Source: Brucella pseudogrignonensis (GTDB lineage: Bacteria; Pseudomonadota; Alphaproteobacteria; Rhizobiales; Rhizobiaceae). From it: DNA of 64,000 nt. A program made the translations under genes and the position numbers. The stretch covers positions 739,972-803,971 of the forward strand of contig NZ_NNRM01000017.1 in NCBI RefSeq assembly GCF_002252525.1, in the 5' to 3' direction. This document shows, piece by piece, positions 1 to 64,000 of the stretch. The notes below the pieces were generated by a model. The model made no database searches. It was not told where the DNA came from and worked only from the letters and a program-made list of their open reading frames with translations. How positions within the stretch are numbered: position 1 is the first letter of the stretch; the number at the start of each line of letters is the position of its first letter.

Positions 1-396
1 GAACTGCTTCTCAGCCTTACTGCTGATGTTGTTGCTGCTTACGTCGGAAACAACTCCATTCGTGCGAGCGAACTGCCTCTCCTGATTTCGGAAGTGCATT
101 CTGCTTTCAAGCGTCACGTTGAGCGTGAAGAAGCTCCGGTCGTTGTTGAAAAGCCGAAGCCAGCCGTCAACCCAAAGAAGTCGGTTACTGACGATTACAT
201 CATCTGCCTGGAAGATGGTAAGAAGTTCAAGTCGCTGAAGCGTCACCTGATGACTCATTACAGCATGACGCCAGAACAGTACCGTGAAAAGTGGGATCTC
301 GATCCTAACTACCCAATGGTTGCTCCAAATTATGCTGCAGCACGTTCGCGTCTTGCAAAGAAAATGGGTCTGGGCCGCAAGCCTAAGGACGCATAA
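1..396 (+). CDS. mucR: MucR/Ros family zinc-finger transcriptional regulator (5' partial)
   Basis: The frame is open from base 1, so the first codons lie outside the window; 131 residues are visible and roughly ten are probably missing compared with the usual length of about 140. MucR proteins are small DNA-binding repressors with a prokaryotic zinc finger; in rhizobia and Brucella they control exopolysaccharide, motility, virulence and cell-cycle genes. The finger is seen as [18 protein letters not shown], with Cys, Asp and two His as the likely zinc ligands, followed by the typical [10 protein letters not shown] and YPMVAPNYA segments and a basic tail ([11 protein letters not shown]). A repeat copy follows directly after the stop. 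Confidence 0.93.
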
Positions 397-400
397 TTAT

Positions 401-505
401 AGCATTTCCAGCAAGAGTGCGAAGCAGTTTTGCTTTGGATAATGCGTAAAACCAAACAGTTACAGTGGTTCCAACGATTCAGTCTGAACTGGAGCCGCTG
501 TAATC
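401..505. repeat. RIME/Bru-RS-like interspersed repeat, copy A
   Basis: This intergenic element begins AGCATTTCCAGC and ends with an inverted pair, GGTTCCAACGATT...AACTGGAGCC. Its second half matches the copy at 9363-9460 (CAGCGGTTCCAACGATT...AACTGGAACCGCTG). It is more diverged in its first half than the other copies. Such elements of about 100 bp are common in Rhizobiales intergenic regions; the family assignment is from memory of their consensus, not from a search. It may also act as the mucR terminator. Confidence 0.55.
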
Positions 506-616
506 AAATCCTGGTATCGGAAGCTTGTGTTTCGATACTGACATGCCATTTGTTTGATGATGGCTCGGAACGCATGAGGTAACCGTCATGCTCTCCGGGC
601 CATTATTCATTTGAAT

Positions 617-916
617 TTATAGCATCGACTTTTGCTTTGCTTTTATCCCGCATAGCCGGTCCAAAGCCTGTTTTAATGCAATATGTCGATTAAGATCATA
701 GCTCCAGTGTCCGCGCATACCACGAAGGCGTTCGCGTTCGATAAGGCGGTTTAGGCGGCCTTTTGCCTGCAGCTGCTCCTCAACTGGGGCGCGGAGAAGC
801 TTATCCATATCAATCCCTGCTATGATTTGCAGCGCTGCGCGTTGTATCGCGCTCATGCGCTCTTCGTTGCGCGCGTTCAAAAAGGTTTGGGTTGCTTCTC
901 TTAGGACTAATTCCAT
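617..916 (-). CDS. Conserved-looking small protein, divergent from the GafY-like gene
   Basis: The 99-residue product is not recognised. The frame is open further upstream to 1063, but the ATG at 916 is preceded by a good GAGGAG at seven bases, so I start it there. The sequence is basic and helix-rich, with NEERMSAIQRAALQII, RLNRLIERERLRGMRGHW and YDLNRHIALKQALDRL as likely amphipathic helices. There are no signal peptide, membrane segment or metal motif. It is transcribed away from the gafYZ-like pair and shares a 184-bp divergent promoter region with it, so a role in the same regulation is possible but is inference only. Confidence 0.7.
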   Translation of the reverse strand: MELVLREATQTFLNARNEERMSAIQRAALQIIAGIDMDKLLRAPVEEQLQAKGRLNRLIERERLRGMRGHWSYDLNRHIALKQALDRLCGIKAKQKSML

Positions 917-1038
917 TATCATACTCCTCGTCGGCTTAATTTTGTGCCGAAAGGATCGCGCATTTCGTAGTTTGATGGATAAATTCCTATTATTTTTAAT
1001 TTTATTAGACGTGGTATCAAATTTCTGTTGTAAAAAAC

Positions 1039-1047
1039 TTATCCACG
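1039..1047 (+). promoter_or_regulatory. DnaA-box-like site in the gafY-like promoter region
   Basis: TTATCCACG matches the DnaA box consensus TTATNCACA at eight of nine positions. It lies 54 bases upstream of the start of a gene encoding a DnaA domain-IV-like DNA-binding protein, in the divergent promoter region. It could bind DnaA or the protein itself. The match is short and could be chance. Confidence 0.35.
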
Positions 1048-1100
1048 CTTGCAAATTCCTCACTATAAGAAGATATTCCTATTACGGTGAGGAAAGATGA

Positions 1101-1553
1101 ATGTCTTTGGAACTAACAGATATCATCCATACCCGGGCTGAAGCTCTTGAGGCTTTGAAGGTGATTGCGGCGCGACACGGTCGAGCCCTCAGGATAGATA
1201 ATTCTGGTCGTGCGTTAGGTCGCAGGCGCCAGGAAAAAAGCGTGGAACTCTGTGACGCGTTGATCGATTTGTTGTCGGCACATTTTTCTGTAAGCGGCGC
1301 TGAATTGCGTTCACCGCTAAGATGCAGAAGAGAAGTAGCACAGGTCAGACAGATCGGAATGTATTTGGCGCACACATCGTTTGGAATGGTGATGAGCGAG
1401 GTTGCGTGTGGGTTTTCGAGAGACAGGAGCACCGTTGTTTATGCGTGCCATCTTGTTGAAGACAGACGTGATGACGAAGATTTTGATGCAGTGGTTTCCA
1501 CACTTGAAAAGGTTGTGAATTCAGGGTTCTCGGCTTGGAGGATGGCAGCATGA
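1101..1553 (+). CDS. GafY-like GTA activator: stand-alone DnaA domain-IV-type HTH protein
   Basis: This 150-residue protein carries a C-terminal segment (about residues 75-125: CRREVAQVRQIGMYLAHT, then MVMSEVACGFSRDRSTVVYAC) that follows the DnaA domain IV pattern (R-IAMYLA, HTH, DHTTVLHA). It lacks the AAA+ ATPase part of DnaA. The N-terminus (TRAEALEALKVIAARHG) is helical. In Rhodobacter capsulatus the GTA activator GafA joins such a DnaA-like domain to a DUF6456-like region; in Caulobacter the two halves are separate genes, gafY and gafZ. Here the next gene is a DUF6456 protein with a four-base ATGA overlap, and a GTA cluster follows 11 kb downstream. GGTGAGGAAAG precedes the ATG. I infer a direct activator of the GTA promoter. 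Confidence 0.75.
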   Translation: MSLELTDIIHTRAEALEALKVIAARHGRALRIDNSGRALGRRRQEKSVELCDALIDLLSAHFSVSGAELRSPLRCRREVAQVRQIGMYLAHTSFGMVMSEVACGFSRDRSTVVYACHLVEDRRDDEDFDAVVSTLEKVVNSGFSAWRMAA

Positions 1554-2341
1554 GTGTGGGGTTATCAGCTTCTGAAACAAGATTGGTCCGCTTTTTAAAG
1601 CAGGGCGGCTGCGAAATGCAGGATTCCGTTCGCGAAACGCATGTATTGCTGGTTGGCGAGCAGGGAACTATTGCCGCAACGCGTTTCGAGATCGGTGAAA
1701 TGCAGAAGCGCGGCGTCATCATCTGTGATGGCCAGCGCCTGGCTCTCTCTGGGCCAATCCGCAAGGTCGCTGCAAAATGTGTCAAACCAGCAAAGACAGC
1801 ACGGGTCAGTCAGACAATTGAAACGGAGCAGGGGGAGACTGTTGAAATTAATCCAGCCGAATCTCCGCTCGCAAAGCTTTATCGCCTTAGAAGTGCCGAT
1901 GGTTGCAGCTTCATTTCTGAGGACGAGTTTCGGGCAGGCGAGCGCTTAAGGGCTGATTTCACGCGCGGTTCTTTAATGCCTTCGATTTCTGCGCGATGGG
2001 ATGCAAGTGTGGGCAATTCGGGTCGTTCCGGTCCCGGCGGGATGGCCGAGCTGACTGATATTGCACTGGCGAGCAGAATCCGTGTGGAGCGTGCGCTGGA
2101 AGCGGTTGGCCCCGAACTTAGCGGGGTCTTGATTGATATCTGTTGCTTCCTGAAGGGATTGGAAACAGTCGAGCGTGAGCGTCAATGGCCGGTGCGTTCA
2201 GGGAAGATGTTGCTAAAAATGGGGCTGGCAATGCTGAATAGGCACTATAATCCGCCGCGCGCAGTCGAACATAGGTCGCCGACAGTGCTGCATTGGGGTG
2301 CGGACGATTATCGTCCGACTGCTCGTCCCAACCAGGGTTGA
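1550..2341 (+). CDS. GafZ-like GTA activator / anti-terminator, DUF6456 protein
   Basis: The 263-residue product starts at the ATG that overlaps the stop of the previous gene (ATGA), five codons inside the longest frame. The N-terminal about 80 residues look like a winged-helix or similar fold (SASETRLVRFLKQ, TIAATRFEIGEMQKRGVI). The C-terminal part has the DUF6456 signature: FISEDEFRAGERLRADFTRG, then VGPELSGVLIDICCFLKGLE, ERERQWPVRSGKMLL and LNRHYNPP. This domain occurs in GafA and in Caulobacter GafZ, which is reported to act with RNA polymerase and Nus factors as an anti-terminator on the GTA cluster. Terminator-like hairpins in the GTA region downstream fit that role. Function is inferred from domain and context. 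Confidence 0.78.
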   Translation: MSVGLSASETRLVRFLKQGGCEMQDSVRETHVLLVGEQGTIAATRFEIGEMQKRGVIICDGQRLALSGPIRKVAAKCVKPAKTARVSQTIETEQGETVEINPAESPLAKLYRLRSADGCSFISEDEFRAGERLRADFTRGSLMPSISARWDASVGNSGRSGPGGMAELTDIALASRIRVERALEAVGPELSGVLIDICCFLKGLETVERERQWPVRSGKMLLKMGLAMLNRHYNPPRAVEHRSPTVLHWGADDYRPTARPNQG

Positions 2342-2416
2342 ATTGGGGGTGCTCATTTTGACCGCATTGACCCTTTGAAGACTTTGAACAACAAAGCATT
2401 AGCAGCGGGGGTGAAA

Positions 2417-3742
2417 ATGCAAAGCAATCGGCAGAGTCTTGAACGAGTTCTTGCAAAGCTTGAAGCTCGAGCGAAAACCGAACGTGTCTTCGTTAAAATT
2501 TATGCTGAAACCGCGCGTAATGAAGCCGATGCCGCTGATCAGCGCATCAAAGAAGGACGTTCCCGCGGACCTCTGGACGGTCGGATTGTATCGATCAAGG
2601 ATCTATTCGATGTAACTGGCGAGCCAACGCTCGCTGGTTCCATCGTGCGTAAAGTTGGATCACCTGCCACCAATGATGCCCTCATTGTGCAACGTTTGAG
2701 AGATGCGGGCGCGATCATTGTCGGTAAAACGCATATGACGGAATTCGCCTTTACTGCAGTCGGATTAAATCCCCATTACGGCGTGCCAGCCAATGCAGTG
2801 GACCCAACGCGCGTTCCTGGTGGTTCATCGTCGGGGGCGGCAGTTTCGGTTGCAGAAGGCACGAGCGAAATCGCCATAGGTTCAGATACTGGCGGATCTG
2901 TGCGAATCCCTGCCGCTTTGAATGGTATGGTTGGCTTTAAACCAACCGCTAAACGCATTCCGCTGGATGGCGCATTTCCACTGGCCCCTTCACTTGATTC
3001 TATCGGCCCTCTGGCGAAGACCGTTGCCGATTGTATTCTGGCGGATGCGATAATGGCTGGCGAAGCGCCCGTTCTGCCTGATGCTGCAGATTTGAGCACG
3101 CTGACGGTTGGCTTGCCGGAAGGCGTGCTCTTGGCTGATATGGAGCCGGAAGTAGCAGAAGCTTTTGGTGAGGCGTTAAACGCTCTCAAAAATGCGGGCG
3201 TTAGGATCGTCTCGCTTGAGGTCAACGATCTTATTTTAGAGCTGCGCAAAGCAGCACGGATTGGTTCGATTGCCGGTATTGAAGCAAGCCATGTTCATGC
3301 TGACACCTGGCTCAAAGACCCGGATGCAAATGTCGATCATCGGGTGAAGTACACGCTTGCAGAACGCTTGAATGTCTCAGATCAGGCATATGAAGAGCTG
3401 ATGCAGACGCGGAAAAATCTGGTTCAGGAAATGGACCGGCGATTGGGTGGCCTGGATTTCTTCGTAACCCCCACGACGCCAATTGTTGCGCCGACGATTG
3501 CGTCTGTCAGCGAAGATCCAGTTGAATATGACCGCGTTGAAGGATTGCTGCTGCGTAACACGCAGATCGCCAATCAATTCGACCTTTGCAGCATCACTCT
3601 GCCGATGCCGGTTAAAGGAATGCCAGCAGGATTCATGCTGACAGCCCGAAATGGTGCAGACAAGTTGTTGTTTGCTGCAGCTCTTGCCGTCGAAAAGTTG
3701 CTAGAGCGCCTCCCGAAAAGTGGGAACCGGTTTTCGGAATAA
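2417..3742 (+). CDS. Amidase signature family hydrolase
   Basis: The 441-residue protein has the amidase-signature Ser-cisSer-Lys triad in order: Lys in SIKDLFDVTG (about residue 59), cis-Ser in PGGSSSGAA and nucleophile Ser in SDTGGSVRIPAA. Members hydrolyse amide bonds of varied small substrates; the substrate cannot be told from sequence. Start candidates are TTG 2375, GTG 2411 and ATG 2417; ATG 2417 follows a G-rich stretch and gives a normal N-terminus. The last residues, LPKSGNRFSE, are encoded by an interspersed repeat (copy B), so the native C-terminus was probably replaced when the repeat inserted. The gene stands alone on the plus strand. Confidence 0.88.
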   Translation: MQSNRQSLERVLAKLEARAKTERVFVKIYAETARNEADAADQRIKEGRSRGPLDGRIVSIKDLFDVTGEPTLAGSIVRKVGSPATNDALIVQRLRDAGAIIVGKTHMTEFAFTAVGLNPHYGVPANAVDPTRVPGGSSSGAAVSVAEGTSEIAIGSDTGGSVRIPAALNGMVGFKPTAKRIPLDGAFPLAPSLDSIGPLAKTVADCILADAIMAGEAPVLPDAADLSTLTVGLPEGVLLADMEPEVAEAFGEALNALKNAGVRIVSLEVNDLILELRKAARIGSIAGIEASHVHADTWLKDPDANVDHRVKYTLAERLNVSDQAYEELMQTRKNLVQEMDRRLGGLDFFVTPTTPIVAPTIASVSEDPVEYDRVEGLLLRNTQIANQFDLCSITLPMPVKGMPAGFMLTARNGADKLLFAAALAVEKLLERLPKSGNRFSE

Positions 3743-3808
3743 GATGCGCGTAAAGACAAACAGATAAAGCATCTCCAATGATTCAATCTGAACAGGAAAT
3801 GCTTTAGG
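3704..3808. repeat. RIME/Bru-RS-like interspersed repeat, copy B
   Basis: This is the most complete copy: AGCGCCTCCCGAAAAG, GTGGGAACCGGTTTTCGG, AAGATGCGCGTAAAGAC, then AAGCATCTCCAATGATTC...GAACAGGAAATGCTTTAGG. Two inverted-repeat halves are visible (CCGAAAA...TTTTCGG and AGCATCTCC...GGAAATGCT). It covers the last ten codons and stop of the amidase gene and runs up to the 3' end of sufE. Confidence 0.7.
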
Positions 3809-4229
3809 CTGAGACTTTCAATGCTGCCGCATCGCGGCGGATGCGCGCGACCATGGAGCGAAGGCCATTTGAACGCTGTGGCGTAAGATGCTCATCAAGT
3901 CCGAGCTTCTTCAGCACCTCTTCCGGATCGGAAGCGACGATTTCAGACGCTTTACGACCGGAATAGAATGCAAGCACAATAGCGACGAGACCGCGGACGA
4001 TATGGGCGTCAGAATCGCCGAGAAATTCGACAACCGGATCATTGCCTTCATGTGGAATAGTCTTCAGCCACACCTGGCTGACGCAGCCTTGAACCTTATG
4101 CGCCGCGTCACGGGCATCATCTGGATAGGCTGGCAATTCCTTACCAAGATCAATCACATAGCGATAGCGGTCTTCCCAATCGTCGAGAAATTCGAAGTCG
4201 GAGATTATGCTGTCGATTGTGGTGGTCAT
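3804..4229 (-). CDS. sufE: SufE family sulfur acceptor for Fe-S cluster assembly
   Basis: The 141-residue product matches the SufE family in length and layout. SufE accepts persulfide sulfur from the cysteine desulfurase SufS and passes it to the SufBCD scaffold. The conserved Cys lies in HKVQGCVSQVWL (about residue 49), after the acidic N-terminal DDWEDRYRYVIDLGK segment. Further matches are FYSGRKASEI and LTPQRSNGLRSMVARI near the end. It is isolated from other suf genes here, as is often the case in rhizobia. The gene downstream in the convergent direction is the amidase. Confidence 0.93.
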   Translation of the reverse strand: MTTTIDSIISDFEFLDDWEDRYRYVIDLGKELPAYPDDARDAAHKVQGCVSQVWLKTIPHEGNDPVVEFLGDSDAHIVRGLVAIVLAFYSGRKASEIVASDPEEVLKKLGLDEHLTPQRSNGLRSMVARIRRDAAALKVSA

Positions 4230-4302
4230 GATATTTGCTCAGATTTGATCCCGGATATGCCGTCTATATAGGGATAAATGTGACAAAGGTCACGGAAAAG
4301 CA

Positions 4303-4767
4303 TCACTTGCGTGCGGGAATTGCACCTGTAGAAGAATGATCAAGTGCGCGCAGTGCTTCAGCGCGTGGCGTAGGGATGGGAATGACATGGAGTACGCTTT
4401 TCGTGGGCTGCTCCGTCGTTGTGTCCTGCGTTACAGTAACTGGCACCGCAGTCTGCGGCTTTGTGCCGAAGCGATCGCTTAAAAATTCAAGTACTCCGCC
4501 GCTGCGTTCCAGCACACCGCTCGCGGCACTGGAAAGAACAGACGCGCCGTTTTCACACAAAGCAGGATTGTTTACGCAAAGCTTGCCCAGTTCCAGGGCC
4601 GTTTTGCCATTATTGAGCAATTGGTCAATCGAATCCGGCTCCGCTTTGGTTTGAACCGGAGCGCTGTTCTTCGTCGATGTGTTTTCCTGATCCGCAGGAA
4701 AGAAGTGCGGCATCACCATGAATGCCAGCGACAGCCAGATTGCGGATTTGATGAGAAAACGGATCAT
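4303..4767 (-). CDS. DUF5330 family membrane-anchored protein
   Basis: The 154-residue product begins with one hydrophobic segment (MIRFLIKSAIWLSLAFMVMP), likely an uncleaved signal anchor, followed by a short periplasmic domain. The region LGKLCVNNPALCENGASVL resembles the conserved DUF5330 core with its two Cys residues, which might form a disulfide. The C-terminal part is low in complexity (VPVTVTQDTTTEQPTKSV). The function is unknown. It lies upstream of sufE on the same strand with a 73-bp gap, and its promoter region is shared with the divergent divJ-like gene. Confidence 0.72.
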   Translation of the reverse strand: MIRFLIKSAIWLSLAFMVMPHFFPADQENTSTKNSAPVQTKAEPDSIDQLLNNGKTALELGKLCVNNPALCENGASVLSSAASGVLERSGGVLEFLSDRFGTKPQTAVPVTVTQDTTTEQPTKSVLHVIPIPTPRAEALRALDHSSTGAIPARK

Positions 4768-5073
4768 TAGCTCAAAAATGTTGATCGGAAGCTTCGGGGC
4801 TATTCTCTACGGAATTTGAAAAGATTCCGTAACTGACGGATTCGACGCATTCATGACATGAAACAAATGCCGAGAGCCGAAGGCCTTGATGTCACTTGTC
4901 TACCTTCTGTTTACCATAGTGAAAAAACCCGGCCTCTGAACCGTCAGATTTTGGCTCAATGGACGCAACACGGCTCAGTTTTATCGTTTCTTTAAAGCCT
5001 CACCTGCAATTCTACTGTCGACGGGCTGATCTCTGATGGTGAAGCCAAACGAGTATTGAGTGAGTAAGGCAAG
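4768..5073. other. Divergent intergenic region between DUF5330 gene and divJ-like gene
   Basis: This stretch of about 300 bases has no gene. It must hold the promoters of both neighbours. Two GATTC pentamers (GANTC, the CcrM methylation site of alphaproteobacteria) lie 16 bases apart at 4823-4827 and 4839-4843. I see no clear CtrA box (TTAA-N7-TTAA) and no terminator. Confidence 0.5.
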
Positions 5074-6924
5074 TTGAGCGCCATTCTTTTGAACGCAGCA
5101 CAGATCGTAGGCACGCAGGTGCAGGCGCTCGCGCGTTTTCACGAACGTTTCTGTCAGCGCTGGACTGAGCAATCAGACGCGTCTGCGATTCGCGTCGTCG
5201 GCTCATTCATGCTTTTCCCGGTTCTTTTGTTTGCTGCGGTACTCGCATCCGGCGTGGTGACTGATGTTGCAGCCATAGCCGTTCTCGCGGCGAGCCTTGC
5301 AGGCGTTGCCATGATTTTCTGTGCTCTGAGCCTGATGGGCTTGAGTGCCGCAGTCCTTGGTGGTCTGAATTTTGCCGCCTATGGCGCAGGGCTGGTTTCA
5401 ATTGCCGCCTTCGCGAATACCAGCAATGTCACGCTTTGGCTTATGGCTGCAGCTTTGCCGTTGGAAGCATGGTTTGTGAGCCGCAAGCCTATGGCAATAC
5501 TTGGCGGCGCAGCTGTTGCGGCTTCCGTACTAAGTGCGTTTGGGTTGATCGGCGGCGCCACCGTTGCTGGTGTATCGTCGGTCTCGTTGCTTGTTTTGAT
5601 GCTTTACATGGCGAGCCTCGTTGCGCGCAGCTTCATGATCCGAAGCGCGATAACAGCGGCGCCACAGACTTTGCACAAGCCTGTCATTGCTGAAGGCGAT
5701 GTGCAGCTTTCGATGGATGCTGAAGGTATTGTATCGGAAATTGATGCGAAGTCTGCCGCCGTTCTGGGCGTTGAACCCAAGATGCTGGAAGGCACGGCAC
5801 TGATTGATCGCGTTCATGTGGCTGATCGCGTGCAATATTTGTCGCTTCTCGCAGACCTGCGCTCGTCGCGCACTGCCCGCGCAGCAGATATTCGTCTGCG
5901 CACACTTGAAAACGGTAGTCCGGTCTTTCTGTCATTCCGCATGGATGGTGCGGCTATGAATGGCGTGATCACGCTGATCGGCCGTTCGCTTGAAGGTGAG
6001 CAGAAGCTCATTGAGGAAATCAATGCGCTGAAGGCGCAGCTTGAAGCGGAACGCATCGGCAAAGGTCGATTGCTCGCAACTGTCAGCCACGAGCTGCGTA
6101 CGCCGCTCAATTCGATCATCGGCTTCTCCGATATGCTGTCGCATGAAATGGGATGCCAGCTGCAGAATGAAAAGCAGCGTGAATATGCCGGTCTCATTCA
6201 CAAGTCGGGCCACTATCTGCTCGAGCTGGTCAATTCGGTCCTTGATAATTCAAGGCTGGAAACCGGCACGTATCGGATCGAACCGCAGAGCTTCAGCTTC
6301 CGTGATGCTGCTGAACTGTGTGCAGCAGTTATGCTGCCGCTCGCTGAAAAGAAGGGTCTTGCCTTCTGTCATCGTGTGAACGCGACAACCGGGGAGGTCG
6401 TTGCTGACCGCCGTGCAGTACAGCAGATTTTGCTTAATCTTGCTGCCAATGCGGTGAAGTTTACCGAGACTGGTGGCTGCGTCACCATCGACGCTACCCG
6501 CGTCATGATTGATGGACGCCCACAGTTGGAAATCATCGTTGCCGATACGGGTATCGGTATCGAACCGGAAGATATGCAGCGCATCGGATCGCCATTCGTG
6601 CGAGCTGACAATAACTATACGCGTGCGCAAGAGGGAAGTGGACTTGGCCTTTCAGTGGTCAAGGGGCTGGTCGAGCTTCATCAGGGCTCGATGACCATTA
6701 AGAGCTGTGTGGGTGAGGGAACGGTCGTAACTGTTCTTCTGCCGGTCGCAGGCCCGCAAAAACTGCTTGAGCAGGATTCTTTGGGAGAAGAAGACCAACA
6801 GAAGCTTGGCACGGTGATTGATATCCACCGTCACCAGGGAGAACGGATTAATGAGTGGCAGAAAGACGAAAACCGGGACCAAGGCCCAGAGCGGATCGAT
6901 GCGCAAACCCGCAAAACGGCATAG
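5074..6924 (+). CDS. divJ: DivJ-like cell-cycle sensor histidine kinase
   Basis: The 616-residue protein has several hydrophobic helices in residues 45-190, a PAS-like region around 210-310, then a HisKA domain with the phospho-acceptor His in [20 protein letters not shown] (about 342) and a HATPase domain (NLAANAVKF, VADTGIGI, GSGLGLSV). The HisKA sequence is of the PleC/DivJ/PdhS class that acts on DivK/PleD and so on the CtrA phosphorelay. A membrane part plus a single PAS suits DivJ better than the cytoplasmic PdhS. The start is TTG with AAGG five bases upstream; no better start precedes the first helix. The next gene starts inside its 3' end. The exact orthology is likely but not proven. 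Confidence 0.68.
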   Translation: MSAILLNAAQIVGTQVQALARFHERFCQRWTEQSDASAIRVVGSFMLFPVLLFAAVLASGVVTDVAAIAVLAASLAGVAMIFCALSLMGLSAAVLGGLNFAAYGAGLVSIAAFANTSNVTLWLMAAALPLEAWFVSRKPMAILGGAAVAASVLSAFGLIGGATVAGVSSVSLLVLMLYMASLVARSFMIRSAITAAPQTLHKPVIAEGDVQLSMDAEGIVSEIDAKSAAVLGVEPKMLEGTALIDRVHVADRVQYLSLLADLRSSRTARAADIRLRTLENGSPVFLSFRMDGAAMNGVITLIGRSLEGEQKLIEEINALKAQLEAERIGKGRLLATVSHELRTPLNSIIGFSDMLSHEMGCQLQNEKQREYAGLIHKSGHYLLELVNSVLDNSRLETGTYRIEPQSFSFRDAAELCAAVMLPLAEKKGLAFCHRVNATTGEVVADRRAVQQILLNLAANAVKFTETGGCVTIDATRVMIDGRPQLEIIVADTGIGIEPEDMQRIGSPFVRADNNYTRAQEGSGLGLSVVKGLVELHQGSMTIKSCVGEGTVVTVLLPVAGPQKLLEQDSLGEEDQQKLGTVIDIHRHQGERINEWQKDENRDQGPERIDAQTRKTA

Positions 6925-7885
6925 TCTCGGTCGCCGCCTCCTTCAGTTCTTTTTCAATTCTGCTTCTAAACTGGCGATAGCTGCTGGCGAATTCATTGTG
7001 CGCAATCCCGTGCTGACCGGCGGCGCGACAGCCTTTGCTGTGGTGATGGGCTTTGTTTCAGCCAATGCGCTTTGGTACCAGCCAGAAGCGCACAATGCCG
7101 TCTTCTTTAAAACCCGTGCGGACTTTGTGTTCAAGGCAACGCCGCGTGCGGTTCTGCCGGGCACGGCTGCTGCCAACAAATCTGAGGAAACAGCACCTAC
7201 CCAAACGGCAAATGCGGAAACACCCGCAACGGCTGAGACGAAGCCAGATCAGCAACCGACGGAAACTGCGGACCTGTCTCCTGATCGGCTGCAAACGACC
7301 GGCTCGATTGATGAAATGCTGCCCGCCCTTGCGCCAAATGCCGATATTGAAATTGCTCGACTGCAGCAAAGATTGCTGACGCTCGGCATCTATAAAGGTG
7401 CTGTCGACGGATTTACCGGTCCGCAAACACGCGAAGCAATTGAGCGTTGGCAGGCACTTCAAAAGAAGGTAGGCGTTCCGGCACAAAGTGGCGCGGTGCA
7501 GACGGCGAATGAAGATGATGTCGCGAAGGTGATTGATCTAGCGGTGCCGTCCCCAAGGCCTGAACCGGCAGTTTTGAAAATCGACGCATCAGCAAAACGT
7601 GCACCTGACCTTGCATCGCTGGAAAGCAAGCCGAGGCAGGAAAAGAAGCAGCTGGCTGCAGAACCTGCCGTACAGCAGCAGGCAAAGATTTCCTCGCAGG
7701 ATATCGTGCGGGTGCAGGCTGGCCTCAAAGCCTTCGGCAACGAAATGGTGAGCGTTGATGGTGTTCCGGGTAAATCCACGCAGGACGCGATTCGCGAGTT
7801 CCAGAAGCTGTTCAATCTTCGTGTCACCGGCGAAGTGGATGCCGCACTGATTTCCAAGATGCGTGAAATCGGTCTCATCAGTTGA
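6851..7885 (+). CDS. Membrane-anchored peptidoglycan-binding protein with two PG_binding_1 domains
   Basis: This protein of 344 residues overlaps the divJ-like gene by 74 bases in another frame; the ATG at 6851 follows AGGGAGAA by about seven bases. A basic N-terminus is followed by one membrane helix (NPVLTGGATAFAVVMGFVSA), then a Thr/Ala/Glu-rich linker. Two peptidoglycan-binding domains follow: IARLQQRLLTLGIYKGAVDG...TREAIERWQ (about 180-220) and VRVQAGLKAFGNEMVSVDG...TQDAIREFQ (about 290-335). It probably ties the inner membrane to the cell wall. Overlap with the kinase gene indicates co-expression. Confidence 0.85.
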   Translation: MSGRKTKTGTKAQSGSMRKPAKRHSLGRRLLQFFFNSASKLAIAAGEFIVRNPVLTGGATAFAVVMGFVSANALWYQPEAHNAVFFKTRADFVFKATPRAVLPGTAAANKSEETAPTQTANAETPATAETKPDQQPTETADLSPDRLQTTGSIDEMLPALAPNADIEIARLQQRLLTLGIYKGAVDGFTGPQTREAIERWQALQKKVGVPAQSGAVQTANEDDVAKVIDLAVPSPRPEPAVLKIDASAKRAPDLASLESKPRQEKKQLAAEPAVQQQAKISSQDIVRVQAGLKAFGNEMVSVDGVPGKSTQDAIREFQKLFNLRVTGEVDAALISKMREIGLIS

Positions 7886-7898
7886 TGCAGGGTAAACT

Positions 7899-8249
7899 AT
7901 GCGTCTGACATCGGATTTCTGGGTTTCGGCACTCATACGCAAAGTCCAGAGCGAGGGCGGCTTTGCGTATCTCGCCCGCCGAGGTTCTAAAGAAGCCGGT
8001 GCAATTTTCATCAAGGTAAGTTCGCGCTTTGGCACATGTGACCTTTATTCACCGGCGCCGCAAACGTCCTATGAGGAAAACACAGACGGAGAGCGCATGT
8101 TTCTGCGCATTCTTCATGATGTCGATGACGTTAAAGCATCAGAACGCATGGATCGAGAGGTCAGATTTGATCCCGATCTTTGGCTTATAGAGCTGGAAGA
8201 TATTGCCGATCCTGAGGGCTTTTTCTCAGTCTCGAAAGACGAGCTATAA
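7899..8249 (+). CDS. DUF1491 family protein
   Basis: This protein of 116 residues is of a small cytoplasmic family of unknown function found in alphaproteobacteria. The conserved start (FWVSALIRKVQSEGGFAYLA), the GAIFIKV strand and the end with DPDLWLIELED are visible. It lies 13 bases after the peptidoglycan-binding gene, so it is the third gene of the divJ operon. Its last six bases overlap the convergent DUF2336 gene. Confidence 0.85.
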   Translation: MRLTSDFWVSALIRKVQSEGGFAYLARRGSKEAGAIFIKVSSRFGTCDLYSPAPQTSYEENTDGERMFLRILHDVDDVKASERMDREVRFDPDLWLIELEDIADPEGFFSVSKDEL

Positions 8250-9224
8250 GGTTGAACGCTTCGTTGCGGCCTCGTCATCCGTAGCCGTTACCATCTCGCG
8301 CAACTTGCTGCGAAGCAGTTTGGACATGTCATCTGCCTTCCATCGGCGCACGAGCATGACAGCCTTTTCCTGATCAATTGAACGATAAATCTGAATGAAT
8401 TCGCGCAGGCCTTCGCGATCAGCGGCCACTGGCCCAAGCACGGCAGACATGACCATGAAACATTCCGAAGCAGACAAGCCAAGCGCACGCAAGGCGATAG
8501 GTAAATGTGAGGCGGGCCACTGACCGATAATGTGATCGGCACGCTCAAAAGATACGTCGAGAGAATCAGCCAATGCCGTGCGGAAAATCTGGTCGTCGAT
8601 CAGAAGGGCTGTATCGATGAGATGTTCCGGGCTGGATAAGGCACCAGAGTTGAAAAACGATGGCTGATGCGGCAGCTCGCCTTCTGATTTTTCGGCCTCA
8701 TTGATGGTGGGCTGGATTTCAGTCTTATCGGTTCCGAGCCCAGCAAGGTTTTCCTGTAAGGCCAACAGCCTATCAATAACCGGATCGGTGAAGCTGCGTA
8801 ACACGCCCTTCAACAACGCATCGTCGGATTGTCTGCGGGCAATGGCGCGGGCATGAGCAAGGCCGTTCTTGCCGATGATATCGACGAGATCCTCAGACCG
8901 TAGCACAGGCGAACGCAAAAGAATCGGTGCGGAAATTTCGACAGGTTCGCTTGCGAGCGACAATACGAGGCGTCGTGGCGCGTCTTCAATCTGTGCCAGC
9001 GCAGAAGCGGCCTGCCGCTTGCCGCGCATAGTTGCGCGTTCAAGCAGCGGAAATGCAAGATCTTCAAGTTGGTGGGCATCATGCCGTCCGGGGCGTGTGA
9101 TTGAGGCAAACGCAGCTATAGCAGCGCCAAGAAGGTCATCTGCTTTGCTCCCATCAGCTCTCAAATTTGATTGGTTCCGATTGCCTGAAATCTCTTCCAG
9201 GACGCGGAACTGATCGTTTGTCAC
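8244..9224 (-). CDS. DUF2336 domain-containing protein
   Basis: The 326-residue product is rich in helical repeats resembling HEAT-like modules (LAFPLLERATMRGKRQAASALAQ, APILLRSPVLRSEDLVDIIG, NGLAHARAIARR), as is typical of the alphaproteobacterial DUF2336 family. In Caulobacter a DUF2336 protein controls flagellin or cell-cycle events, but no such role can be read here. It is soluble, without a signal peptide. It overlaps the 3' end of the DUF1491 gene convergently by six bases, and repeat copy C lies upstream of its promoter. Confidence 0.82.
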   Translation of the reverse strand: MTNDQFRVLEEISGNRNQSNLRADGSKADDLLGAAIAAFASITRPGRHDAHQLEDLAFPLLERATMRGKRQAASALAQIEDAPRRLVLSLASEPVEISAPILLRSPVLRSEDLVDIIGKNGLAHARAIARRQSDDALLKGVLRSFTDPVIDRLLALQENLAGLGTDKTEIQPTINEAEKSEGELPHQPSFFNSGALSSPEHLIDTALLIDDQIFRTALADSLDVSFERADHIIGQWPASHLPIALRALGLSASECFMVMSAVLGPVAADREGLREFIQIYRSIDQEKAVMLVRRWKADDMSKLLRSKLREMVTATDDEAATKRSTL

Positions 9225-9362
9225 GCAAGGTACTCCGGTAGGCTAATACTATTAACGCGGCCTGCCGCATGTCGGCAGACTGGATAATAGGCATGAAGCC
9301 TTAGCAACTCATTAACCGTGAGTAGGAAAGTGTCTGTTTTGCAGGTAGTTAACGACAGCATG

Positions 9363-9460
9363 TCTCCCGAAAGTGGGAACCAGTTTCGGGATAAAGGCAA
9401 GTTTAAAAACCAAAGCTTACAGCGGTTCCAACGATTCTTTCTTAACTGGAACCGCTGTAG
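9363..9460. repeat. RIME/Bru-RS-like interspersed repeat, copy C
   Basis: The left part reads CTCCCGAAAGTGGGAACCAG then TTTCGGGATAA; the right part has the inverted pair ACAGCGGTTCCAACGATT and AACTGGAACCGCTGT. It lies between the DUF2336 and DUF1254-type genes and supplies the last codons and stop of the latter. Confidence 0.65.
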
Positions 9461-9999
9461 CTCGCTTCATACGGCGCACAGCTCGCTTGCGTGAAGAAGT
9501 TTTGAACTTGTTGACGCCAGCTTGCATCGGGAATGAAACTCCGCAGAACCACTGCGGCTTCGCTTACATCCTGCTCAATAATGATCGAGCGTCCATCATT
9601 CTGCACGCCTTCAGAGCGAAGAGCAGCGATGCCAATCGGGTCAGCGATAATGAGATCAAGCTGTTTGTCGGCCGATACATTGTCGTTGAGGCTATAAAGA
9701 TTGTCACCATTGGGAGCATAGACAGATAGTGACCAGAAGGGCGTGGCGCCTTTCGTCGTGATGTGGACCGGCCCTTCCGACAAATCAAACCGACAGGCAG
9801 CCTGCTCCATCAGCGGGTCCTGATCACTTATCAACCCTGATTTTTCGGATAGAAGGTGGAAGCGGTAGGTATCACCTAAAGCTTCCAGATGCGACCATGC
9901 ATTCTTGCTTGAATAAAGCGGGACAAGCAGCAGAACAGCAATATGCACGATTGCAGCACCGATCAGGCCAAGAAGCAGTAAACGCAGGACTTTAGCCAC
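9442..9999 (-). CDS. DUF1254-type membrane-anchored protein
   Basis: The start is a GTG preceded by GGAGG at six bases; the longer frame to 10029 has no supporting signal. The 185-residue product has a single N-terminal membrane helix (LLLLGLIGAAIVHIAVLLLV) and a periplasmic domain with WSLSVYAPNGDNLYSLND, resembling DUF1254 companions of DUF1214 proteins. It overlaps the end of the upstream DUF1214 gene by eight bases, so the two are translationally coupled. The C-terminal YSGSS and stop are encoded by repeat copy C, which suggests the original C-terminus was lost or altered. Function unknown. Confidence 0.7.
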   Translation of the reverse strand: MAKVLRLLLLGLIGAAIVHIAVLLLVPLYSSKNAWSHLEALGDTYRFHLLSEKSGLISDQDPLMEQAACRFDLSEGPVHITTKGATPFWSLSVYAPNGDNLYSLNDNVSADKQLDLIIADPIGIAALRSEGVQNDGRSIIIEQDVSEAAVVLRSFIPDASWRQQVQNFFTQASCAPYEASYSGSS

Positions 10000-10588
10000 G
10001 ACATGCCTCCAGATTTGCGACCGGCACAATACGGGGCATTACAAGATCGACGAGGCCGGAAGAGCTTGCAGCCGGCGTGTCGTAAAGCGTCATCACCAGA
10101 ACGAAGCTGCCGCTACCTTCAACAGGAAGCCAATTGTCCGGGCTTGCATTCGGACCAACCGTAACCTGCACGCGCCCGTCATTATCATAGAGCATCTCAC
10201 GCGAATGCAGCGCTGTCTGAAGTCCTTCGCGAGGAACAATAGGCTCCAGATTGGTGTTGGCTGGATAGAGCGTCCAGAACCGCGTTGATGGTGTAAGGCC
10301 GGTCAAACGATAACTGCACCCACGACGCAGCTCCCCGCCATTGCTGTCACGGCGCGCATAGAAGGGGAGGCCTTCAGCAGTGCCGATAGCGAGGTAGGCT
10401 TTACGGGCAGCGCGCGCTTTTGAATAAGGATCAGCGTCTGTCGTGCCGGAAGCCGGGTAAGCACTCCATGCACCCAACTGCAATTCACCAAAACCATCGA
10501 AATTGTCGAGGGTGTAATCTGTTACCCAGATGCCCCCACCAAGCGAGATGACCAGAACCACCAAAACTTTGAGAATAGTCTTCAGCAT
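9992..10588 (-). CDS. DUF1214 domain-containing protein
   Basis: The 198-residue product has one N-terminal membrane helix (ILKVLVVLVISLGGGIWVTD) and a periplasmic DUF1214 domain with FYARRDSNGGELRRGCSYRL, TRFWTLYPANTN and VTVGPNASPDNWLPVEGSGS. The ATG at 10588 lies seven bases after the PBP1A stop, which supports this start over the longer frame. The family function is unknown. The gene order PBP1A - DUF1214 - DUF1254 on one strand suggests one transcript and a possible envelope role. Confidence 0.8.
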   Translation of the reverse strand: MLKTILKVLVVLVISLGGGIWVTDYTLDNFDGFGELQLGAWSAYPASGTTDADPYSKARAARKAYLAIGTAEGLPFYARRDSNGGELRRGCSYRLTGLTPSTRFWTLYPANTNLEPIVPREGLQTALHSREMLYDNDGRVQVTVGPNASPDNWLPVEGSGSFVLVMTLYDTPAASSSGLVDLVMPRIVPVANLEACRG

Positions 10589-10595
10589 AAGGCGC

Positions 10596-12755
10596 TCAGA
10601 GTACCGATACTTTCGAGCGCCCGGCAAGTGCAGGTACAGGTGGCGCATTGCGAATCTTGTCGTTGAGTTCCTTGAGCGCCTTCGTGGCGACAGGTGACAG
10701 AACGCGCGGTGGTGCCGACATCATCTCTTCCGGCTTTCCGGTTGCAGCAACCTTTGGCTCAGCCGTCTTGGCCGGTGCAGGGAAGGCGGGTGTGATGCCC
10801 GGAATTGGCCTCAGCTCGATATTCTGATGGGCATAATTCATCATTCGCTGCCAGGCCATGGCAGGCAGCACGCCGCCAGTCAGATCCTTCATCGGCGTGA
10901 AATTATCATTGCCGAACCAGACAGCGGCGGTGAAATTGCCGGTAAATCCTACAAACCAGGCGTCACGATAATTCTGTGTCGTGCCGGTCTTTCCGCCAAC
11001 GCGCGTCATTGGAAGTGCTGCCCGGCGGGCTGTGCCGCGTTCAGGCACCTGCACCAGCATCGAATTCATTTCGAAAGCCGCTTTCTCGGACAGCGCCCGA
11101 TGTGGTTTGGGCGCATCGCGAGAGAAGTCCCAGAGGACTTTGCCTTCCGAAGAGACGATCTGCGTGAAGGCATGACGATTGCCAGCCATCCCACCATTCG
11201 GGAAGACGTTGAAGCCTGTCGCCTGATCCATCACGGTCATTTCGGACGTACCAAGCACCATGGTCTTGTGTGAGGAAATGGGTGATTCCACACCCATTGC
11301 CTTGGTGAGCGCCACAATCGGCGCGGTCGTAAGATGATCGCGCGCCAGCCGAACCGGCACGGAATTCAACGAGCGCACGAGCGCGGTTGTCAGGTCCACG
11401 CGACCGGCAAAGCTGCGGCCATAATTGCGTGGCGACCAGTTGCCCCAGCTGATTGGCGCGTCGGAAACGATGGTGTTCGGCGTCATTCCTTTCTCCATCG
11501 CAGCTGCATAAACATATGGCTTGAAGGATGATCCAGCCTGCCGCAGCGCCTTCGTCGCACGGTTAAACTGACTTTCGCCGTAGTCGCGTCCGCCAACCAG
11601 CGCACGCACCGAGCCGTCATTGGCGATGACGACTGTTGCAGCTTCGGAAACCTTATAATCCTTACCGTACTGGCGCAGATGGAATTCGAGCGATTCTTCT
11701 GCGGCCTTCTGGATATTGCGGTCGAGCGTAGTCCGCACCGTCAGTGTGTGTTGCGGCACGTTACCCGCGATTTTCTTCACCTCTTCAAAAGCCCAGTCGA
11801 GGAAATAGTCTGGACTTTCATTTTTGGCGCGGTCGATGACGCTGGCCGGGTTGCGGCGCGCAACTGCCACCTGTCCGTCGCTCATGAAACCGCTTTCCAC
11901 CATGTTTGATAGAACGACATTTGCGCGAGCGCGGGCGGCAGGAAGATTGACATGAGGCGCGAACTTCGCCGGCGCTTTGAACAGGCCTGCCAGCATGGCA
12001 GCTTCGGCGAGACTTACATCCTTGATGTTTTTACCAAAGTAAAACTCGGATGCGGCCGCGATGCCGAAGGTGCCGCCGCCCATATAGGCGCGGTCGAGAT
12101 AAAGCTGGAGTATCTCTTTCTTGCTCAGATTGCTTTCAAGCCAGATTGCAAGGAAAGCCTCCTTGATCTTGCGTTCGATCGTGCGCTCATTGGAAAGAAA
12201 AAGATTTTTGGCAAGCTGCTGTGTGAGAGTAGAGCCGCCCTGAACAACACCGTTGGCGCGCAGGTTCTGGCTCAGCGCACGGCTCAGCCCCCAGAAATCA
12301 ATGCCGTAATGATCGAAAAAGCGACGGTCTTCTGTGCCGAGCACTGCCTTGAGGACGTGGTCGGGCAATTCATCAATCGGCACAGCCTGCCGGTGCAGGA
12401 TGCCGCGCTGGCCGATTTCGTTACCGTAACGGTCGAGGAATGTGACTGCATAATCATCCTGCGCGCGCCAGTCTTTCTTGGTTTCCTCAAAGGCAGGCAG
12501 CGCGAGCGCAAGCATGACGACAGAGCCGATCACGCCGAGCGTAAAACCTTCATCGAGAACCTCGACGACGAGACGACGGAACCCGCGCACCCGGAAGCGC
12601 CGGGAGAAAATAGTGATGTTTTCCCACCATTCACGGGCATAAAAACGCAGATTATAGAGGCCGGAGTCAATCCAGGCGTCAAGACCGATGAGCCGCGAAA
12701 CCCGGAAGGGCTTGCGCTTTTTCTTGTCAGTATCTTCATCGGCTGTTTTACGCAT
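10596..12755 (-). CDS. Class A penicillin-binding protein, PBP1A family
   Basis: The 719-residue bifunctional murein synthase polymerises glycan strands and cross-links peptides in the periplasm. A cytoplasmic, Lys/Arg-rich N-terminus and a membrane helix (GVIGSVVMLALALPAF) precede the glycosyltransferase domain (EDRRFFDHYGIDFWG with the catalytic Glu, GGSTLTQQLAKNLFLS, KKEILQLYLD). The transpeptidase domain has the Ser nucleophile in AGSSFKP, the SLN motif and GGKTGTTQ. A Pro/Ala-rich tail follows. I start at MRKTADEDT (12755) because the extra upstream codons are not typical. The gene heads the operon with the DUF1214 and DUF1254 genes. Confidence 0.94.
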   Translation of the reverse strand: MRKTADEDTDKKKRKPFRVSRLIGLDAWIDSGLYNLRFYAREWWENITIFSRRFRVRGFRRLVVEVLDEGFTLGVIGSVVMLALALPAFEETKKDWRAQDDYAVTFLDRYGNEIGQRGILHRQAVPIDELPDHVLKAVLGTEDRRFFDHYGIDFWGLSRALSQNLRANGVVQGGSTLTQQLAKNLFLSNERTIERKIKEAFLAIWLESNLSKKEILQLYLDRAYMGGGTFGIAAASEFYFGKNIKDVSLAEAAMLAGLFKAPAKFAPHVNLPAARARANVVLSNMVESGFMSDGQVAVARRNPASVIDRAKNESPDYFLDWAFEEVKKIAGNVPQHTLTVRTTLDRNIQKAAEESLEFHLRQYGKDYKVSEAATVVIANDGSVRALVGGRDYGESQFNRATKALRQAGSSFKPYVYAAAMEKGMTPNTIVSDAPISWGNWSPRNYGRSFAGRVDLTTALVRSLNSVPVRLARDHLTTAPIVALTKAMGVESPISSHKTMVLGTSEMTVMDQATGFNVFPNGGMAGNRHAFTQIVSSEGKVLWDFSRDAPKPHRALSEKAAFEMNSMLVQVPERGTARRAALPMTRVGGKTGTTQNYRDAWFVGFTGNFTAAVWFGNDNFTPMKDLTGGVLPAMAWQRMMNYAHQNIELRPIPGITPAFPAPAKTAEPKVAATGKPEEMMSAPPRVLSPVATKALKELNDKIRNAPPVPALAGRSKVSVL

Positions 12756-12870
12756 GAACTCTACTTTATAGCCGTTAAAGTTGTGAGACGAGCGAAACCT
12801 ACCCGTCAATCATATCAGATTAATAAGCTATAACTCACGTAAATTAGTAAACAGATATCATAAAAAGATC

Positions 12871-12930
12871 AGGAAAATAATCATTGATAGGAAAATAGTC
12901 CTTGACGGCGTAACGGTCATTTGCTAGCTA
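12871..12930 (+). promoter_or_regulatory. Candidate GTA cluster promoter with tandem activator-like repeat
   Basis: AGGAAAATA occurs twice, at 12871-12879 and 12889-12897, with an 18-bp period that would put both copies on nearly the same DNA face. Directly after them lies TTGACG (12902-12907) and, 17 bases on, the weak -10 TAGCTA (12925-12930). A good -35, a poor -10 and upstream direct repeats fit an activator-dependent promoter, as expected for a GafY-type regulator. No start site is known; this is inference from sequence. Confidence 0.4.
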
Positions 12931-12996
12931 TTAGATACAGTCAGAAAAGTGTGACTGGTGCCGAAGAAGCCTCGATACCCCCGGCTCTTATCGGCA

Positions 12997-13037
12997 ATGC
13001 AAAACCCCGGAAGCTTCATGCTTTCGGGGTTTTGCAT
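12997..13037 (+). terminator. Strong hairpin in the GTA leader (terminator-like)
   Basis: An 18-base inverted repeat (12997-13014 and 13020-13037, one G/T wobble) surrounds a five-base loop TTCAT. The core CCCCGGAAGC/GCTTTCGGGG is followed by TTTT and preceded by AAAA, the shape of a two-way intrinsic terminator. It sits between the candidate GTA promoter and the first GTA gene, so it would stop transcription before the cluster unless read through. Confidence 0.7.
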
Positions 13038-13065
13038 GAAAAGGGGAGTTTGACGGATAAGGCCG

Positions 13066-13575
13066 TTGAAAACGCGAAAAATTGACGACTGCCGCGAGGC
13101 GAGGGTCAGGCTGGCTTTTCGCCTGCAAATGAAACACGACGTTGCCGTCACCGAAATCGCAAAGGTGATGGGATGCTCCGAGAGACAATATCTTCATTGG
13201 TTGAAGCGCTTTGGTCTGAATGAGCAGGTGCAAATCAAATCGTCCAGCACCGAAAATGCTCTGCAACGATTGCGGACTGAGCTCAACAAACTGATCGATG
13301 GGGAGGAGCTGCCAGACAAAAACAAGGCAGAAGCCCTCATGGCTCTGGCGAAAGCCGTGAAGACGGTTGGTGAGCTTGCAGTTGAGACGGGGGCGTCGGA
13401 AGTGGACGGTGGTGCTTTGGCACCAAGCCTTCATGAAGCCAGACAGGCTCTGGCTCGCATAGACAGGAGAATCGACGAACTTGCAAAAAGGCGCGCGCAG
13501 GAAATCTTGGGGCGCGGACTTGACGCGAAATCAGATCATGACAGCGGAAAGCGAATGGCTGCTCAAGGCGCGTGA
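13066..13575 (+). CDS. GTA g1-like small terminase subunit
   Basis: The 169-residue product has an early helix-turn-helix (about residues 24-48: VAVTEIAKVMGCSERQYLHW, LKRFGL), a charged middle (NKLIDGEELPDKNKAEALMALAKAV) and a helical C-terminus. Position as the first gene, directly overlapping the large terminase gene, and the HTH match the RcGTA g1/TerS role of DNA recognition in packaging. The TTG start is uncertain: a better Shine-Dalgarno (AAGGGGAG, 13041-13048) precedes TTG 13050 in another frame, which would join this frame if the A-run near 13078 were one base shorter. The next start inside is ATG 13129. Confidence 0.68.
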   Translation: MKTRKIDDCREARVRLAFRLQMKHDVAVTEIAKVMGCSERQYLHWLKRFGLNEQVQIKSSSTENALQRLRTELNKLIDGEELPDKNKAEALMALAKAVKTVGELAVETGASEVDGGALAPSLHEARQALARIDRRIDELAKRRAQEILGRGLDAKSDHDSGKRMAAQGA

Positions 13576-14773
13576 TGCGCAATTGCCGCCGCCCGCTGGT
13601 TGGCGAACCTGGCTTATTCTGGGTGGTCGCGGCTCTGGCAAAACGCGTGCTGGTGCTGAATGGGTGTCTGGCATGGCACTGGGCTTGGCACCTTTTGCAG
13701 CAAAGGCTTGTGGGCACATCGCGCTGGTCGGTGAAACTTTTGCCGATGCGCGCGAGGTGATGGTGGATGGTCCCTCCGGCATATTGTCAGTCTCACGGCT
13801 TTCGCGGCCGCGATATGAAGCAACGCGTAAGCGACTTCTGTGGGACAATGGTGCGGTGGCATCGCTTTATTCGTCCGAAGATCCGGATGGTTTACGCGGA
13901 CCGCAATTTGATGCTGCATGGTGTGATGAGCTGGCGAAATGGAAGAACCCACAAGCCACATGGGACATGCTGCAATTTGGCCTGCGTCTGGGCGATTTCC
14001 CGCGTCAGGTTGTGACGACGACACCGAGGGCCGTGCCTTTGTTGAAGGCATTGATATGCGATGTTTCAGTTTCGATGACGCATATGCGGACATCTGAAAA
14101 CGCAGCCAATCTGGCGAATGGTTTTATTGAGACGATTAACCAGCGATATGCCGGAACAAGGCTCGGACGACAGGAACTGGAAGGCGAGCTTATCGAAGAA
14201 CGCGCAGGCACCTTGTGGTCGCGTGAGCGGATAGAACAGTGCTTTGAGGTTCAGGCACCGCAACTTATCCGCATTCTGGTGGCGATCGACCCTCCTGCTT
14301 CTTCGGGTAAGTCGTCGGATGCTTGCGGGATTGTGGTTGCAGGTATCGATGAAAATGGTTTTGCGCATGTGCTTGCCGATGAAACCATGAACATGGCCAA
14401 GCCACATCAATGGGCGCGACGGGCGATTGCGCTTTATCATTCCTTTGAAGCGGATGCGGTTCTGGCTGAGGTTAATCAGGGCGGCGAAATGGTTGCAGCC
14501 GTGCTTGCGGCGGAAGATGCGACGGTGCCGGTTCTGATGCGGCGTGCCTCGCGCGGCAAGTGGTTACGCGCCGAACCGGTGGCAGCCCTTTATGAACAGG
14601 GGCGTGTTCGCCATACCGGGCGTTTCGCAGCACTTGAAGACGAAATGTGTGACTTTGCGCCGGAAGGGCTCTCGAACGGACGCTCGCCGGATCGCCTTGA
14701 TGCACTCGTTTGGGCGCTGGCCGAACTCATGCTGGGTGGCGAACGAAAGCCACGTATCCGGCGCTTCGGGTAA
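13538..14773 (+). CDS. GTA large terminase subunit (g2, TerL)
   Basis: The 411-residue packaging motor has the ATPase Walker A LILGGRGSGKTRAGAEW (about residues 25-41), Walker B FDAAWCDELAKW and coupling TTTPR motifs. The nuclease part follows with VAIDPPASS, an acidic residue in LAEVNQGG and the conserved SPDRLDALVWAL. The length and the PPPAGWRTWLILGGRG start match RcGTA g2 and its relatives. ATG 13538 is chosen over TTG 13481; either overlaps the g1 gene. In GTAs this motor packs host DNA by headful. No lesion is seen. Confidence 0.93.
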   Translation: MTAESEWLLKARDAQLPPPAGWRTWLILGGRGSGKTRAGAEWVSGMALGLAPFAAKACGHIALVGETFADAREVMVDGPSGILSVSRLSRPRYEATRKRLLWDNGAVASLYSSEDPDGLRGPQFDAAWCDELAKWKNPQATWDMLQFGLRLGDFPRQVVTTTPRAVPLLKALICDVSVSMTHMRTSENAANLANGFIETINQRYAGTRLGRQELEGELIEERAGTLWSRERIEQCFEVQAPQLIRILVAIDPPASSGKSSDACGIVVAGIDENGFAHVLADETMNMAKPHQWARRAIALYHSFEADAVLAEVNQGGEMVAAVLAAEDATVPVLMRRASRGKWLRAEPVAALYEQGRVRHTGRFAALEDEMCDFAPEGLSNGRSPDRLDALVWALAELMLGGERKPRIRRFG

Positions 14774-14800
14774 AATTTAACTTTATTGGAGAGCCGATAT

Positions 14801-15994
14801 ATGGCGTGGAACTGGCCGTGGCGCAGAGGTGCTGCGAATGCCCCTTCGTATTCTGAAGCGGGGCGAGAGAGAAAAAGCGCAAATGGCTTCGTGGCGCTGC
14901 ATATGGAGCGCGGCGCTTCGTGGATTGCGCGGGATTATACGTCGCTCGCTCGCGAGGGCTTCATGCGCAATCCGGTCGCGCATCGCTGCGTGCGGCTGAT
15001 CGCGGAAGCGGCCAGCAATGTACCGTGGCTGTTCTATGAAGGCATGACCGAACATGAAGTGCATCCGTTGCTCGACCTCATCGCGACACCGCAATGCGGG
15101 CTTGATGGTAGCAGTTTCTTCGAACGGCTTTATGGGCATTTGCTGATTTCGGGAAATGCATATGTCGAGCGCGTCGATCTGCCGAGCGGTAGACGTGAGC
15201 TGCATCTTCTGCGGCCTGAAAGAGTGACGCTGGAAACATCGAGTGACGGCTGGCCGCAATCGCTGGTCTACCGCTCAGCCAATACGAGCCGCATGGTTTC
15301 GCTCGCGGGGGCAGGGTGTTTTGGCCTGCATCTGAAGCTTTTTCATCCGCTGGATGATCATTATGGTTTTCCGCCGCTTGAAGCAGCTCTGATGGCGCTT
15401 GATCTGCACAATGCGGCAGGTGCCTGGAACAAGGCTTTGCTTGATAACTCTGCACGGCCTTCCGGTGCGCTGGTCTATGCGCCCAAAGACGGTGGCAACC
15501 TGACTGAAGAGCAGTTTGACCGCCTGAAAACCGAACTTGAGGAGGGCTACACCGGAGCATCTGGTGCGGGACGGCCGCTGCTTCTTGAAGGGGGACTCGA
15601 CTGGAAGGCTATGGGTTACAGCCCACAGGATATGGATTTCATCGAAGCGAAAAATGGGGCGGCTCGCGACATTGCTTTGGCATTTGGCGTGCCGCCGATG
15701 CTGCTAGGCATTCCGGGCGACAACACTTACGCCAATTATGCCGAAGCCAACCGCGCATTTTATCGCCTGACAGTGCTGCCGCTGATCAACCGTACGGCAA
15801 AGGCTTTCGGTTGTTGGTTGGGTCCATTGTTTGGTGACGATCTCAGACTTGAGCACGATACTGACCGCATCGAAGGTCTGTCGCTGGAGCGGGAATCGCT
15901 CTGGCGGCGCGTGTCGGAAGCCTCATTCCTGAGTGATGACGAGAAACGCGATGCGGTTGGCTATCAGCCGCGTGCGGAAAGGAGAGTTTCATGA
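14801..15994 (+). CDS. GTA portal protein (g3, HK97 family)
   Basis: The 397-residue product is a full-length HK97-type portal, the dodecameric ring through which DNA enters the head. Typical segments are REGFMRNPVAHRCVRLIAE, LLISGNAYVERV, DDHYGFPPLEAA, ALLDNSARPSGAL and GVPPMLLGIPGDNTYANY. The ATG at 14801 follows GGAGAG by seven bases. It lies 27 bases after the terminase gene and its stop overlaps the next start by ATGA. Confidence 0.94.
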   Translation: MAWNWPWRRGAANAPSYSEAGRERKSANGFVALHMERGASWIARDYTSLAREGFMRNPVAHRCVRLIAEAASNVPWLFYEGMTEHEVHPLLDLIATPQCGLDGSSFFERLYGHLLISGNAYVERVDLPSGRRELHLLRPERVTLETSSDGWPQSLVYRSANTSRMVSLAGAGCFGLHLKLFHPLDDHYGFPPLEAALMALDLHNAAGAWNKALLDNSARPSGALVYAPKDGGNLTEEQFDRLKTELEEGYTGASGAGRPLLLEGGLDWKAMGYSPQDMDFIEAKNGAARDIALAFGVPPMLLGIPGDNTYANYAEANRAFYRLTVLPLINRTAKAFGCWLGPLFGDDLRLEHDTDRIEGLSLERESLWRRVSEASFLSDDEKRDAVGYQPRAERRVS

Positions 15995-16368
15995 GCAATC
16001 TGAGCGAAACCGTTATGGCGTCTGATGCAAGTCTCGTGTGGTTTGCCAAGGTTGCGGGCGCGGTGGCCGGTTCTGCCGTGTCGCTCGCCTATATGCTGCC
16101 AAATGGCAAGCGGGAAGCGGCAATCCGATTTGCGGTCGGCATCATCTGCGGCATGGTGTTTGGGGGCGCTGCAGGCGTGAAAATTGCCGAAACGCTTTCT
16201 CTGCAGACCCTGCTTGGGCGAGCCGAACTCATGTTGATGGGGTCGACGGCTGCAAGCCTCGCGGCATGGTCTGTGCTGGGCATTCTCAAACGTTTTGCTG
16301 AGCGGGCCAAGAACGCATCGCTAACTGGAATTCTACCCGTTGAAAGGAACAGGAATGGCAAAGCCTGA
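15991..16368 (+). CDS. Small membrane protein within the GTA head module (g3.5 position)
   Basis: The 125-residue protein has about three hydrophobic segments (VAGAVAGSAVSLAYML, AVGIICGMVFGGAAGV, LMGSTAASLAAWSVLGIL) and a short basic tail. Small membrane proteins at this place between portal and protease are found in rhizobial GTA-type clusters (DUF6107-like, from memory). Its role is unknown; holin or assembly functions are possible but not shown. It is coupled to the portal gene by ATGA, and the next gene starts inside its last five codons. Confidence 0.72.
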   Translation: MSNLSETVMASDASLVWFAKVAGAVAGSAVSLAYMLPNGKREAAIRFAVGIICGMVFGGAAGVKIAETLSLQTLLGRAELMLMGSTAASLAAWSVLGILKRFAERAKNASLTGILPVERNRNGKA

Positions 16369-17035
16369 CCTGAAACTTGAAACTAAGCGTGCATCATTGG
16401 CGCTTGAAGAGATCGAAATCGATGGCAGCTTTTCAGGCTATGCAAGCGTGTTTGGTTTAGCTGATCTCGGCAATGATGTGATCGAAAAAGGCGCCTTTGC
16501 GAAGTCGCTCACCTCGCGCAAATCATCGGGCGTGCGAATGCTCTGGCAACACGATGCGGCTGAACCGATCGGTGTCTGGACGGATGTTCGTGAGGATGCA
16601 CGCGGCCTTTATGTCGAGGGCAGACTGGCCAAAGGCGTGGCACGCGCACGCGAAGCCCTGGAACTCATGCGCGCTGGCGGGCTGGATGGCTTGTCTATCG
16701 GCTTTCGCACGGTCAAAGCGCGCAAGGATGCGCGGACCGGTTTGCGCCACGTCACGGAAGCAGATCTCTGGGAAATCTCGGTGGTAACTTTTCCCATGCT
16801 GCCACAGGCACGCATTGATAATCTGAAGGCGGAATTGCCGACAGTCAGAGAATTTGAACGCTGGCTCACGCGGGATGCGGGGCTGAGCCGTTCTGCTGCA
16901 CGTCTGGTTATAGCCAAAGGCTATTCAGCGCTTGCAGCCATGCAAAGCCGGAACGGGCGGGACGCTTTCCAGGCAGATGATAAGGCGCTTGCGCAGCGTA
17001 TGCGCGCCGCCTGCAAGATGATGCAACTCAATTAA
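16355..17035 (+). CDS. GTA prohead protease (g4, HK97 family)
   Basis: The 226-residue product belongs to the HK97 prohead protease family, which matures the capsid. Visible are GYASVFGLADLGNDVIEKGAF, the catalytic His in LWQHDAAEPIG and the Ser in GLDGLSIGFR. The domain ends near VTFPMLPQARI; the remaining about 70 residues are an extension. ATG 16355 is preceded by GAAAGGAACAGG, which fixes the start over the TTG at 16340. The gene overlaps the preceding one by 14 bases. Confidence 0.92.
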   Translation: MAKPDLKLETKRASLALEEIEIDGSFSGYASVFGLADLGNDVIEKGAFAKSLTSRKSSGVRMLWQHDAAEPIGVWTDVREDARGLYVEGRLAKGVARAREALELMRAGGLDGLSIGFRTVKARKDARTGLRHVTEADLWEISVVTFPMLPQARIDNLKAELPTVREFERWLTRDAGLSRSAARLVIAKGYSALAAMQSRNGRDAFQADDKALAQRMRAACKMMQLN

Positions 17036-17048
17036 ATCAGGATCAAAA

Positions 17049-18311
17049 ATGGTAAAAAATCATGCAATCCCGCTCGAAACCAAGAGCGTGGAAACGAAGG
17101 CGCTTGGGAATAATGGCGATGTCTCGGAAGCCTTCGACGAGTTTATGACAGCCTTCTCGGCGTTCCGTGAAGCCAATGACGAACGTTTGAAGAAGGTTGA
17201 AAAGAGCGCCGATGTCGATGTGCTGTTGCGCGACAAGGTTGATCGTATCAACCGCGCGCTCGACGAACAGAAACAAGCACTTGACCAGTATGTTTTGAAA
17301 AGCGCCCGTCCGCAGCTTGGCAAGGGCAATGCTATTGTTGATGTCGAGCATAAGCAGGCCTTTGACGGTTATGTGCGCCGTGGCGACGAGCAGGCGATGC
17401 GTGGCATTGAGCAAAAGGCACATTCTTATGCCTCTGGTCCGGACGGTGGCTATCTGGTGCCTGCGGAACTAGAGACTGAAATCGGTCGCCGTCTGGCCGT
17501 GCTCTCGCCGATACGTGGCATCTCCAGTGTGCGCCAGGTTTCTGGTGCCGTGCTGAAAAAGCCATTCTCGGTCAGTGGCCCGGCAACGGGCTGGGTCGGC
17601 GAAACCGATGCGCGTCCGCAGACCGCTTCGGCCAAGCTTGCAGAGCTGCAGTTCCCAACGATGGAAATCTACGCAATGCCAGCGGCCACTTCTTCATTGC
17701 TTGATGACGCAGCTGTCAACGTTGAGCAGTGGATCACCGAAGAAGTCGAAGCAGCCTTTGCCGAACAGGAAGCTGCTGCCTTCATCACCGGCAATGGCCT
17801 GAACAAGCCGATGGGCTTCCTGAGCTATAGCACCGTTGAAGATGCGAGTTGGGAGTGGGGTAAGATCGGCCACATAGCCACTGGTGTTGACGGCGCATTG
17901 CCTGCTTCCGATCCATCCGACAAACTGATTGAACTCATCTATGCGCTGAAAGCTGGTTATCGCCAGAACGCCAATTTCGTGATGAACCGCAAGACGCAGA
18001 GCGTGTTGCGCAAGCTGAAAGATGCGGATGGCAATTACCTCTGGCAGCCGCCAGCGGCTGTTGGTGAAAAGGCATCGCTGATGGGCTTTGGTCTGGTCGA
18101 GGCCGAGCATATGCCAGACATTGCTGCTGACGGAACGCCTATTGCTTTTGGCGATTTTGAACGCGGTTATCTGGTGGTGGATCGTATCGGCGTGCGCGTG
18201 TTGCGCGATCCATATTCTGCCAAGCCATATGTGCTTTTCTACACCACCAAACGCGTGGGCGGCGGCGTGCAGGATTTTGATGCGATCAAGCTTCTGAAAT
18301 TCGCAGCCTGA
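17049..18311 (+). CDS. GTA major capsid protein (g5, HK97 fold)
   Basis: The 420-residue protein has the HK97-type layout: an N-terminal helical delta/scaffold domain (about 1-110, with DEFMTAFSAFREANDERLKK and a coiled coil) removed by the prohead protease, then the capsid fold with GGYLVPAELETEIGRRL, TGWVGETDARP, FITGNGLNKPMGFLSY and VLRDPYSAKPYVLFYTTKR. RcGTA g5 is its counterpart. It is intact. A 123-bp gap with two hairpins follows, the largest gap within the cluster. Confidence 0.95.
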   Translation: MVKNHAIPLETKSVETKALGNNGDVSEAFDEFMTAFSAFREANDERLKKVEKSADVDVLLRDKVDRINRALDEQKQALDQYVLKSARPQLGKGNAIVDVEHKQAFDGYVRRGDEQAMRGIEQKAHSYASGPDGGYLVPAELETEIGRRLAVLSPIRGISSVRQVSGAVLKKPFSVSGPATGWVGETDARPQTASAKLAELQFPTMEIYAMPAATSSLLDDAAVNVEQWITEEVEAAFAEQEAAAFITGNGLNKPMGFLSYSTVEDASWEWGKIGHIATGVDGALPASDPSDKLIELIYALKAGYRQNANFVMNRKTQSVLRKLKDADGNYLWQPPAAVGEKASLMGFGLVEAEHMPDIAADGTPIAFGDFERGYLVVDRIGVRVLRDPYSAKPYVLFYTTKRVGGGVQDFDAIKLLKFAA

Positions 18312-18331
18312 TATTTTTAGCAGTGATCTCC

Positions 18332-18381
18332 CTGCCGGTTTTGGCAGCTAGATTCAATTTGCGAACAGGTTGAATCTTTTT
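18332..18381 (+). terminator. Tandem hairpins after the GTA capsid gene (internal terminator)
   Basis: First CTGCC-GGTTTT-GGCAG (18332-18347), then AGATTCAA (18350-18357) and its complement TTGAATCT (18370-18377) with a 12-base loop, ending in a run of five T (18377-18381). This has the form of an intrinsic terminator between the capsid and adaptor genes, all of which should be co-expressed. It could trim transcription so that capsid is made in excess, or be bypassed by an anti-terminator. Confidence 0.6.
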
Positions 18382-18434
18382 CTGGGGTTGCATGCGTAAC
18401 TATCTGATTTGAGAGTTATTTAAGGGGAAAATAC

Positions 18435-18983
18435 ATGACAATGTTTCTTGTCACGCCGCCGGCGCTGGAGCCGGTGACGATTGCTGACGCACGCGCATTT
18501 TTGCGAATTTCGACCGATAGTGAAGATGATGTTCTGCGCCGTATCATCAAGACCGCGCGCGAGCTTGTCGAAGCCGAGACCGGACTTGCACTGGTTGATC
18601 AGACATGGCGTCTTCGCGTTGATCGTTGGCCGCGCTCGGGGCGTCTCGCTATTTTCAAGTATCCGGTAAAAGCTGTCACAGCTGTGGTCGCATATCGTCC
18701 CGACGGCAGTGCAATCGGCATGGAGCCTGAAGAGTTCATGCTCCAGCATGGCCGCCGTCCGCAACGTGTTTACATGGCGCAATATCCGGATGCACAGACG
18801 TTCTGTGGCCTTGAGGTCGACTTTATTGCAGGGTTTGGGGAAACCGGCGTTGAAGTGCCGGATGCACTCAAGCAGGCAATACTCACTTTGACCGCGCATC
18901 TCTATGAGAACCGCGCAGGTCTGGATACAGCCAAGGCTGAACTGCCCACGATGGTCGATAGCTGGCGACGAATATCCCTATGA
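18435..18983 (+). CDS. GTA head-tail adaptor protein (g6)
   Basis: The 182-residue product begins with the phage connector pattern PVTIADARAFLRIS...DDVLRRIIKTARELVEAETG, seen in gp6-like/phiE125 gp8 adaptors, and ends with VPDALKQAILTLTAHLYENR. It should bind below the portal ring and join the tail. Position after the capsid gene matches RcGTA g6. It starts 51 bases after the T-run of the internal hairpins, behind a weak GGGGAAA. Its stop overlaps the next start by ATGA. Confidence 0.88.
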   Translation: MTMFLVTPPALEPVTIADARAFLRISTDSEDDVLRRIIKTARELVEAETGLALVDQTWRLRVDRWPRSGRLAIFKYPVKAVTAVVAYRPDGSAIGMEPEEFMLQHGRRPQRVYMAQYPDAQTFCGLEVDFIAGFGETGVEVPDALKQAILTLTAHLYENRAGLDTAKAELPTMVDSWRRISL

Positions 18984-19318
18984 ACAACGTGCTGTTTATT
19001 GATCCGGGTCAGCTCACGACTGAGTTGGCCCTGGAAGCCATGCAGTCTGTTGCTGATGACATGGGTGGCTATCGCGAAACATGGTCGGAGATCGGGACTG
19101 TTTGGGGTCGTATTGAACCCCTATCAACTAGTCAGCGGGATTTCGGTATCCGGCCACGCCCGGAGATCACCCACCGCATTCTGGTGCGTCATCGTGAAGA
19201 TATCGCGACAGACAAACGCTTCCGCAAAGGTGGGCGTGTTTTCACGCTGCGCTCTGTCCACGATCCGGATGAACGCGGACGTTACCTTATCTGCCTGGCG
19301 GTGGAGGAGGGGCGGTGA
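18980..19318 (+). CDS. GTA head closure / stopper protein (g7)
   Basis: The 112-residue product matches the small head-closure family (SPP1 gp16-like): GYRETWSEIGTVWGRIEPLS, THRILVRHREDIATDKRFR and KGGRVFTLRSVHDPDERGRYL are characteristic strands. It would act as the stopper ring between adaptor and tail terminator. It is coupled by ATGA to g6 and its own stop overlaps a GTG that begins the next short frame. Confidence 0.87.
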   Translation: MNNVLFIDPGQLTTELALEAMQSVADDMGGYRETWSEIGTVWGRIEPLSTSQRDFGIRPRPEITHRILVRHREDIATDKRFRKGGRVFTLRSVHDPDERGRYLICLAVEEGR

Positions 19319-19491
19319 ATATCACGATGAAACTGACCTTCGATGGTCTCGTTCGGGCACTGCGTTTCAGGCAAATCGCGGTGCGGGAGGATATTACCAC
19401 CGGGCAGCTGATTGCCCGGCGCGACACTCAAAAATCAAGCGGGGAGCAAGATGAGGAACGGCGCGGCAGCATTGCAGAAGGCACTTTATAA
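19315..19491 (+). CDS. Short ORF between GTA g7 and g8, possibly a decayed gene
   Basis: A 58-codon frame opens with GTG overlapping the g7 stop (GTGA) and ends 41 bases inside the next gene. The first residues (MNITMKLTFDGLVRALRFR) look like the start of an HK97 gp10-type tail-completion protein, which would be twice as long or more, but the rest does not continue that pattern. It may be a truncated relic or a small real gene. RcGTA has no gene here. Low confidence. Confidence 0.35.
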   Translation: MNITMKLTFDGLVRALRFRQIAVREDITTGQLIARRDTQKSSGEQDEERRGSIAEGTL

Positions 19492-19861
19492 CGCCTTGAA
19501 GAATGACGAAGAACTTATTGAAACACTTGGGGGTGAGCATGTTTATGATCACGTTCCGCCCAAGACTCCATTTCCTTATGTCACGCTTGGCGAAACGCTG
19601 AGCAAGGACTGGAATACGGCCTCTGAGCCGGGTGGAGAACATTATCTCAATATCCAGATATGGGCGCGTGAAGCAGGCCGCAAACGCGTGCTTGAAATTG
19701 CCGGGCGTATCGCAACGAGGCTCGATGAAGAACCACTCGACCTCAATGGTCATCGCGTCGTCAATCTCATGCTGACCGAAGTTCTAGCCCGCAATACGGA
19801 CGGGTTCGGCAGCTATCTCGGCACCATGCGCTATCGCGCCGTGACCGAACCGGAAAATTAA
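19451..19861 (+). CDS. GTA tail terminator protein, DUF3168 (g8)
   Basis: The 136-residue product carries the DUF3168 pattern: ALQKALYNALKNDEELIETLG, VYDHVPPKTPFPYVTLGETL, HYLNIQIWAREAGRKRVLEI and DEEPLDLNGHRVVNLMLTE. It should cap the tail tube and stop its growth, as RcGTA g8. The ATG at 19451 is preceded by GGGGAG, which settles the start against the longer frame from 19412. Repeat copy D begins one base after its stop. Confidence 0.88.
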   Translation: MRNGAAALQKALYNALKNDEELIETLGGEHVYDHVPPKTPFPYVTLGETLSKDWNTASEPGGEHYLNIQIWAREAGRKRVLEIAGRIATRLDEEPLDLNGHRVVNLMLTEVLARNTDGFGSYLGTMRYRAVTEPEN

Positions 19862-19970
19862 AGCGCATCCCGAAAAGTGGGAACCGCCTATGCGGGGAAA
19901 TCAGTCTACTGGACTGATTTCTGATCCCGCTTCGATCAGAATTAAGATGCGCGTAAAAGCAAAAAGATCG
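19862..19970. repeat. RIME/Bru-RS-like interspersed repeat, copy D, inside the GTA cluster
   Basis: AGCGCATCCCGAAAAGTGGG is followed by AACCGCC, an internal palindromic part (AAATCAGTCTACTGGACTGATTT) and AAGATGCGCGTAAAAGC. It shares both flanks with copy B but has an extra insert in the middle. It separates g8 from the broken tail-tube gene and leaves the latter's Shine-Dalgarno (GAGGAA) intact. Confidence 0.65.
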
Positions 19971-19981
19971 AGGAACACAGA

Positions 19982-20396
19982 ATGGCAGCTCAACGCGGCA
20001 AGGATATCTTGCTGAAAATTGCGCATGGCACGGACCAGTTTGAAACCTGTGCTGGCTTGCGCACCAAGCGCATTGCTTTCAATGCCGAAACCGTCGATGT
20101 GACAGATGCGGATGCTGCCGGTCGGTGGCGGCAACTGCTGGCCGGAAGCGGCGTGCAACGAGCTTCGATCAGCGGATCGGGCATATTCAAGGATGCAACA
20201 TCGGATGCTCTTATCCGTAGTGTGTTCTTTGATGGTGAGATTCGCAACTAGCAGATATTGCTTGCCCGACTTTGGCACCATCACCGGTCCTTTCCAGATT
20301 GTGGCCCTTGAATATGGCGGCAATCACGATGCGGAGGTGACGTTTGAAATTGCACTGGAATCCGCAGGACTAATCTCCTTCGGAGATGCACTATGA
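19982..20396 (+). pseudogene. GTA major tail (tube) protein gene (g9), broken by amber codon and frameshift
   Basis: The first 89 codons (MAAQRGKDILLKIAHGTDQF...SVFFDGEIRN) match the start of TP901-1-type major tail proteins and RcGTA g9, then TAG stands at 20249-20251 where the family has Trp (EIRNWQI). After QILL the frame is also lost by one extra base in CTTGCCCGAC; in the +1 frame the family sequence resumes (PDFGTITGPFQIVALEYGG...EVTFEIALESAGLISFGDAL) and ends at 20396. Corrected, the protein would have 137 residues, the usual size. Two separate lesions 12 bases apart make a simple reading error less likely. The next start overlaps the original stop (ATGA), so the gene was once part of the coupled operon. 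Confidence 0.85.
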
Positions 20397-20731
20397 TGGT
20401 CAATCGCCATCGCGGCGAGGTTGCGGCAAAACTTGATGGCCGCGACTGGACTCTCTGCCTGACGCTGGGTGCGCTGGCACAACTGGAGTCTGCTTTTGAA
20501 GCGGACAATCTCTCCGATTTGATTGCCCGATTTTCCGGCGGCAAGCTTTCCGCCTTCGATATGCAGCGTATCATCTGCGCCGGTTTGCATGGCGGTGGAC
20601 ATGATGTGCCGTTTGAAGATGTAGCGGAGATGCGAGCAGATGGAGGCGCGAGCGGCTATGCCCGCATCGTTTCAGCACTGCTGACCGCGACCTTCGGAAC
20701 CGAAGAAAGCGATTCTCCTTCAAACCCTTGA
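20393..20731 (+). CDS. GTA g10-like tail assembly protein
   Basis: The 112-residue product belongs to the gene transfer agent family (g10): NRHRGEVAAKLDGRDWTLCL, TLGALAQLESAF, SDLIARFSGGKLSAFDMQRI and IICAGLHGGGHD are typical. In RcGTA this gene lies between tail tube and tape measure and is taken as a tail assembly chaperone, by analogy with lambda gpG. It starts at ATGATG, overlapping the stop of the broken g9 gene. Confidence 0.85.
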   Translation: MMVNRHRGEVAAKLDGRDWTLCLTLGALAQLESAFEADNLSDLIARFSGGKLSAFDMQRIICAGLHGGGHDVPFEDVAEMRADGGASGYARIVSALLTATFGTEESDSPSNP

Positions 20732-20943
20732 GTGCCGCAGTTGAATCAGTTCCTTCACGTCAGCCTTTTCCCTGGCAAGACGTGATGCGCGCAGGTTTTG
20801 GTTTGCTGCGGCTTTCCTCAAAAGACTTTTGGGCCATGACCCCACGCGAACTTGGCGCCGTTCTTGGACCCGTTTCGCAGAGCACGAATGCGCCTTCGCG
20901 CACGACACTCGACGCGCTGATGCACGCCTTTCCCGACAGGTAA
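20728..20943 (+). CDS. GTA phage tail assembly chaperone (g10.1, rcc01693-type)
   Basis: The 71-residue product has the short pattern FPWQDVMRAGFGLLRLSSKDFWAMTPREL, which is common to the small tail assembly chaperones of RcGTA-type clusters. TTG 20728 overlaps the g10 stop by four bases; GTG 20732 is out of frame, so the TTG is the only near start. Together with g10 it corresponds to the G/GT chaperone pair of phages. Confidence 0.82.
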   Translation: MSAAVESVPSRQPFPWQDVMRAGFGLLRLSSKDFWAMTPRELGAVLGPVSQSTNAPSRTTLDALMHAFPDR

Positions 20944-20949
20944 TTTAAC

Positions 20950-21498
20950 ATGACAGATGAAAACGTAACCGTTTCCGTCGAGGCGGACACGAGCGCCTTT
21001 GATCGCGCTCTGACCGATCTTGAAAAGCGTTCGTCAAGCTTCGGCTCAAGCCTGACAACGGCACTGAAAAGTGCAATCGTTTCCGGCAAGGGGCTTGATA
21101 ATGTGCTGCGCGGGCTTGCCAGTAGTCTGGCAGGCTCAGCGCTTTCTGCTGGGCTTCAGCCACTACAAAGTCTTGGCTCCTCGCTAATGTCGGGTGTGAT
21201 GGGCGGCATTCGCGGCATCATGCCCTTTGCCAAGGGCGGGGTTGTTTCAAGCCCTACTTACTTCGGCATGGGGAATGGTTCTCTGGGTCTGACGGGTGAG
21301 GCGGGAGCGGAAGCGATCCTGCCGCTGGCGCGGGGTGCCGATGGCAGGCTGGGCGTTGCAACTGGCGGCAGTGGCTCCAAGCCCGTGCAGGTCGTGTTCA
21401 ACATGACATCGCCCGACGCATCTTCCTTCCGCAAATCCGAAGCACAGCTGTCAGCCATGCTTGCGGGTGCTGTGCGCCGCGGCGCACGGAGGATGTGA
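20950..21498 (+). CDS. GTA tape measure protein (g11)
   Basis: The 182-residue protein is short for a tape measure but normal for the short tails of RcGTA-type particles. It has an amphipathic start (VEADTSAFDRALTDLEKR), a hydrophobic, Gly-rich middle (GSALSAGLQPLQSLGSSLMS, GVMGGIRGIMPFAKGGVVSS) and the conserved GLTGEAGAEAILPLARG near the end. It sets tail length and takes part in DNA passage. The frame is intact. Confidence 0.9.
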   Translation: MTDENVTVSVEADTSAFDRALTDLEKRSSSFGSSLTTALKSAIVSGKGLDNVLRGLASSLAGSALSAGLQPLQSLGSSLMSGVMGGIRGIMPFAKGGVVSSPTYFGMGNGSLGLTGEAGAEAILPLARGADGRLGVATGGSGSKPVQVVFNMTSPDASSFRKSEAQLSAMLAGAVRRGARRM

Positions 21499-21499
21499 G

Positions 21500-22129
21500 A
21501 TGGAAGCTTTTCACGATGTCCGTTTTCCGTTGGGTGTTTCATTCGGTGCGACGGGTGGGCCGGAGTGGCGCAATGAAATCGTGACACTCACATCAGGCTT
21601 TGAAAAGCGCAATGCCCGATGGGCGCATTCACGCAGACATTTCGATGCGGGAACCGGTCTGCGGTCGCTGGACGATCTGAAAACAGTGCTTGTCTTTTTC
21701 GAGGCAAGACGCGGATCGCTGCATAGTTTCCGCTTCCGCGATCCGTTCGACTTTTCTTCGGCTGCTGGCAGTTCTGCGCCATCCTTTACCGATCAGATGA
21801 TAGGAAAAGGCGATGGCGCAACCACCATGTTCCAGCTTGTCAAACATTACGAAGCGTACAGTCGACCGATCACACGTCCCGTTGTGGGTTCGGTGCTGGT
21901 TGGCGTCAACGGCGTGAGGCTCAACGAGGGTGAAGCTTTCACAATCGATCATGCGAAGGGGACTGTATCTTTTACCCCGGATTATGTGCCGGCTGACAGC
22001 GCACAGGTAACGGCTGGTTTCCTTTTCGATGTGCCTGTGCGCTTCGATACAGACCGCCTCACAGCAAGCATTGCTTCGTTTCAAGCAGGTGAAATCCCAT
22101 CTATTCCCATCATTGAGGTCAAGGCATGA
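21500..22129 (+). CDS. GTA distal tail protein, DUF2460 (g12)
   Basis: The 209-residue product matches DUF2460: FHDVRFPLGVSFGATGGPEW, TLTSGFEKRNARW, RRHFDAGTGLRSLDDL, VLVFFEARRGSLHSFRFRDP and SVLVGVNGV. In RcGTA this is the distal tail ring. ATG 21500 comes two bases after the tape measure stop; the upstream part of the longer frame is not conserved-looking. The stop overlaps the next start by ATGA. Confidence 0.92.
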   Translation: MEAFHDVRFPLGVSFGATGGPEWRNEIVTLTSGFEKRNARWAHSRRHFDAGTGLRSLDDLKTVLVFFEARRGSLHSFRFRDPFDFSSAAGSSAPSFTDQMIGKGDGATTMFQLVKHYEAYSRPITRPVVGSVLVGVNGVRLNEGEAFTIDHAKGTVSFTPDYVPADSAQVTAGFLFDVPVRFDTDRLTASIASFQAGEIPSIPIIEVKA

Positions 22130-23001
22130 TCCCTGTCCCGGCAGAACTTGAATCACATCTGAAGGGAGAAGTGACAAGCCATTGCTTTGCATGGCTTATC
22201 AGACGTTCCGATCAGGTGGTCTTGGGTTTCACAGATCACGACCAGGCGCTGGTTCTGGAAGGTATTTCCTGCGAGCCATTAACGGGTCTTAACAGCAGCG
22301 AAGCCACGACAACGCTCGGTCTTTCCATCGCGGGTGGCGATGTCGAAGGTGTGTTGTCGTCGATACGCATCAGCGAGACCGATATTGAGCAGGGGCGCTT
22401 TGATGGTGCCGTGGTCGAGAGCTATCTCGCCAATTGGAACATGCCAGATCAGCACATGCTTTTGCGGCGCTGGACGGTCGGGGCAATCACGCGCTCAGGT
22501 GGCCGGTTTGTGATGGAACTGAAGGGTGCTGCTGCGGCTTTTGATGCCGTCTGTGGACGGCGTGTTCTGCGTCAATGCGATGCGGTGCTGGGCGATAAAC
22601 GCTGCGGCGTGAATATCGACGACCCGCGCTTTTTTGCAGTTGGTTCTGTTGTAAGCGTCGACGGTGCAATTCTCAGTGTGAGTGGGCTCGATGGTTTTGC
22701 CAGCAGCTGGTTTACACAAGGGCGGCTCACATGGACAAGCGGAGATAATCAGGGCGGTTCGGTGCGCGTCCTCGCACATAGCGGCAATCGCTTGAATCTC
22801 ACAGAACCGCCAGTTCTTGCCGCAAAACCGGGCGACGGTTTTCGACTGGTGGCAGGCTGTGACAAGAGCTTTGCCACCTGCAAAGCAAAGTTTGCCAATA
22901 GCGCAAATTTTCGCGGCTTCCCGCACCTGCCGGGCAATGACGCCGCCTTTGCCTATGTCAGCTCCAACAACGAATATGACGGGAGCGCGCTGGTTCCATG
23001 A
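22126..23001 (+). CDS. GTA tail hub protein, DUF2163 (g13)
   Basis: The 291-residue product matches DUF2163/phage_BR0599: CFAWLIRRSDQVVLGFTDHD, LEGISCEPLTGLNSSEATTT, VESYLANWNMPDQHMLLRR and Cys-bearing CDAVLGDKRCGVNIDDP and AGCDKSFATCKAKFAN. The conserved Cys residues suggest the iron-sulfur site seen in the RcGTA hub. It is coupled by ATGA to both neighbours. Confidence 0.92.
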   Translation: MIPVPAELESHLKGEVTSHCFAWLIRRSDQVVLGFTDHDQALVLEGISCEPLTGLNSSEATTTLGLSIAGGDVEGVLSSIRISETDIEQGRFDGAVVESYLANWNMPDQHMLLRRWTVGAITRSGGRFVMELKGAAAAFDAVCGRRVLRQCDAVLGDKRCGVNIDDPRFFAVGSVVSVDGAILSVSGLDGFASSWFTQGRLTWTSGDNQGGSVRVLAHSGNRLNLTEPPVLAAKPGDGFRLVAGCDKSFATCKAKFANSANFRGFPHLPGNDAAFAYVSSNNEYDGSALVP

Positions 23002-23432
23002 ATATTGCAGATAGAATTCTGACGGAGGCGGAAAGCTGGATTGGCACGCCCTACCGCCACAGCGCTTCCGCGCGCGGTATCAGTTGCGATTGCCTTGGGC
23101 TCGTGCGCGGTATCTGGCGCAAGATCTATGGCACTGAACCGGAAAGTCCCGGTACCTATGCGCCAGACTGGGCGGAGGCCGCTCACGGCGATCCGCTGCT
23201 TGAAGCCGCATCGCGCCATATGCAGCGCCGCGACGGCACTGATCCGCAGCCGGGTGATCTCCTCGTTTTTCGCTGGCGGTCCGATATGGCGGCCAAGCAT
23301 CTTGGCATTATGGCCAATGAGAACCGTTTCATCCATGCCTATGAGGGGCATCGGGTGATGGCTTCTGGGCTGGTGCCGCAATGGCAAAAACGTATAGCCG
23401 GAATTTTCATTTTTCCTGAACCAGAAGGTTAA
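22998..23432 (+). CDS. GTA NlpC/P60 cell-wall peptidase (g14)
   Basis: The 144-residue enzyme has the NlpC/P60 layout with the catalytic Cys in GISCDCLGLVRGIWR (second Cys, about residue 31) and His in AAKHLGIM (about 98). PGDLLVFRW is the usual strand before it. In RcGTA-like particles this tail-tip peptidase helps pierce the peptidoglycan of the recipient. It starts at ATG overlapping the g13 stop. Confidence 0.92.
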   Translation: MNIADRILTEAESWIGTPYRHSASARGISCDCLGLVRGIWRKIYGTEPESPGTYAPDWAEAAHGDPLLEAASRHMQRRDGTDPQPGDLLVFRWRSDMAAKHLGIMANENRFIHAYEGHRVMASGLVPQWQKRIAGIFIFPEPEG

Positions 23433-23435
23433 GCA

Positions 23436-26400
23436 ATGGCGACTGTTGTTCTGCAGGCGGTGGGCGCTGCCGTCGGTGGCATTTTTGGCCCTGTGGGTGC
23501 TGCCATCGGCGCAGGGCTTGGCGCAATGGGTGGTTATGCCATCGATACGGCTATCATCAACTCCACCCGCCATATGGAAGGGGCAAGGCTCAATGGCGGG
23601 CGCGTGGCAACAGCCGAAGAAGGAGCAGCTCTGCCGTTCGTCTATGGCACGGCAAGACTTTCCGGCACGCTGATTTGGGCGACAAGGCATGAGGAAAAGA
23701 AAACTACGGAGCGTCAGGGCGGCAAGGGCGGTCCGAAGGTGACCTCCTACAGCTATTTCGGTAATGCAGCCTATGCCGTTGCCGAGGGGGAAATTGCTGG
23801 CATTCGCCGTGTCTGGGCCGACGGGCAAGAGCTTGACCTTACGGAAATCGAAATGCGCATTTATCACGGCACGGATACGCAGCAGCCCGATCCGCTGATT
23901 GAAGCCAAGCAAGGCACAGGCAATGCTCCCGCCTATCGCGGAACGGCCTATGTCGTGTTTGAGCGTATTCCGCTTGATGTCTATGGCAATCGCTTGCCAC
24001 AGTTTCAGTTCGAGGTTCTGCGCCCGGTTGGGAAGCTGGCGCGAGATGTCCGTGCTGTCGCGCTTATTCCCGGTTCAACCGAGTTCGGTCTTTCGCCAAC
24101 TCCCGTTACGGATCGACCGTCGCCTGGTGAAAGCCGCAAGCTTAATCGAAATGCAAAACGCGGTCGCAGCGATTGGACCGTGGCCATGGATGAACTGCAG
24201 TCGCTTTGTCCTCAGTTGCAGCATGTGGCGATTGTCCTGCCGTGGTTTGGCGATGACTTGCGCGCAGGATATTGCCAGATACGCCCCGGTGTTACCCATC
24301 AGAGTGCTTTGTCGTCGAGCCAGACATGGAAAGTTGAGAATGTTACGCGCAGCGGAGCGCATCTGATTTCCCAGAGCGGCGAGGGAGCGGCCTATGGTGG
24401 TACACCATCCGACCAGAGTGTGGTTGATGCAATCCGCGATGCCAAGGCGCGCGGCCTGAAAGTAACGCTATATCCTTTCATCATGATGGATGTTCCCGCC
24501 GGCAACTCGCTGCCGTCGCCTTATGGCGGTGTGGGACAATCCGTTTACCCATGGCGTGGGCGCATAACTTGTAGTCCCGCGATTGGTATCTCTGGATCAC
24601 CTGACAAGACGCTGGAAGCGGCCGATCAGGTTACAGCTTTCGTCAACGGAACATGGGGTTACAGACGTTTTCTGAATCACTGTGCAAGCCTCGCAATACA
24701 GGCGGGCGGGGTTGATGCGTTTTTGCTGGGTTCCGAACTGCGTGGTCTTACCAGCATCCGCGAAAGCCGCGACAGCTTTCCGTTTGTAACCCATCTCTGC
24801 ACGCTTGCAGCCGAAATGCGCATGAAACTCGGGCAGAGCTGTCGCATCAGTTACGGCGCGGACTGGACTGAATATTTCGGCTATCAGGCGCAGGATGGCA
24901 CCGGCGATCTCTTCTTCAATCTTGACGCGCTATGGGCACATCCAGCCATCGATGCCATTGGTATCGACAATTACATGCCGCTCGCTGACTGGCGAGACGG
25001 CGACCTGGATGGCGGCAACCCTGATGGTTTTGAAGGTGCTTACGATCTTGATAGTCTGAGCAGCAACATCGAAGCGGGTGAGGGGTTCGACTGGTATTAT
25101 GCCAATAGCGAAAACCGTGAGCAGCGCAAGCGCACACCAATCACGGATGGGCTTGCGGGCAAGCCATGGGTTTACCGATACAAAGACATTCGCTCATGGT
25201 GGAGCAACCCACACTATAATCGCATTGATGGTGCCGAGGCTTTTGCGCCAACGGCATGGGCTCCACAATCAAAGCCCATATGGTTCACCGAACTGGGATG
25301 CCCGGCGGTCGATAAAGGACCAAACCAGCCTAATGTGTTCCCTGATCCGAAATCCTCGGAAAACGCGACACCCTATTTTTCGAATGGAGCGCGTTCCGAT
25401 ATTGCCATGGATCGCTTTCTGCGGGCGCATTATCACTACTGGCCGGATAGGAACCCAGTTTCCCCAATCTATGGCGGGCCGATGCTCGACATGGATCGCG
25501 TCTATCTCTGGTCATGGGATACGAGACCGTTTCCGGAGTTTCCGCTGAAAGCCAATGTGTGGGGAGACACACCAAACTGGCGGTTGGGACATTGGCTCAA
25601 TGGCCGCATGAGCGGTGTTGCTCTTGATGAGCTTATTGCAGCTATCCTCGCAGATTTTGGATTGCCGGAAGCAGACTGCACAGGCGCAGATGGGCATCTG
25701 ACTGGCTTCGTGATTTCAGAACCCAGCACGGCTCGCGGTGTGCTGGAGCCACTGATGAATGTGTTTGGTGTGCACGGCTTTGAGCAGTCAGGGCAGTTCA
25801 AGTTCCGCAGCATTGGTCGTGCGGCTCCTGTACTTAATGTGGCGGCTACGCTTGTCGAACCGACCGATGACGAAGCGCTGACCGCGGTTCTTGAGGATCA
25901 GGGCGATTTACCTTCGGTAGCTGAACTTTACTGCAACGATCCGCTGCGTGATTTTCAGGTGGTCGGTGCATCGGTGCGGCGCGATATGGGCCAAGGCACG
26001 GAAAGCCTCAGCCTCTCCGGCTCAATGGAAGCGGGACAGGCGACCGCACTCGCGGAAGCCTGGATGGCACGCCGTTATGCTGAACGGCGGACAGCAAGTT
26101 TCTCATTGCCGTGGTCTGAGGCTGCCCTGCATGTCGGTGATCGTGTGCGGCTCGATATGCTGGGCGGTGGGCGCGATTATGTTGTGTCGTCTCTCGAAGA
26201 CGGAGAGGTGCGGGTGGTGAAAGCTGTAGCACTGGCACCCAATGTGGCTTTTGCTGATAGGGGAGAAACGCCGCAGCTGACGCCGGGCGGACCTGTTTCG
26301 GATATGAAGCCGATATTTCATCTCATCGACCTGCCACTCTGGCCAGGTGCAGAAGATCCGGCTGGTCAGTTTCGTATTGCCTGTCATGCAAAGCCGTGGC

Positions 26401-27242
26401 GTGGGGTCGCGACTTATGCTTCGCCTTCCGATGACGGCTTTGCCGAGCGTGGTCTGATTGGGGAGCGCGCCGTTATGGGTGAGCTGACAGCTCCATTGCC
26501 CGGAGGGGCAAGTGGGCGACTTATCGACGGTCAAACATTGGAACTGGTGCTGTATTCGGGTGAGCTGGAATCGAAACCGTTCACGCAAATCCTGAATGGT
26601 GCCAATACCGCGCTTGTGCAGTCCTCCGATGGAAAATGGGAGGTACTGCAGTTTCTTGATGCTCAAGAAATCGGCCAGAACCATTGGCGCTTAAACAGTC
26701 TTTTGCGCGGGCAGCTTGGCACAGAAGCCGCTAGCCTCAATGAAAAGCCGACGGGTACGCCCTTCATCCTGCTGGATGGGGGCGTTCAAAGCATAGGTTT
26801 GCAAACATCTGAAATCGGGTTGGAACTCAACTGGCGCATTGGAGCGGCCGGTAAATCGTTCTCGGACGATTTTTTCGACACTGTAAAAGCAATCGGCGGT
26901 GTGCAGGCGTTGAAACCATTGAGTCCTGTTCACCTCAAAGCAGAGCGGCTCAGTAATAATGATCTGTTGTTCGGCTGGATCAGGCGCGGCCGTGCTGATG
27001 CCGATAGCTGGCTTGGGGAAGAGATTCCACTGGGTGAAGAGCGCGAAGCCTATCAGGTCGAAATTTGGCGTTCGGATGTGCTTGTCCGAAGCGTTCAGGT
27101 GCAAGCGGCTTCCTGGATTTACCCCGGTGCAGACCGGCTTTCGGATTTGGGGGCCAGCGACTTCCAGCTTCGCGTTGCAATGGTGAGTTCTAAAATCGGA
27201 GCAGGGGATTTCGCTTGCATTGATATTTCAAGTGGGATCTGA
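23436..27242 (+). CDS. GTA megatron / host-specificity baseplate protein with TIM-barrel domain (g15)
   Basis: The 1268-residue protein is the largest in the cluster and full-length for the RcGTA g15 family. A hydrophobic Gly/Ala-rich start (VVLQAVGAAVGGIFGPVGA) is followed by a tail-lysozyme-like region, the glycoside-hydrolase-like TIM-barrel (about 300-640; SYGADWTEYFGYQ, IDAIGIDNYMPLADW, PIWFTELGCPAVDKG) and a long gpJ-like C-terminal part (from about 780) with receptor-contact domains. In RcGTA this protein forms the central tail tip through which DNA leaves. No lesion is seen. Confidence 0.93.
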   Translation: MATVVLQAVGAAVGGIFGPVGAAIGAGLGAMGGYAIDTAIINSTRHMEGARLNGGRVATAEEGAALPFVYGTARLSGTLIWATRHEEKKTTERQGGKGGPKVTSYSYFGNAAYAVAEGEIAGIRRVWADGQELDLTEIEMRIYHGTDTQQPDPLIEAKQGTGNAPAYRGTAYVVFERIPLDVYGNRLPQFQFEVLRPVGKLARDVRAVALIPGSTEFGLSPTPVTDRPSPGESRKLNRNAKRGRSDWTVAMDELQSLCPQLQHVAIVLPWFGDDLRAGYCQIRPGVTHQSALSSSQTWKVENVTRSGAHLISQSGEGAAYGGTPSDQSVVDAIRDAKARGLKVTLYPFIMMDVPAGNSLPSPYGGVGQSVYPWRGRITCSPAIGISGSPDKTLEAADQVTAFVNGTWGYRRFLNHCASLAIQAGGVDAFLLGSELRGLTSIRESRDSFPFVTHLCTLAAEMRMKLGQSCRISYGADWTEYFGYQAQDGTGDLFFNLDALWAHPAIDAIGIDNYMPLADWRDGDLDGGNPDGFEGAYDLDSLSSNIEAGEGFDWYYANSENREQRKRTPITDGLAGKPWVYRYKDIRSWWSNPHYNRIDGAEAFAPTAWAPQSKPIWFTELGCPAVDKGPNQPNVFPDPKSSENATPYFSNGARSDIAMDRFLRAHYHYWPDRNPVSPIYGGPMLDMDRVYLWSWDTRPFPEFPLKANVWGDTPNWRLGHWLNGRMSGVALDELIAAILADFGLPEADCTGADGHLTGFVISEPSTARGVLEPLMNVFGVHGFEQSGQFKFRSIGRAAPVLNVAATLVEPTDDEALTAVLEDQGDLPSVAELYCNDPLRDFQVVGASVRRDMGQGTESLSLSGSMEAGQATALAEAWMARRYAERRTASFSLPWSEAALHVGDRVRLDMLGGGRDYVVSSLEDGEVRVVKAVALAPNVAFADRGETPQLTPGGPVSDMKPIFHLIDLPLWPGAEDPAGQFRIACHAKPWRGVATYASPSDDGFAERGLIGERAVMGELTAPLPGGASGRLIDGQTLELVLYSGELESKPFTQILNGANTALVQSSDGKWEVLQFLDAQEIGQNHWRLNSLLRGQLGTEAASLNEKPTGTPFILLDGGVQSIGLQTSEIGLELNWRIGAAGKSFSDDFFDTVKAIGGVQALKPLSPVHLKAERLSNNDLLFGWIRRGRADADSWLGEEIPLGEEREAYQVEIWRSDVLVRSVQVQAASWIYPGADRLSDLGASDFQLRVAMVSSKIGAGDFACIDISSGI

Positions 27243-27260
27243 ATTTAGAAAGGAAAAGTC

Positions 27261-27467
27261 ATGATCGAAGATAAGCCTTGGTATCTTTCTCGCACAGTCT
27301 GGGCAGGCCTTGTTGCCCTGTTTCTATCACTTGCGGGAGCTTTTGGTCTGGTCAGTGAAACTGTCGATCAGGGGCCTCTGACGGATATTTTGTTGCAGCT
27401 TGCTACAGCTATTGCCGGTCTTATCGCCGTTTTTGGGCGCATAGGGGCAACTTCACGCATTTCATAA
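27261..27467 (+). CDS. Small two-helix membrane protein at the GTA 3' end (holin-like)
   Basis: The 68-residue protein has two membrane helices (TVWAGLVALFLSLAGAFGLV and LLQLATAIAGLIAVFGRI) joined by a short acidic loop and begins MIEDKPWYLSR. AAAGGAAAAG precedes the ATG, 18 bases after the megatron stop. Size and topology suit a class II holin, which a GTA needs for lysis; in R. capsulatus the lysis genes lie elsewhere. No lysin is seen next to it, so the holin role is inference. Confidence 0.62.
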   Translation: MIEDKPWYLSRTVWAGLVALFLSLAGAFGLVSETVDQGPLTDILLQLATAIAGLIAVFGRIGATSRIS

Positions 27468-27508
27468 TTTTATAATCCGTGATAGCAAGGTTTTGAAAAG
27501 ATGCATGA

Positions 27509-27536
27509 AACCGGAATATTGACTGATGTTCCGGTT
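27509..27536 (+). terminator. Hairpin downstream of the GTA cluster
   Basis: AACCGGAA (27509-27516) and TTCCGGTT (27529-27536) pair across a 12-base loop, flanked by ATGCAT on each side. There is no T-run, so termination is uncertain. It marks the gap between the GTA cluster and the feuNPQ genes. Confidence 0.35.
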
Positions 27537-27681
27537 GATATTATGCATAAAAACAATAGTTTAGAATGGCTTCAATCCGGAGATGGGGTTGAAGCTGTTT
27601 TATGAGCATAATTTCCTTTGTGTCGACAAGCAGAGTGTATCGTTCATGCATCGTTCAGCTGGGAGGCGCTATATAAGGGAC

Positions 27682-27981
27682 ATGATGAAACAGAACCCTG
27701 CTCTCAAAATTTTCGCGCTTCTGGCCGTAAGCATTGGTCTGTTGCCGGTTAATGCCGGTGCCCTGCCAATTGCGACGCCACAGAAGTCCAATCTTCTGGT
27801 CGCTGCCGCTGGTGATTGCGCGGCAGTTGGAGAACAAGTGGCAGCCTCACAGGGTGGCCAATTGGCCAAGGCAACACCAACCACGCAAAATGGTCGTGCC
27901 ATGTGTGTGATCGTTGTGCTCGTACCTGGCCGCGATGGCGAACGCCCGCGCCGTGTAGAAGTGGCCGTCCCCGCACAGTAA
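27682..27981 (+). CDS. feuN: FeuN-like small periplasmic modulator
   Basis: The 99-residue product has a signal peptide (NPALKIFALLAVSIGLLPVNAGA) and a small mature domain with two Cys (GDCAAVGEQVAASQGGQL, GRAMCVIVVLVPGRDGERPR). It lies 25 bases upstream of the response regulator FeuP. In Sinorhizobium meliloti the small periplasmic protein FeuN, encoded just upstream of feuPQ, restrains the FeuQ kinase. Position, size and export fit. AAGGGA precedes the double ATG at 27682; the frame is open further upstream but without a signal peptide in the right place. Confidence 0.6.
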   Translation: MMKQNPALKIFALLAVSIGLLPVNAGALPIATPQKSNLLVAAAGDCAAVGEQVAASQGGQLAKATPTTQNGRAMCVIVVLVPGRDGERPRRVEVAVPAQ

Positions 27982-28006
27982 TGCGTTCCTGCGAGGAGCT
28001 TTAAAC

Positions 28007-28696
28007 TTGCGTATCCTGATCGTTGAAGACGACAAGGACCTGAACAGGCAGCTCTCGGATGCGATGGTTGCTACGGGCTATGTTGTCGATAGTGCCTTTG
28101 ACGGCGAAGAAGGTCATCATCTCGGTGATACCGAGCCCTATGATGCCGTGATCCTCGATATCGGTCTGCCGCAGATGGATGGTATCAGTGTTGTTGAGCG
28201 TTGGCGCCGCAGCGGTCGTACAATGCCTGTTCTCATGCTGACCGCCCGTGATCGCTGGAGCGATAAAGTTGCAGGTATCGATGCTGGTGCCGACGATTAT
28301 GTCGCAAAGCCTTTTCATATCGAAGAAGTGCTGGCGCGACTGCGTGCGCTTATCCGACGTGCGGCTGGACATGCTTCGTCGGAGCTGGTGTGCGGTCCGC
28401 TGCATTTGGACACCAAGACCTCAAAGGCCAGTATTGACGGTGTGGCGCTAAAGCTTACCTCGCACGAATATCGGCTGCTTTCCTATCTGATGCATCATAT
28501 GGACGAAGTGGTGTCGCGCACCGAACTGGTCGAGCATCTTTACGATCAGGACTTTGACCGAGATTCCAATACGATTGAAGTCTTTGTCGGCCGCTTGCGC
28601 AAGAAGATGGGCGTTGACTTGATCGAAACGGTACGTGGCATGGGCTATCGTATCCGTTCGGAAGGAAATACAGATGTGAAAGGGAGTGGGAACTGA
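28007..28696 (+). CDS. feuP: FeuP response regulator, OmpR family
   Basis: The 229-residue regulator has a receiver domain (MRILIVEDDKDLNRQL, phospho-Asp in VILDIGLPQMDG at about 51, Lys in DDYVAKPFH) and an OmpR-type winged helix (LTSHEYRLLSYLMHH, DSNTIEVFVGRLRKKMG, VRGMGYRI). It starts at TTG 28007 behind GAGGAG. In rhizobia feuPQ lies near the cycHJKL genes, as here; it was first linked to iron uptake and later to osmoadaptation and cyclic glucan export. The kinase gene overlaps its stop. Confidence 0.88.
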   Translation: MRILIVEDDKDLNRQLSDAMVATGYVVDSAFDGEEGHHLGDTEPYDAVILDIGLPQMDGISVVERWRRSGRTMPVLMLTARDRWSDKVAGIDAGADDYVAKPFHIEEVLARLRALIRRAAGHASSELVCGPLHLDTKTSKASIDGVALKLTSHEYRLLSYLMHHMDEVVSRTELVEHLYDQDFDRDSNTIEVFVGRLRKKMGVDLIETVRGMGYRIRSEGNTDVKGSGN

Positions 28697-30081
28697 AGCT
28701 TCTTAGCATTTTCCCCCCTCTGCGTTCTCTTGCGATACGCGTCGTAACCCTTTCGACGCTTTGGGTCATTCTGGCGCTTGTCGTTGTCGCGACATTGATA
28801 AGCACGCTTTATGGCGATGCTGCGCGCAACAACTTTGAACGTCTTCTGACTGCGCACCTTTTCAGTCTCGTCGGTGCTGTGAGCATCTCTCCGGAAGGCA
28901 CCCTTCAAGGGCGTCCGGAGCTGGGCGAACTGCGTTATTCCAGTCCGCTTTCTGGCTGGTACTGGTCTGTAGATCCCGTTTCCTCAAATATTTCCGGCAA
29001 ACTCCAGTCGCTGTCCTCGGTCGGGCGCATCGTGCCTGAAATGCCGATCACGCAGGCGCCCTTTGATAGCTCGTTTATGCGCAGCTACACGCTGCCAGGC
29101 CTGAACGGTGAAGAGCTCTATATTGTCGAGACCGAAGTTGTTCTCGATAACGACAATCGCGTCGCACGCTTCCGTGTCATGGGCAATCTCAGCGAAGTGA
29201 TGAATGAAATCTCAGACTTCAGAAGCAAGTTGGCTCTTTATCTGGCGATTTTCGGCCTTGGCAGCGTGTTCATCAATGCTGGTATTATTCTCTTTGGTTT
29301 GCGACCGCTTGATAAAGTGCGTCAGGCTTTAGCTGATATTCGCGAGGGACGATCGGCCAAACTCGACACGTCGCTGCCGCTGGAAATTGCACCGCTGGCA
29401 AACGAGATGAATGCGCTTATCGAGAATAACCGCCGCATTGTTGAGCGCTCGCGAACGCAGGTCGGAAATCTCGCCCATTCTTTGAAAACACCGCTTTCGG
29501 TGCTGACGAATGAAGCGCGCTCCATGGGTGGTGAACAGGGCCGCGTGGTGCTTGAGCAAAGCGAGGCCATGCAGGTTCAGATACAACACTATCTCCAGCG
29601 CGCTCGGATTGCTGCGCAACGGGATAGCGTCGTATTTCGAACTCAGGTTACACCTGTGCTTGATCGTATGGAACGCGTAACTGCAAAGCTCAATCCGTCG
29701 TTCAATATTGCATTCAGAAATGTTTTGCCGGATGCAGTTTTCGCTGGTGAAAAGGAAGATCTGGAAGAAATTGTCGGTAATCTTCTGGAGAACGCAGGCA
29801 AATGGGGACGTCGACGGATCAAGATCGTTCTGCGACCTGCGGCGGATGTGCAACGCCAGTTCGAGATTCTGATTGAGGATGATGGCCCAGGTCTTGCTCC
29901 CGACAAGATTGATGCCGCATTGAAACGGGGTAACCGCGTTGATGAAACGAAGCCAGGCACTGGGCTTGGTTTGGCAATCGTTCAGGATACGGTTCGTGAA
30001 TATGGGGGCAGCTTGTTCTTGGGAAAAAGCAATCTTGGCGGCCTTCAGGTGCGCGTTGTGTTGCCGCTGACTGAAGATTGA
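28693..30081 (+). CDS. feuQ: FeuQ sensor histidine kinase, probable CTG start
   Basis: The 462-residue kinase has a first membrane helix (VVTLSTLWVILALVVVATLI), a periplasmic domain (about 40-170), a second helix (LALYLAIFGLGSVFINAGII), HAMP, a His box QVGNLAHSLKTPLSVLTNEA and ATPase motifs LLENAGKW, EDDGPGL and GTGLGLAI; the PhoQ-like LAHSLKTPL is typical of FeuQ. No ATG, GTG or TTG precedes the first helix in this frame, which opens at 28618. CTG 28693 overlaps the feuP stop (CTGA) and follows GGGAGTGGGAA, so it is the likely start. A start at TTG 28795 would remove the first helix. Confidence 0.85.
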   Translation: MKLLSIFPPLRSLAIRVVTLSTLWVILALVVVATLISTLYGDAARNNFERLLTAHLFSLVGAVSISPEGTLQGRPELGELRYSSPLSGWYWSVDPVSSNISGKLQSLSSVGRIVPEMPITQAPFDSSFMRSYTLPGLNGEELYIVETEVVLDNDNRVARFRVMGNLSEVMNEISDFRSKLALYLAIFGLGSVFINAGIILFGLRPLDKVRQALADIREGRSAKLDTSLPLEIAPLANEMNALIENNRRIVERSRTQVGNLAHSLKTPLSVLTNEARSMGGEQGRVVLEQSEAMQVQIQHYLQRARIAAQRDSVVFRTQVTPVLDRMERVTAKLNPSFNIAFRNVLPDAVFAGEKEDLEEIVGNLLENAGKWGRRRIKIVLRPAADVQRQFEILIEDDGPGLAPDKIDAALKRGNRVDETKPGTGLGLAIVQDTVREYGGSLFLGKSNLGGLQVRVVLPLTED

Positions 30082-30175
30082 TAGTTGTTTTTGCCACGAG
30101 GCAGACTAGAAGGTTAGATTAATAGCTGCATCCTACGATAGTATGCATGCTCATTTTTATGAAGGCCGATTTGTT

Positions 30176-30622
30176 ATGACGATGGTATCAAGGTTTTCTG
30201 CTCCGTTTTTGATCGCTTCTATGGCGTTCGCTCTCTCTGCTTGCGGAACTTCCGGCGGCGGCAAGGGCTCAGGGCTGACTTCGCTTGGTGGACTTTCCTC
30301 GAAAGCAGAAACACGTCCGGATCTGCTCGCGTCGCTCGGGAACGGACTCCTTGGCAGTTCAGCAGGTCAGCTGACAGCGGGCGACCGTAAGAAGGCACTT
30401 GAAGCGGAATATCGCGCGCTTGAGTATTCTCCGGCAGGTAAAGCGGTTTCATGGAGTGGTAGTGGTTCGACTTCCGGCGATGTGACTGCCGCACAGCCTT
30501 ATCAGGTGGGTTCTCAGAACTGCCGCCAATATACTCACACATTCTCGATTGGTGATGCGTCGCAAACCTCGCGCGGCACCGCTTGCCGGAATGCCGATGG
30601 CAGCTGGACCCCGCTTACATAA
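30176..30622 (+). CDS. Outer-membrane-type lipoprotein, RT0821/Lpp0805-like
   Basis: The 148-residue product has a lipoprotein signal with lipobox ALSAC followed by a Gly/Ser-rich linker (GTSGGGKGSGLTSLGG). The C-terminal domain (DRKKALEAEYRALEYSPAGK, VGSQNCRQYTHTFSIGDASQ, GTACRNADGSWTPL) is of the RT0821/Lpp0805 or 17-kDa surface antigen type, with two Cys. The start is ATG 30176 or 30182; the upstream frame has no signal peptide. It follows feuQ by 94 bases, and no function beyond the envelope is implied. Confidence 0.78.
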   Translation: MTMVSRFSAPFLIASMAFALSACGTSGGGKGSGLTSLGGLSSKAETRPDLLASLGNGLLGSSAGQLTAGDRKKALEAEYRALEYSPAGKAVSWSGSGSTSGDVTAAQPYQVGSQNCRQYTHTFSIGDASQTSRGTACRNADGSWTPLT

Positions 30623-30797
30623 AGCCAAAGGTGCTTAAACAGTCATGCATGGGATGCATCGCTAAATTTTATCCCATGCGTATGTGCGGGCACAAATCCG
30701 CGTCCTTTGATTAAGCCTTTGCGGCGAATTGCCCTAGTCAGCCTAATTCCACGTCCTTCGAGTTGGTTTTTGCCTTCGCTGAGATTAAGTCTCAGCC

Positions 30798-31934
30798 ATG
30801 GAATTCTGGTTGACTGCCGCACTGCTGACTTTTGCAGCTACTTTGACTGTTTTGTTGCCGCTGACGCGGAACAAGCAAGAATTTTTGCCCCCTGAAAAAA
30901 ACGATCTAGAGGTCTATCGAGACCAGCTGCGCGAAGTAGAGGCCGATGCTGCGCGCGGCATGATCGATGCTCCCAGCGCGGAGCAAGCACGTATCGAAAT
31001 TTCCCGTCGTATACTCGGTGCTGAAAAGAGCAGCGCCGACGCTGCTGCCGAGGTGAAAAAGGTTCGCTCAGGACGGTTGCTGGCTTTTGCAGCTGTGTTG
31101 GCGGTTCCCCTTATCGCCTGGGGTGTCTATCCACTTTTTGGCGCGCCCGATACGCCGTCCATGCCACTTGCTGCACGCTTGGCTAACAGCCCCCAGAACA
31201 GTTCGGTTGATGAGCTTATTGCCCGCGCTGAATCACACTTGGCTCAAAACCCCAATGACGCTCGCGGCTGGGATGTTCTGGCGCCGATTTATTTGCGTAT
31301 CGGCCGAGGCGCCGACTCCGTGAACGCATATCGTTCGGCCATTCGTCTTGAGGGTGAAAATTTCCCTCGTATCCTTGGTCTCGGCGAAGCTTTGATTGCT
31401 GTCTCAGGTGGACCAATCACTGCAGAGGCAGAGGGTCTGTTTGAAAAAGCAGCAGCGCTCGAACCCAACGATATCCGCCCGCAATATTATCTTGCACAGG
31501 GCGAAATGCAGGACGGCAATGCCGACAGCGCCATTACAAGGTTGCAGACTTTCCTTGATAAGGCGCCGAAAGATGCGCCATGGCGTGCTCAGGTTGAGCA
31601 GACAATTGCGCGCATTCGAGGATCGCTAGCACCGTCCGCGCCAGCCAAAGGACCCACGACAGACGACGTAGACGCTGCAGCATCCATGAGCCCGGCAGAT
31701 CGTCAGGCGATGGTTGAGGGTATGGTTCAACGTCTTGATGAAAGTCTTCGCGAAAACAGCGGGGATATCGATGGCTGGAAGCGTCTCGTGCGCTCCTATA
31801 TGATCCTCAATCGCCGCGATGCAGCACTCGATGCACTGAAACGTGGAGTTGCGGCGCTGGATGGTGAAAAGCGGACGGAGCTGACAAGCTTTGCCGCAGG
31901 ACTTGGTTTGGAAGCAGGGAGCGCAACACAATGA
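30798..31934 (+). CDS. ccmI: Cytochrome c maturation protein CcmI (CycH)
   Basis: The 378-residue product begins with a membrane helix ([20 protein letters not shown]), a cytoplasmic loop ([20 protein letters not shown]), a second helix ([20 protein letters not shown]) and a periplasmic TPR domain ([20 protein letters not shown] and following repeats). CcmI holds apocytochrome c for the haem ligation complex. The stop overlaps the ccmE start by ATGA. It heads the ccmI-ccmE-ccmF-ccmH operon, called cycHJKL in rhizobia. Confidence 0.93.
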
Positions 31935-32428
31935 GTGCGACTGCAGAAGGTAATGGACGCAACACGAAATCTGCAGGCAGCTTAGCCCGCACTGTCAGTC
32001 AGAGGAAGCGCAAGCGCCTCATGCTGATCGGCGGTGCGCTGGTCGTACTCGCAATCGCTGTCGGTCTTATGCTTATGGCCTTTAGCCAGGACATCCGTTT
32101 TTTCCGCACGCCAGCTGATTTGACAGAGCAGGAAATTACATCGGGTGCGCGGTTCCGGCTTGGTGGTCTTGTTGAAGAAGGCTCGGTTACTCGTGAGGGT
32201 AGCGAACTTCATTTCACCGTCACGGACACAATCAAAACCGTCAATGTCGTGTTTGAAGGGATTGCGCCTGATCTGTTCCGCGAAGGTCAGGGAGTGGTTG
32301 CTGAAGGCCGTTTTGGCCCTGACGGTGTATTCCGCGCCGACAATGTTCTCGCCAAACACGATGAAAACTACGTACCAAAAGATCTCGCCGACAGCCTGAA
32401 GAAGAAAGGCGTGTGGGAGGGCCAATGA
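31931..32428 (+). CDS. ccmE: Haem chaperone CcmE (CycJ)
   Basis: The 165-residue protein has one membrane helix ([20 protein letters not shown]), an OB-fold periplasmic domain ([36 protein letters not shown]-like segment) and the haem-binding motif [11 protein letters not shown], whose His (about residue 145) forms the covalent bond to haem. It passes haem to CcmF/CcmH. It lies within the operon, coupled to ccmI by ATGA, and its stop overlaps a 20-codon mini-ORF. Confidence 0.95.
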
Positions 32429-32487
32429 TGAATATTGGACCAGTAATCGAGCCAGTAATTGAGATTGAAACTGGAAAAAGCCTATGA
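32425..32487 (+). CDS. Twenty-codon mini-ORF bridging ccmE and ccmF
   Basis: ATGATG overlaps the ccmE stop, follows GGGAGG by four bases and runs 20 codons ([20 protein letters not shown]) to a TGA that overlaps the ccmF ATG (ATGA, 32484-32487). It contains a 12-base near-perfect tandem duplication (32440-32463, encoding PVIE twice). It would keep ribosomes moving from ccmE to ccmF. Whether the peptide matters is unknown. Confidence 0.5.
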
Positions 32488-34475
32488 ATGTCGAGATTGG
32501 TCATTTCGCGCTTGTTCTGGCACTGGCTTTGTCAGTGGTGCAGTCAATCGCGCCTGTTGTTGGCGCACAGCGCAGAGACATGCAGCTGATGGGCGTCGCC
32601 GTGCCGACTGCGCTGGCTGTTTTTGCTCTTATTGCTTTTTCTTTCGCAGTTCTGACTTTCGCCTATGTCGTCTCTGACTTCTCAGTTCTGAATGTTGTCG
32701 AGAATTCGCATTCGCAAAAGCCGATGCTCTATAAAATTACCGGCGTTTGGGGCAATCATGAAGGCTCAATGCTCCTCTGGGTGTTGATCCTTAGCTTCTT
32801 CAGTGCGTTGGTTGCTGCCTTTTCAGGCAACTTGCCAGAAACGCTACGCGCAAATGTGCTTGGTGTTCAGGGTTGGATCGGAACCGCATTTCTCGCTTTC
32901 ATCATTTTCACGTCCAATCCGTTTACGCGTATTATCCCCGCGCCGATTGAAGGTGGCGATCTAAACCCGATCCTTCAGGATATTGGTCTCGCGATCCATC
33001 CGCCGTTGCTTTATCTCGGCTATGTCGGATTTTCAGTCTGTTTTTCCTTTGCCGTAGCAGCGCTGATCGAAGGTCGTCTTGATGCGGCTTGGGCGCGCTG
33101 GGTTCGCCCTTGGGCGTTGGTCGCCTGGATGTTTCTGACTGGCGGTATCGCGATGGGTTCATATTGGGCCTATTACGAACTCGGCTGGGGCGGCTGGTGG
33201 TTCTGGGACCCGGTCGAGAATGCGTCCTTCATGCCATGGCTGGTAGGAACCGCTTTGCTGCATTCGGCAATCGTAATGGAGAAACGCTCAGCGCTGAAAA
33301 TCTGGACCGTCTTGTTAGCGATCTTGACCTTCTCGCTGTCACTGCTTGGCACTTTCCTTGTGCGTTCCGGTGTGTTGACTTCAGTGCATAGTTTCGCGAC
33401 CGATCCGGGGCGCGGTCTCTTCATTCTTGCTATTCTCGCGATCTTCATCGGTGGGTCGCTGTCGCTTTTTGCACTTCGTGTTCAGAGTCTGACTTCAGGC
33501 GGGTTGTTCCAGCCGATTTCGCGTGAAGGCGCTTTGGTCTTCAACAATCTCTTTCTCACGACTGCTGCTGCAACCGTCCTTATTGGGACGCTCTATCCCC
33601 TGCTGTTGGAAGTGATGACCGGAGAGAAGATCTCTGTCGGCGCTCCCTTCTTCAACATGACCTTCGGACCATTGATGATTCCGCTGTTGTTGGCAGTCCC
33701 ATTTGGCCCGTTGCTAGCTTGGAAACGCGGTGATCTGTATGGTGTCGCACAACGGTTGATGACTGCCTTCGCTCTGTCACTGATCACTGTCGGTATTGTG
33801 GTTTGGCGTAGCAATGCCCATTCCGTACTTGCCGCGCTGGGTATTGGTCTTGCCGTTTGGCTGATCCTTGGAAGCCTGACCGATCTTTGGCTGAAGGCAG
33901 GTATCGGCAAGGTTTCGGCAGGCAAAGCATTTTCTCGCTTCAAAGGCTTGCCGCGTTCCGTCTTTGGAACGGCGCTGGCACATATAGGCCTCGGCGTGAC
34001 CTTGCTCGGCATAGTCAGTGTCACAACTTACGGCACTGAAAGTGTCTTGCTGATGCGGCCGGGCGAAACAACAAAAGTTGCTGAATATTCGTTGCGCTTT
34101 GAAGGGTTGCGTCCTCTCACCGGCTCCAATTTCACTGAAAATCGCGGCAGCTTCACGCTTTTGGATTCCTCAGGTCGTGACATGGGACTGATTGAGCCGT
34201 CGAAGAGGTTCTTCCCGGCTCGACAGATGCCAACAACGGAATCAGGTATTCGCACGCTTTGGTTCAGTCAGGTTTACGTTGCTTTGGGCGATGAGCCGGG
34301 AAATGGTTCCATCGTTGTACGCGTCTGGTGGAAACCGCATGTGACGCTCATCTGGTACGGCGCATTGGTCATGATGATTGGTGCAATCTTCTCGCTTGCT
34401 GATCGGCGCCTGCGTGTTGGTGCTCCATCGAAGGCCCGTAAATCTTCATCCAAGCCCGCTGAGGCTGCAGCATGA
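32484..34475 (+). CDS. ccmF: Haem lyase subunit CcmF (CycK)
   Basis: The 663-residue membrane protein has about 14-15 helices and the CcmF haem-handling WWD signature [19 protein letters not shown] (about residues 230-250). [20 protein letters not shown] and [17 protein letters not shown], with conserved His residues, are also present. CcmF with CcmH attaches haem to the CXXCH motif of apocytochrome c at the periplasmic face. The start is set by the ATGA overlap with the mini-ORF, and the stop overlaps ccmH by ATGA. Confidence 0.96.
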
Positions 34476-34948
34476 AGATTGCGAGAGGGTTTACAGCACT
34501 TTTCCTGGCAGTCCTTTTGTCATTTTACGGGTCCGCCGCACTTGCGGTGAACCCGGATGAGATATTGCCTGATCCGCAATTGGAAAAACGGGCACGGCAG
34601 ATCTCGGCAGAGCTGCGGTGCATGGTCTGTCAGAACGAATCGATTGATGATTCCAACGCTGAATTAGCGCGTGACCTTCGTATTCTGGTGCGTGAACGCC
34701 TGACATCGGGTGATTCTGACAAGCAGGTCATGGATTTTGTCGTTGATCGATATGGTGAATTTGTTCTGCTGAAACCTCGTTTCAATGCCCAGACAGCATT
34801 TCTTTGGGGTTTCCCTGTACTTGTTTTGCTGTTTGGTGGAATTGCTTTGTTCATTGCTTTCCGCAGACGAAATGCGGTCGTCGAGGTCCAAAAGCCTTTG
34901 TCTGAGCGTGAAAAAGCCGAGCTTTCCCGGCTTCTTGATGACAAATAA
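34472..34948 (+). CDS. ccmH: Cytochrome c maturation protein CcmH (CycL)
   Basis: The 158-residue product has a signal peptide ([21 protein letters not shown]), a helical domain with the redox pair in [19 protein letters not shown] (CxxC, about residues 49-52), the [11 protein letters not shown] helix, and a C-terminal membrane helix ([20 protein letters not shown]). It reduces the apocytochrome CXXCH thiols before haem attachment. It is the last gene of the operon. Confidence 0.95.
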
Positions 34949-35115
34949 GATCTTTTTCTTCTCCTGAATTGAACCCAAACCTTACAAAACTTTCATTTTC
35001 CGGAAATTGAGCGGTAAGGTAGCTCGAACTATCTTGTGCTCTATAAAGGATTACAGGACCGGATTTGCCTTGGTGGAAATACTGGTCCGAGATTGCTGCT
35101 CGTAAGGAGAGACAG

Positions 35116-36663
35116 ATGTCGAAGATCATAACTTCAAAGTACCGTAAGGGTGTTGCAGCAGTAGCGCTGTCCGCCGCGCTGGCTGGTGCCTTCGTTGCCA
35201 CCGGCCCGATGGGCGTGATGAACAATGCCCGTGCTGAAGCCGTAAGTGTCACTCCGCCCCAGCAAGCTGGCTTTGCTGATCTGGTCGAAAAGGTTCGTCC
35301 GGCAGTCGTCAGTGTTCGTGTCAAGAAAGATGTTCAGGAAACAGCAAACAGCGGTTCGCAGTTTTCCGGACCTCCCGGATTTGATCAGCTCCCAGACGGC
35401 CATCCATTGAAGCGCTTCTTCCGTGATTTTGGTATGGAACCGCGCGGCGATGCACGTCCTGATAGCCGTCGTCCTGGCAGAGGTCCAAAGGGTCGCCCGG
35501 GCCATGAGCGCCCTGTCGCACAGGGTTCCGGCTTCTTCATCTCTGAGGATGGCTACCTTGTCACAAACAACCACGTTGTTTCAGATGGCGATGCCTATAG
35601 CGTCGTTCTCGACGACGGCACAGAACTCGATGCCAAGCTGATCGGCACCGATCCACGCACTGACCTCGCCGTACTGAAAATTGACGATTCAAAGCGCAAG
35701 TTCACTTATGTGAAACTCGGCGATGACAGCAAGATCCGCGTCGGTGATTGGGTCGTTGCAGTCGGTAATCCTTTCGGTCTCGGCGGTACTGTAACCTCCG
35801 GTATTGTCTCTGCTCGTGGTCGTGACATCGGTGCAGGTCCTTACGACGACTTTATTCAGATTGATGCTGCAGTGAACAAGGGTAACTCCGGCGGTCCAGC
35901 CTTCGACCTTTCCGGTGAAGTTATCGGCATCAACACCGCCATCTTCTCCCCTTCAGGTGGCAGCGTGGGTATTGCCTTTGCAATTCCTGCATCGACCGCC
36001 AAGCAAGTTGTCGATCAGCTGATCAAGAAGGGCTCAGTTGAACGCGGTTGGATCGGCGTACAAATTCAGCCGGTAAACAAGGACATTGCCGCGTCGCTCG
36101 GCCTTGCAGAAGAAAAGGGCGCACTTGTTGCATCGCCTCAGGCCGATGGTCCGGCTGCCAAGGCTGGTATCAAGGCTGGTGATGTAATCACTGCCGTCAA
36201 TGGTGAGACAGTTCAGGACCCACGCGATCTTGCTCGCAAGGTTGCGAACATTATCCCGGGCGAAAAGGCTGCTCTGACTGTATGGCGCAAGGGTAAGGCT
36301 GAAGAAGTCGATATCACCATTGCAGCCATGCCGCAGGATCTCGGAAAGGCTGACACCCAGTCCGGTGGTGGTGGCGATACCGAGCAGGGTGAAACCCTCG
36401 ACTCGTATGGTCTGACTGTCACCCCTTCTGAAGAAGGTGATGGCGTGGTGGTCACAAATGTTGACCCTGACAGCGATGCATCTGATCGCGGCATCCGTTC
36501 CGGCGATGTGATCGTAAGCGTCAACAATCAGGTGGTGAAGAACGCCGCAGACATCAATAAGGCAATTACCGAAGCTTCAAAGGCTGGTCGTAAGGCGGTA
36601 TTGTTGCAGCTCCAGAGCAATGATCAGAGCCGCTTCGTGGCGCTGCCTATCGATCAAGGATAA
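35116..36663 (+). CDS. degP: DegP/HtrA periplasmic serine protease
   Basis: The 515-residue protein has a signal peptide (VAAVALSAALAGAFVATGPM), the trypsin-like domain with catalytic His (VTNNHVVSDGD), Asp (DPRTDLAVLKI) and Ser (NKGNSGGPAFDLSGEV), then two PDZ domains (about 300-385 and 415-505; GWIGVQIQPV, SDRGIRSGDVIVSVN). ATG 35116 follows AAGGAGAGAC; the longer frame from 35065 adds no signal. It degrades or refolds misfolded envelope proteins. A Pro/Arg-rich loop lies before the catalytic His. Position after the ccm operon and before a two-component pair is syntenic with Sinorhizobium. Confidence 0.95.
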   Translation: MSKIITSKYRKGVAAVALSAALAGAFVATGPMGVMNNARAEAVSVTPPQQAGFADLVEKVRPAVVSVRVKKDVQETANSGSQFSGPPGFDQLPDGHPLKRFFRDFGMEPRGDARPDSRRPGRGPKGRPGHERPVAQGSGFFISEDGYLVTNNHVVSDGDAYSVVLDDGTELDAKLIGTDPRTDLAVLKIDDSKRKFTYVKLGDDSKIRVGDWVVAVGNPFGLGGTVTSGIVSARGRDIGAGPYDDFIQIDAAVNKGNSGGPAFDLSGEVIGINTAIFSPSGGSVGIAFAIPASTAKQVVDQLIKKGSVERGWIGVQIQPVNKDIAASLGLAEEKGALVASPQADGPAAKAGIKAGDVITAVNGETVQDPRDLARKVANIIPGEKAALTVWRKGKAEEVDITIAAMPQDLGKADTQSGGGGDTEQGETLDSYGLTVTPSEEGDGVVVTNVDPDSDASDRGIRSGDVIVSVNNQVVKNAADINKAITEASKAGRKAVLLQLQSNDQSRFVALPIDQG

Positions 36664-36700
36664 TGATGATCGTCTGGACAATTAGTGTCTGAAATTCAGA

Positions 36701-36725
36701 TGCCAGGCGGTCAGTCCGCCTGGCA
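36701..36725 (+). terminator. Terminator-like hairpin after degP
   Basis: TGCCAGGCGG and CCGCCTGGCA form a perfect ten-base stem with loop TCAGT. The T content after the stem is low (TTGCT), so efficiency is uncertain. It lies 37 bases after the degP stop and before the response regulator promoter. Confidence 0.6.
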
Positions 36726-36820
36726 TTGCTCCATTTACCACATCGAACTTTGTTTTTACGCGTGTCGTCAAAGGAAGAAACTCGTTCCAACTTTTCCCCG
36801 ACATGCTTTAGGGTGGCGCC

Positions 36821-37531
36821 ATGAAGATTCTCGTTATTGAAGACGACCGCGAAGCGGCCCGCTATCTTGAGAAGGCCTTTATCGAGGCTGGCCATTCTGC
36901 CGACATTGCTGGCGATGGTGAGATTGGTTATACGTTGGCTGAAAACGGTAGCTATGATGTGCTGGTCGTTGACCGGATGTTGCCGAAGCGCGATGGCCTT
37001 TCTGTGGTCGCCGGGCTGCGTGCGAAAGGCATGGAAACGCCGGTTCTTATCCTTTCTGCCCTTGGCGAAGTAGATGATCGCGTGACAGGACTTCGCGCAG
37101 GCGGTGACGATTATCTGACCAAACCTTACGCATTTTCCGAGCTTCTGGCTCGTGTTGAAGTTTTGCAGCGCCGTTCAAGCCCTCGCGAAGCGGACACGAT
37201 TTATCGTGTTGGCGATCTGGAGCTTGATCGCCTCGCACACACTGCGCGCCGACAGGATGTAGACATCACACTTCAGCCGCGTGAGTTTCGTCTGCTCGAA
37301 TATCTGATGCGCCATGCAGGTCAGGTCGTGACACGTACTATGCTGCTTGAAAATGTTTGGGATTATCATTTTGATCCTCAGACCAACGTGATCGACGTCC
37401 ATATCTCGCGCCTGCGCTCCAAGATCGAGAAGGGCTTCGATGGCCCGCTTTTGCATACAGTGCGTGGCGCCGGCTACATGTTGAAAGCTGGACGCGCTAA
37501 AAGCTCATCAGCGAGTGCCAAGGTGGAATGA
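36821..37531 (+). CDS. OmpR-family response regulator
   Basis: The 236-residue product has a receiver domain (MKILVIEDDREAARYLEKAF, phospho-Asp in VLVVDRMLPKRDGLS at about 51, Lys in DDYLTKPYAF) and a winged-helix effector (LQPREFRLLEYLMRHAGQVV, VIDVHISRLRSKIEKGF, TVRGAGYML). It is coupled by ATGA to a histidine kinase. The corresponding S. meliloti pair also lies between degP1 and glnE, but I do not know a named function. Envelope stress sensing is a possible guess from the degP neighbour. Confidence 0.9.
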   Translation: MKILVIEDDREAARYLEKAFIEAGHSADIAGDGEIGYTLAENGSYDVLVVDRMLPKRDGLSVVAGLRAKGMETPVLILSALGEVDDRVTGLRAGGDDYLTKPYAFSELLARVEVLQRRSSPREADTIYRVGDLELDRLAHTARRQDVDITLQPREFRLLEYLMRHAGQVVTRTMLLENVWDYHFDPQTNVIDVHISRLRSKIEKGFDGPLLHTVRGAGYMLKAGRAKSSSASAKVE

Positions 37532-38928
37532 TGGGTCGCTTTTCTGCGCTCATGCGCACGACAGCTGCGCGACTATCGACACTCTATCTGCTATTGTTTG
37601 CTGTTGGTGCGGTGGCATTGGTCTTTTACATGACCAATCTTTCCGCTTCGATTATCAATACCCAGACGCAGGAAGCACTGGGTGAAGAAGTTGCGAGCAT
37701 TGGTAAGGCCTATGCGCGTGGCGGCATTCCGCAGCTCGTACGCACGATTGATTATCGGTCGCGTCAACCCGGCGCCTATCTCTATCTCGTTGCTGATCCA
37801 TCGGGGCGGATTCTTTCTGGCAACGTAGAAGGCGTTGAACCGGGCGTTCTGGACACTGACGGCATCGTTGAACGAGCCTTCAAATATCGCCGCTATGGTG
37901 AGCAGGGCACGGAAACCGAGCATCGCGCAATTGCTGTGGTGATCGCGCTTCCGAATGGCATGCGTCTTCTGGTTGGTCGCGATCTTGGTGAACCGGAACG
38001 GTTCCGCGATCTGGTACGCCGATCGCTTATGTTGGCGCTCGGCATTATGGGTGTCGGCGCGCTGTTGATCTGGTTCTTTGTGGGCCGTCGAGCACTCAAG
38101 CGTATTGATGAAGTTTCGCGTGCTTCGCAACGCATTATGGATGGCGATCTGACTGGTCGGTTGCCTGTTAATGGTTCCGGCGATGAGTTTGATCGTCTTT
38201 CTGGCAACCTCAATGTCATGCTTGGACGAATTCTGGAGCTCAACGAAGGTTTGAAGCAGGTATCCGATAATATTGCTCACGACCTCAAGACGCCGCTCAC
38301 CCGCTTGCGCAATCGGGCGGAAGAAGCGCTCTCAGGCAAAAAAGCAGGAACAGAATATCGTGAAGCGCTGGAAGACATCATCGGTGAATCCGATCAGCTG
38401 ATCCGTACTTTTAATGCGATCCTTATGATCTCACGCTTGGAAGCGGGCTATTCTTCGGAAAATCTGGAGAATATGTCGGTCGCGCCAATCGTCAGCGATG
38501 TGTCGGAAATGTATGAGCCGGTTGCCGAAGACGCTGGCGTAAAGCTTACTCTTGGTGATCTGATTGACGTGCCTTTGCATATCAATCGTGAGCTTGTCGG
38601 TCAGACCGTTTCCAACCTTGTCGATAACGCCATTAAATATGCGCTGAATAGTGAAAACACCGCAACAGTCACGCTTTCCATGGAACGTGATCAGCAGTGG
38701 GTACGCATTGTGGTGGCTGATAATGGCCCCGGCATCCCGGAAGATAAACGTGAGCAGGCAACTGAACGCTTCGTGCGTCTTGAGGAAAGCCGTACGCAGC
38801 CCGGATCGGGTCTTGGTTTAAGTCTTGCCAAGGCAGTTATGAAGTTGCACGGTGGCGCTCTGCGTCTGGAAGACAATGGACCGGGCCTGCGTGCAGTTCT
38901 CGAGTTTCCGTTGTTGAAGGACAGCTGA
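37528..38928 (+). CDS. Sensor histidine kinase paired with the adjacent regulator
   Basis: The 466-residue kinase has two membrane helices (LSTLYLLLFAVGAVALVFYM and SLMLALGIMGVGALLIWFFV) around a periplasmic domain of about 130 residues, then HAMP (ALKRIDEVSRASQRIMDGDL), the His box VSDNIAHDLKTPLTRLRNR (His about 251) and ATPase motifs LVDNAIKYAL, DNGPGIP and GSGLGLSLAK. The start overlaps the regulator stop (ATGATGG). The signal is unknown. Confidence 0.92.
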   Translation: MMGRFSALMRTTAARLSTLYLLLFAVGAVALVFYMTNLSASIINTQTQEALGEEVASIGKAYARGGIPQLVRTIDYRSRQPGAYLYLVADPSGRILSGNVEGVEPGVLDTDGIVERAFKYRRYGEQGTETEHRAIAVVIALPNGMRLLVGRDLGEPERFRDLVRRSLMLALGIMGVGALLIWFFVGRRALKRIDEVSRASQRIMDGDLTGRLPVNGSGDEFDRLSGNLNVMLGRILELNEGLKQVSDNIAHDLKTPLTRLRNRAEEALSGKKAGTEYREALEDIIGESDQLIRTFNAILMISRLEAGYSSENLENMSVAPIVSDVSEMYEPVAEDAGVKLTLGDLIDVPLHINRELVGQTVSNLVDNAIKYALNSENTATVTLSMERDQQWVRIVVADNGPGIPEDKREQATERFVRLEESRTQPGSGLGLSLAKAVMKLHGGALRLEDNGPGLRAVLEFPLLKDS

Positions 38929-38956
38929 TCTTAATACTCGCATGAATGAGGGGACC

Positions 38957-41899
38957 ATGGCGGCTGAAGACACAAAGGCACTGTTTTTCGACCGAAACCT
39001 TTGTGGGCTGACACCCCTTGATAGTGGGCGTGCAAAATCGTTTTTTACTGATCTCATCCAACGGTCCAAGGAAGAAAATCTTTCCGACGTCGATGCGCTG
39101 TTGCATCAGCCCAAAGCGGAAGCCTTTCTTGCGGCTGTTCTAGATCTTTCCCCCTTCATTCGTGAAGCTCTGACGCGTCATCCTGGAATTCTGCAGCGTC
39201 TGATTGCAAAAACACCCGAGACTGCACTCAGTGACATCATGGGCGAAATATCGGCCAGTGGCACGGAAGAGGGGGCGAGCGAAACTTCGCTTATGTCCGA
39301 TCTACGCCGATTGAAGCGCGAAGCCCATGTGCTGATTGCGCTTTGCGATCTAGGGCAGGTTTTCAATACGGAAACGACAACCGGCTGGCTCACCGATCTG
39401 GCCGAAGCTTGCACCGGTGCAGCCATTCGCTTCCTGCTTCGCGATGCGGATCGTGCGGGTAAGATCAAGCTGGTCGACCAAGCCAATCCTGAAAAAGAGA
39501 GCGGCTGGATTGTGCTCGGCATGGGCAAATTCGGTGCGCGTGAGCTCAATTACTCGTCAGACATCGATCTCATTGTTTTCATTGATTCCGAACGCCCATC
39601 AATTATCGATCCCTATGAATGTGTTGATACGTTCTCACGGTTGACGCGCCGTCTTGTCCGAATTCTGCAGGACCGTACTGCGGATGGTTATGTCTTCCGT
39701 GTTGATTTGCGCTTGCGTCCTGATCCGGGATCAACGCCGCTTGCAATTCCGGTGAGCGCAGCGTTGCACTATTACGAAGGTCGTGGCCAGAATTGGGAAC
39801 GCGCTGCCATGATCAAGGCACGACCAGTTGCTGGTGATCGTGAATCTGGTCTGCAGGTGCTGGCCGAGCTCGCCCCTTATGTCTGGCGAAAATATCTCGA
39901 CTATGCTGCGATTGCCGATGTGCATTCGATCAAGCGACAGATCCACGCTCATAAGGGGCATGGCGATATTGCCGTGCGTGGCCATAATGTGAAGCTTGGG
40001 CGCGGCGGTATCCGCGAAATCGAGTTCTTCGTGCAGACGCAGCAATTGATTGCCGGTGGGCGTTTCCCTGAGTTGCGCGGCAACCAGACCGTGCCGATGC
40101 TTGCCCGGCTTGCTGAACGTGGCTGGATCACCGAGAAAGCACGCGATGCGCTTGCAAAGGAATATTATTTCCTGCGCGACGTTGAGCACCGTATTCAGAT
40201 GATCGCCGACGAGCAGACGCATATTCTGCCGGAAGACGACGAAGGCTTTGCGCGCGTCGCTCGTATGATGAGCTATGCCGATCCAGCAGAGTTTTCCGAT
40301 GTTTTTCTTGCTGCACTCAAGGTCGTTGAAAAGCAGTATGCGGCATTGTTTGAGCAAGCCCCTGAACTGGGTACAGCGACCGGCGGCAACCTCGTCTTCA
40401 CCGGTGATGTTGATGATCCAGGTACGCTCGAAACGCTCTCATCGATGGGTTTTGAACGGCCGAGCGATATTTGCCGTGTAATCCGTACCTGGCACTTTGG
40501 GCGCTATCGCGCCACGCAATCAGCCGAGGCGCGCGAACGCCTGACCGAACTGACACCCGCACTTTTACAAGCCTTTGCCGAAACCAAGCGTGCCGATGAA
40601 TCCTTGCTGCGCTTTGACAGCTTTTTGCAAGGGCTTCCGTCGGGCATCCAGCTTTTCAGCCTGCTGCAATCCAATCCGCGTCTGCTCAATCTGATTGTCA
40701 TGATCATGAGTGCGGCACCTCGTCTTGCAGAAGTCATAACCCGTAACCCGCATGTCTTTGATGGTCTGCTCGATCCGGCAATTTTCTCAGAAATGCCGAC
40801 GCGTCACTATCTGGAAGAGCGGCTCCGCGCGTTTCTCGGATCAGCCAGTGATTATGAGGAGGTGCTTGATCGTCTGCGCATCTTCGCAGCCGAACATCGT
40901 TTCCTGATTGGTATCCGGCTTTTGACCGGCGCGATTGATGGTGTGCGGGCAGGGCGTGCTTTCTCTGATCTCGCCGAGCTTATGATAGGCAAGGCATTCG
41001 AGGCCGTGGAGACGGAATTACAACGCCGACATGGCAAGGTTCCGGGCGCTAAAGTGGCGCTGCTTGCTATGGGTAAACTTGGCAGTCGCGAGCTGACTGC
41101 TGGCTCAGATGTCGATTTGATCCTTCTCTACGATCACGACGTTGACACCGATGAGACCGACGGTGAGAAGCCTCTTGCGCCTTCTCAGTATTACATTCGC
41201 CTTACGCAGCGTCTGATCGCTGCACTGTCTGCGCCGACAGCCGAGGGCGTGCTTTATGAAGTTGATATGCGGCTTCGTCCTTCCGGTAATAAGGGGCCGG
41301 TTGCTACACACATTGAATCTTTTGGCAAATATCAGCGTAGTGAAGCGTGGACATGGGAGCATATGGCACTGACGCGTGCTCGCCCGATCCATGGAGATGC
41401 TGATTTTATTGATTTCATCAAAGATGAGATCGATGAGGTGCTTTCAGCGCCACGCGATACAACGAAGACCGCAAAAGACGTGCGCGAAATGCGCGATCTT
41501 ATCTATCAGGAAAAGCCACCACGGGATGACTGGGATTTCAAGTTGAAACCCGGTGGCATTGTCGATCTCGAATTTATCGCGCAATTTGCAGTTCTAACGG
41601 GCAAGCTGGTCACTGGGCCTAGACCGCTTGGAACCGAAGATGTGCTTTCAGGACTGGACCCGTCCTTTGCCGATCCGGCATCAAGCGACATGCTGGTGGA
41701 GGCACATCGCTTCTACACCAATCTCAGCCAGACAATTCGCCTATGCCTGGGCAGCGACGCATCGCGGGAAGAGTTCATTCCGGGGATGATCGACCTTCTC
41801 TGTCGCGCTGCCGAATTGCCGGACATCAAGCGCGTCGAACATCAATTGGCGGAACTGGCGACAAGTGTTCGGGCCAGTTTTGATGAGCTGATTAAATAA
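38957..41899 (+). CDS. glnE: Bifunctional glutamine synthetase adenylyltransferase/deadenylase GlnE
   Basis: The 980-residue enzyme adds AMP to and removes it from glutamine synthetase under control of PII proteins. It has two nucleotidyltransferase domains: GMGKFGARELNYSSDIDLIV (about 187) and AMGKLGSRELTAGSDVDLIL (about 703), each with the DxD metal pair, plus helical regulatory parts (LGRGGIREIEFFVQTQQLI, KPGGIVDLEFIAQFAVL). ATG 38957 follows GAGGGG; a second ATG lies at 38942. Length is normal. It is followed by a strong terminator. Confidence 0.95.
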   Translation: MAAEDTKALFFDRNLCGLTPLDSGRAKSFFTDLIQRSKEENLSDVDALLHQPKAEAFLAAVLDLSPFIREALTRHPGILQRLIAKTPETALSDIMGEISASGTEEGASETSLMSDLRRLKREAHVLIALCDLGQVFNTETTTGWLTDLAEACTGAAIRFLLRDADRAGKIKLVDQANPEKESGWIVLGMGKFGARELNYSSDIDLIVFIDSERPSIIDPYECVDTFSRLTRRLVRILQDRTADGYVFRVDLRLRPDPGSTPLAIPVSAALHYYEGRGQNWERAAMIKARPVAGDRESGLQVLAELAPYVWRKYLDYAAIADVHSIKRQIHAHKGHGDIAVRGHNVKLGRGGIREIEFFVQTQQLIAGGRFPELRGNQTVPMLARLAERGWITEKARDALAKEYYFLRDVEHRIQMIADEQTHILPEDDEGFARVARMMSYADPAEFSDVFLAALKVVEKQYAALFEQAPELGTATGGNLVFTGDVDDPGTLETLSSMGFERPSDICRVIRTWHFGRYRATQSAEARERLTELTPALLQAFAETKRADESLLRFDSFLQGLPSGIQLFSLLQSNPRLLNLIVMIMSAAPRLAEVITRNPHVFDGLLDPAIFSEMPTRHYLEERLRAFLGSASDYEEVLDRLRIFAAEHRFLIGIRLLTGAIDGVRAGRAFSDLAELMIGKAFEAVETELQRRHGKVPGAKVALLAMGKLGSRELTAGSDVDLILLYDHDVDTDETDGEKPLAPSQYYIRLTQRLIAALSAPTAEGVLYEVDMRLRPSGNKGPVATHIESFGKYQRSEAWTWEHMALTRARPIHGDADFIDFIKDEIDEVLSAPRDTTKTAKDVREMRDLIYQEKPPRDDWDFKLKPGGIVDLEFIAQFAVLTGKLVTGPRPLGTEDVLSGLDPSFADPASSDMLVEAHRFYTNLSQTIRLCLGSDASREEFIPGMIDLLCRAAELPDIKRVEHQLAELATSVRASFDELIK

Positions 41900-41906
41900 A
41901 CTTATA

Positions 41907-41941
41907 CCAAAACTCCATGAGTATGACTCATGGAGTTTTGG
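41907..41941. terminator. Bidirectional terminator between glnE and pleC-like gene
   Basis: A perfect 15-base stem (41907-41921 with 41927-41941) closes on loop TATGA. The right arm ends in GTTTTGG and the left begins CCAAAAC, so it can work in both directions. It follows the glnE stop by eight bases. Confidence 0.8.
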
Positions 41942-42007
41942 TTAAGCCCGAGTGGCGATTGAACTTTTTCAAGGCGTGATGTGTCAGCATCTTCGCGCCT
42001 TGGTATC

Positions 42008-42073
42008 AAGCGCATCCCGAAGCAAACAGATTGAGCATTTCCATTGGTTAAATTGAAACGTGAAATGCTCTAG
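42008..42073. repeat. RIME/Bru-RS-like interspersed repeat, copy E (partial)
   Basis: AAGCGCATCCCGAAGC leads directly into AAACAGATTGAGCATTTCC and the inverse GGTTAAATTGAAACGTGAAATGCTCTAGG. The middle palindromic part found in copy B is missing, so this is an internally deleted copy between the convergent glnE and pleC-like genes. Confidence 0.55.
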
Positions 42074-42080
42074 GATCCAA

Positions 42081-44435
42081 TCAGGCTGCGTGGATTTCTG
42101 CCTCATGACTGACGATGGCTTTCTGTCTGCGGTCTGGAATGCAGACGGAAACTACTGTGCCAATGCCCTCGGTCGAGCGGATACGCAGCCAGCCACCATG
42201 CAGTTCTGCAAGTGAGCGCGTAATTGCGAGGCCAAGGCCTGAGCCGCTATGCGTCTTGGTAAACTGGTTTTCCACTTGCTCGAACGGCTGGCCGATTTTC
42301 CGCAAGGCAGACTTTGGAATGCCTACGCCTGTATCCTGAATTGTCATGAACAGGGCCGATCCGGTTTTACGAGCGCGTACCGTGATGTGTCCGTTATGCG
42401 AGGTGAATTTTACCGCATTGGAAAGCAGATTGATCAGCACCTGCTTGACCGCACGACGGTCGGCATTGAGCTGCATCGCTTCTTCGATACGCGTCTCGAC
42501 TGTGATGTTCTTTTCGTCTGCCTGCAGCGAGATCATGCGTACGGTTTCATTGATCAGCGGGCAAAGGTCTATCTCTTCGCGATCAAGTGAGAAATGACCA
42601 GCTTCGATCTTCGACATATCCAGAATGTCATTGATAACGTTGAGCAGGAAGTTGCCGCTGGTGTGAATGTCGTTGATATATTCTTCGTAGCGATCAGAAC
42701 CAAGTGGCCCGAAGGTGCCGGCTTGGATCATTTCGGAGAAGCCGATAATTGCGTTGAGCGGCGTGCGCAACTCATGAGACATGTTGGCGAGGAATTCAGA
42801 CTTCGCTCGGTTTGCAGCTTCAGCGCGTTCCTTTTCCTGACCATATTTGCGAGCCAGTTCCGACAGTTCACGAACGCGGTCGCGCTCACCCTTACGGGCT
42901 ATCGAAAGATCGTGAATGGTTGCCATGAGGCGACGTTCGCTATCGACCAGACGCTCCTGATGCTGCTTGATCTGCGTAATGTCGGTGCCGATGGAAACAA
43001 GTCCGCCGTCCTGCGTACGGCGTTCGTTGACCTGCAACCAGCGTCCATCGCTCAGCTGTCGTTCGAAGGTCTGACCACCTGCACGGTTATGCTCGTTGGC
43101 CATGCGACGCTCAAAGCTGAATGGACGTGTATGGGCATCGACTTCATTGCGCGGAACGCCTGGCTTTAGTGTCCAGACTGGAAGCCCCGCATATTCACTG
43201 AACTTGGAATTTGCCATCACCAGACGATTATTGGCATCCCACAAAACGAAGGCCTCGGAAATGTTTTCAATGGCCTCACGGATGCGCATATCGGCTTCAG
43301 CCGTTTGCTGCGCAAAACGGTGCTGTTCGCTGACGTCAAAGGCAATGCCCACCAGATGCAGGTCATTCTCTGCGGCAATTTCCGCACGAACTCGCATCCA
43401 GACCCAAGAACCATCGGCATGGCGCATACGGAATACGCGATCGACGTGGGAAATATCGCCCGCCGCGGCCTGTTCAGCAATTGAATAGAGATCGCCGTCC
43501 TCAGGATTGATGATGGCTGAAACGTCGCCAAAGGCGAGAACCGCATCCTGCGCTTCATAACCCAGCATTTCATACATAGAGCGCGACCAGTAGATGCGCC
43601 CGCGTGCCATGTCCCAATCCCATAGACCACCACGGCCACGCGCAAGCGCCATATCGATGCGGCGCTGAATCTGCCCGGAAAGGTCGTCAGCTTCGCGAGC
43701 GCGCGCTGCCTGACTGAAATAGGCATAAAGGATGGCAAACATCACGCCTGTCGTGCCTGCAAACAGCGTCACGTTCAGGGAGACTGCGCGCTTCCATTCG
43801 GCAAAGATTGTACTTTCCGGTTCCGCGGCCACAATCGCATAGGGCACAGTCATAGGTTTGGATACAGTGCCGTAAGCGGCTTCACCGTTCATGACGATAG
43901 TCAGAACGCCTGCGCGCTCCGCAAACATGAAAAGTGGCTGGATGTCGCTGAACACATCGTCAGCCCGTTTGCCGATAATGTCCGTTGCAGGGCCGGAAGC
44001 GGTGACAATAACGGAGTCATCATTGACCAGAGCAACGGTCATGCCGCTGGAGGACAGTCCGCGCGACCGAAATTCGGCAATTGTATTATCGAGGTCTTTT
44101 GGTGACATCTGAGCGCCAGCCTGCGTTCCATTGGCTGCACGCTCAATCATCTGCGCCAGATTGGCCGTCGCAGCGGAAAGGGCGGCTTTGTGCTGAAGCT
44201 CAATGTCTTCGCGCCATGACAGCATCGAGAAAACACGAGCCACACCGAGTATGATCAGGAATATGATGATGAGAGCCGGAACAAGGCGGCGCAACGCGGG
44301 TTCAACCGCTGCGAATTTGCCATAAGCAGGGCCTGCAAGAAGCTTGGCATGGCCAGAAAGCCTGCCTTTCTTTCGCTTCCGTCCGGAGTCGCGACGCTTC
44401 CCCGCCGTCGCGTCGTACGCGTCGGTGCTCGCCAT
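42081..44435 (-). CDS. pleC: PleC-like cell-cycle histidine kinase/phosphatase
   Basis: The 784-residue protein has a basic N-terminus, a membrane helix ([20 protein letters not shown]), a periplasmic domain of about 160 residues, a second helix ([20 protein letters not shown]), then two PAS domains (about 275-385 with [16 protein letters not shown] and VWMRVRA; 395-505), a coiled coil, the His box [20 protein letters not shown] (about 565) and ATPase motifs. The His box and glnE neighbourhood match PleC of rhizobia, which controls DivK phosphorylation and hence CtrA. GAGGGG lies nine bases before the ATG. The gene is monocistronic by context. Confidence 0.8.
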
Positions 44436-44842
44436 CTATTGGCCCCTCTTTGATTTGCCGTAACAGTTCCCAAGATGCGCTCAAAGCGCTGTCCGCCCAG
44501 AACTGCTTTTGCCGCGTGAACTGAAATCTCTACTCAAAATGTTTCGGAATACGCCATCTCCGAACAACGTCAATGAATCAAAAGTGATTCGTGCTGTCCA
44601 GTGAATTCGTTAACGAGACGTAAAAAACACCATTCGTGAATTTGGATTTTCCGTTGAATCTCAATCTGTTAAACGGAATCAGTTTGAGAGCGCGCCCATC
44701 TAACACCCTGAAAAGACTCATGAAAGCCGGAAGCCTTTTCAGGTTTTATGCAGCTTTGCTTGAATATCTGCGCAACGGCCAAACCCGGCCTGTTCAGAGG
44801 CCGAGTTTGATGAAGTAGAGAATCAATCAGCTGATTCGCGAA
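44436..44842. other. Intergenic region between pepN end and pleC start
   Basis: This stretch of 407 bases carries the pleC promoter and the 3' end of pepN transcription. I see two inverted repeats: CTGAAAAG...CTTTTCAG near 44709-44743 and the pepN-proximal hairpin listed separately. The AT-rich part at 44530-44660 may be the promoter. No gene is supported; a 60-codon plus-strand frame in it lacks a good start signal. Confidence 0.5.
44780..44809 (-). terminator. Terminator-like hairpin after pepN
   Basis: CAAACCCGGCCT (44780-44791) pairs with AGGCCGAGTTTG (44798-44809) around a six-base loop, with one mismatch. It lies 33 bases beyond the pepN stop on the minus strand. There is no clear U-tract. 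Confidence 0.5.
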
Positions 44843-47494
44843 TCAAGCAAGCGTTCTGTCGACGATGTCCCGTAGATCAGTCGACAGCTTCTGCGTCCCT
44901 GCAATGCGGGCGAGGGCTGCACGAGCATGTTCACGACGGGCATCTTCCAGCGAACGCCACGACCGCAATGCTGTGAGAAGGCGAGCTGCGAGTTGCGGGT
45001 TTTCTGGGTCGATTGCCAGAATGATATCGGCAAAGAAGTTGTAAGCCGCGCCATCTTTGCGATTAAAGCCCGTTGGATTGCTCGCCGAGAATGCGCCGAT
45101 CAATGCACGTACGCGGTTCGGATTATCAAACGAAAGCAGCTTGTGTTTCGTCAAAGCTCGAACGGCTTCAAGTGCCTTGTCGCCCGGTCGGGTTGCCTGC
45201 ACGATGAACCATTTGTCCATTACCAAGCCATCGTCGCCGAAGCGTCTTTCAAATGACGCAAGCGCGCCCTGAGCTTCATGGCTATCTCCAAAGCGATGCA
45301 CCAGCACGCTTAAGGCTGCTGCACGTTCGGTCATGTTATCGCCGTCTGCAAACTGCTGTGCAGCACGCGCCGGGCTATTCTCGTGACGGCTGAGGTAATC
45401 AAGCAGCACATTCCGCAGAGCGCGCTTGCCCGCTGATACAGCATCAGGAGAGAATGCATCCTGTTGCTCCAGCCGTGTGTAAAGTGCTGCGAAGTCTTTC
45501 ACATAGGCGGAACCAATCGCAGCAATCAGATGGTCGCGGCTTGCATAGATTGCATCGGGGTCAACATTCTCGCCCATCTCACGCGCAATGTCGCTTTCGC
45601 TTGGCAAAGTCAGACATAGTGCACGGAAAGCGGCATCAAGGCTTTCATCCGAGGCAATACGTCCGGCAAGTTCGATAATTTTGGCATCGGTCTCCGGCAA
45701 GTAGCCGCCACGCACTCTCTTAGCGCCTTCGAGCAAGGCTTGTGTAAAGATGCCGGTCAGAGCCTGCCAGCGGGCAACCGGGTCGCTGTCATTGAGAGCG
45801 AGGAAGGCTCGGTCTTCCGAGTTAAGCGGTGAGACCAGATTGATCGGGGCGGAAAAACCACGCAACAGCGAGGGGACTGGGCGTTCCTTGATCCCATGGA
45901 ACGTTAGCGTTTCCGAAACACGATGCAGATGAATGACGCCATCGTTCACATCTCCACCTTCGACAGAGGAAGGTTGAATATCTTTGCCATCCGATCCCAA
46001 CAAGCCAAAGGCGATCGGAATATGCATCGGTTTTTTTACCGGCTGACCGGGCGTGGGTGCGAGGGATTGTGTGAAACTGATGGTGTAAGTTTCTTTTGCC
46101 GCATCAAAACTGAAGCTCGCTTCAACCTTTGGTGTGCCCGACTGATCATACCAGAGCGCAAATTGCGAGAAGTCTTGGCCGGAGACATCGGAAAAAACTT
46201 TGATGAAGTCTTCAATGGTTGCAGCATCGCCATCATGGCGCTCAAAATAGAGATCCATACCTTTGCGGAACAGTTCGGGGCCGATGATCGTTCGGATCAT
46301 ACGCACCACTTCCGAACCTTTTTCATAAACGGTCGCCGTATAGAAGTTGTTGATCTCGCTATATTCACGCGGGCGTACCGGATGCGAAAGGGGGCCGCTA
46401 TCCTCCGGGAACTGCTGGGCTTTCAGTATTTTCACTTCTGCGATGCGCTTTACCGGACGCGAGCGTTCGTCGGCCGAAAATTCATGGTCGCGATAAACCG
46501 TCAGGCCTTCCTTGAGGCACAACTGGAACCAGTCGCGGCAGGTGATGCGATTGCCGGTCCAGTTATGGAAATATTCGTGCGCGATCACGGCTTCGATGCC
46601 AGCATAATCGACATCCGTTGCCGTTTCGGGGTCGGCCAGCACATATTTGTCGTTAAAGACATTGAGGCCCTTGTTTTCCATAGCCCCCATGTTGAAGTCC
46701 GAGACGGCAACGATGTTGAAGACATCGAGGTCATATTCGCGGCCGAACTTTTCTTCGTCCCAACGCATGGAACGTTTCAACGCATCCATCGCATAAAGTG
46801 CGCGATTCTCTTTGCCATGTTCAACATAGATGGCGAGGTCGACAGGACGCCCTGATTGTGTCGTGAAATGATCCTTCACGACATCAAGCGAGCCAGCAAC
46901 AAGGGCGAACAAATAGGAAGGCTTGGGGTGTGGGTCGTGCCAGACGGCAAAATGTCTGTCGGCATTACCGGCGACAGCGCCGTGTTCGACGGGATTGCCA
47001 TTTGCCAGCAGTATTGGTGCAGCAGCCTTTTCCGCGTCAATACGAACCGTATAAACTGAGAGAACGTCTGGACGATCATAATAATAGGTGATGCGCCGAA
47101 AACCTTCTGCCTCGCATTGCGTGCAATAGACATAGCTTGAGCGGTAAAGCCCGGAAAGCTGTCGGTTTGTAGTGGGATTAACTTCGGTGACGATTTCCAG
47201 AGTGAAACGCTCAGCGTCGGGAAGGTCAGTGATTTCGAGTTTATCCGGCGTCACTGAGTAGCTGTTATCATTGAGCGCCTTCCCATCCAGGCTGATGCTG
47301 ACGAAGTTCAGCTCGTCACCATCCAGAACAAGTGGTGTATCAGCAGCCGTTCCAGCGCGGCGCTCAATAGTCAGTTCGGCGCGAACGATCGTTTTCTCGG
47401 GCTCAAGTGTGAAATCGAGTTTCGTTTGAGGAATTGCGTAAGGTGTCGGGCGATAATCTTCGAGGCGGAATGTCTGGCCGGTTTCAGTACGCAT
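44843..47494 (-). CDS. pepN: Aminopeptidase N (M1 metallopeptidase)
   Basis: The 883-residue zinc enzyme removes N-terminal residues from peptides in the cytosol. The substrate motif NMGAMENKGLN (about residue 268) and zinc site VIAHEYFHNWTGN (HExxH, about 303) with the downstream Glu in KEGLTVYRDHEF are present. The C-terminal half has the helical ERAP-like domain (SPARAAQQFADGDNMTERAA). ATG 47494 follows AAGAAGAG, eight codons inside the longest frame. Length is normal for E. coli-type PepN. It stands alone. Confidence 0.95.
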   Translation of the reverse strand: MRTETGQTFRLEDYRPTPYAIPQTKLDFTLEPEKTIVRAELTIERRAGTAADTPLVLDGDELNFVSISLDGKALNDNSYSVTPDKLEITDLPDAERFTLEIVTEVNPTTNRQLSGLYRSSYVYCTQCEAEGFRRITYYYDRPDVLSVYTVRIDAEKAAAPILLANGNPVEHGAVAGNADRHFAVWHDPHPKPSYLFALVAGSLDVVKDHFTTQSGRPVDLAIYVEHGKENRALYAMDALKRSMRWDEEKFGREYDLDVFNIVAVSDFNMGAMENKGLNVFNDKYVLADPETATDVDYAGIEAVIAHEYFHNWTGNRITCRDWFQLCLKEGLTVYRDHEFSADERSRPVKRIAEVKILKAQQFPEDSGPLSHPVRPREYSEINNFYTATVYEKGSEVVRMIRTIIGPELFRKGMDLYFERHDGDAATIEDFIKVFSDVSGQDFSQFALWYDQSGTPKVEASFSFDAAKETYTISFTQSLAPTPGQPVKKPMHIPIAFGLLGSDGKDIQPSSVEGGDVNDGVIHLHRVSETLTFHGIKERPVPSLLRGFSAPINLVSPLNSEDRAFLALNDSDPVARWQALTGIFTQALLEGAKRVRGGYLPETDAKIIELAGRIASDESLDAAFRALCLTLPSESDIAREMGENVDPDAIYASRDHLIAAIGSAYVKDFAALYTRLEQQDAFSPDAVSAGKRALRNVLLDYLSRHENSPARAAQQFADGDNMTERAAALSVLVHRFGDSHEAQGALASFERRFGDDGLVMDKWFIVQATRPGDKALEAVRALTKHKLLSFDNPNRVRALIGAFSASNPTGFNRKDGAAYNFFADIILAIDPENPQLAARLLTALRSWRSLEDARREHARAALARIAGTQKLSTDLRDIVDRTLA

Positions 47495-47696
47495 TGCGAA
47501 ACTCTTCTTTGTGATCACTTCGATACGAGAGTCGTATCCGGCTTTTTAGCAAACGACAAGAAAAGCGAAGTTGCTCAATATTTTTTAATTACTGATCTTT
47601 GCTTGGCTGGCACTTTGTTGCGAACAAGCCTATGGATAGCGCAATAACTGTAATTTCCCGCCTTGCTCCTGCATCCCCCGTTTAAGGAACTGCGTT

Positions 47697-48686
47697 GTGA
47701 AGTCCCTCCCGGACGCGGCCTCCGCAAATGTTCAGACCGGCGAAACTGCCGAGCCTGATCTGCTTCAAAACAATCCAATGCTGGGCATTAGCCTAAAAGT
47801 CGCTTCCGTCGCTGTTTTTGTCGGTATGTCGACCTTGCTCAAGGCTGCAGATGGTATCCCGCTTGGCCAGTTAATATTCTTCCGATCTTTTTTCGCAGTC
47901 CTTGCCATCCTGGTCTACTTTGCGTTGCGCGGGCAGCTATCCGGCATTCTTCAAACCCGCCATGGGTTCAGCCATTTCTGGCGCGGCATGGTCGGCGTTG
48001 GCGCGATGTCTCTGAGCTTTTATGCACTGACCAAGCTGCCTTTGCCGGAAGCAATTGCAATCAACTACGCATCACCGCTTATCGCCGTTGTTCTTGGCGC
48101 ACTCATTCTGCATGAAGTGGTCCGGCTCTATCGCTGGAGTGCGGTCGTCATCGGCTTGTTCGGTGTGATGATTATCATCTGGCCGCGCATGACGCTGTTT
48201 GCGGAAGGCAATGTCGGACATAATGAAGCCATGGGTGCCTTGGCGGCATTGGGCGGCGCCGTGATGGCTGCCTTTGCCATGATGCTGGTGCGTCGTCTTG
48301 TGCAGACCGAACGCACATCGACAATCGTTATCTATTTCTCGATTTCAGCAAGTGTTATTGCGCTGGTTAGTGTGCCGTTCGGCTGGGTTGCACCGAGCTG
48401 GCCTCAGCTCGCAATGCTGATTGGCGCAGGTATTGCGGGCGGGATTGCGCAAATTTTACTGACCGAATGCTATCGGCATGCCCCGATGAGTACCATTGCA
48501 CCATTTGAATATACCTCAATGCTGCTCGGCCTCGGCATTGGGTTTTTATTCTTCGGGGATATTCCAACTTTTGAGATGCTGATTGGCAGCGTGATCGTTA
48601 TGGGCGCTGGCGGCTATATCATCTACCGTGAGCATCAGTTGGCGATCGCGCCTCACAAAACCAATACTCCACAACAGGCACAGTAA
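47697..48686 (+). CDS. EamA/DMT family transporter
   Basis: The 329-residue inner-membrane protein has about ten helices in two EamA repeats (GISLKVASVAVFVGMSTLLK, LPEAIAINYASPLIAVVLGA; second repeat GALAALGGAVMAAFAMMLV, APFEYTSMLLGLGIGFLFF). The GTG start lies nine bases after AAGGAA. The first about 25 residues are polar. The family exports or imports small metabolites; the substrate is unknown (some relatives carry S-adenosylmethionine). It is convergent with the MFS gene, two bases apart. Confidence 0.87.
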   Translation: MKSLPDAASANVQTGETAEPDLLQNNPMLGISLKVASVAVFVGMSTLLKAADGIPLGQLIFFRSFFAVLAILVYFALRGQLSGILQTRHGFSHFWRGMVGVGAMSLSFYALTKLPLPEAIAINYASPLIAVVLGALILHEVVRLYRWSAVVIGLFGVMIIIWPRMTLFAEGNVGHNEAMGALAALGGAVMAAFAMMLVRRLVQTERTSTIVIYFSISASVIALVSVPFGWVAPSWPQLAMLIGAGIAGGIAQILLTECYRHAPMSTIAPFEYTSMLLGLGIGFLFFGDIPTFEMLIGSVIVMGAGGYIIYREHQLAIAPHKTNTPQQAQ

Positions 48687-48688
48687 AA

Positions 48689-49942
48689 TTACGCCTGTCC
48701 CGGTGAACCTTCTGCGCGCGGATCGAGCTGCATTGTTTCAGGTGTAGGCTGACCGTCTGGGGTGTAGATTTTGAACTCTGTTTTTTGATCGCTGACTGCT
48801 GGTCGCTCGAAACGGCGAATACGCCAGAAAGCATGCAGGCCATAGACTGCATAAGCCAGTGCCATAGTTACAAAGAACCCAGATGCCCCCATAAGATCCA
48901 TGAGTGGGCCGGATAGAGCCGGGCCGATCATGCTTCCTGTGCCATAGATGATAAGCAGGCCGCCAGAAATTTTCACAAATTCACTCGCGTCGGCATAGTC
49001 GTTGGCGTGGGCTACGTTAAGGCTGTAGATCGAGTAAAGCACTGAGCCGAACAGAAACATCATGATGTAGAGCGCATAGGGCGATGTGGGATGAACCAGC
49101 AGCATGATGGCTGAGAGCACAAAGCCAATAGCGCCCGCGATAACCATGACGAAACGGCGATCAACAATATCGGAAGCGCGCCCGAGTGGATATTGGAAGA
49201 TCGCGCCGCCAATCATTGCGCAGGCCAGCATTGTGGCGATGCCAAAAGTCGAAAGGCCGTTCATTTCACCATAGATGGCGGCGAGGAAGCTCCATGTGCC
49301 GGCCACTATGCCCGCGATGAAAGATCCGACGGCGGCTGCGGGGGAGCGCCTATAAAGCCCCTTTAGGTCCAACGAAGCTTGCGTCAGTGGATTTGGTGAC
49401 TGAGCGCTGGAAAGTGTGGTTGGCAGCAGGGCGCTGGCATAAATGATCGCACAGATGATGAATAAAGTTACGGTCGTCGCATCACCAAATGGCAGGATGT
49501 ATTGGCCACACATGAGACCAAGCATGGTAATAATCATATAGATCGAGAAAATCTTGCCGCGCGTTTCATTGGTGACGCGTTCATTGAGCCAGCTCTCGAT
49601 AATCATATAGGAGCCTGCAAGCGAGAAGCCTGCGATGCCGCGGAAGATCATCCAGGCATAAGGGTTTACAATGAGCGAATGAAGCAGCAACGCGATTGAT
49701 AGAAGCGTAAGTAGTGCCGAGAATACACGCACATGCCCGACGCGCCGCACCAGATGAGGAATAACAATGCAGCCTATGGTGAAAGCGAGCGCATAGGTCG
49801 TTCCCATCCAGCCAATTGTGGTCGTTGACCAGCCTTCAACGCCTCCGCGGATTGGCAGGAGAATGCCTGCAAGTCCACCGGCAAGCAGCATTAGAAATGT
49901 ACTTGCAAGCAAGGCAGCTATAGGCAGAAGCTGGCCGGCCAT
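48689..49942 (-). CDS. MFS transporter (YcaD-like)
   Basis: The 417-residue protein has twelve predicted helices with the MFS pattern: an A-like loop (IVIPHLVRRVGHVRVF), the helix-5 segment FRGIAGFSLAGSYMIIESWL and a central loop, then a second half with GRASDIVDRRFVMVIAG. The ESWLNE motif and layout resemble the YcaD group. A cytoplasmic tail with PTPETMQLDPRAEG ends the protein. The substrate is unknown. Confidence 0.87.
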   Translation of the reverse strand: MAGQLLPIAALLASTFLMLLAGGLAGILLPIRGGVEGWSTTTIGWMGTTYALAFTIGCIVIPHLVRRVGHVRVFSALLTLLSIALLLHSLIVNPYAWMIFRGIAGFSLAGSYMIIESWLNERVTNETRGKIFSIYMIITMLGLMCGQYILPFGDATTVTLFIICAIIYASALLPTTLSSAQSPNPLTQASLDLKGLYRRSPAAAVGSFIAGIVAGTWSFLAAIYGEMNGLSTFGIATMLACAMIGGAIFQYPLGRASDIVDRRFVMVIAGAIGFVLSAIMLLVHPTSPYALYIMMFLFGSVLYSIYSLNVAHANDYADASEFVKISGGLLIIYGTGSMIGPALSGPLMDLMGASGFFVTMALAYAVYGLHAFWRIRRFERPAVSDQKTEFKIYTPDGQPTPETMQLDPRAEGSPGQA

Positions 49943-50071
49943 GAAAACCTCCCCGATGCACTAAGCTTAAAGAACGTTTGTCGAGTTCGGATATAGTGCA
50001 AGCGGCGGAATAATGTATGTTTGCGGCATGTTAGTGACAATTCGCTGTCTGAGCCGTGCAATCTGGGAAGA

Positions 50072-50947
50072 TTATTCAGCCAGTTCCGCAAGCTTCATTT
50101 TCACAGCAAGAAAATCACGCCAGGCAAATCTTTTCTGCGCAGGCGTACGCAAGAGATAAGCCGGATGCAGCGTGGGCATGACTGGGATCTCAATGCCCGA
50201 TGGCGTACGGTGCACTTTCCAATTGCCGCGTAATCGCAAAATGCCTTCCGTTGCACCTGTCAAAGCCTTGCCTGCGGGGCCGCCGAGCGCAACTAGCACT
50301 TTGGGAGCTGCAAGTTCTATCTGCCGTTCGATGAACGGGCGGCAAAGTTCTGTTTCGACGGGGGTTGGCGTACGATTACCCGGCGGACGCCAAGGAATAG
50401 TGTTGGCGATGTAGACGCCTTCACGCTTGAGGCCGATAGCCTCGATCATCCGGTTGAGAAGTTGGCCGGATTTGCCGACGAATGGCAAGCCTTCCATGTC
50501 CTCATCACGCCCCGGTGCTTCGCCTACGAACATGATGTCTGACGACGGATCACCATCTGCAAAGCAGAGGTTTTTCGCAGTGAATTTCAGATTGCAGCCA
50601 TCAAAGGCTGCAAGCTTTTCGCGCAGCTCATCAAGCGTTGCGGCTTGCAAAGCGGCTTCGCGGGCCAGTGCAATTTGGGCATTATCCGGAACATCGGATG
50701 CAGCCTGCACAGGGCGGCTGGTCGGTGAGGGCGTTGCTGCCTGACGCGGTTGCTGCTGTTGCGCGCGCGGGCGGTCCGCTGACGAAGTTGATCGGTTTTC
50801 CTGCTGCGCGGGAGCTGAACGCACCGGCTGACGCTGGGCTTCTGCAAATCGATCGATCGGCGTATCGGAAAGCGGCATATCAACACCCGCTTCCGCGTAA
50901 AAGCGGAGCAGGCCTTCCATATCCAGCGTTTCCCGGTCATCGGTCAT
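50072..50947 (-). CDS. Uracil-DNA glycosylase, family 4/5-like
   Basis: The 291-residue repair enzyme removes uracil from DNA. The C-terminal about 200 residues hold motif 1 (IMFVGEAPGRDEDMEGLPF, GKSGQLLNRM), motif 2 (PKVLVALGGPAG) and the His motif PVMPTLHPAYLLR. Cys residues in FDGCNLKFTAKNLCFADG, CRPFIERQ and elsewhere could bind the [4Fe-4S] cluster of family 4, though the usual spacing is altered. The first about 90 residues are a low-complexity Gln/Pro/Arg-rich stretch, which is common in rhizobial members. Confidence 0.9.
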   Translation of the reverse strand: MTDDRETLDMEGLLRFYAEAGVDMPLSDTPIDRFAEAQRQPVRSAPAQQENRSTSSADRPRAQQQQPRQAATPSPTSRPVQAASDVPDNAQIALAREAALQAATLDELREKLAAFDGCNLKFTAKNLCFADGDPSSDIMFVGEAPGRDEDMEGLPFVGKSGQLLNRMIEAIGLKREGVYIANTIPWRPPGNRTPTPVETELCRPFIERQIELAAPKVLVALGGPAGKALTGATEGILRLRGNWKVHRTPSGIEIPVMPTLHPAYLLRTPAQKRFAWRDFLAVKMKLAELAE

Positions 50948-51359
50948 ATTTTACACCTCATAAACTGAGGTGGCGAATTTTGGTGTTGAATGCAAGAGCA
51001 GAGCGCATATTTCCGGTTCATAGAGTGGATTAAAGCATCTCTCGTGAAGATGGAGGCGGCTTTTGGGAGCGCAGAATTACGTTGCGTCACAATAGCCCAT
51101 AATCACTAAAGCGGCTGTTTAAAATTTGACGTTTACGTTAAGGTCAATATTATGAATGCTTGTATTGCGGCGATTTTGGACAATTGGACGCATATGCGAC
51201 AGTCTTTAACTCTGCGACAGGGTAAGACCAATATGGGGAAGCCTATCTGTATAAAAGCGGTTTATCGCCGTTCGCGATAGGATCATGAGTAAAAACAATT
51301 GGATGCTTCACGCCCGCTGCATTAGTGGGTGATGAAGTTACACCAGACGGAGGCCTAGA
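50948..51359. other. Intergenic region upstream of ETF-QO gene
   Basis: This divergent region of 412 bases has no convincing gene. It contains a 22-bp palindrome listed separately, a TTGACG-type box within it, and an AT-rich stretch at 51110-51185. The last 15 bases hold the GGAGG of the ETF-QO gene. Confidence 0.5.
51126..51147. promoter_or_regulatory. ACGT-centred palindrome, LiuR-like operator
   Basis: TTGACGTTTACGTTAAGGTC followed by AA matches its own reverse complement at 18 of 22 positions, with arms TTGAC/GTCAA and centre ACGT. This form resembles the site of LiuR, a MerR-family regulator of branched-chain amino acid and fatty acid breakdown, whose regulon in proteobacteria includes ETF and ETF-QO genes. 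It lies 213 bases before the ETF-QO start. The match to LiuR is from memory of the motif. Confidence 0.5.
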
Positions 51360-53066
51360 ATGTCTGAAGCCCCAGCAATCGCGAGCCAGGAGCTTCCCGA
51401 ACGCGAAAGCATGGAATTTGATGTTGTGATTGTCGGCGCAGGTCCTGCAGGCCTTGCTGCGGCTATTCGGTTCAAACAAATCAATCCGGAGCTTTCAGTC
51501 GTCGTTCTTGAAAAGGGCGGGGAAGTTGGCGCGCATATCCTGTCGGGCGCCGTCGTTGATCCAAGTGGTATCGATCAGCTTCTGCCAGGCTGGCGTGAGG
51601 AAGAGGGGCATCCGTTCAAGACCCCTGTGACCACCGACCATTTCCTGCTGCTTGGTCCTGCGGGTTCGGTGCGTCTACCAAATTTCGCCATGCCACCGCT
51701 GATGAACAATCACGGCAATTACATCGTGTCACTCGGCAATGTCTGCCGCTGGCTTGGCACGAAAGCAGAAGAGCTGGGCGTTGAAATCTATCCGGGCTTT
51801 GCTGCCACCGAAGTGCTTTATAATGATGAAGGCGCTGTAATCGGTGTTGCTACTGGTGATATGGGCGTCGAGCGTGATGGCTCGCACGGTCCAAATTACA
51901 CGCGCGGCATGGCGCTGCTTGGCAAATATGTTCTGATCGGTGAAGGCGCACGCGGCTCGTTGGCAAAGGAACTGATCGCGAGGTTCAAGCTTGATGAGGG
52001 TCGTGAACCAGCCAAGTTTGGTATCGGCCTCAAGGAACTCTGGCAGGTCGATCCATCCAAGCATAAGCCGGGTCTGGTACAGCATTCATTTGGCTGGCCG
52101 CTTGATATGAAGACCGGCGGTGGCTCGTTCCTCTACCATCTTGAAGACAATATGGTTGCAGTCGGCTTCGTACTGCATCTCAACTACAAGAACCCTTATC
52201 TGTCGCCGTTTGAAGAGTTCCAGCGGTTCAAGACGCATCCGGCGATCCGCGATACATTCGAGGGTGGCAAACGCCTTTCTTATGGCGCGCGCGCGATTAC
52301 CGAAGGTGGTTTCCAGTCAGTGCCAAAACTGTCCTTCCCGGGTGGTGCGCTGATCGGCTGTTCGGCTGGCTTCGTCAACGTTCCCCGCATCAAGGGCAGT
52401 CATAACGCAGTTCTGTCGGGCATTCTTGCCGCCGACAAGATTGCGGAAGCATTGGCCGCTGGTCGTGCCAATGATGAGCCGATTGAAATCGAAAACAGCT
52501 GGCGTAACAGCGCTATCGGCAAGGATCTCAAGAAGGTCCGCAATGTGAAGCCGCTCTGGTCGAAGCTCGGAACGGTTATGGGTGTTGCTCTCGGTGGTCT
52601 TGATATGTGGACCAATCAGCTGTTTGGCTTCTCATTCTTTGGTACGCTGAAGCATGGGAAGAACGATGCGCAAAGCCTTGAGCCAGCAGCAAAGCACAAG
52701 AAGATCGATTATCCGAAGCCGGATGGCGTTCTGACTTTTGATCGTCTTTCGTCGGTGTTTCTTTCGAACACAAACCATGACGAAAACGAGCCAGTTCATT
52801 TGCATGTGGCTGACATGAAGCTGCAGCAGACATCAGAGCATGATGTCTTTGCAGGTCCATCGACGCGCTATTGCCCTGCAGGTGTTTATGAATGGGTGGA
52901 TGCTGACGGCAATTCCGCGGCTGATCCGCAGGCCAAGGATGTTCGCTTTGTGATCAATGCGCAGAACTGCGTGCATTGCAAAACTTGCGATATCAAGGAC
53001 CCGAACCAGAACATCAACTGGGTTCCGCCACAAGGCGGCGAAGGACCAGTTTACGTGAACATGTAA
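51360..53066 (+). CDS. Electron transfer flavoprotein-ubiquinone oxidoreductase
   Basis: The 568-residue membrane-associated enzyme passes electrons from ETF (fatty acid and amino acid oxidation) to ubiquinone. It has the N-terminal FAD site VVIVGAGPAGLAAAIRFKQI (about residues 22-45), quinone-binding region (GEGARGSLAKELI, KHKPGLVQHSFGWPLDMKTG) and the C-terminal [4Fe-4S] Cys pattern RYCPAGVYEW, NAQNCVHCKTCDIKDPNQNI. GGAGG precedes ATG 51360. Length is normal. It is a single gene followed by a terminator. Confidence 0.96.
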   Translation: MSEAPAIASQELPERESMEFDVVIVGAGPAGLAAAIRFKQINPELSVVVLEKGGEVGAHILSGAVVDPSGIDQLLPGWREEEGHPFKTPVTTDHFLLLGPAGSVRLPNFAMPPLMNNHGNYIVSLGNVCRWLGTKAEELGVEIYPGFAATEVLYNDEGAVIGVATGDMGVERDGSHGPNYTRGMALLGKYVLIGEGARGSLAKELIARFKLDEGREPAKFGIGLKELWQVDPSKHKPGLVQHSFGWPLDMKTGGGSFLYHLEDNMVAVGFVLHLNYKNPYLSPFEEFQRFKTHPAIRDTFEGGKRLSYGARAITEGGFQSVPKLSFPGGALIGCSAGFVNVPRIKGSHNAVLSGILAADKIAEALAAGRANDEPIEIENSWRNSAIGKDLKKVRNVKPLWSKLGTVMGVALGGLDMWTNQLFGFSFFGTLKHGKNDAQSLEPAAKHKKIDYPKPDGVLTFDRLSSVFLSNTNHDENEPVHLHVADMKLQQTSEHDVFAGPSTRYCPAGVYEWVDADGNSAADPQAKDVRFVINAQNCVHCKTCDIKDPNQNINWVPPQGGEGPVYVNM

Positions 53067-53087
53067 TGTTTGCGTGAACATGTAATA

Positions 53088-53116
53088 AAAAGGCGGTTTT
53101 AAACCGCCTTTTTTAT
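53088..53116 (+). terminator. Intrinsic terminator after ETF-QO gene
   Basis: AAAAAGGCGGTTT and AAACCGCCTTTTTT form a stem with a tight A/T loop and a terminal run of six T. It begins 22 bases after the stop, just past a duplicated copy of the last codons. Confidence 0.85.
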
Positions 53117-53151
53117 TAGAGTGCCGGGTGCACAAAGGTCGCTCTAACGCT

Positions 53152-54171
53152 TCAAAATGAGAGCATGACTGATTGAGTTTCCGGCTCGTCAGTGTCTGGC
53201 GGTACCGGCATCGGAACCGAAAACTCAAGCCTTATAGGCAAGTGATCGGAGCTCACGTCCTCGCGTGTGGTTGCAGCGGGCGCTTCGATTTCATGGCTTA
53301 CGAGAACCTGATCGATCGGCAGTCCGACATAGGGCGCGAGTTTTATCGGAAGGTTTTGCAACATCCATGTGCCACCGATACCAGTCATCGCCTTGGTGGT
53401 CGAAGCTTTCTCGATGCGATGGACAGCATTGCTCCATGGCGTAGCGTTGAAATCGCCAGCGATGATCATAGGGCCACTGAATTTCTGCAATTCTGGCACC
53501 AATGCATCGATGATCGCCGCCTGACCATATGGCCACGGAAGCACAGCATGATATGCTGCTACATTCACGCTCGTGCCGCTAAAATCGATAGAAGTCATGG
53601 CAAGGCGATCATCGCCAAGGCACAACTGAGCGCTACCTTCACTGAATGGGCGGCGGGACAGAATGCCAACGCGCATATTGCTTCCGTCTTTGCGGCATTC
53701 AAAATGGTAAGGATAAGTACCCTTCAGAATGTCGATCCACATTGCCCAATCTGCACCGGCTTCCTGATAGGTGATAACGTCAGGCTTTTCCTGCGCAACC
53801 ATCTGCAAAACGCGTTTAGGCTCAGGGTTGTTATAGCGCAGATTGATCTGCACCAGACTGTAACGTGCGCCGGTCGTCGGCACATCGGCCTGTGCAGAAG
53901 ATGATCCGTTGAGAAGATTACGTGCGGCACCAAGCGTCGTGCTGAAAGCAAGGATCGCAAAAAGCAGGATCATTGCACCTTCACGCCGCATCTTTGTGAA
54001 CAAGAGCGGCAATGCCAGCAAACCCATCAGAATCGCGAGATGTGGTCGAAAATGCCCGAATGAATCAAGCATTGGATGCGCTGATCCAAGAAAACCAAGC
54101 ACAAGAGGGACCGACACCAGAACAGCGGTGATCAATAGGAGCAATGAAAGGTTTTCGCGGCGTTTTGACAT
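53152..54171 (-). CDS. Membrane-anchored endonuclease/exonuclease/phosphatase family protein
   Basis: The 339-residue product starts with three hydrophobic helices (LSLLLLITAVLVSVPLVLGF, LAILMGLLALPLLF, GAMILLFAILAFSTTLG) and continues with an EEP domain: VQINLRYNN, EKPDVITYQEAG, IAGDFNATPWSNAV and SSDHLPIRLEF, which hold the metal-binding Asn, Glu, Asp and His residues. This type acts on nucleic acids or phospholipids outside the cytoplasm; the substrate is not known. ATG 54171 (MSKRRENL) is preferred over the ATG three codons upstream. Confidence 0.87.
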   Translation of the reverse strand: MSKRRENLSLLLLITAVLVSVPLVLGFLGSAHPMLDSFGHFRPHLAILMGLLALPLLFTKMRREGAMILLFAILAFSTTLGAARNLLNGSSSAQADVPTTGARYSLVQINLRYNNPEPKRVLQMVAQEKPDVITYQEAGADWAMWIDILKGTYPYHFECRKDGSNMRVGILSRRPFSEGSAQLCLGDDRLAMTSIDFSGTSVNVAAYHAVLPWPYGQAAIIDALVPELQKFSGPMIIAGDFNATPWSNAVHRIEKASTTKAMTGIGGTWMLQNLPIKLAPYVGLPIDQVLVSHEIEAPAATTREDVSSDHLPIRLEFSVPMPVPPDTDEPETQSVMLSF

Positions 54172-54286
54172 GATACGCACCTAGCCGCTGATTACGGCGC
54201 GATGATGGAATAGGGGAATTTGGAAAAGGGCAGTATGCTTTCAAAATACATACTGCCCTAACTACCTATTGCCTACTGCCTTATAC

Positions 54287-55789
54287 TTACTGGAAAGCTG
54301 TCTCGAAGAAGCTACGGAGCTTGCGTGAATGCAGTCGCTCATCAGGCATGGCTGCGATTTTTTCCATCGCACGAATACCGATTTGCAGATGCTGTGCGAC
54401 CTGCCGCTTGTAGAACTCTGTCGCCATGCCAGGCAGTTTCAGTTCGCCATGCAACGGCTTGTCGGAAACACAGAGCAACGTGCCGTATGGGACGCGGAAG
54501 CGGAACCCATTGGCAGCAATCGTGGCCGACTCCATGTCAAGCGCAACTGCACGCGCCTGTGAAAGACGCTGAACCGGTCCGCGCTGGTCGCGTAACTCCC
54601 AGTTTCGATTGTCAATTGTTGCGACTGTACCAGTGCGCATGATGCGCTTGAGGTCATAGCCTTCAAGGCCAGTGATTTCTTCGACCGCCTCTTCAAGTGC
54701 TACCTGAATTTCGGCAAGCGCGGGCAAAGGCACCCAAACAGGAAGATCGTCATCAAGAACGTGGTCTTCACGCATATAAGCATGAGCAAGCACGTAATCG
54801 CCAAGCTCTTGAGTGTTGCGCAGACCGGCACAATGTCCCAGCATCAGCCATGCATGTGGACGCAGCACAGCAACATGGTCAGTGATGGTCTTTGCATTGG
54901 ATGGGCCGACGCCGATATTGACCATGGTAATACCGGAGTGATCGGCGCGTTGCAGGTGATAGGCAGGCATCTGTGGCATACGCTGTAGCGGAATGCCGCT
55001 GCTCGGCTCGGATTCGCCTGCCCGTGTTATCGCGTTGCCTGGCTCAACAAAGCTATCATAGCCGCCGCCACCATCTGCCATCAGCTTGCGCGCATAAGCG
55101 CAGAATTCGTCCATATAGAACTGATAGTTGGTGAACAGAACAAAGTTCTGAAAATGCTTGGGGCTGGTTGCGGTGTAATGCGCAAGCCTGTGTAGAGAGT
55201 AGTCAACGCGTTGTGCCGTGAACGGCGCCAGCGGCATTGGTTCACCGGGAACAGGATCGAAATCGGCATTGACGATCTTGTCGTCGGTTGCAGCCAGATC
55301 CGGAACATCGAAGAGATCGCGCATCGGATGCGTAAAAGCATTGGCAACCGATGCTTCGACATAGGTGCCTTCCATGAAGGCAAAGTGAATCGGAATTGGT
55401 GTTGCCGATTCCCGAACGGTGACCGCAACGCCGTGATTGCGCATCAGCAGGCGAATTTGCTCGTTGAGGTAATGGTCGAACAGATCTGGCCGGGTAATCG
55501 TCGCCGCGTAATCACCGGGCGTAGTCACATGACCAAAGGCAAGGCGCGTATCTACATGCGCAAAGCTGGAGGTGGACAGGCAGATTTCGGGATAAAAAGC
55601 GCGATAACGCTGAGGGCGAGCCTCTCCCTTTGCCAGCTGCTCAAAAGCCGTGCGAAGGAACGCGGTGTTGCGATCATAAAGCTTGCGCAGTGCGGCAACC
55701 GCCGCACTTGCATCGGTAAAAACTTCCGGCTCCACGAAGGGAGGGGTTTTGATATCTGGGATGAAAGTTTGTTCGATTCGCTGTGTCAT
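54287..55789 (-). CDS. amn: AMP nucleosidase
   Basis: The 500-residue enzyme splits AMP into adenine and ribose 5-phosphate. The N-terminal regulatory domain (AVAALRKLYDRNTAFLRTAF to about 170) and the C-terminal phosphorylase-like domain (GITMVNIGVGPSNAKTITDH, HAWLMLGHCAGLRNTQELGD, ALDMESATIAANGFRFRVPY, LCVSDKPLHGELKLPG) follow the family layout and length. Two small membrane-protein genes lie upstream on the same strand with a 41-base gap. Confidence 0.95.
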   Translation of the reverse strand: MTQRIEQTFIPDIKTPPFVEPEVFTDASAAVAALRKLYDRNTAFLRTAFEQLAKGEARPQRYRAFYPEICLSTSSFAHVDTRLAFGHVTTPGDYAATITRPDLFDHYLNEQIRLLMRNHGVAVTVRESATPIPIHFAFMEGTYVEASVANAFTHPMRDLFDVPDLAATDDKIVNADFDPVPGEPMPLAPFTAQRVDYSLHRLAHYTATSPKHFQNFVLFTNYQFYMDEFCAYARKLMADGGGGYDSFVEPGNAITRAGESEPSSGIPLQRMPQMPAYHLQRADHSGITMVNIGVGPSNAKTITDHVAVLRPHAWLMLGHCAGLRNTQELGDYVLAHAYMREDHVLDDDLPVWVPLPALAEIQVALEEAVEEITGLEGYDLKRIMRTGTVATIDNRNWELRDQRGPVQRLSQARAVALDMESATIAANGFRFRVPYGTLLCVSDKPLHGELKLPGMATEFYKRQVAQHLQIGIRAMEKIAAMPDERLHSRKLRSFFETAFQ

Positions 55790-55830
55790 GACTTAGTATA
55801 GCAAACTCCATGACACGCGCATGTCCCTGT

Positions 55831-55998
55831 TTACGCACTTCTTTGAAGGCTTACATACAGTACGAGGCCGACCCCGTTCATTTGCGCTTTCTGCCCTATT
55901 TGGGTGTAGGCGAAGGTTGCCGCAGGACCGGTGAAGACGGCGGTGAAAAGCAGGACACGAAGCGCAATCCCTGCTGAAATACGGAAACGCGAGATCAT
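55831..55998 (-). CDS. Small membrane protein (55 residues)
   Basis: The ATG overlaps the stop of the next small gene upstream (ATGA at 55995-55998). The product MISRFRISAGIALRVLLFTA... has one hydrophobic segment (IALRVLLFTAVFTGPAATFA), which could be a signal peptide or anchor, and a short polar-hydrophobic tail (YTQIGQKAQMNGVGLVLYVS). I do not recognise it. Overlap with its neighbour and co-direction with amn support a real gene. Confidence 0.5.
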   Translation of the reverse strand: MISRFRISAGIALRVLLFTAVFTGPAATFAYTQIGQKAQMNGVGLVLYVSLQRSA

Positions 55999-56159
55999 AG
56001 CCGCCTGTCTCCGTCCACATGCTTGAGGTGCATTGCTGTGATAGGGCCAACGACCGGCTGGTCGCGATAAACATCATATTTGCGATCAACAAAAAGGCTC
56101 GCGATGATCGCAAAACCGGCAATCATTAAACAGACAATCGTAACGCGCCACAGCAGCAT
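55995..56159 (-). CDS. Small membrane protein (54 residues)
   Basis: The product has an N-terminal membrane helix (VTIVCLMIAGFAIIASLFVD) and a polar tail (RKYDVYRDQPVVGPITAMHL). The ATG follows GGGGGAA closely. It overlaps the next small gene by four bases, and both lie upstream of amn. The RDQPVVGPI segment looks structured rather than random. The family is not recognised. Confidence 0.5.
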   Translation of the reverse strand: MLLWRVTIVCLMIAGFAIIASLFVDRKYDVYRDQPVVGPITAMHLKHVDGDRRL

Positions 56160-56368
56160 AATTCCCCCGGCTTTAAAAGCGTTTGCTCTACGGGCTTGAG
56201 TTTAAGGATGCGACCTGAACTGCTCCTGAGAGCTGCATTCATCCGGCGTTCAAAAATATTGATGTTTCACTAACTTGATCGCTTCGCACTTGTGCCGGGC
56301 TGCACGGCGCTTATGTTAACCCGCATTGGAAATACGGACAAAGCCAAGAAAGCGGGAGATAGATACCC

Positions 56369-57076
56369 ATGGCTGAGCAGACAAAACCCATTGAGCTTTA
56401 TTATTGGCCTACCCCGAATGGCTTCAAAATCAGCATCATGCTGGAGGAACTAGGCGTTCCTTACGAAGTCAAATATGTGAACATCGGTAAGGGCGATCAA
56501 TTCCAGCCGGACTTTCTCAAAATTGCACCCAATAACCGTATGCCAGCGATTATCGATCCGGAAGGGCCGGGCGGCGAGCCGATCTCGGTTTTTGAATCAG
56601 GCGCAATTCTTCAGTATCTCGGTCGGAAGTTTGGAAAGTTCTATCCAACGGATGAACGCAAGCGTGTCGTCGTTGATGAATGGCTGATGTGGCAAATGGG
56701 TGGACTTGGCCCCATGTCGGGTCAGGCCGGGCACTTCCGCGTTTATGCGCCGGAAAAGGTGCAATATGGCATTGATCGCTACACCAATGAGGTCAACCGT
56801 CTTTATGGCGTCCTGAACCGTCAGCTTGAAGGCAAAGACTTTATCGCCGGCGAATATTCTATCGCTGACATGGCCAGCATTGGTTGGATCAACGCGTACA
56901 AAAACTATGATCAGCAGCTGGAGGATTTCCCTAACCTCAAGCGCTGGTATGAAACCATGAATGCACGACCTGCCGTTCAGCGTGGTCTCTTGGTTGGCAA
57001 GGAAGAGCGCGAAAAGTCTAACCTCGCCAATGACAAGGAAGCGCAGAAAATTCTTTTCGGCCAGAAGGCGCGCTAA
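56369..57076 (+). CDS. Glutathione S-transferase, YfcG/Ure2p-like (Nu class)
   Basis: The 235-residue protein has a thioredoxin-fold N-terminal domain (ELYYWPTPNGFKISIMLEEL, NNRMPAIIDPEG, ISVFESGAILQYLGRKFG) and a helical C-terminal domain (RLYGVLNRQLEGKDFIAGEY, SIADMASIGWINAYKN). The TPNGFK motif is typical of the disulfide-reducing YfcG/YghU group that binds glutathione via Thr/Asn. GGGAGAT precedes the start. A terminator follows; the gene is monocistronic. Confidence 0.92.
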   Translation: MAEQTKPIELYYWPTPNGFKISIMLEELGVPYEVKYVNIGKGDQFQPDFLKIAPNNRMPAIIDPEGPGGEPISVFESGAILQYLGRKFGKFYPTDERKRVVVDEWLMWQMGGLGPMSGQAGHFRVYAPEKVQYGIDRYTNEVNRLYGVLNRQLEGKDFIAGEYSIADMASIGWINAYKNYDQQLEDFPNLKRWYETMNARPAVQRGLLVGKEEREKSNLANDKEAQKILFGQKAR

Positions 57077-57103
57077 CTCGCTTTGGTTAGAAATGCTTGA
57101 AAG

Positions 57104-57130
57104 AAAGGCGGCTTAGAAGCCGCCTTTTTA
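57104..57130. terminator. Intrinsic terminator between GST and DUF2147 genes
   Basis: AAAGGCGGCTT and AAGCCGCCTTT form an 11-base perfect stem with a two-base AG loop, followed by TTATTTTA. The A-run on the other side makes it usable for both convergent genes. Confidence 0.85.
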
Positions 57131-57140
57131 TTTTATTCGC

Positions 57141-57500
57141 TTACTGCCGTGCGAGACTTTCACTCTTGCAGATCAGGCCGCCCATGACGCAGCCCGAAAG
57201 CGAGAGAGTGTTTCCCTTGACACTGGCCTTGCCTGTGTAAGTCTTGCCTTCGTCTAGCTTGTTGACTTCGCCCTTGTAGCTGCCGTCCTTGCCAGACATT
57301 GTGCCAATCGACTTTCCCTTATATTCGCCGGTCTGCACCGTGCCGCAATATTTACCGCCGCCGCAAGCAGCGTAGCTGATAATCGTACCATTCGGGCGCT
57401 TCCAAGTACCGACAATTGCTTCTTCAGCAAATGCTGGTGCGGCTAAGCCTGCCGTCAGTGCTACGGCGGCGGTCATTCCCATAATAAAAGTGCGGATCAT
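57141..57500 (-). CDS. Secreted DUF2147 family protein
   Basis: The 119-residue product has a signal peptide (MIRTFIMGMTAAVALTAGLAAPAFA) and a DUF2147 domain: IVGTWKRPNGTIISYAACGG, YCGTVQTGEYKGKSIGT, GKDGSYKGEVNKLDEGKTY and GNTLSLSGCVMGGLICKSES. The four Cys probably form disulfides in the periplasm. ATG 57500 follows GGGAGG by five bases, which settles the start against the much longer frame. The function is unknown. A palindrome lies 53 bases upstream. Confidence 0.87.
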   Translation of the reverse strand: MIRTFIMGMTAAVALTAGLAAPAFAEEAIVGTWKRPNGTIISYAACGGGKYCGTVQTGEYKGKSIGTMSGKDGSYKGEVNKLDEGKTYTGKASVKGNTLSLSGCVMGGLICKSESLARQ

Positions 57501-57938
57501 GCATTCCTCCCAAAATGCCGCAAAGCTCTCTATTTTCAGCTCTGCAGAAAACTTACGCAAACGTAAACGTAATCGAGTTTGGTCCGAAGCGGAAGAGGGA
57601 TAATTGGTGGCTTCGAATTCGCCGATAATCACTTTCTCAACAAAGCCAATCGATGCCATGGTTATCATCTGGTTTCCAAGCACTGTGGATGAAAAAGCGG
57701 CAATTTCGGAAAAACGCTGCAATTCGCGAAGCTTGGATGTTTAACAAAATCCCAAATTTACTCCTTGTTGGGATTTCGTTGTCGCGTTGTTAAGCATCTG
57801 GTTTAACGCGCATTTTAATCCTGTCGCCTATCTTAAAGACCATGAACGGAACGACAGATCCGACGGTTCCGGGACGGTGAAAGCCAGTCACGGAAACAAA
57901 GAGCGGACGGTTCTCGGGATTTAACAGGGACAAAGAAA
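57501..57938. other. Divergent intergenic region, DUF2147 gene to small Sel1-like gene
   Basis: This region of 438 bases holds promoters for both neighbours. I see the TTACG/CGTAA palindrome (listed separately), a short A/T-rich stretch near 57735-57765 with CCCAAATTTACTCCTTG, and the AGGGAC ribosome site of the plus-strand gene. No gene is supported in it. Confidence 0.45.
57553..57572. promoter_or_regulatory. TTACG-N10-CGTAA palindrome upstream of the DUF2147 gene
   Basis: TTACGCAAACGTAAACGTAA matches its reverse complement at 14 of 20 positions, with five-base arms and an ACGT centre. It overlaps the expected promoter of the DUF2147 gene, 53 bases upstream of the ATG. It may be an operator of a dimeric regulator; none can be named. 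Confidence 0.35.
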
Positions 57939-58196
57939 ATGACACAGTTTCAGAGCGTTACACAGCACGACAAGGCAGGTTCTCAGGATCGTATCTTGCT
58001 GGAGATGGGTTTGAAATACGCCATCGGCCGCGACTGCGAAATTGATGTCGTCGAAGCACACAAGTGGCTTAACATTGCAGCAATCCGTGGCAACCAGAAA
58101 GCCGAACGTATGCGCAATCAGGTTGCAGCGACCATGAGCAAGAGCGAGCTGGCAGCGGCACTGCGTGGTGCACGCGAGTGGATGACTTCGCACTGA
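57939..58196 (+). CDS. Small Sel1-repeat-like protein
   Basis: The 85-residue product has one Sel1/TPR-like unit (LLEMGLKYAIGRDCEIDVVE, AHKWLNIAAIRGNQKAERMR) and a helical C-terminus (MSKSELAAALRGAREWMTSH). Such short one-repeat proteins are widespread in Rhizobiales, without known function. AGGGAC lies about seven bases before the ATG. It is monocistronic, with a terminator following. Confidence 0.82.
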   Translation: MTQFQSVTQHDKAGSQDRILLEMGLKYAIGRDCEIDVVEAHKWLNIAAIRGNQKAERMRNQVAATMSKSELAAALRGAREWMTSH

Positions 58197-58215
58197 ACTA
58201 CAGAATGTAGAAAAC

Positions 58216-58243
58216 AAAAAGCCGCCCAATGAGGCGGCTTTTT
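58216..58243. terminator. Bidirectional terminator between Sel1-like gene and yitT-like gene
   Basis: AAAAAGCCGCC (58216-58226) and GGCGGCTTTTT (58233-58243) form a perfect 11-base stem with loop CAATGA. Both convergent genes end beside it. Confidence 0.88.
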
Positions 58244-58245
58244 GT

Positions 58246-58899
58246 TCAGCTGATCCCGAGATAGCGCCCCGGTTTGTGGTTGATTGCGATGATAACGTTC
58301 ATCGCAATCGCACCCACAAGCGACAGAAGCATGTTTTCCCATGGGATGAAAAACAGCGATCCGAGCATGATGATAATGTCGAGCGCGAGCTGAAACCAAC
58401 CAGCGCGAATGCCATAGGCGTCCTGCAAGTAAAGCGCCAGAATATTGACGCCGCCCACGCCGGAACGATGGCGGAAAAGTGCCAGAACGCCCATGCCCAT
58501 AAGTGTGCCGCCCATAAGCGCTGCAAAGAGCGGATTGATTGAGCTGAAATCAACACATAAAGGAATGAGTTTGGCAAAGAGAGATAGAAGCGCCACGGCG
58601 ATGAACGTTCTGATCGTAAATGGCCAGCCCATCCGCTTTGCAGCGAAATAGTAGAACGGCAGATTGATCACGAAATAAAGCAAGCCAAATCCGATGCCGG
58701 TGGCATATTGGATCAGCAGCGCGATTCCTGCCGTACTGCCTGTCATAAGCGTCGCTTGACTATAAAGCGTAATGCCCAACGCAATGAATGAAGTGCCAAT
58801 CAACATGGCGATTGCATCTTCATAAAGGCGATGACGATCGCCCCCCAGTTTGCTGGTCACATCGACAAGCGGGGAGGTCCTATCTGCGATATCGGTCAC
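58246..58899 (-). CDS. YitT family membrane protein
   Basis: The 217-residue product has about five helices with the YitT/DUF161 pattern: LIGTSFIALGITLYSQATLM, GSTAGIALLIQYATGIGFGL, VINLPFYYFAAKRMGWPF and RHRSGVGGVNILALYLQDAY. The C-terminal DUF2179 domain found in Bacillus YitT is absent, as in other proteobacterial members. GTG 58899 follows GGAG by six bases; the ATG at 58938 has no such signal. The role is unknown. Confidence 0.87.
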   Translation of the reverse strand: MTDIADRTSPLVDVTSKLGGDRHRLYEDAIAMLIGTSFIALGITLYSQATLMTGSTAGIALLIQYATGIGFGLLYFVINLPFYYFAAKRMGWPFTIRTFIAVALLSLFAKLIPLCVDFSSINPLFAALMGGTLMGMGVLALFRHRSGVGGVNILALYLQDAYGIRAGWFQLALDIIIMLGSLFFIPWENMLLSLVGAIAMNVIIAINHKPGRYLGIS

Positions 58900-59116
58900 A
58901 TTTAACTCCAGAACTGCGAAAACCGGAAATTCGGACAAGATTACTCAAAGGGCCGGAGCAATGATCCGCCATTTGAGTGTATGCATATTCCCGCTGATCC
59001 GATGGATAATGTGCCACGCGCCAGCGCCAAGTCTTGGGAGACCTCGCAAATATAGCATCGCGGATGCCCGACGGCACTGCTAGCAATATTGTTATTTTGA
59101 ACGTCGCATTTTTATT

Positions 59117-59665
59117 TTAGCTCAGCTTTGACCGCTCATTTTTTCGGATTATTTCGTTGCGAGTTTCACTGAGAAATTGCTCTACATCCTTGGGACTGCG
59201 TAGATGATGCTTTTTCAGATGCGAAGGGGCGCTTTCCAGAAAAGATTTTGCCCGAATACGCCCGTTTTTGCGGTAATTAGCCACGAACTTCAGGAATTCC
59301 CAATCAAAACGCTCGTCACAGCCTTCCGCCATATCAGGACGGGATTGACCGTAATGGCGAAGTGTTCTGCGCAGGACGCGCCAAAGGCGTGTTGGGGTTG
59401 AGATATCCAGAAAAATAATCATGTCGGCGCGTGCTGCGCGATGCGCCATTGTTTCGCTGTGATTGCCTTCAAATATCCATTCATCGCGATCCGCAACCTC
59501 ATCGCTCAGAAGGCCGATTTCGTCCCGAGAGCGCATTGTCCAATTGGGTAGCCAATAGATGGTGTCGATATGAACAACTGGTAATTTGGTGATTGCACCA
59601 AGCGAACGGGCGAGGGTGGACTTTCCCGAACCTGCGCCACCAATGATCATGATCCTTTTTATCAT
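59117..59665 (-). CDS. P-loop kinase-like protein, adenylate kinase/FlaR type
   Basis: The 182-residue product has Walker A MIIGGAGSGKSTLARSLG at the N-terminus, then LPVVHIDTIYWLPNW, DEWIFEGNHSETM and an Arg-rich lid-like region (RLWRVLRRTLRHYGQSRPD). This is the pattern of P-loop proteins annotated as DNA topology modulation protein (FlaR) or shikimate/adenylate-kinase-like. The true substrate is unknown. It is a single gene; plus-strand context is empty. Confidence 0.83.
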   Translation of the reverse strand: MIKRIMIIGGAGSGKSTLARSLGAITKLPVVHIDTIYWLPNWTMRSRDEIGLLSDEVADRDEWIFEGNHSETMAHRAARADMIIFLDISTPTRLWRVLRRTLRHYGQSRPDMAEGCDERFDWEFLKFVANYRKNGRIRAKSFLESAPSHLKKHHLRSPKDVEQFLSETRNEIIRKNERSKLS

Positions 59666-59986
59666 CTGGGCAAGCTCCGGATTTTAACTGTGTTGCAATA
59701 AAGCTGAGACAAGATCATGGAATTACTGTATATTTACTTCGCGTCATTCAAATTTACGTAACGACTAAAGAATGACGGTTAGAATTTTTGTATTGTAGAC
59801 AGTGGTAATATTAAGAGAGTGATTGACAGTCAACTTGTCTGGCATCAAGCTTGGTGGTGAAGACAAATTTACAAGGTGTGAAGACCGGCAAAGCAGGCCG
59901 GATATTCTGAATAGATCGCTTTGAGCGGTCAGCGCTAATCCGAATGCAACAAAATCAATAGTCCGTATCCGATAGGGAGCGACGAG
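59666..59986. other. Intergenic region upstream of the Cys-repeat secreted protein
   Basis: This region of 321 bases is AT-rich in its first half. CGTCATTC (59742-59749) and GAATGACG (59770-59777) form a perfect inverted repeat with a 20-base spacer, and GACCGGC...GCCGG occurs near 59883-59901. TTGACAGTC at 59823 could be a -35 box. No gene or clear sRNA is supported. Confidence 0.45.
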
Positions 59987-60637
59987 ATGTCTATTCGTAC
60001 CATTACAGCCTTTGCTGGTACCGCAATCATTCTAGGCGCATCTGCCTTTGCTTTTTCATCTCCTGCAAGCGCGTTGACGATGAAAGAATGTAGCGCGAAA
60101 TATCAGGCCGCCAAAGATGCTGGCACGCTTGGCGATGTAAAGTGGAACGACTTCCGCAAAGCCCAGTGTGGTGATGATGCAGCTGCAGCTCCGGCTGCTC
60201 CAGCTGCTCCCGCAAAGAAAGCTGCCGCACCGGCGAAAAGTGCAGCCACGCCAGCTGCAGATGATGCCAAAGGCCTTACCATGAAGCAGTGCAGTGCCAA
60301 ATATCAGGCAGCAAAAGATGCCGGTACTGACGGCGGTGCCAAATGGAATGACTTCCGTAAAGCGGAATGTGGTCCAGGTGCTGATGCTGTAGCACTCACC
60401 ACGGATGGCAATTCTGAACCTGCTGCTCCAACAGTAGCGGCACCAAAGGGTGTCAAATTCCCAGCGGCTGTTTCGGCAAAATACTCTAGCGAATCTGCTG
60501 GCAAGGCACGTATGCACACCTGCCTTGAGCAGTATCACACTCTGAAAGACGCGAATGCACTTGGTGGTTTGAAGTGGGTTCAGAAGGGCGGCGGCTATTA
60601 CAGCTTGTGCAATGCGCGCCTCAAGGGCAATTCATAA
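59987..60637 (+). CDS. Secreted protein with three Cys-containing repeats
   Basis: The 216-residue product has a signal peptide (ITAFAGTAIILGASAFAFSS, cleavage after ASA) and three repeats: LTMKECSAKYQAAKDAGTLG...KAQC (about 30-60), LTMKQCSAKYQAAKDAGTDG...KAEC (about 97-127) and a diverged MHTCLEQYHTLKDANALG...SLC (about 175-212). Each has a Cys pair framing about 28 residues, likely one disulfide hairpin. Ala/Pro/Lys-rich linkers join them. AGGGAG precedes the ATG. The family is not named; a periplasmic or cell-wall role is possible. Confidence 0.82.
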   Translation: MSIRTITAFAGTAIILGASAFAFSSPASALTMKECSAKYQAAKDAGTLGDVKWNDFRKAQCGDDAAAAPAAPAAPAKKAAAPAKSAATPAADDAKGLTMKQCSAKYQAAKDAGTDGGAKWNDFRKAECGPGADAVALTTDGNSEPAAPTVAAPKGVKFPAAVSAKYSSESAGKARMHTCLEQYHTLKDANALGGLKWVQKGGGYYSLCNARLKGNS

Positions 60638-60693
60638 ACCCAAATCTGAGACGGCTTATAAGTCGGTTTGAACTTAACCCGTTTTGGAGAAAG

Positions 60694-60722
60694 GGCCTTG
60701 CAGATTTGCAAGGCCTTTTTTT
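60694..60722 (+). terminator. Intrinsic terminator after the Cys-repeat gene
   Basis: GGCCTTGCA (60694-60702) and TGCAAGGCC (60707-60715) pair across GATT and are followed by seven T. It lies 57 bases after the stop. Confidence 0.88.
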
Positions 60723-60747
60723 CTGGTTAAGTTTCCGCATTATAAAA

Positions 60748-61119
60748 TCAGGTTTTCTTGAACCAGCTGCTGATGCCGACCACGAGCCAGCCAAAAATCA
60801 TCAGGCTTCCGCCTGTAGGCGCTGCCATTGGGAAGAGTCTGTTACTCGTCATGTCCCGCATAAACAGATCTCCGCAAAACAAGACCAAACCGACCACCAG
60901 TAATGCCCCGCCAATATTCGCTACACGACTGTTCGGCACGATCAGCGATAAAACAAGCAGAGCTGGAGCATGACCCAGAAGCATTGGTGCGATAGTGCCA
61001 AGATGGTTTTCCCCGCCATGAGCCGCACCTGCATAAGAGGCAATTGCCAGAGCTCCGCATAGACCAGCGAGTGTGCCGAACAGAGCACTGCGAGGCTGAT
61101 CATTCCGTAGGATCGACAT
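60748..61119 (-). CDS. DUF423 family membrane protein
   Basis: The 123-residue protein has four predicted helices and the DUF423 pattern (FGTLAGLCGALAIASYAGAA, HGGENHLGTIAPMLLGHAPA, LLVVGLVLFCGDLFMRDMTS, PTGGSLMIFGWLVVGISSWF). GGAG precedes the ATG. It lies 15 bases downstream of the aminotransferase gene on the same strand, so the two are probably co-transcribed. The function is unknown. Confidence 0.85.
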   Translation of the reverse strand: MSILRNDQPRSALFGTLAGLCGALAIASYAGAAHGGENHLGTIAPMLLGHAPALLVLSLIVPNSRVANIGGALLVVGLVLFCGDLFMRDMTSNRLFPMAAPTGGSLMIFGWLVVGISSWFKKT

Positions 61120-61134
61120 GAAGTTTCTCCACTA

Positions 61135-62256
61135 TCAAGCAGTTTTATAAGCGTTTCGAGCGGCAGCCAGCGCATCAGGCAAGGCTATCTCAAACTTATC
61201 CAGTTGTGCTTTCACACCGACGCTGACACGAATACAGCGATCAAGAACAGGTGCGCCAGGCTTTCGAACGAAAATATCTCGCTCAATCAAACCATTGAGA
61301 ACGGAAGTGGCAAAGGCGCCATCGTGGCAACAATCAATTGTGACGAAATTCGTTGCAGAGGGAATCGGCTTCAGCCCATTCAGCTCGGCTATTTTTGCGA
61401 TTCTATTGCGTCCAGCATGGATTTGTTCGACCACGTCGCGCAAATATGCTTGGTCCTTTAATGCTACGATTGCAGCAGCCTGTGCAATTCGATTAACCGC
61501 AAAATGATCACGAATCTTGTCGAATGATTTGATTGCACTTGCGCAGCCAAGAACATAGCCGACCCTAATTCCGGCGAGTCCGTAAGCTTTTGAAAAGGTG
61601 CGCATTCGTAGAATATTGGGACGTTCCAACTCAAATGGTGGGAAGGCAGATGCTGGCCCCGTCTCGCAATAGGCTTCGTCGAGAATCAACATCGTCGTTT
61701 CAGGCACTCGCTCTATGAAGGCCTGAATGTCTGATCCCTCGTGCCACGTACCCATCGGGTTGTCTGGATTCGCGATGTAAAGCAGCGCAGGGTTTTCAGT
61801 GCGTGCTTTGTCGATAAGCGCATCAAGATCAGGTTTGTCGTCGCGATAAGGAACTGTCAGTAAGGTGCCACCGAAGCCTGCAACGTGATAATTGAACGTT
61901 GGATAGCCGCCCAAAGAGTTGATGACCTTGTCACCTTGCTGAACATACTGCCTGACAACAAGTCCCAGCAAAGCATCAACACCTGCACCGGGCATGACAT
62001 TCTCGGGTTTCACGCCATGGTGCGCTGCGATAGCATGGCGTAACGCATAATTTTCTGGATCACCATATTTCCAGACTTCGGATGTCTCTTGCTTCATGGC
62101 TTCAATGACAGATGGTGCAGGCCCGAAGCTGCTTTCATTAGCACCGATTCGGGCAACGAAAGGTTTCCCGCGCTGTAGCTCCAGTGTTTCAGGGCCTATG
62201 AACGGGACAGTGGAGGAAAGGCTTTCAACAAGCGGCGTAAGACGAGGCGATGCCAT
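61135..62256 (-). CDS. PLP-dependent aminotransferase, histidinol-phosphate aminotransferase-like
   Basis: The 373-residue class I/II aminotransferase has IGANESSFGPAPSVIEAM, PGAGVDALLGLVVRQYV, YIANPDNPMGTW, LILDEAYCE and the PLP Lys in MRTFSKAYGLAGIRVGYVL. The layout is of the HisC type, but it lies outside any his operon; aromatic or other amino acids may be the substrate. ATG 62256 (MASPRLTPL) is preferred to the one five codons upstream. Length is normal. Confidence 0.9.
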   Translation of the reverse strand: MASPRLTPLVESLSSTVPFIGPETLELQRGKPFVARIGANESSFGPAPSVIEAMKQETSEVWKYGDPENYALRHAIAAHHGVKPENVMPGAGVDALLGLVVRQYVQQGDKVINSLGGYPTFNYHVAGFGGTLLTVPYRDDKPDLDALIDKARTENPALLYIANPDNPMGTWHEGSDIQAFIERVPETTMLILDEAYCETGPASAFPPFELERPNILRMRTFSKAYGLAGIRVGYVLGCASAIKSFDKIRDHFAVNRIAQAAAIVALKDQAYLRDVVEQIHAGRNRIAKIAELNGLKPIPSATNFVTIDCCHDGAFATSVLNGLIERDIFVRKPGAPVLDRCIRVSVGVKAQLDKFEIALPDALAAARNAYKTA

Positions 62257-62783
62257 TGTGTTTCCGGTCAACTTGGTCTGGTGGATGAGGCAGCAGAACC
62301 GAAGGTGATGTCAATTCACCGTCAATTATTTGCTCGGGCGTTCGATAAAAGATGAAGCAGGAATAGCAATTTGTGTCGGGTCTTGCCACATCACGAATTG
62401 GGGAAATTCAATATTGAAGTTAAAGTCGCATCGGATATGCCGCAACGCATCAAATCGGCGTCCGATACGGAATAACCCCCACGCATATTCTGATAGCGAC
62501 AGCCTCAGGTTTTTCAAAGGCAGTTATGTAAATCCTGATTATTGATCCTTTTGAAGAAACTACCCGTTAAGAGGCGAATCAGCACGACGTCCGAAACAAG
62601 ACGTGCTTTGGAAAGCTGAATCTTGGGCTTCAATTCAGGTGGGAATCAGTATTCAGCGTCATGTCAGAGTGAATCTGCGCATCTCGAGTTTTGTCGAATT
62701 GCGTGACACACATACCCTAACTTACTTCAAACGAGCGGATTTCGCGCAAACTCGCGAAACCAAGTCATTATTCAATATTCTCG
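62257..62783. other. Gene-poor stretch between aminotransferase and integrase genes
   Basis: This stretch of 527 bases has only short frames without good starts. AGCACGACGTC...GACGTGCT near 62581-62608 makes a weak hairpin. No tRNA or clear direct repeat that could serve as an attachment site is visible to me. It could be the downstream trailer of the integrase gene or decayed DNA. Confidence 0.45.
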
Positions 62784-63710
62784 TTATCGAATTTCGAGAA
62801 CTTTCACGCAAGAATCGAGATCATGAGTAGCGAGATGAGCATAACGCATCGTCATTTGTAATGTCTGATGGCCGAGCCACATCTGTACGCGGCGAATATC
62901 GATTCCACCTCGAACAAGGCGAGACGCGCAGGTGTGTCGCAGGATATGCGGTACCACCTGATCATCGGTTCCAAGCCCGACTTCGATTTTGGCATCATTC
63001 CAAATCTGGCGGAAACGTACCTGATTGAGCATGGAGAAGGGGCCTTTAAGCCGCTCATGCGCAATATCCGTAGACTTTCTCGCTCGTTTTGTAAGCGGAA
63101 CCGTTCTGCTGCGGTTCGACTTCGTCAACCAGAACGTAACACGATGCTCCTGAATGTCATTCCAGGTGAGCCCAATGGCTTCGCCTAAGCGGCAACCTGT
63201 ATCGACAAGGAAAATACTGAGGCGATAACTGTCCTCGCAACGTGCTTTAACTGCTGCAAACAAGCGCTTTTCTTCCTCATATTCGAGGAATCGAATCCGT
63301 CCCGCACGTTCTTTCTGTCGGACAAACTCCGGCAGATTATAGATGTCCCCCATCTTATGCGCCTTTCGCAGCAGCTTGCTCAGCGCAGCCATCTTTCTAT
63401 TGATGGTTGCATTGCTGTTGCCGCGTTCACGAAGCGAACCTATGACGGAGTCGAGCATTTCCTGATCAAATCCTGAAAAGCGCACGCCTTTCAGAATCTC
63501 ATCAATTTCACCAAGGAACGATTTCACATTATACTTGTGTGAGCCGTCATCCCAAAGGATGTTGATATACTTTCCAGCCAGTTCAGCGAGCGAAAATTGC
63601 TCTACGAGCCTGTGATTCTGGCTTCTGACGGATGTGTATTCAAGGTTGTAGTCGATGACCGGCGAATAAGCTTCGCCTCCATCGATCCTCGTGCCCCCAA
63701 CGACGATCAT
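62784..63710 (-). CDS. Tyrosine-type recombinase/integrase
   Basis: The 308-residue product has an N-terminal SAM-like core-binding domain (SLAELAGKYINILWDDGSHK to about 120) and a catalytic domain with Arg in DTGCRLGEAIGLTW, Lys in WLTKSNRSRTVPL, HILRHTCASRLV, WLGHQTLQMTMRY (final Tyr followed by AHL). All six catalytic positions are present, so it may be active. GGGGGA lies six bases before the ATG. It could belong to a genomic island or a phage relic that extends beyond or has largely been lost; no partner gene is visible. Confidence 0.9.
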   Translation of the reverse strand: MIVVGGTRIDGGEAYSPVIDYNLEYTSVRSQNHRLVEQFSLAELAGKYINILWDDGSHKYNVKSFLGEIDEILKGVRFSGFDQEMLDSVIGSLRERGNSNATINRKMAALSKLLRKAHKMGDIYNLPEFVRQKERAGRIRFLEYEEEKRLFAAVKARCEDSYRLSIFLVDTGCRLGEAIGLTWNDIQEHRVTFWLTKSNRSRTVPLTKRARKSTDIAHERLKGPFSMLNQVRFRQIWNDAKIEVGLGTDDQVVPHILRHTCASRLVRGGIDIRRVQMWLGHQTLQMTMRYAHLATHDLDSCVKVLEIR

Positions 63711-63929
63711 AGCAAGTCCCCCATTTTTTTATGGGAAGCATGCATAGAGAAATAATTCATCGAGTACAAGATAAGTGAGCTAACTTTATGTGGAGACATG
63801 TTTTGATCCTCTAATAGAACCTCTCGCCCCCAATTTGTTCGTCCCCGCAACTCCCCCATTTCAAATTCCGTCGAGATCCCCATCGCGAAAGAATTTTGTT
63901 CACGTTTTTGTGAACGCTCCCCAAATGAC

Positions 63930-63955
63930 GACGCCAACGGTTTCCCGTTGGCGTC
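63930..63955. terminator. Hairpin downstream of the porin gene
   Basis: GACGCCAACGG (63930-63940) and CCGTTGGCGTC (63945-63955) form a perfect 11-base stem with loop TTTC. It lies 22 bases beyond the stop of the minus-strand porin and probably ends its transcript, although no U-tract follows. Confidence 0.6.
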
Positions 63956-63977
63956 AGATGCTCAAGCGTAGTTCAGA

Positions 63978-64000
63978 TTAGAACGAACGCTGGAAGCGGA
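63978..64000 (-). CDS. Porin C-terminus (partial)
   Basis: Only the last six codons and the stop are inside the window. They read RFQRSF then TAA on the minus strand. A terminal Phe within an alternating pattern is the sorting signal of outer-membrane beta-barrels, and the alphaproteobacterial porins of Brucella/Ochrobactrum (Omp2 type) end in this way. The rest of the gene lies to the right. Confidence 0.5.

What the first reader, a model, noticed from the sequence alone, without database searches (positions are those of the whole stretch)
19982..20396. Tail-tube gene of the GTA carries two inactivating lesions
The frame meets TAG at 20249-20251 where the family has Trp (EIRN-W-QI). A further single extra base in CTTGCCCGAC shifts the rest into the +1 frame, where the family sequence resumes to the normal end. 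All other main structural genes look open. Loss of only the tail tube would leave heads without functional tails, an early decay state or a trap for DNA without release.
Basis: seen in the sequence. Interest (0 to 1): 0.75.

Follow-up and report, generated by a model that had tools for sequence, protein, structure and literature searches.

The report
Freshly broken gene-transfer-agent tail gene
A bacterium of the Brucella/Ochrobactrum group carries an otherwise open gene-transfer-agent cluster whose tail-tube gene looks very recently broken by two neighbouring mutations; it is a clean new example of a known kind of decay, not a new mechanism.

Summary
In an otherwise open RcGTA-like cluster (window 13538-27242) the tail-tube gene gp9 meets TAG at 20249-20251, after 89 of the family's 137 residues; the last third continues in another frame (20262-20396). 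Of 35 genomes of the genus, 25 have uninterrupted GTA-type gp9, nine have no match to its first 89 residues, and only this one is split. In the nearest genome (G024) gp9 is open, and between 19938 and 20620 the two lesions are the only differences, although flanking GTA genes differ by about 4%. So the damage is recent, or a local assembly error: the only other record with it (L149) is identical and probably the same isolate. The genome's second tail-tube gene belongs to a separate prophage. Elsewhere in the genus there are three other single-gene lesions (gp2, gp12, gp15) and nine eroded or nearly deleted clusters. Pseudogenized and lost GTAs are already reported for alphaproteobacteria (PMC10883770, passages). 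'Early decay' is supported; 'DNA trap' has no evidence. New member of a known kind.

The parts
13066..13575 (+). HTH protein, perhaps small-terminase-like gp1 (inferred from position)
   Evidence: weak HTH Pfam matches, none clearly over its cut-off; position before gp2
13538..14773 (+). gp2 large terminase, open
   Evidence: PF03237/PF17289; open
14801..15994 (+). gp3 portal, open
   Evidence: PF04860; open
15991..16368 (+). gp3.5, DUF6107, open
   Evidence: PF19602
16355..17035 (+). gp4 prohead protease, open
   Evidence: PF04586
17049..18311 (+). gp5 major capsid, open
   Evidence: PF05065; only match to this protein in G000
18435..18983 (+). gp6 head-tail connector, open
   Evidence: PF05135
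18980..19318 (+). gp7 head completion, open
   Evidence: PF05521
19451..19861 (+). gp8 tail terminator, open
   Evidence: PF11367
19982..20251 (+). gp9 tail tube, N-terminal piece ending at premature TAG (20249-20251)
   Evidence: PF06199 positions 1-87; 100% aa identity to G024
20262..20396 (+). gp9 tail tube, C-terminal piece in another frame (net shift of one base), running to the family's normal end
   Evidence: PF06199 positions 96-132; residues 94-137
20393..20731 (+). gp10, open; its start overlaps the family's gp9 stop
   Evidence: PF11836; sequence
20950..21498 (+). gp11, tape-measure-like by position, open
   Evidence: conserved in the genus; no Pfam match
21500..22129 (+). gp12 distal tail, open
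   Evidence: PF09343
22126..23001 (+). gp13 baseplate hub, open
   Evidence: PF09931/PF09356
22998..23432 (+). gp14 NlpC/P60 peptidase, open
   Evidence: PF00877
23436..27242 (+). gp15 GTA TIM-barrel protein, open
   Evidence: PF13547 E 1.4e-137, PF23666, PF13550

Best explanation
A recent loss-of-function mutation of gp9 (major tail-tube protein) in one lineage of the Brucella/Ochrobactrum group, in an RcGTA-like cluster that was under purifying selection until shortly before. Shown: a nonsense codon after 89 of 137 codons, a one-base frame change about 13 bases further on, all other genes gp2-gp15 open, and open gp9 in the near relatives whose sequence reaches it. Inferred: the 89-residue product lacks the last third of the tail-tube protein and cannot form the tube (five hexameric discs in RcGTA), so if the genes were switched on the cell would make heads without a working tail and deliver no DNA. 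The early stop also leaves about 140 bases untranslated before gp10, whose start overlaps the usual gp9 stop, and may lower gp10 synthesis. The lineage becomes a non-producer ('cheater' in the literature's sense). The genus also shows what may follow: erosion and near-deletion of the cluster at this locus.
For: Split gene. Uniqueness: 25 of 35 genus genomes open, 9 without match to the N-piece, 1 split. Near relatives with open gp9: G024, metagenome contigs L151, L152, L227 and L260 (99.6-100% alike where aligned, so about one population) and L226. Recency: the lesions (20250, 20263) are the only differences from G024 between 19938 and 20620, in a cluster otherwise 95.75-96.04% identical. No consistent rise in amino-acid changes on the window's branch: nonsynonymous:synonymous 32:172, 45.5:159.5, 23:156, 39:148 with outgroups L226, L151, L033, L141, against 77:206, 28.5:137.5, 27.5:136.5, 30.5:169.5 on G024's branch; Fisher p 0.003 (fewer in the window), 0.19, 0.29, 0.15. 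Not a generally faulty assembly: of 203 coding-like G024 ORFs over 262 kb, none has an internal stop in G000 and 4 have a frame-changing gap, of which 3 lie within about 90 bases of the ORF start and 1 is a compensated pair (gp9 itself was not in this set, having too few differences). Tail-tube identity: RcGTA Rcc01691, 137 aa, E 2.2e-30; discs and contacts from PMC7296036 (passages). Same route in the genus: gp12 stop (G001), gp2 stop (G011), gp15 two stops (G016); nine eroded or nearly deleted clusters.
Against: The lesion rests on one assembly: the only other record with it (L149, IMGVR_UViG_2854890933_000003) is 100% identical over 14,163 bases and is probably the same genome. Two lesions 13 bases apart are odd for independent hits; one clustered mutation or a local artefact would each explain it better. 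Loss of function is inferred from truncation, not measured. Whether this GTA is produced in this organism is unknown; regulators, spikes and fibres outside the cluster were not checked. A cruder ORF comparison showed 8 of 228 G024 ORFs broken-looking or partial in G000 and 15 of 228 the other way; it included antisense ORFs and was replaced.
Confidence: 0.86

Rival explanations
1. Local sequencing or assembly error: gp9 is intact in the organism and both lesions are artefacts of one stretch of consensus.
For: Both lesions lie within 15 bases; nothing else between 19938 and 20620 differs from G024; no clearly independent record exists. G009, another genome of the genus, shows how assembly noise can mimic decay: frame breaks there also hit the neighbouring housekeeping genes.
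Against: Elsewhere the assembly is clean: 0 internal stops and no uncompensated mid-gene frame change among 203 coding-like ORFs over 262 kb. In the window's own alignment to G024 12 of 14 gaps change frame; besides gp9, those falling in ORFs of 150 aa or more lie at ORF edges (35079, 53061, 59144). The site is not a long single-base run.
Confidence: 0.12
2. Recoding: the stop and the frame change are bypassed by readthrough and frameshifting, so full-length gp9 is still made.
For: Both frames remain otherwise open and the C-part is 100% identical to the G024 protein.
Against: Of 159 rows examined 132 read straight through gp9, 2 (window and L149) are split and 25 are absent, partial or cut by a contig end (rows include repeated genomes), so neither element is conserved. 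Open frames are expected anyway if the lesions are very recent. I recall no recoding gene that needs both events this close together.
Confidence: 0.02
3. Selected tail loss: heads without tails are kept for a purpose, such as holding DNA without release. (Accepts the lesion as real, so not exclusive of the best explanation.)
For: All head genes are open.
Against: All other tail genes are open too; three other species broke terminase, distal tail or hub genes instead; the lesion is too recent for selection to be read from sequence.
Confidence: 0.02
4. Complementation by the second tail-tube gene (G000:C41). (Also accepts the lesion as real.)
For: A PF06199 protein exists there, 58.8 bits.
Against: It belongs to a prophage with its own portal, S49 protease, capsid, tail completion protein and tape measure and is 25% identical over 73 residues to GTA gp9.
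Confidence: 0.01

Closest known systems
Rhodobacter capsulatus GTA (RcGTA), tail tube Rcc01691 / g9
   Same: Tail tube of 137 residues in intact relatives and E 2.2e-30 to Rcc01691; terminator g8, tail tube g9, distal tail g12 as named in PMC7296036 (passages); GTA_TIM domain in gp15. The rest of the RcGTA gene order is recalled.
   Different: gp9 is split by a stop and a frame change; a DUF6107 gene sits between portal and protease (that RcGTA lacks one there is recalled).
Pseudogenized GTA clusters in alphaproteobacteria (PMC10883770, passages read)
   [quoted passage not shown] this case fits.
   Different: Here one gene with two lesions in an otherwise open cluster. The main text of that paper does not contain the words Brucella or Hyphomicrobiales.
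GTA of Brucella (Ochrobactrum) pseudogrignonense NBC51/LBA8980 (PMC11767727, passages read)
   Same: Same group of organisms; GTA on chromosome 1.
   Different: Described there as a complete set of genes.

Membership tests
RcGTA-like structural gene cluster | Terminase, portal, protease, capsid, connector, completion, tail and hub genes in one collinear run | tested here: met
   Pfam matches to 14 of the 15 genes gp2-gp15 incl. gp3.5, gp11 alone without; gp9 counted by its pieces
RcGTA-like structural gene cluster | gp15 with GTA_TIM domain | tested here: met
   PF13547 E 1.4e-137
RcGTA-like structural gene cluster | Fixed chromosomal place, kept within the genus | tested here: met
   Same flanks (PBP gene, two-component pair) in G024 and in 8 of the 9 eroded genomes; in G005 the locus is at a contig end
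RcGTA-like structural gene cluster | Intact major tail protein | tested here: not met
   gp9 split: a damaged member
RcGTA-like structural gene cluster | Packages random host DNA and transfers it | not testable with these tools
   needs experiment
RcGTA-like structural gene cluster | Activator (gafA-like), lysis, spike and fibre genes elsewhere in the genome | not tested
   gafA homologues in Brucella and the order are reported in PMC9638019 (passages); not searched in G000
Pseudogene by recent point lesions | Reading frame broken while sister lineages are intact | tested here: met
Pseudogene by recent point lesions | Lesion seen in independent reads | not testable with these tools
   no raw reads; L149 identical and probably the same genome
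Pseudogene by recent point lesions | Relaxed selection on partner genes | tested here: not met
   no consistent excess of nonsynonymous changes with four outgroups; fits a very young lesion, says nothing for an old one
Ordinary prophage | Integration, replication or lysogeny genes next to the structural genes | tested here: not met
   none among the Pfam matches of the 18 window pieces scanned

The most novel reading that the evidence does not exclude
Within one genus, GTA production is repeatedly lost through single-gene structural lesions, each time in a different gene (tail tube, terminase, distal tail, hub), followed by piecemeal erosion at the same locus. The window would then be a non-producing 'cheater' lineage caught very soon after its origin, and this genus a natural series for measuring how often GTA loss arises and how far it spreads.
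Probability: 0.45. Interest if true: 0.5.

Novelty: new member of a known kind. Interest (0 to 1): 0.25.

Why it matters
Whether GTAs are kept by selection although producers must lyse is an open question (PMC6209664 and PMC10883770, passages). A cluster with one freshly broken structural gene, next to sister genomes with open clusters and others with eroded ones, is a datable step in GTA loss. In this genus 13 of 35 genomes have a broken or eroded cluster by the criteria used here (4 single-gene lesions, 9 eroded or nearly deleted), and the four single-gene lesions are four separate events on a gene tree of 31 of the 35. For the general reader it is ordinary gene decay.

Tried and rejected
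Recoding was considered and rejected: the lesions are in no relative examined. Complementation by the second tail-tube gene was checked and judged unlikely. A conspecific second isolate was sought by an exact 30-base pattern over the lesion in viral contigs and by gp5 and gp9 N-piece searches there: only L149 shares the lesion. Relaxed selection on the partner genes was tested and not found. An inverted repeat between gp8 and gp9 was looked for and not found. A first genome-wide check for broken ORFs was uninformative because length-picked ORFs include antisense ones; one search replaced it. A cross-table of DUF6107 against GTA_TIM over 247 genomes of the family was not made, because both lists are cut. 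In the survey apparent stops in gp3, gp3.5, gp4 and gp10 within the last few residues were taken as natural gene ends. G009 (Brucella oryzae record L106) was left out of the lesion counts because its frame breaks also hit PBP and the two-component genes. Four genomes (G009, G010, G017, G028) are missing from the tree: no locus of the tree genes was fetched for them. G022 and G028 could not be judged for gp15 (contig ends).

Full report
What was checked. Window 19982-20251 is an ORF of 89 codons ending in TAG. It matches the Phage_tail_2 family (PF06199) over profile positions 1-87; a second piece in another frame (20271-20393) matches positions 96-132. Compared with the natural gp9 of genome G024 (137 aa), the window aligns to residues 1-95 in one frame with a stop at residue 90 and to residues 94-137 in another frame.

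Which organism. The window is G000:C8:739972-803971 of a 5.53 Mb genome in 53 contigs. As it is a same-genus relative of listed germs, the broken gene was searched in pieces and not mended.

The cluster. Between a PBP gene (10596-12809, minus strand) and a response-regulator/kinase pair (from 28007) lie gp2 to gp15 in one run. Pfam recognises 14 of the 15 genes, gp11 alone without a match; gp15 has the GTA_TIM domain. All except gp9 are open. The N-piece matches the solved tail tube of RcGTA, Rcc01691, 137 aa, E 2.2e-30. In RcGTA the tail has five hexameric discs of this protein, whose long loop joins successive discs and the distal tail protein (PMC7296036, passages). A product cut at residue 89 of 137 can hardly build this; that step is inference.

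How unusual is it. With PF06199, 25 of 35 genus genomes have a full-length, uninterrupted GTA-type gp9 (150 bits or more); G000 is the only one split. With the N-piece as query, 26 of 35 match (those 25 plus G000); nine do not (G002, G005, G008, G013, G018, G023, G027, G033, G034). In 159 rows from genome and viral collections (several genomes occur twice) gp9 is open in 132, split in 2 (window and L149), and absent, partial or cut in 25. Of the best 80 of 479 viral-collection loci with gp9 relatives, 78 are open, 1 is cut by a contig end and 1 (L262, the contig of L149) is split.

How old is it. G024 is the closest genome (gp5 99%, gp9 N-piece 100% at protein level), 97.4-98.2% identical at DNA level along the window in three aligned blocks, and its gp9 is open. 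Within the GTA cluster the identity is 96.04% before and 95.75% after the gp9 stretch, yet between the differences at 19938 and 20620 only the two lesions differ. At about 4% one would expect some 28 differences in 681 bases, so this stretch was probably exchanged recently between the lineages (inference), and both lesions are younger than that. Partner genes agree: changes assigned to the window's branch show no consistent excess of nonsynonymous ones with four outgroups; with L226 there are significantly fewer than on G024's branch, with the other three no significant difference. With near relatives of uneven recombination history these branch counts are rough.

Error or mutation. The only other record with the lesion, IMGVR_UViG_2854890933_000003 (L149), is 100% identical over 14,163 bases and most likely the same isolate genome, so it is not independent proof. 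Against a poor assembly: over 262 kb aligned with G024, 203 ORFs with a coding-like substitution pattern include none with an internal stop in G000 and four with a frame-changing gap, three of them within about 90 bases of the ORF start and one a compensated pair 13 bases apart (gp9 itself was not in that set). In the window's alignment 12 of 14 gaps change frame; besides gp9, those in ORFs of 150 aa or more are at ORF edges (35079, 53061, 59144). Two lesions 13 bases apart are unlikely as independent hits in a 14 kb cluster; a single clustered mutation is the simpler biological account (inference), and a local consensus artefact remains possible.

The genus as context. Of the 25 genomes whose cluster was examined gene by gene, 19 are open throughout, four have a single broken gene (G000 gp9; G001 gp12 stop at 151/210; G011 gp2 stop at 353/410; G016 gp15 stops at 589 and 715 of 1268), and G022 and G028 could not be judged for gp15. 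By coordinates G001, G011 and G016 are the records Ochrobactrum chromiisoli YY2X (L041), Brucella pecoris 08RB2639 (L056) and Brucella rhizosphaerae PR17 (L040). G009 is full of frame breaks that also hit neighbouring genes and was set aside as assembly noise. The nine genomes without a gp9 N-part keep only fragments of the cluster: pieces of several genes in G008, G013, G023, G027 and G005, and only DUF6107 in G002, G018, G033 and G034; in eight of nine they lie between the same flanking genes, in G005 at a contig end; G002 is itself an assembly with frame breaks in flanking genes. On a FeuP-FeuQ gene tree of 31 of the 35 genomes the four single-gene lesions need four changes, 'eroded or gone' against 'cluster present' needs six, and 'broken in any way' against 'open' eight (parsimony counts cannot tell gain from loss, and G022 counted as open).

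Reading. 'Trap for DNA' has no support. Other species broke other single genes, so there is no pattern of keeping heads and losing the tube. The second tail-tube gene, G000:C41, sits with a portal, S49 protease, capsid, tail completion protein and tape measure of another phage and is 25% identical over 73 residues.

What is known. [quoted passage not shown] PMC6209664 (passages) argues that lysis costs make GTA maintenance hard. PMC9632790 (passages) reports Caulobacter wild-type cells acting as possible cheaters. PMC11767727 (passages) describes a complete GTA gene set in one B. pseudogrignonense isolate. My searches (listings) showed no paper on a gp9 lesion in this genus, but the library holds only open-licence papers and the listings were capped. 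So this is a new member of a known kind.

Noticed in passing
window 15991-16368; loci L372, L374, L375, L376, L378, L379, L380: gp3.5 (DUF6107) stays open at near full length in 7 of the 9 genomes that lost or eroded the GTA cluster (not G027; split over two contigs in G005), whereas of gp2-gp15 only gp6 in G013 and gp4 in G023 are near full length there. dN/dS is 0.16-0.34 in four pairs of eroded genomes, 0.045-0.124 in three pairs of cluster-bearing ones, 0.017 in one mixed pair: weaker but apparent constraint, so perhaps a function outside the GTA.
   Followed up: partly
window 19938-20620: A 681-base stretch around gp9 differs from G024 only by the two lesions while the flanks differ by about 4%: probably a recent exchange of gp9 between lineages.
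   Followed up: partly
window 19861-19885 and 3704-3728: A dispersed repeat between gp8 and gp9: a 22-base core with up to one mismatch occurs 11 times in G000, 0 times for the reversed control.
   Followed up: partly
G000:C41:10000-29900 (L148): A separate siphophage-type prophage with portal, S49 protease, HK97-type capsid, tail tube, GTA-gp10-like protein and tape measure.
   Followed up: partly
L106 / G009 (Brucella oryzae NBRC 102588 record): Many frame breaks in GTA genes and in the neighbouring PBP and two-component genes alike: looks like an error-rich assembly rather than decay.
   Followed up: partly
L052, record titled Bacillus subtilis strain SK6B4: A contig labelled Bacillus subtilis carries an RcGTA-like cluster whose gp5 is as close to the window as that of Pseudochrobactrum (74%): likely a mislabelled or mixed genome.
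   Followed up: no
G014 C1, C2, C5, C6, C7: Six matches of identical score to one prophage tail-tube gene, several near contig ends: a multi-copy prophage or an assembly effect.
   Followed up: no
window 62784-63710: A protein that reads like a tyrosine recombinase (recalled motifs in the ORF translation), some 35 kb from the cluster.
   Followed up: no
window 18946: A 12-base in-frame gap in gp6 relative to G024.
   Followed up: no
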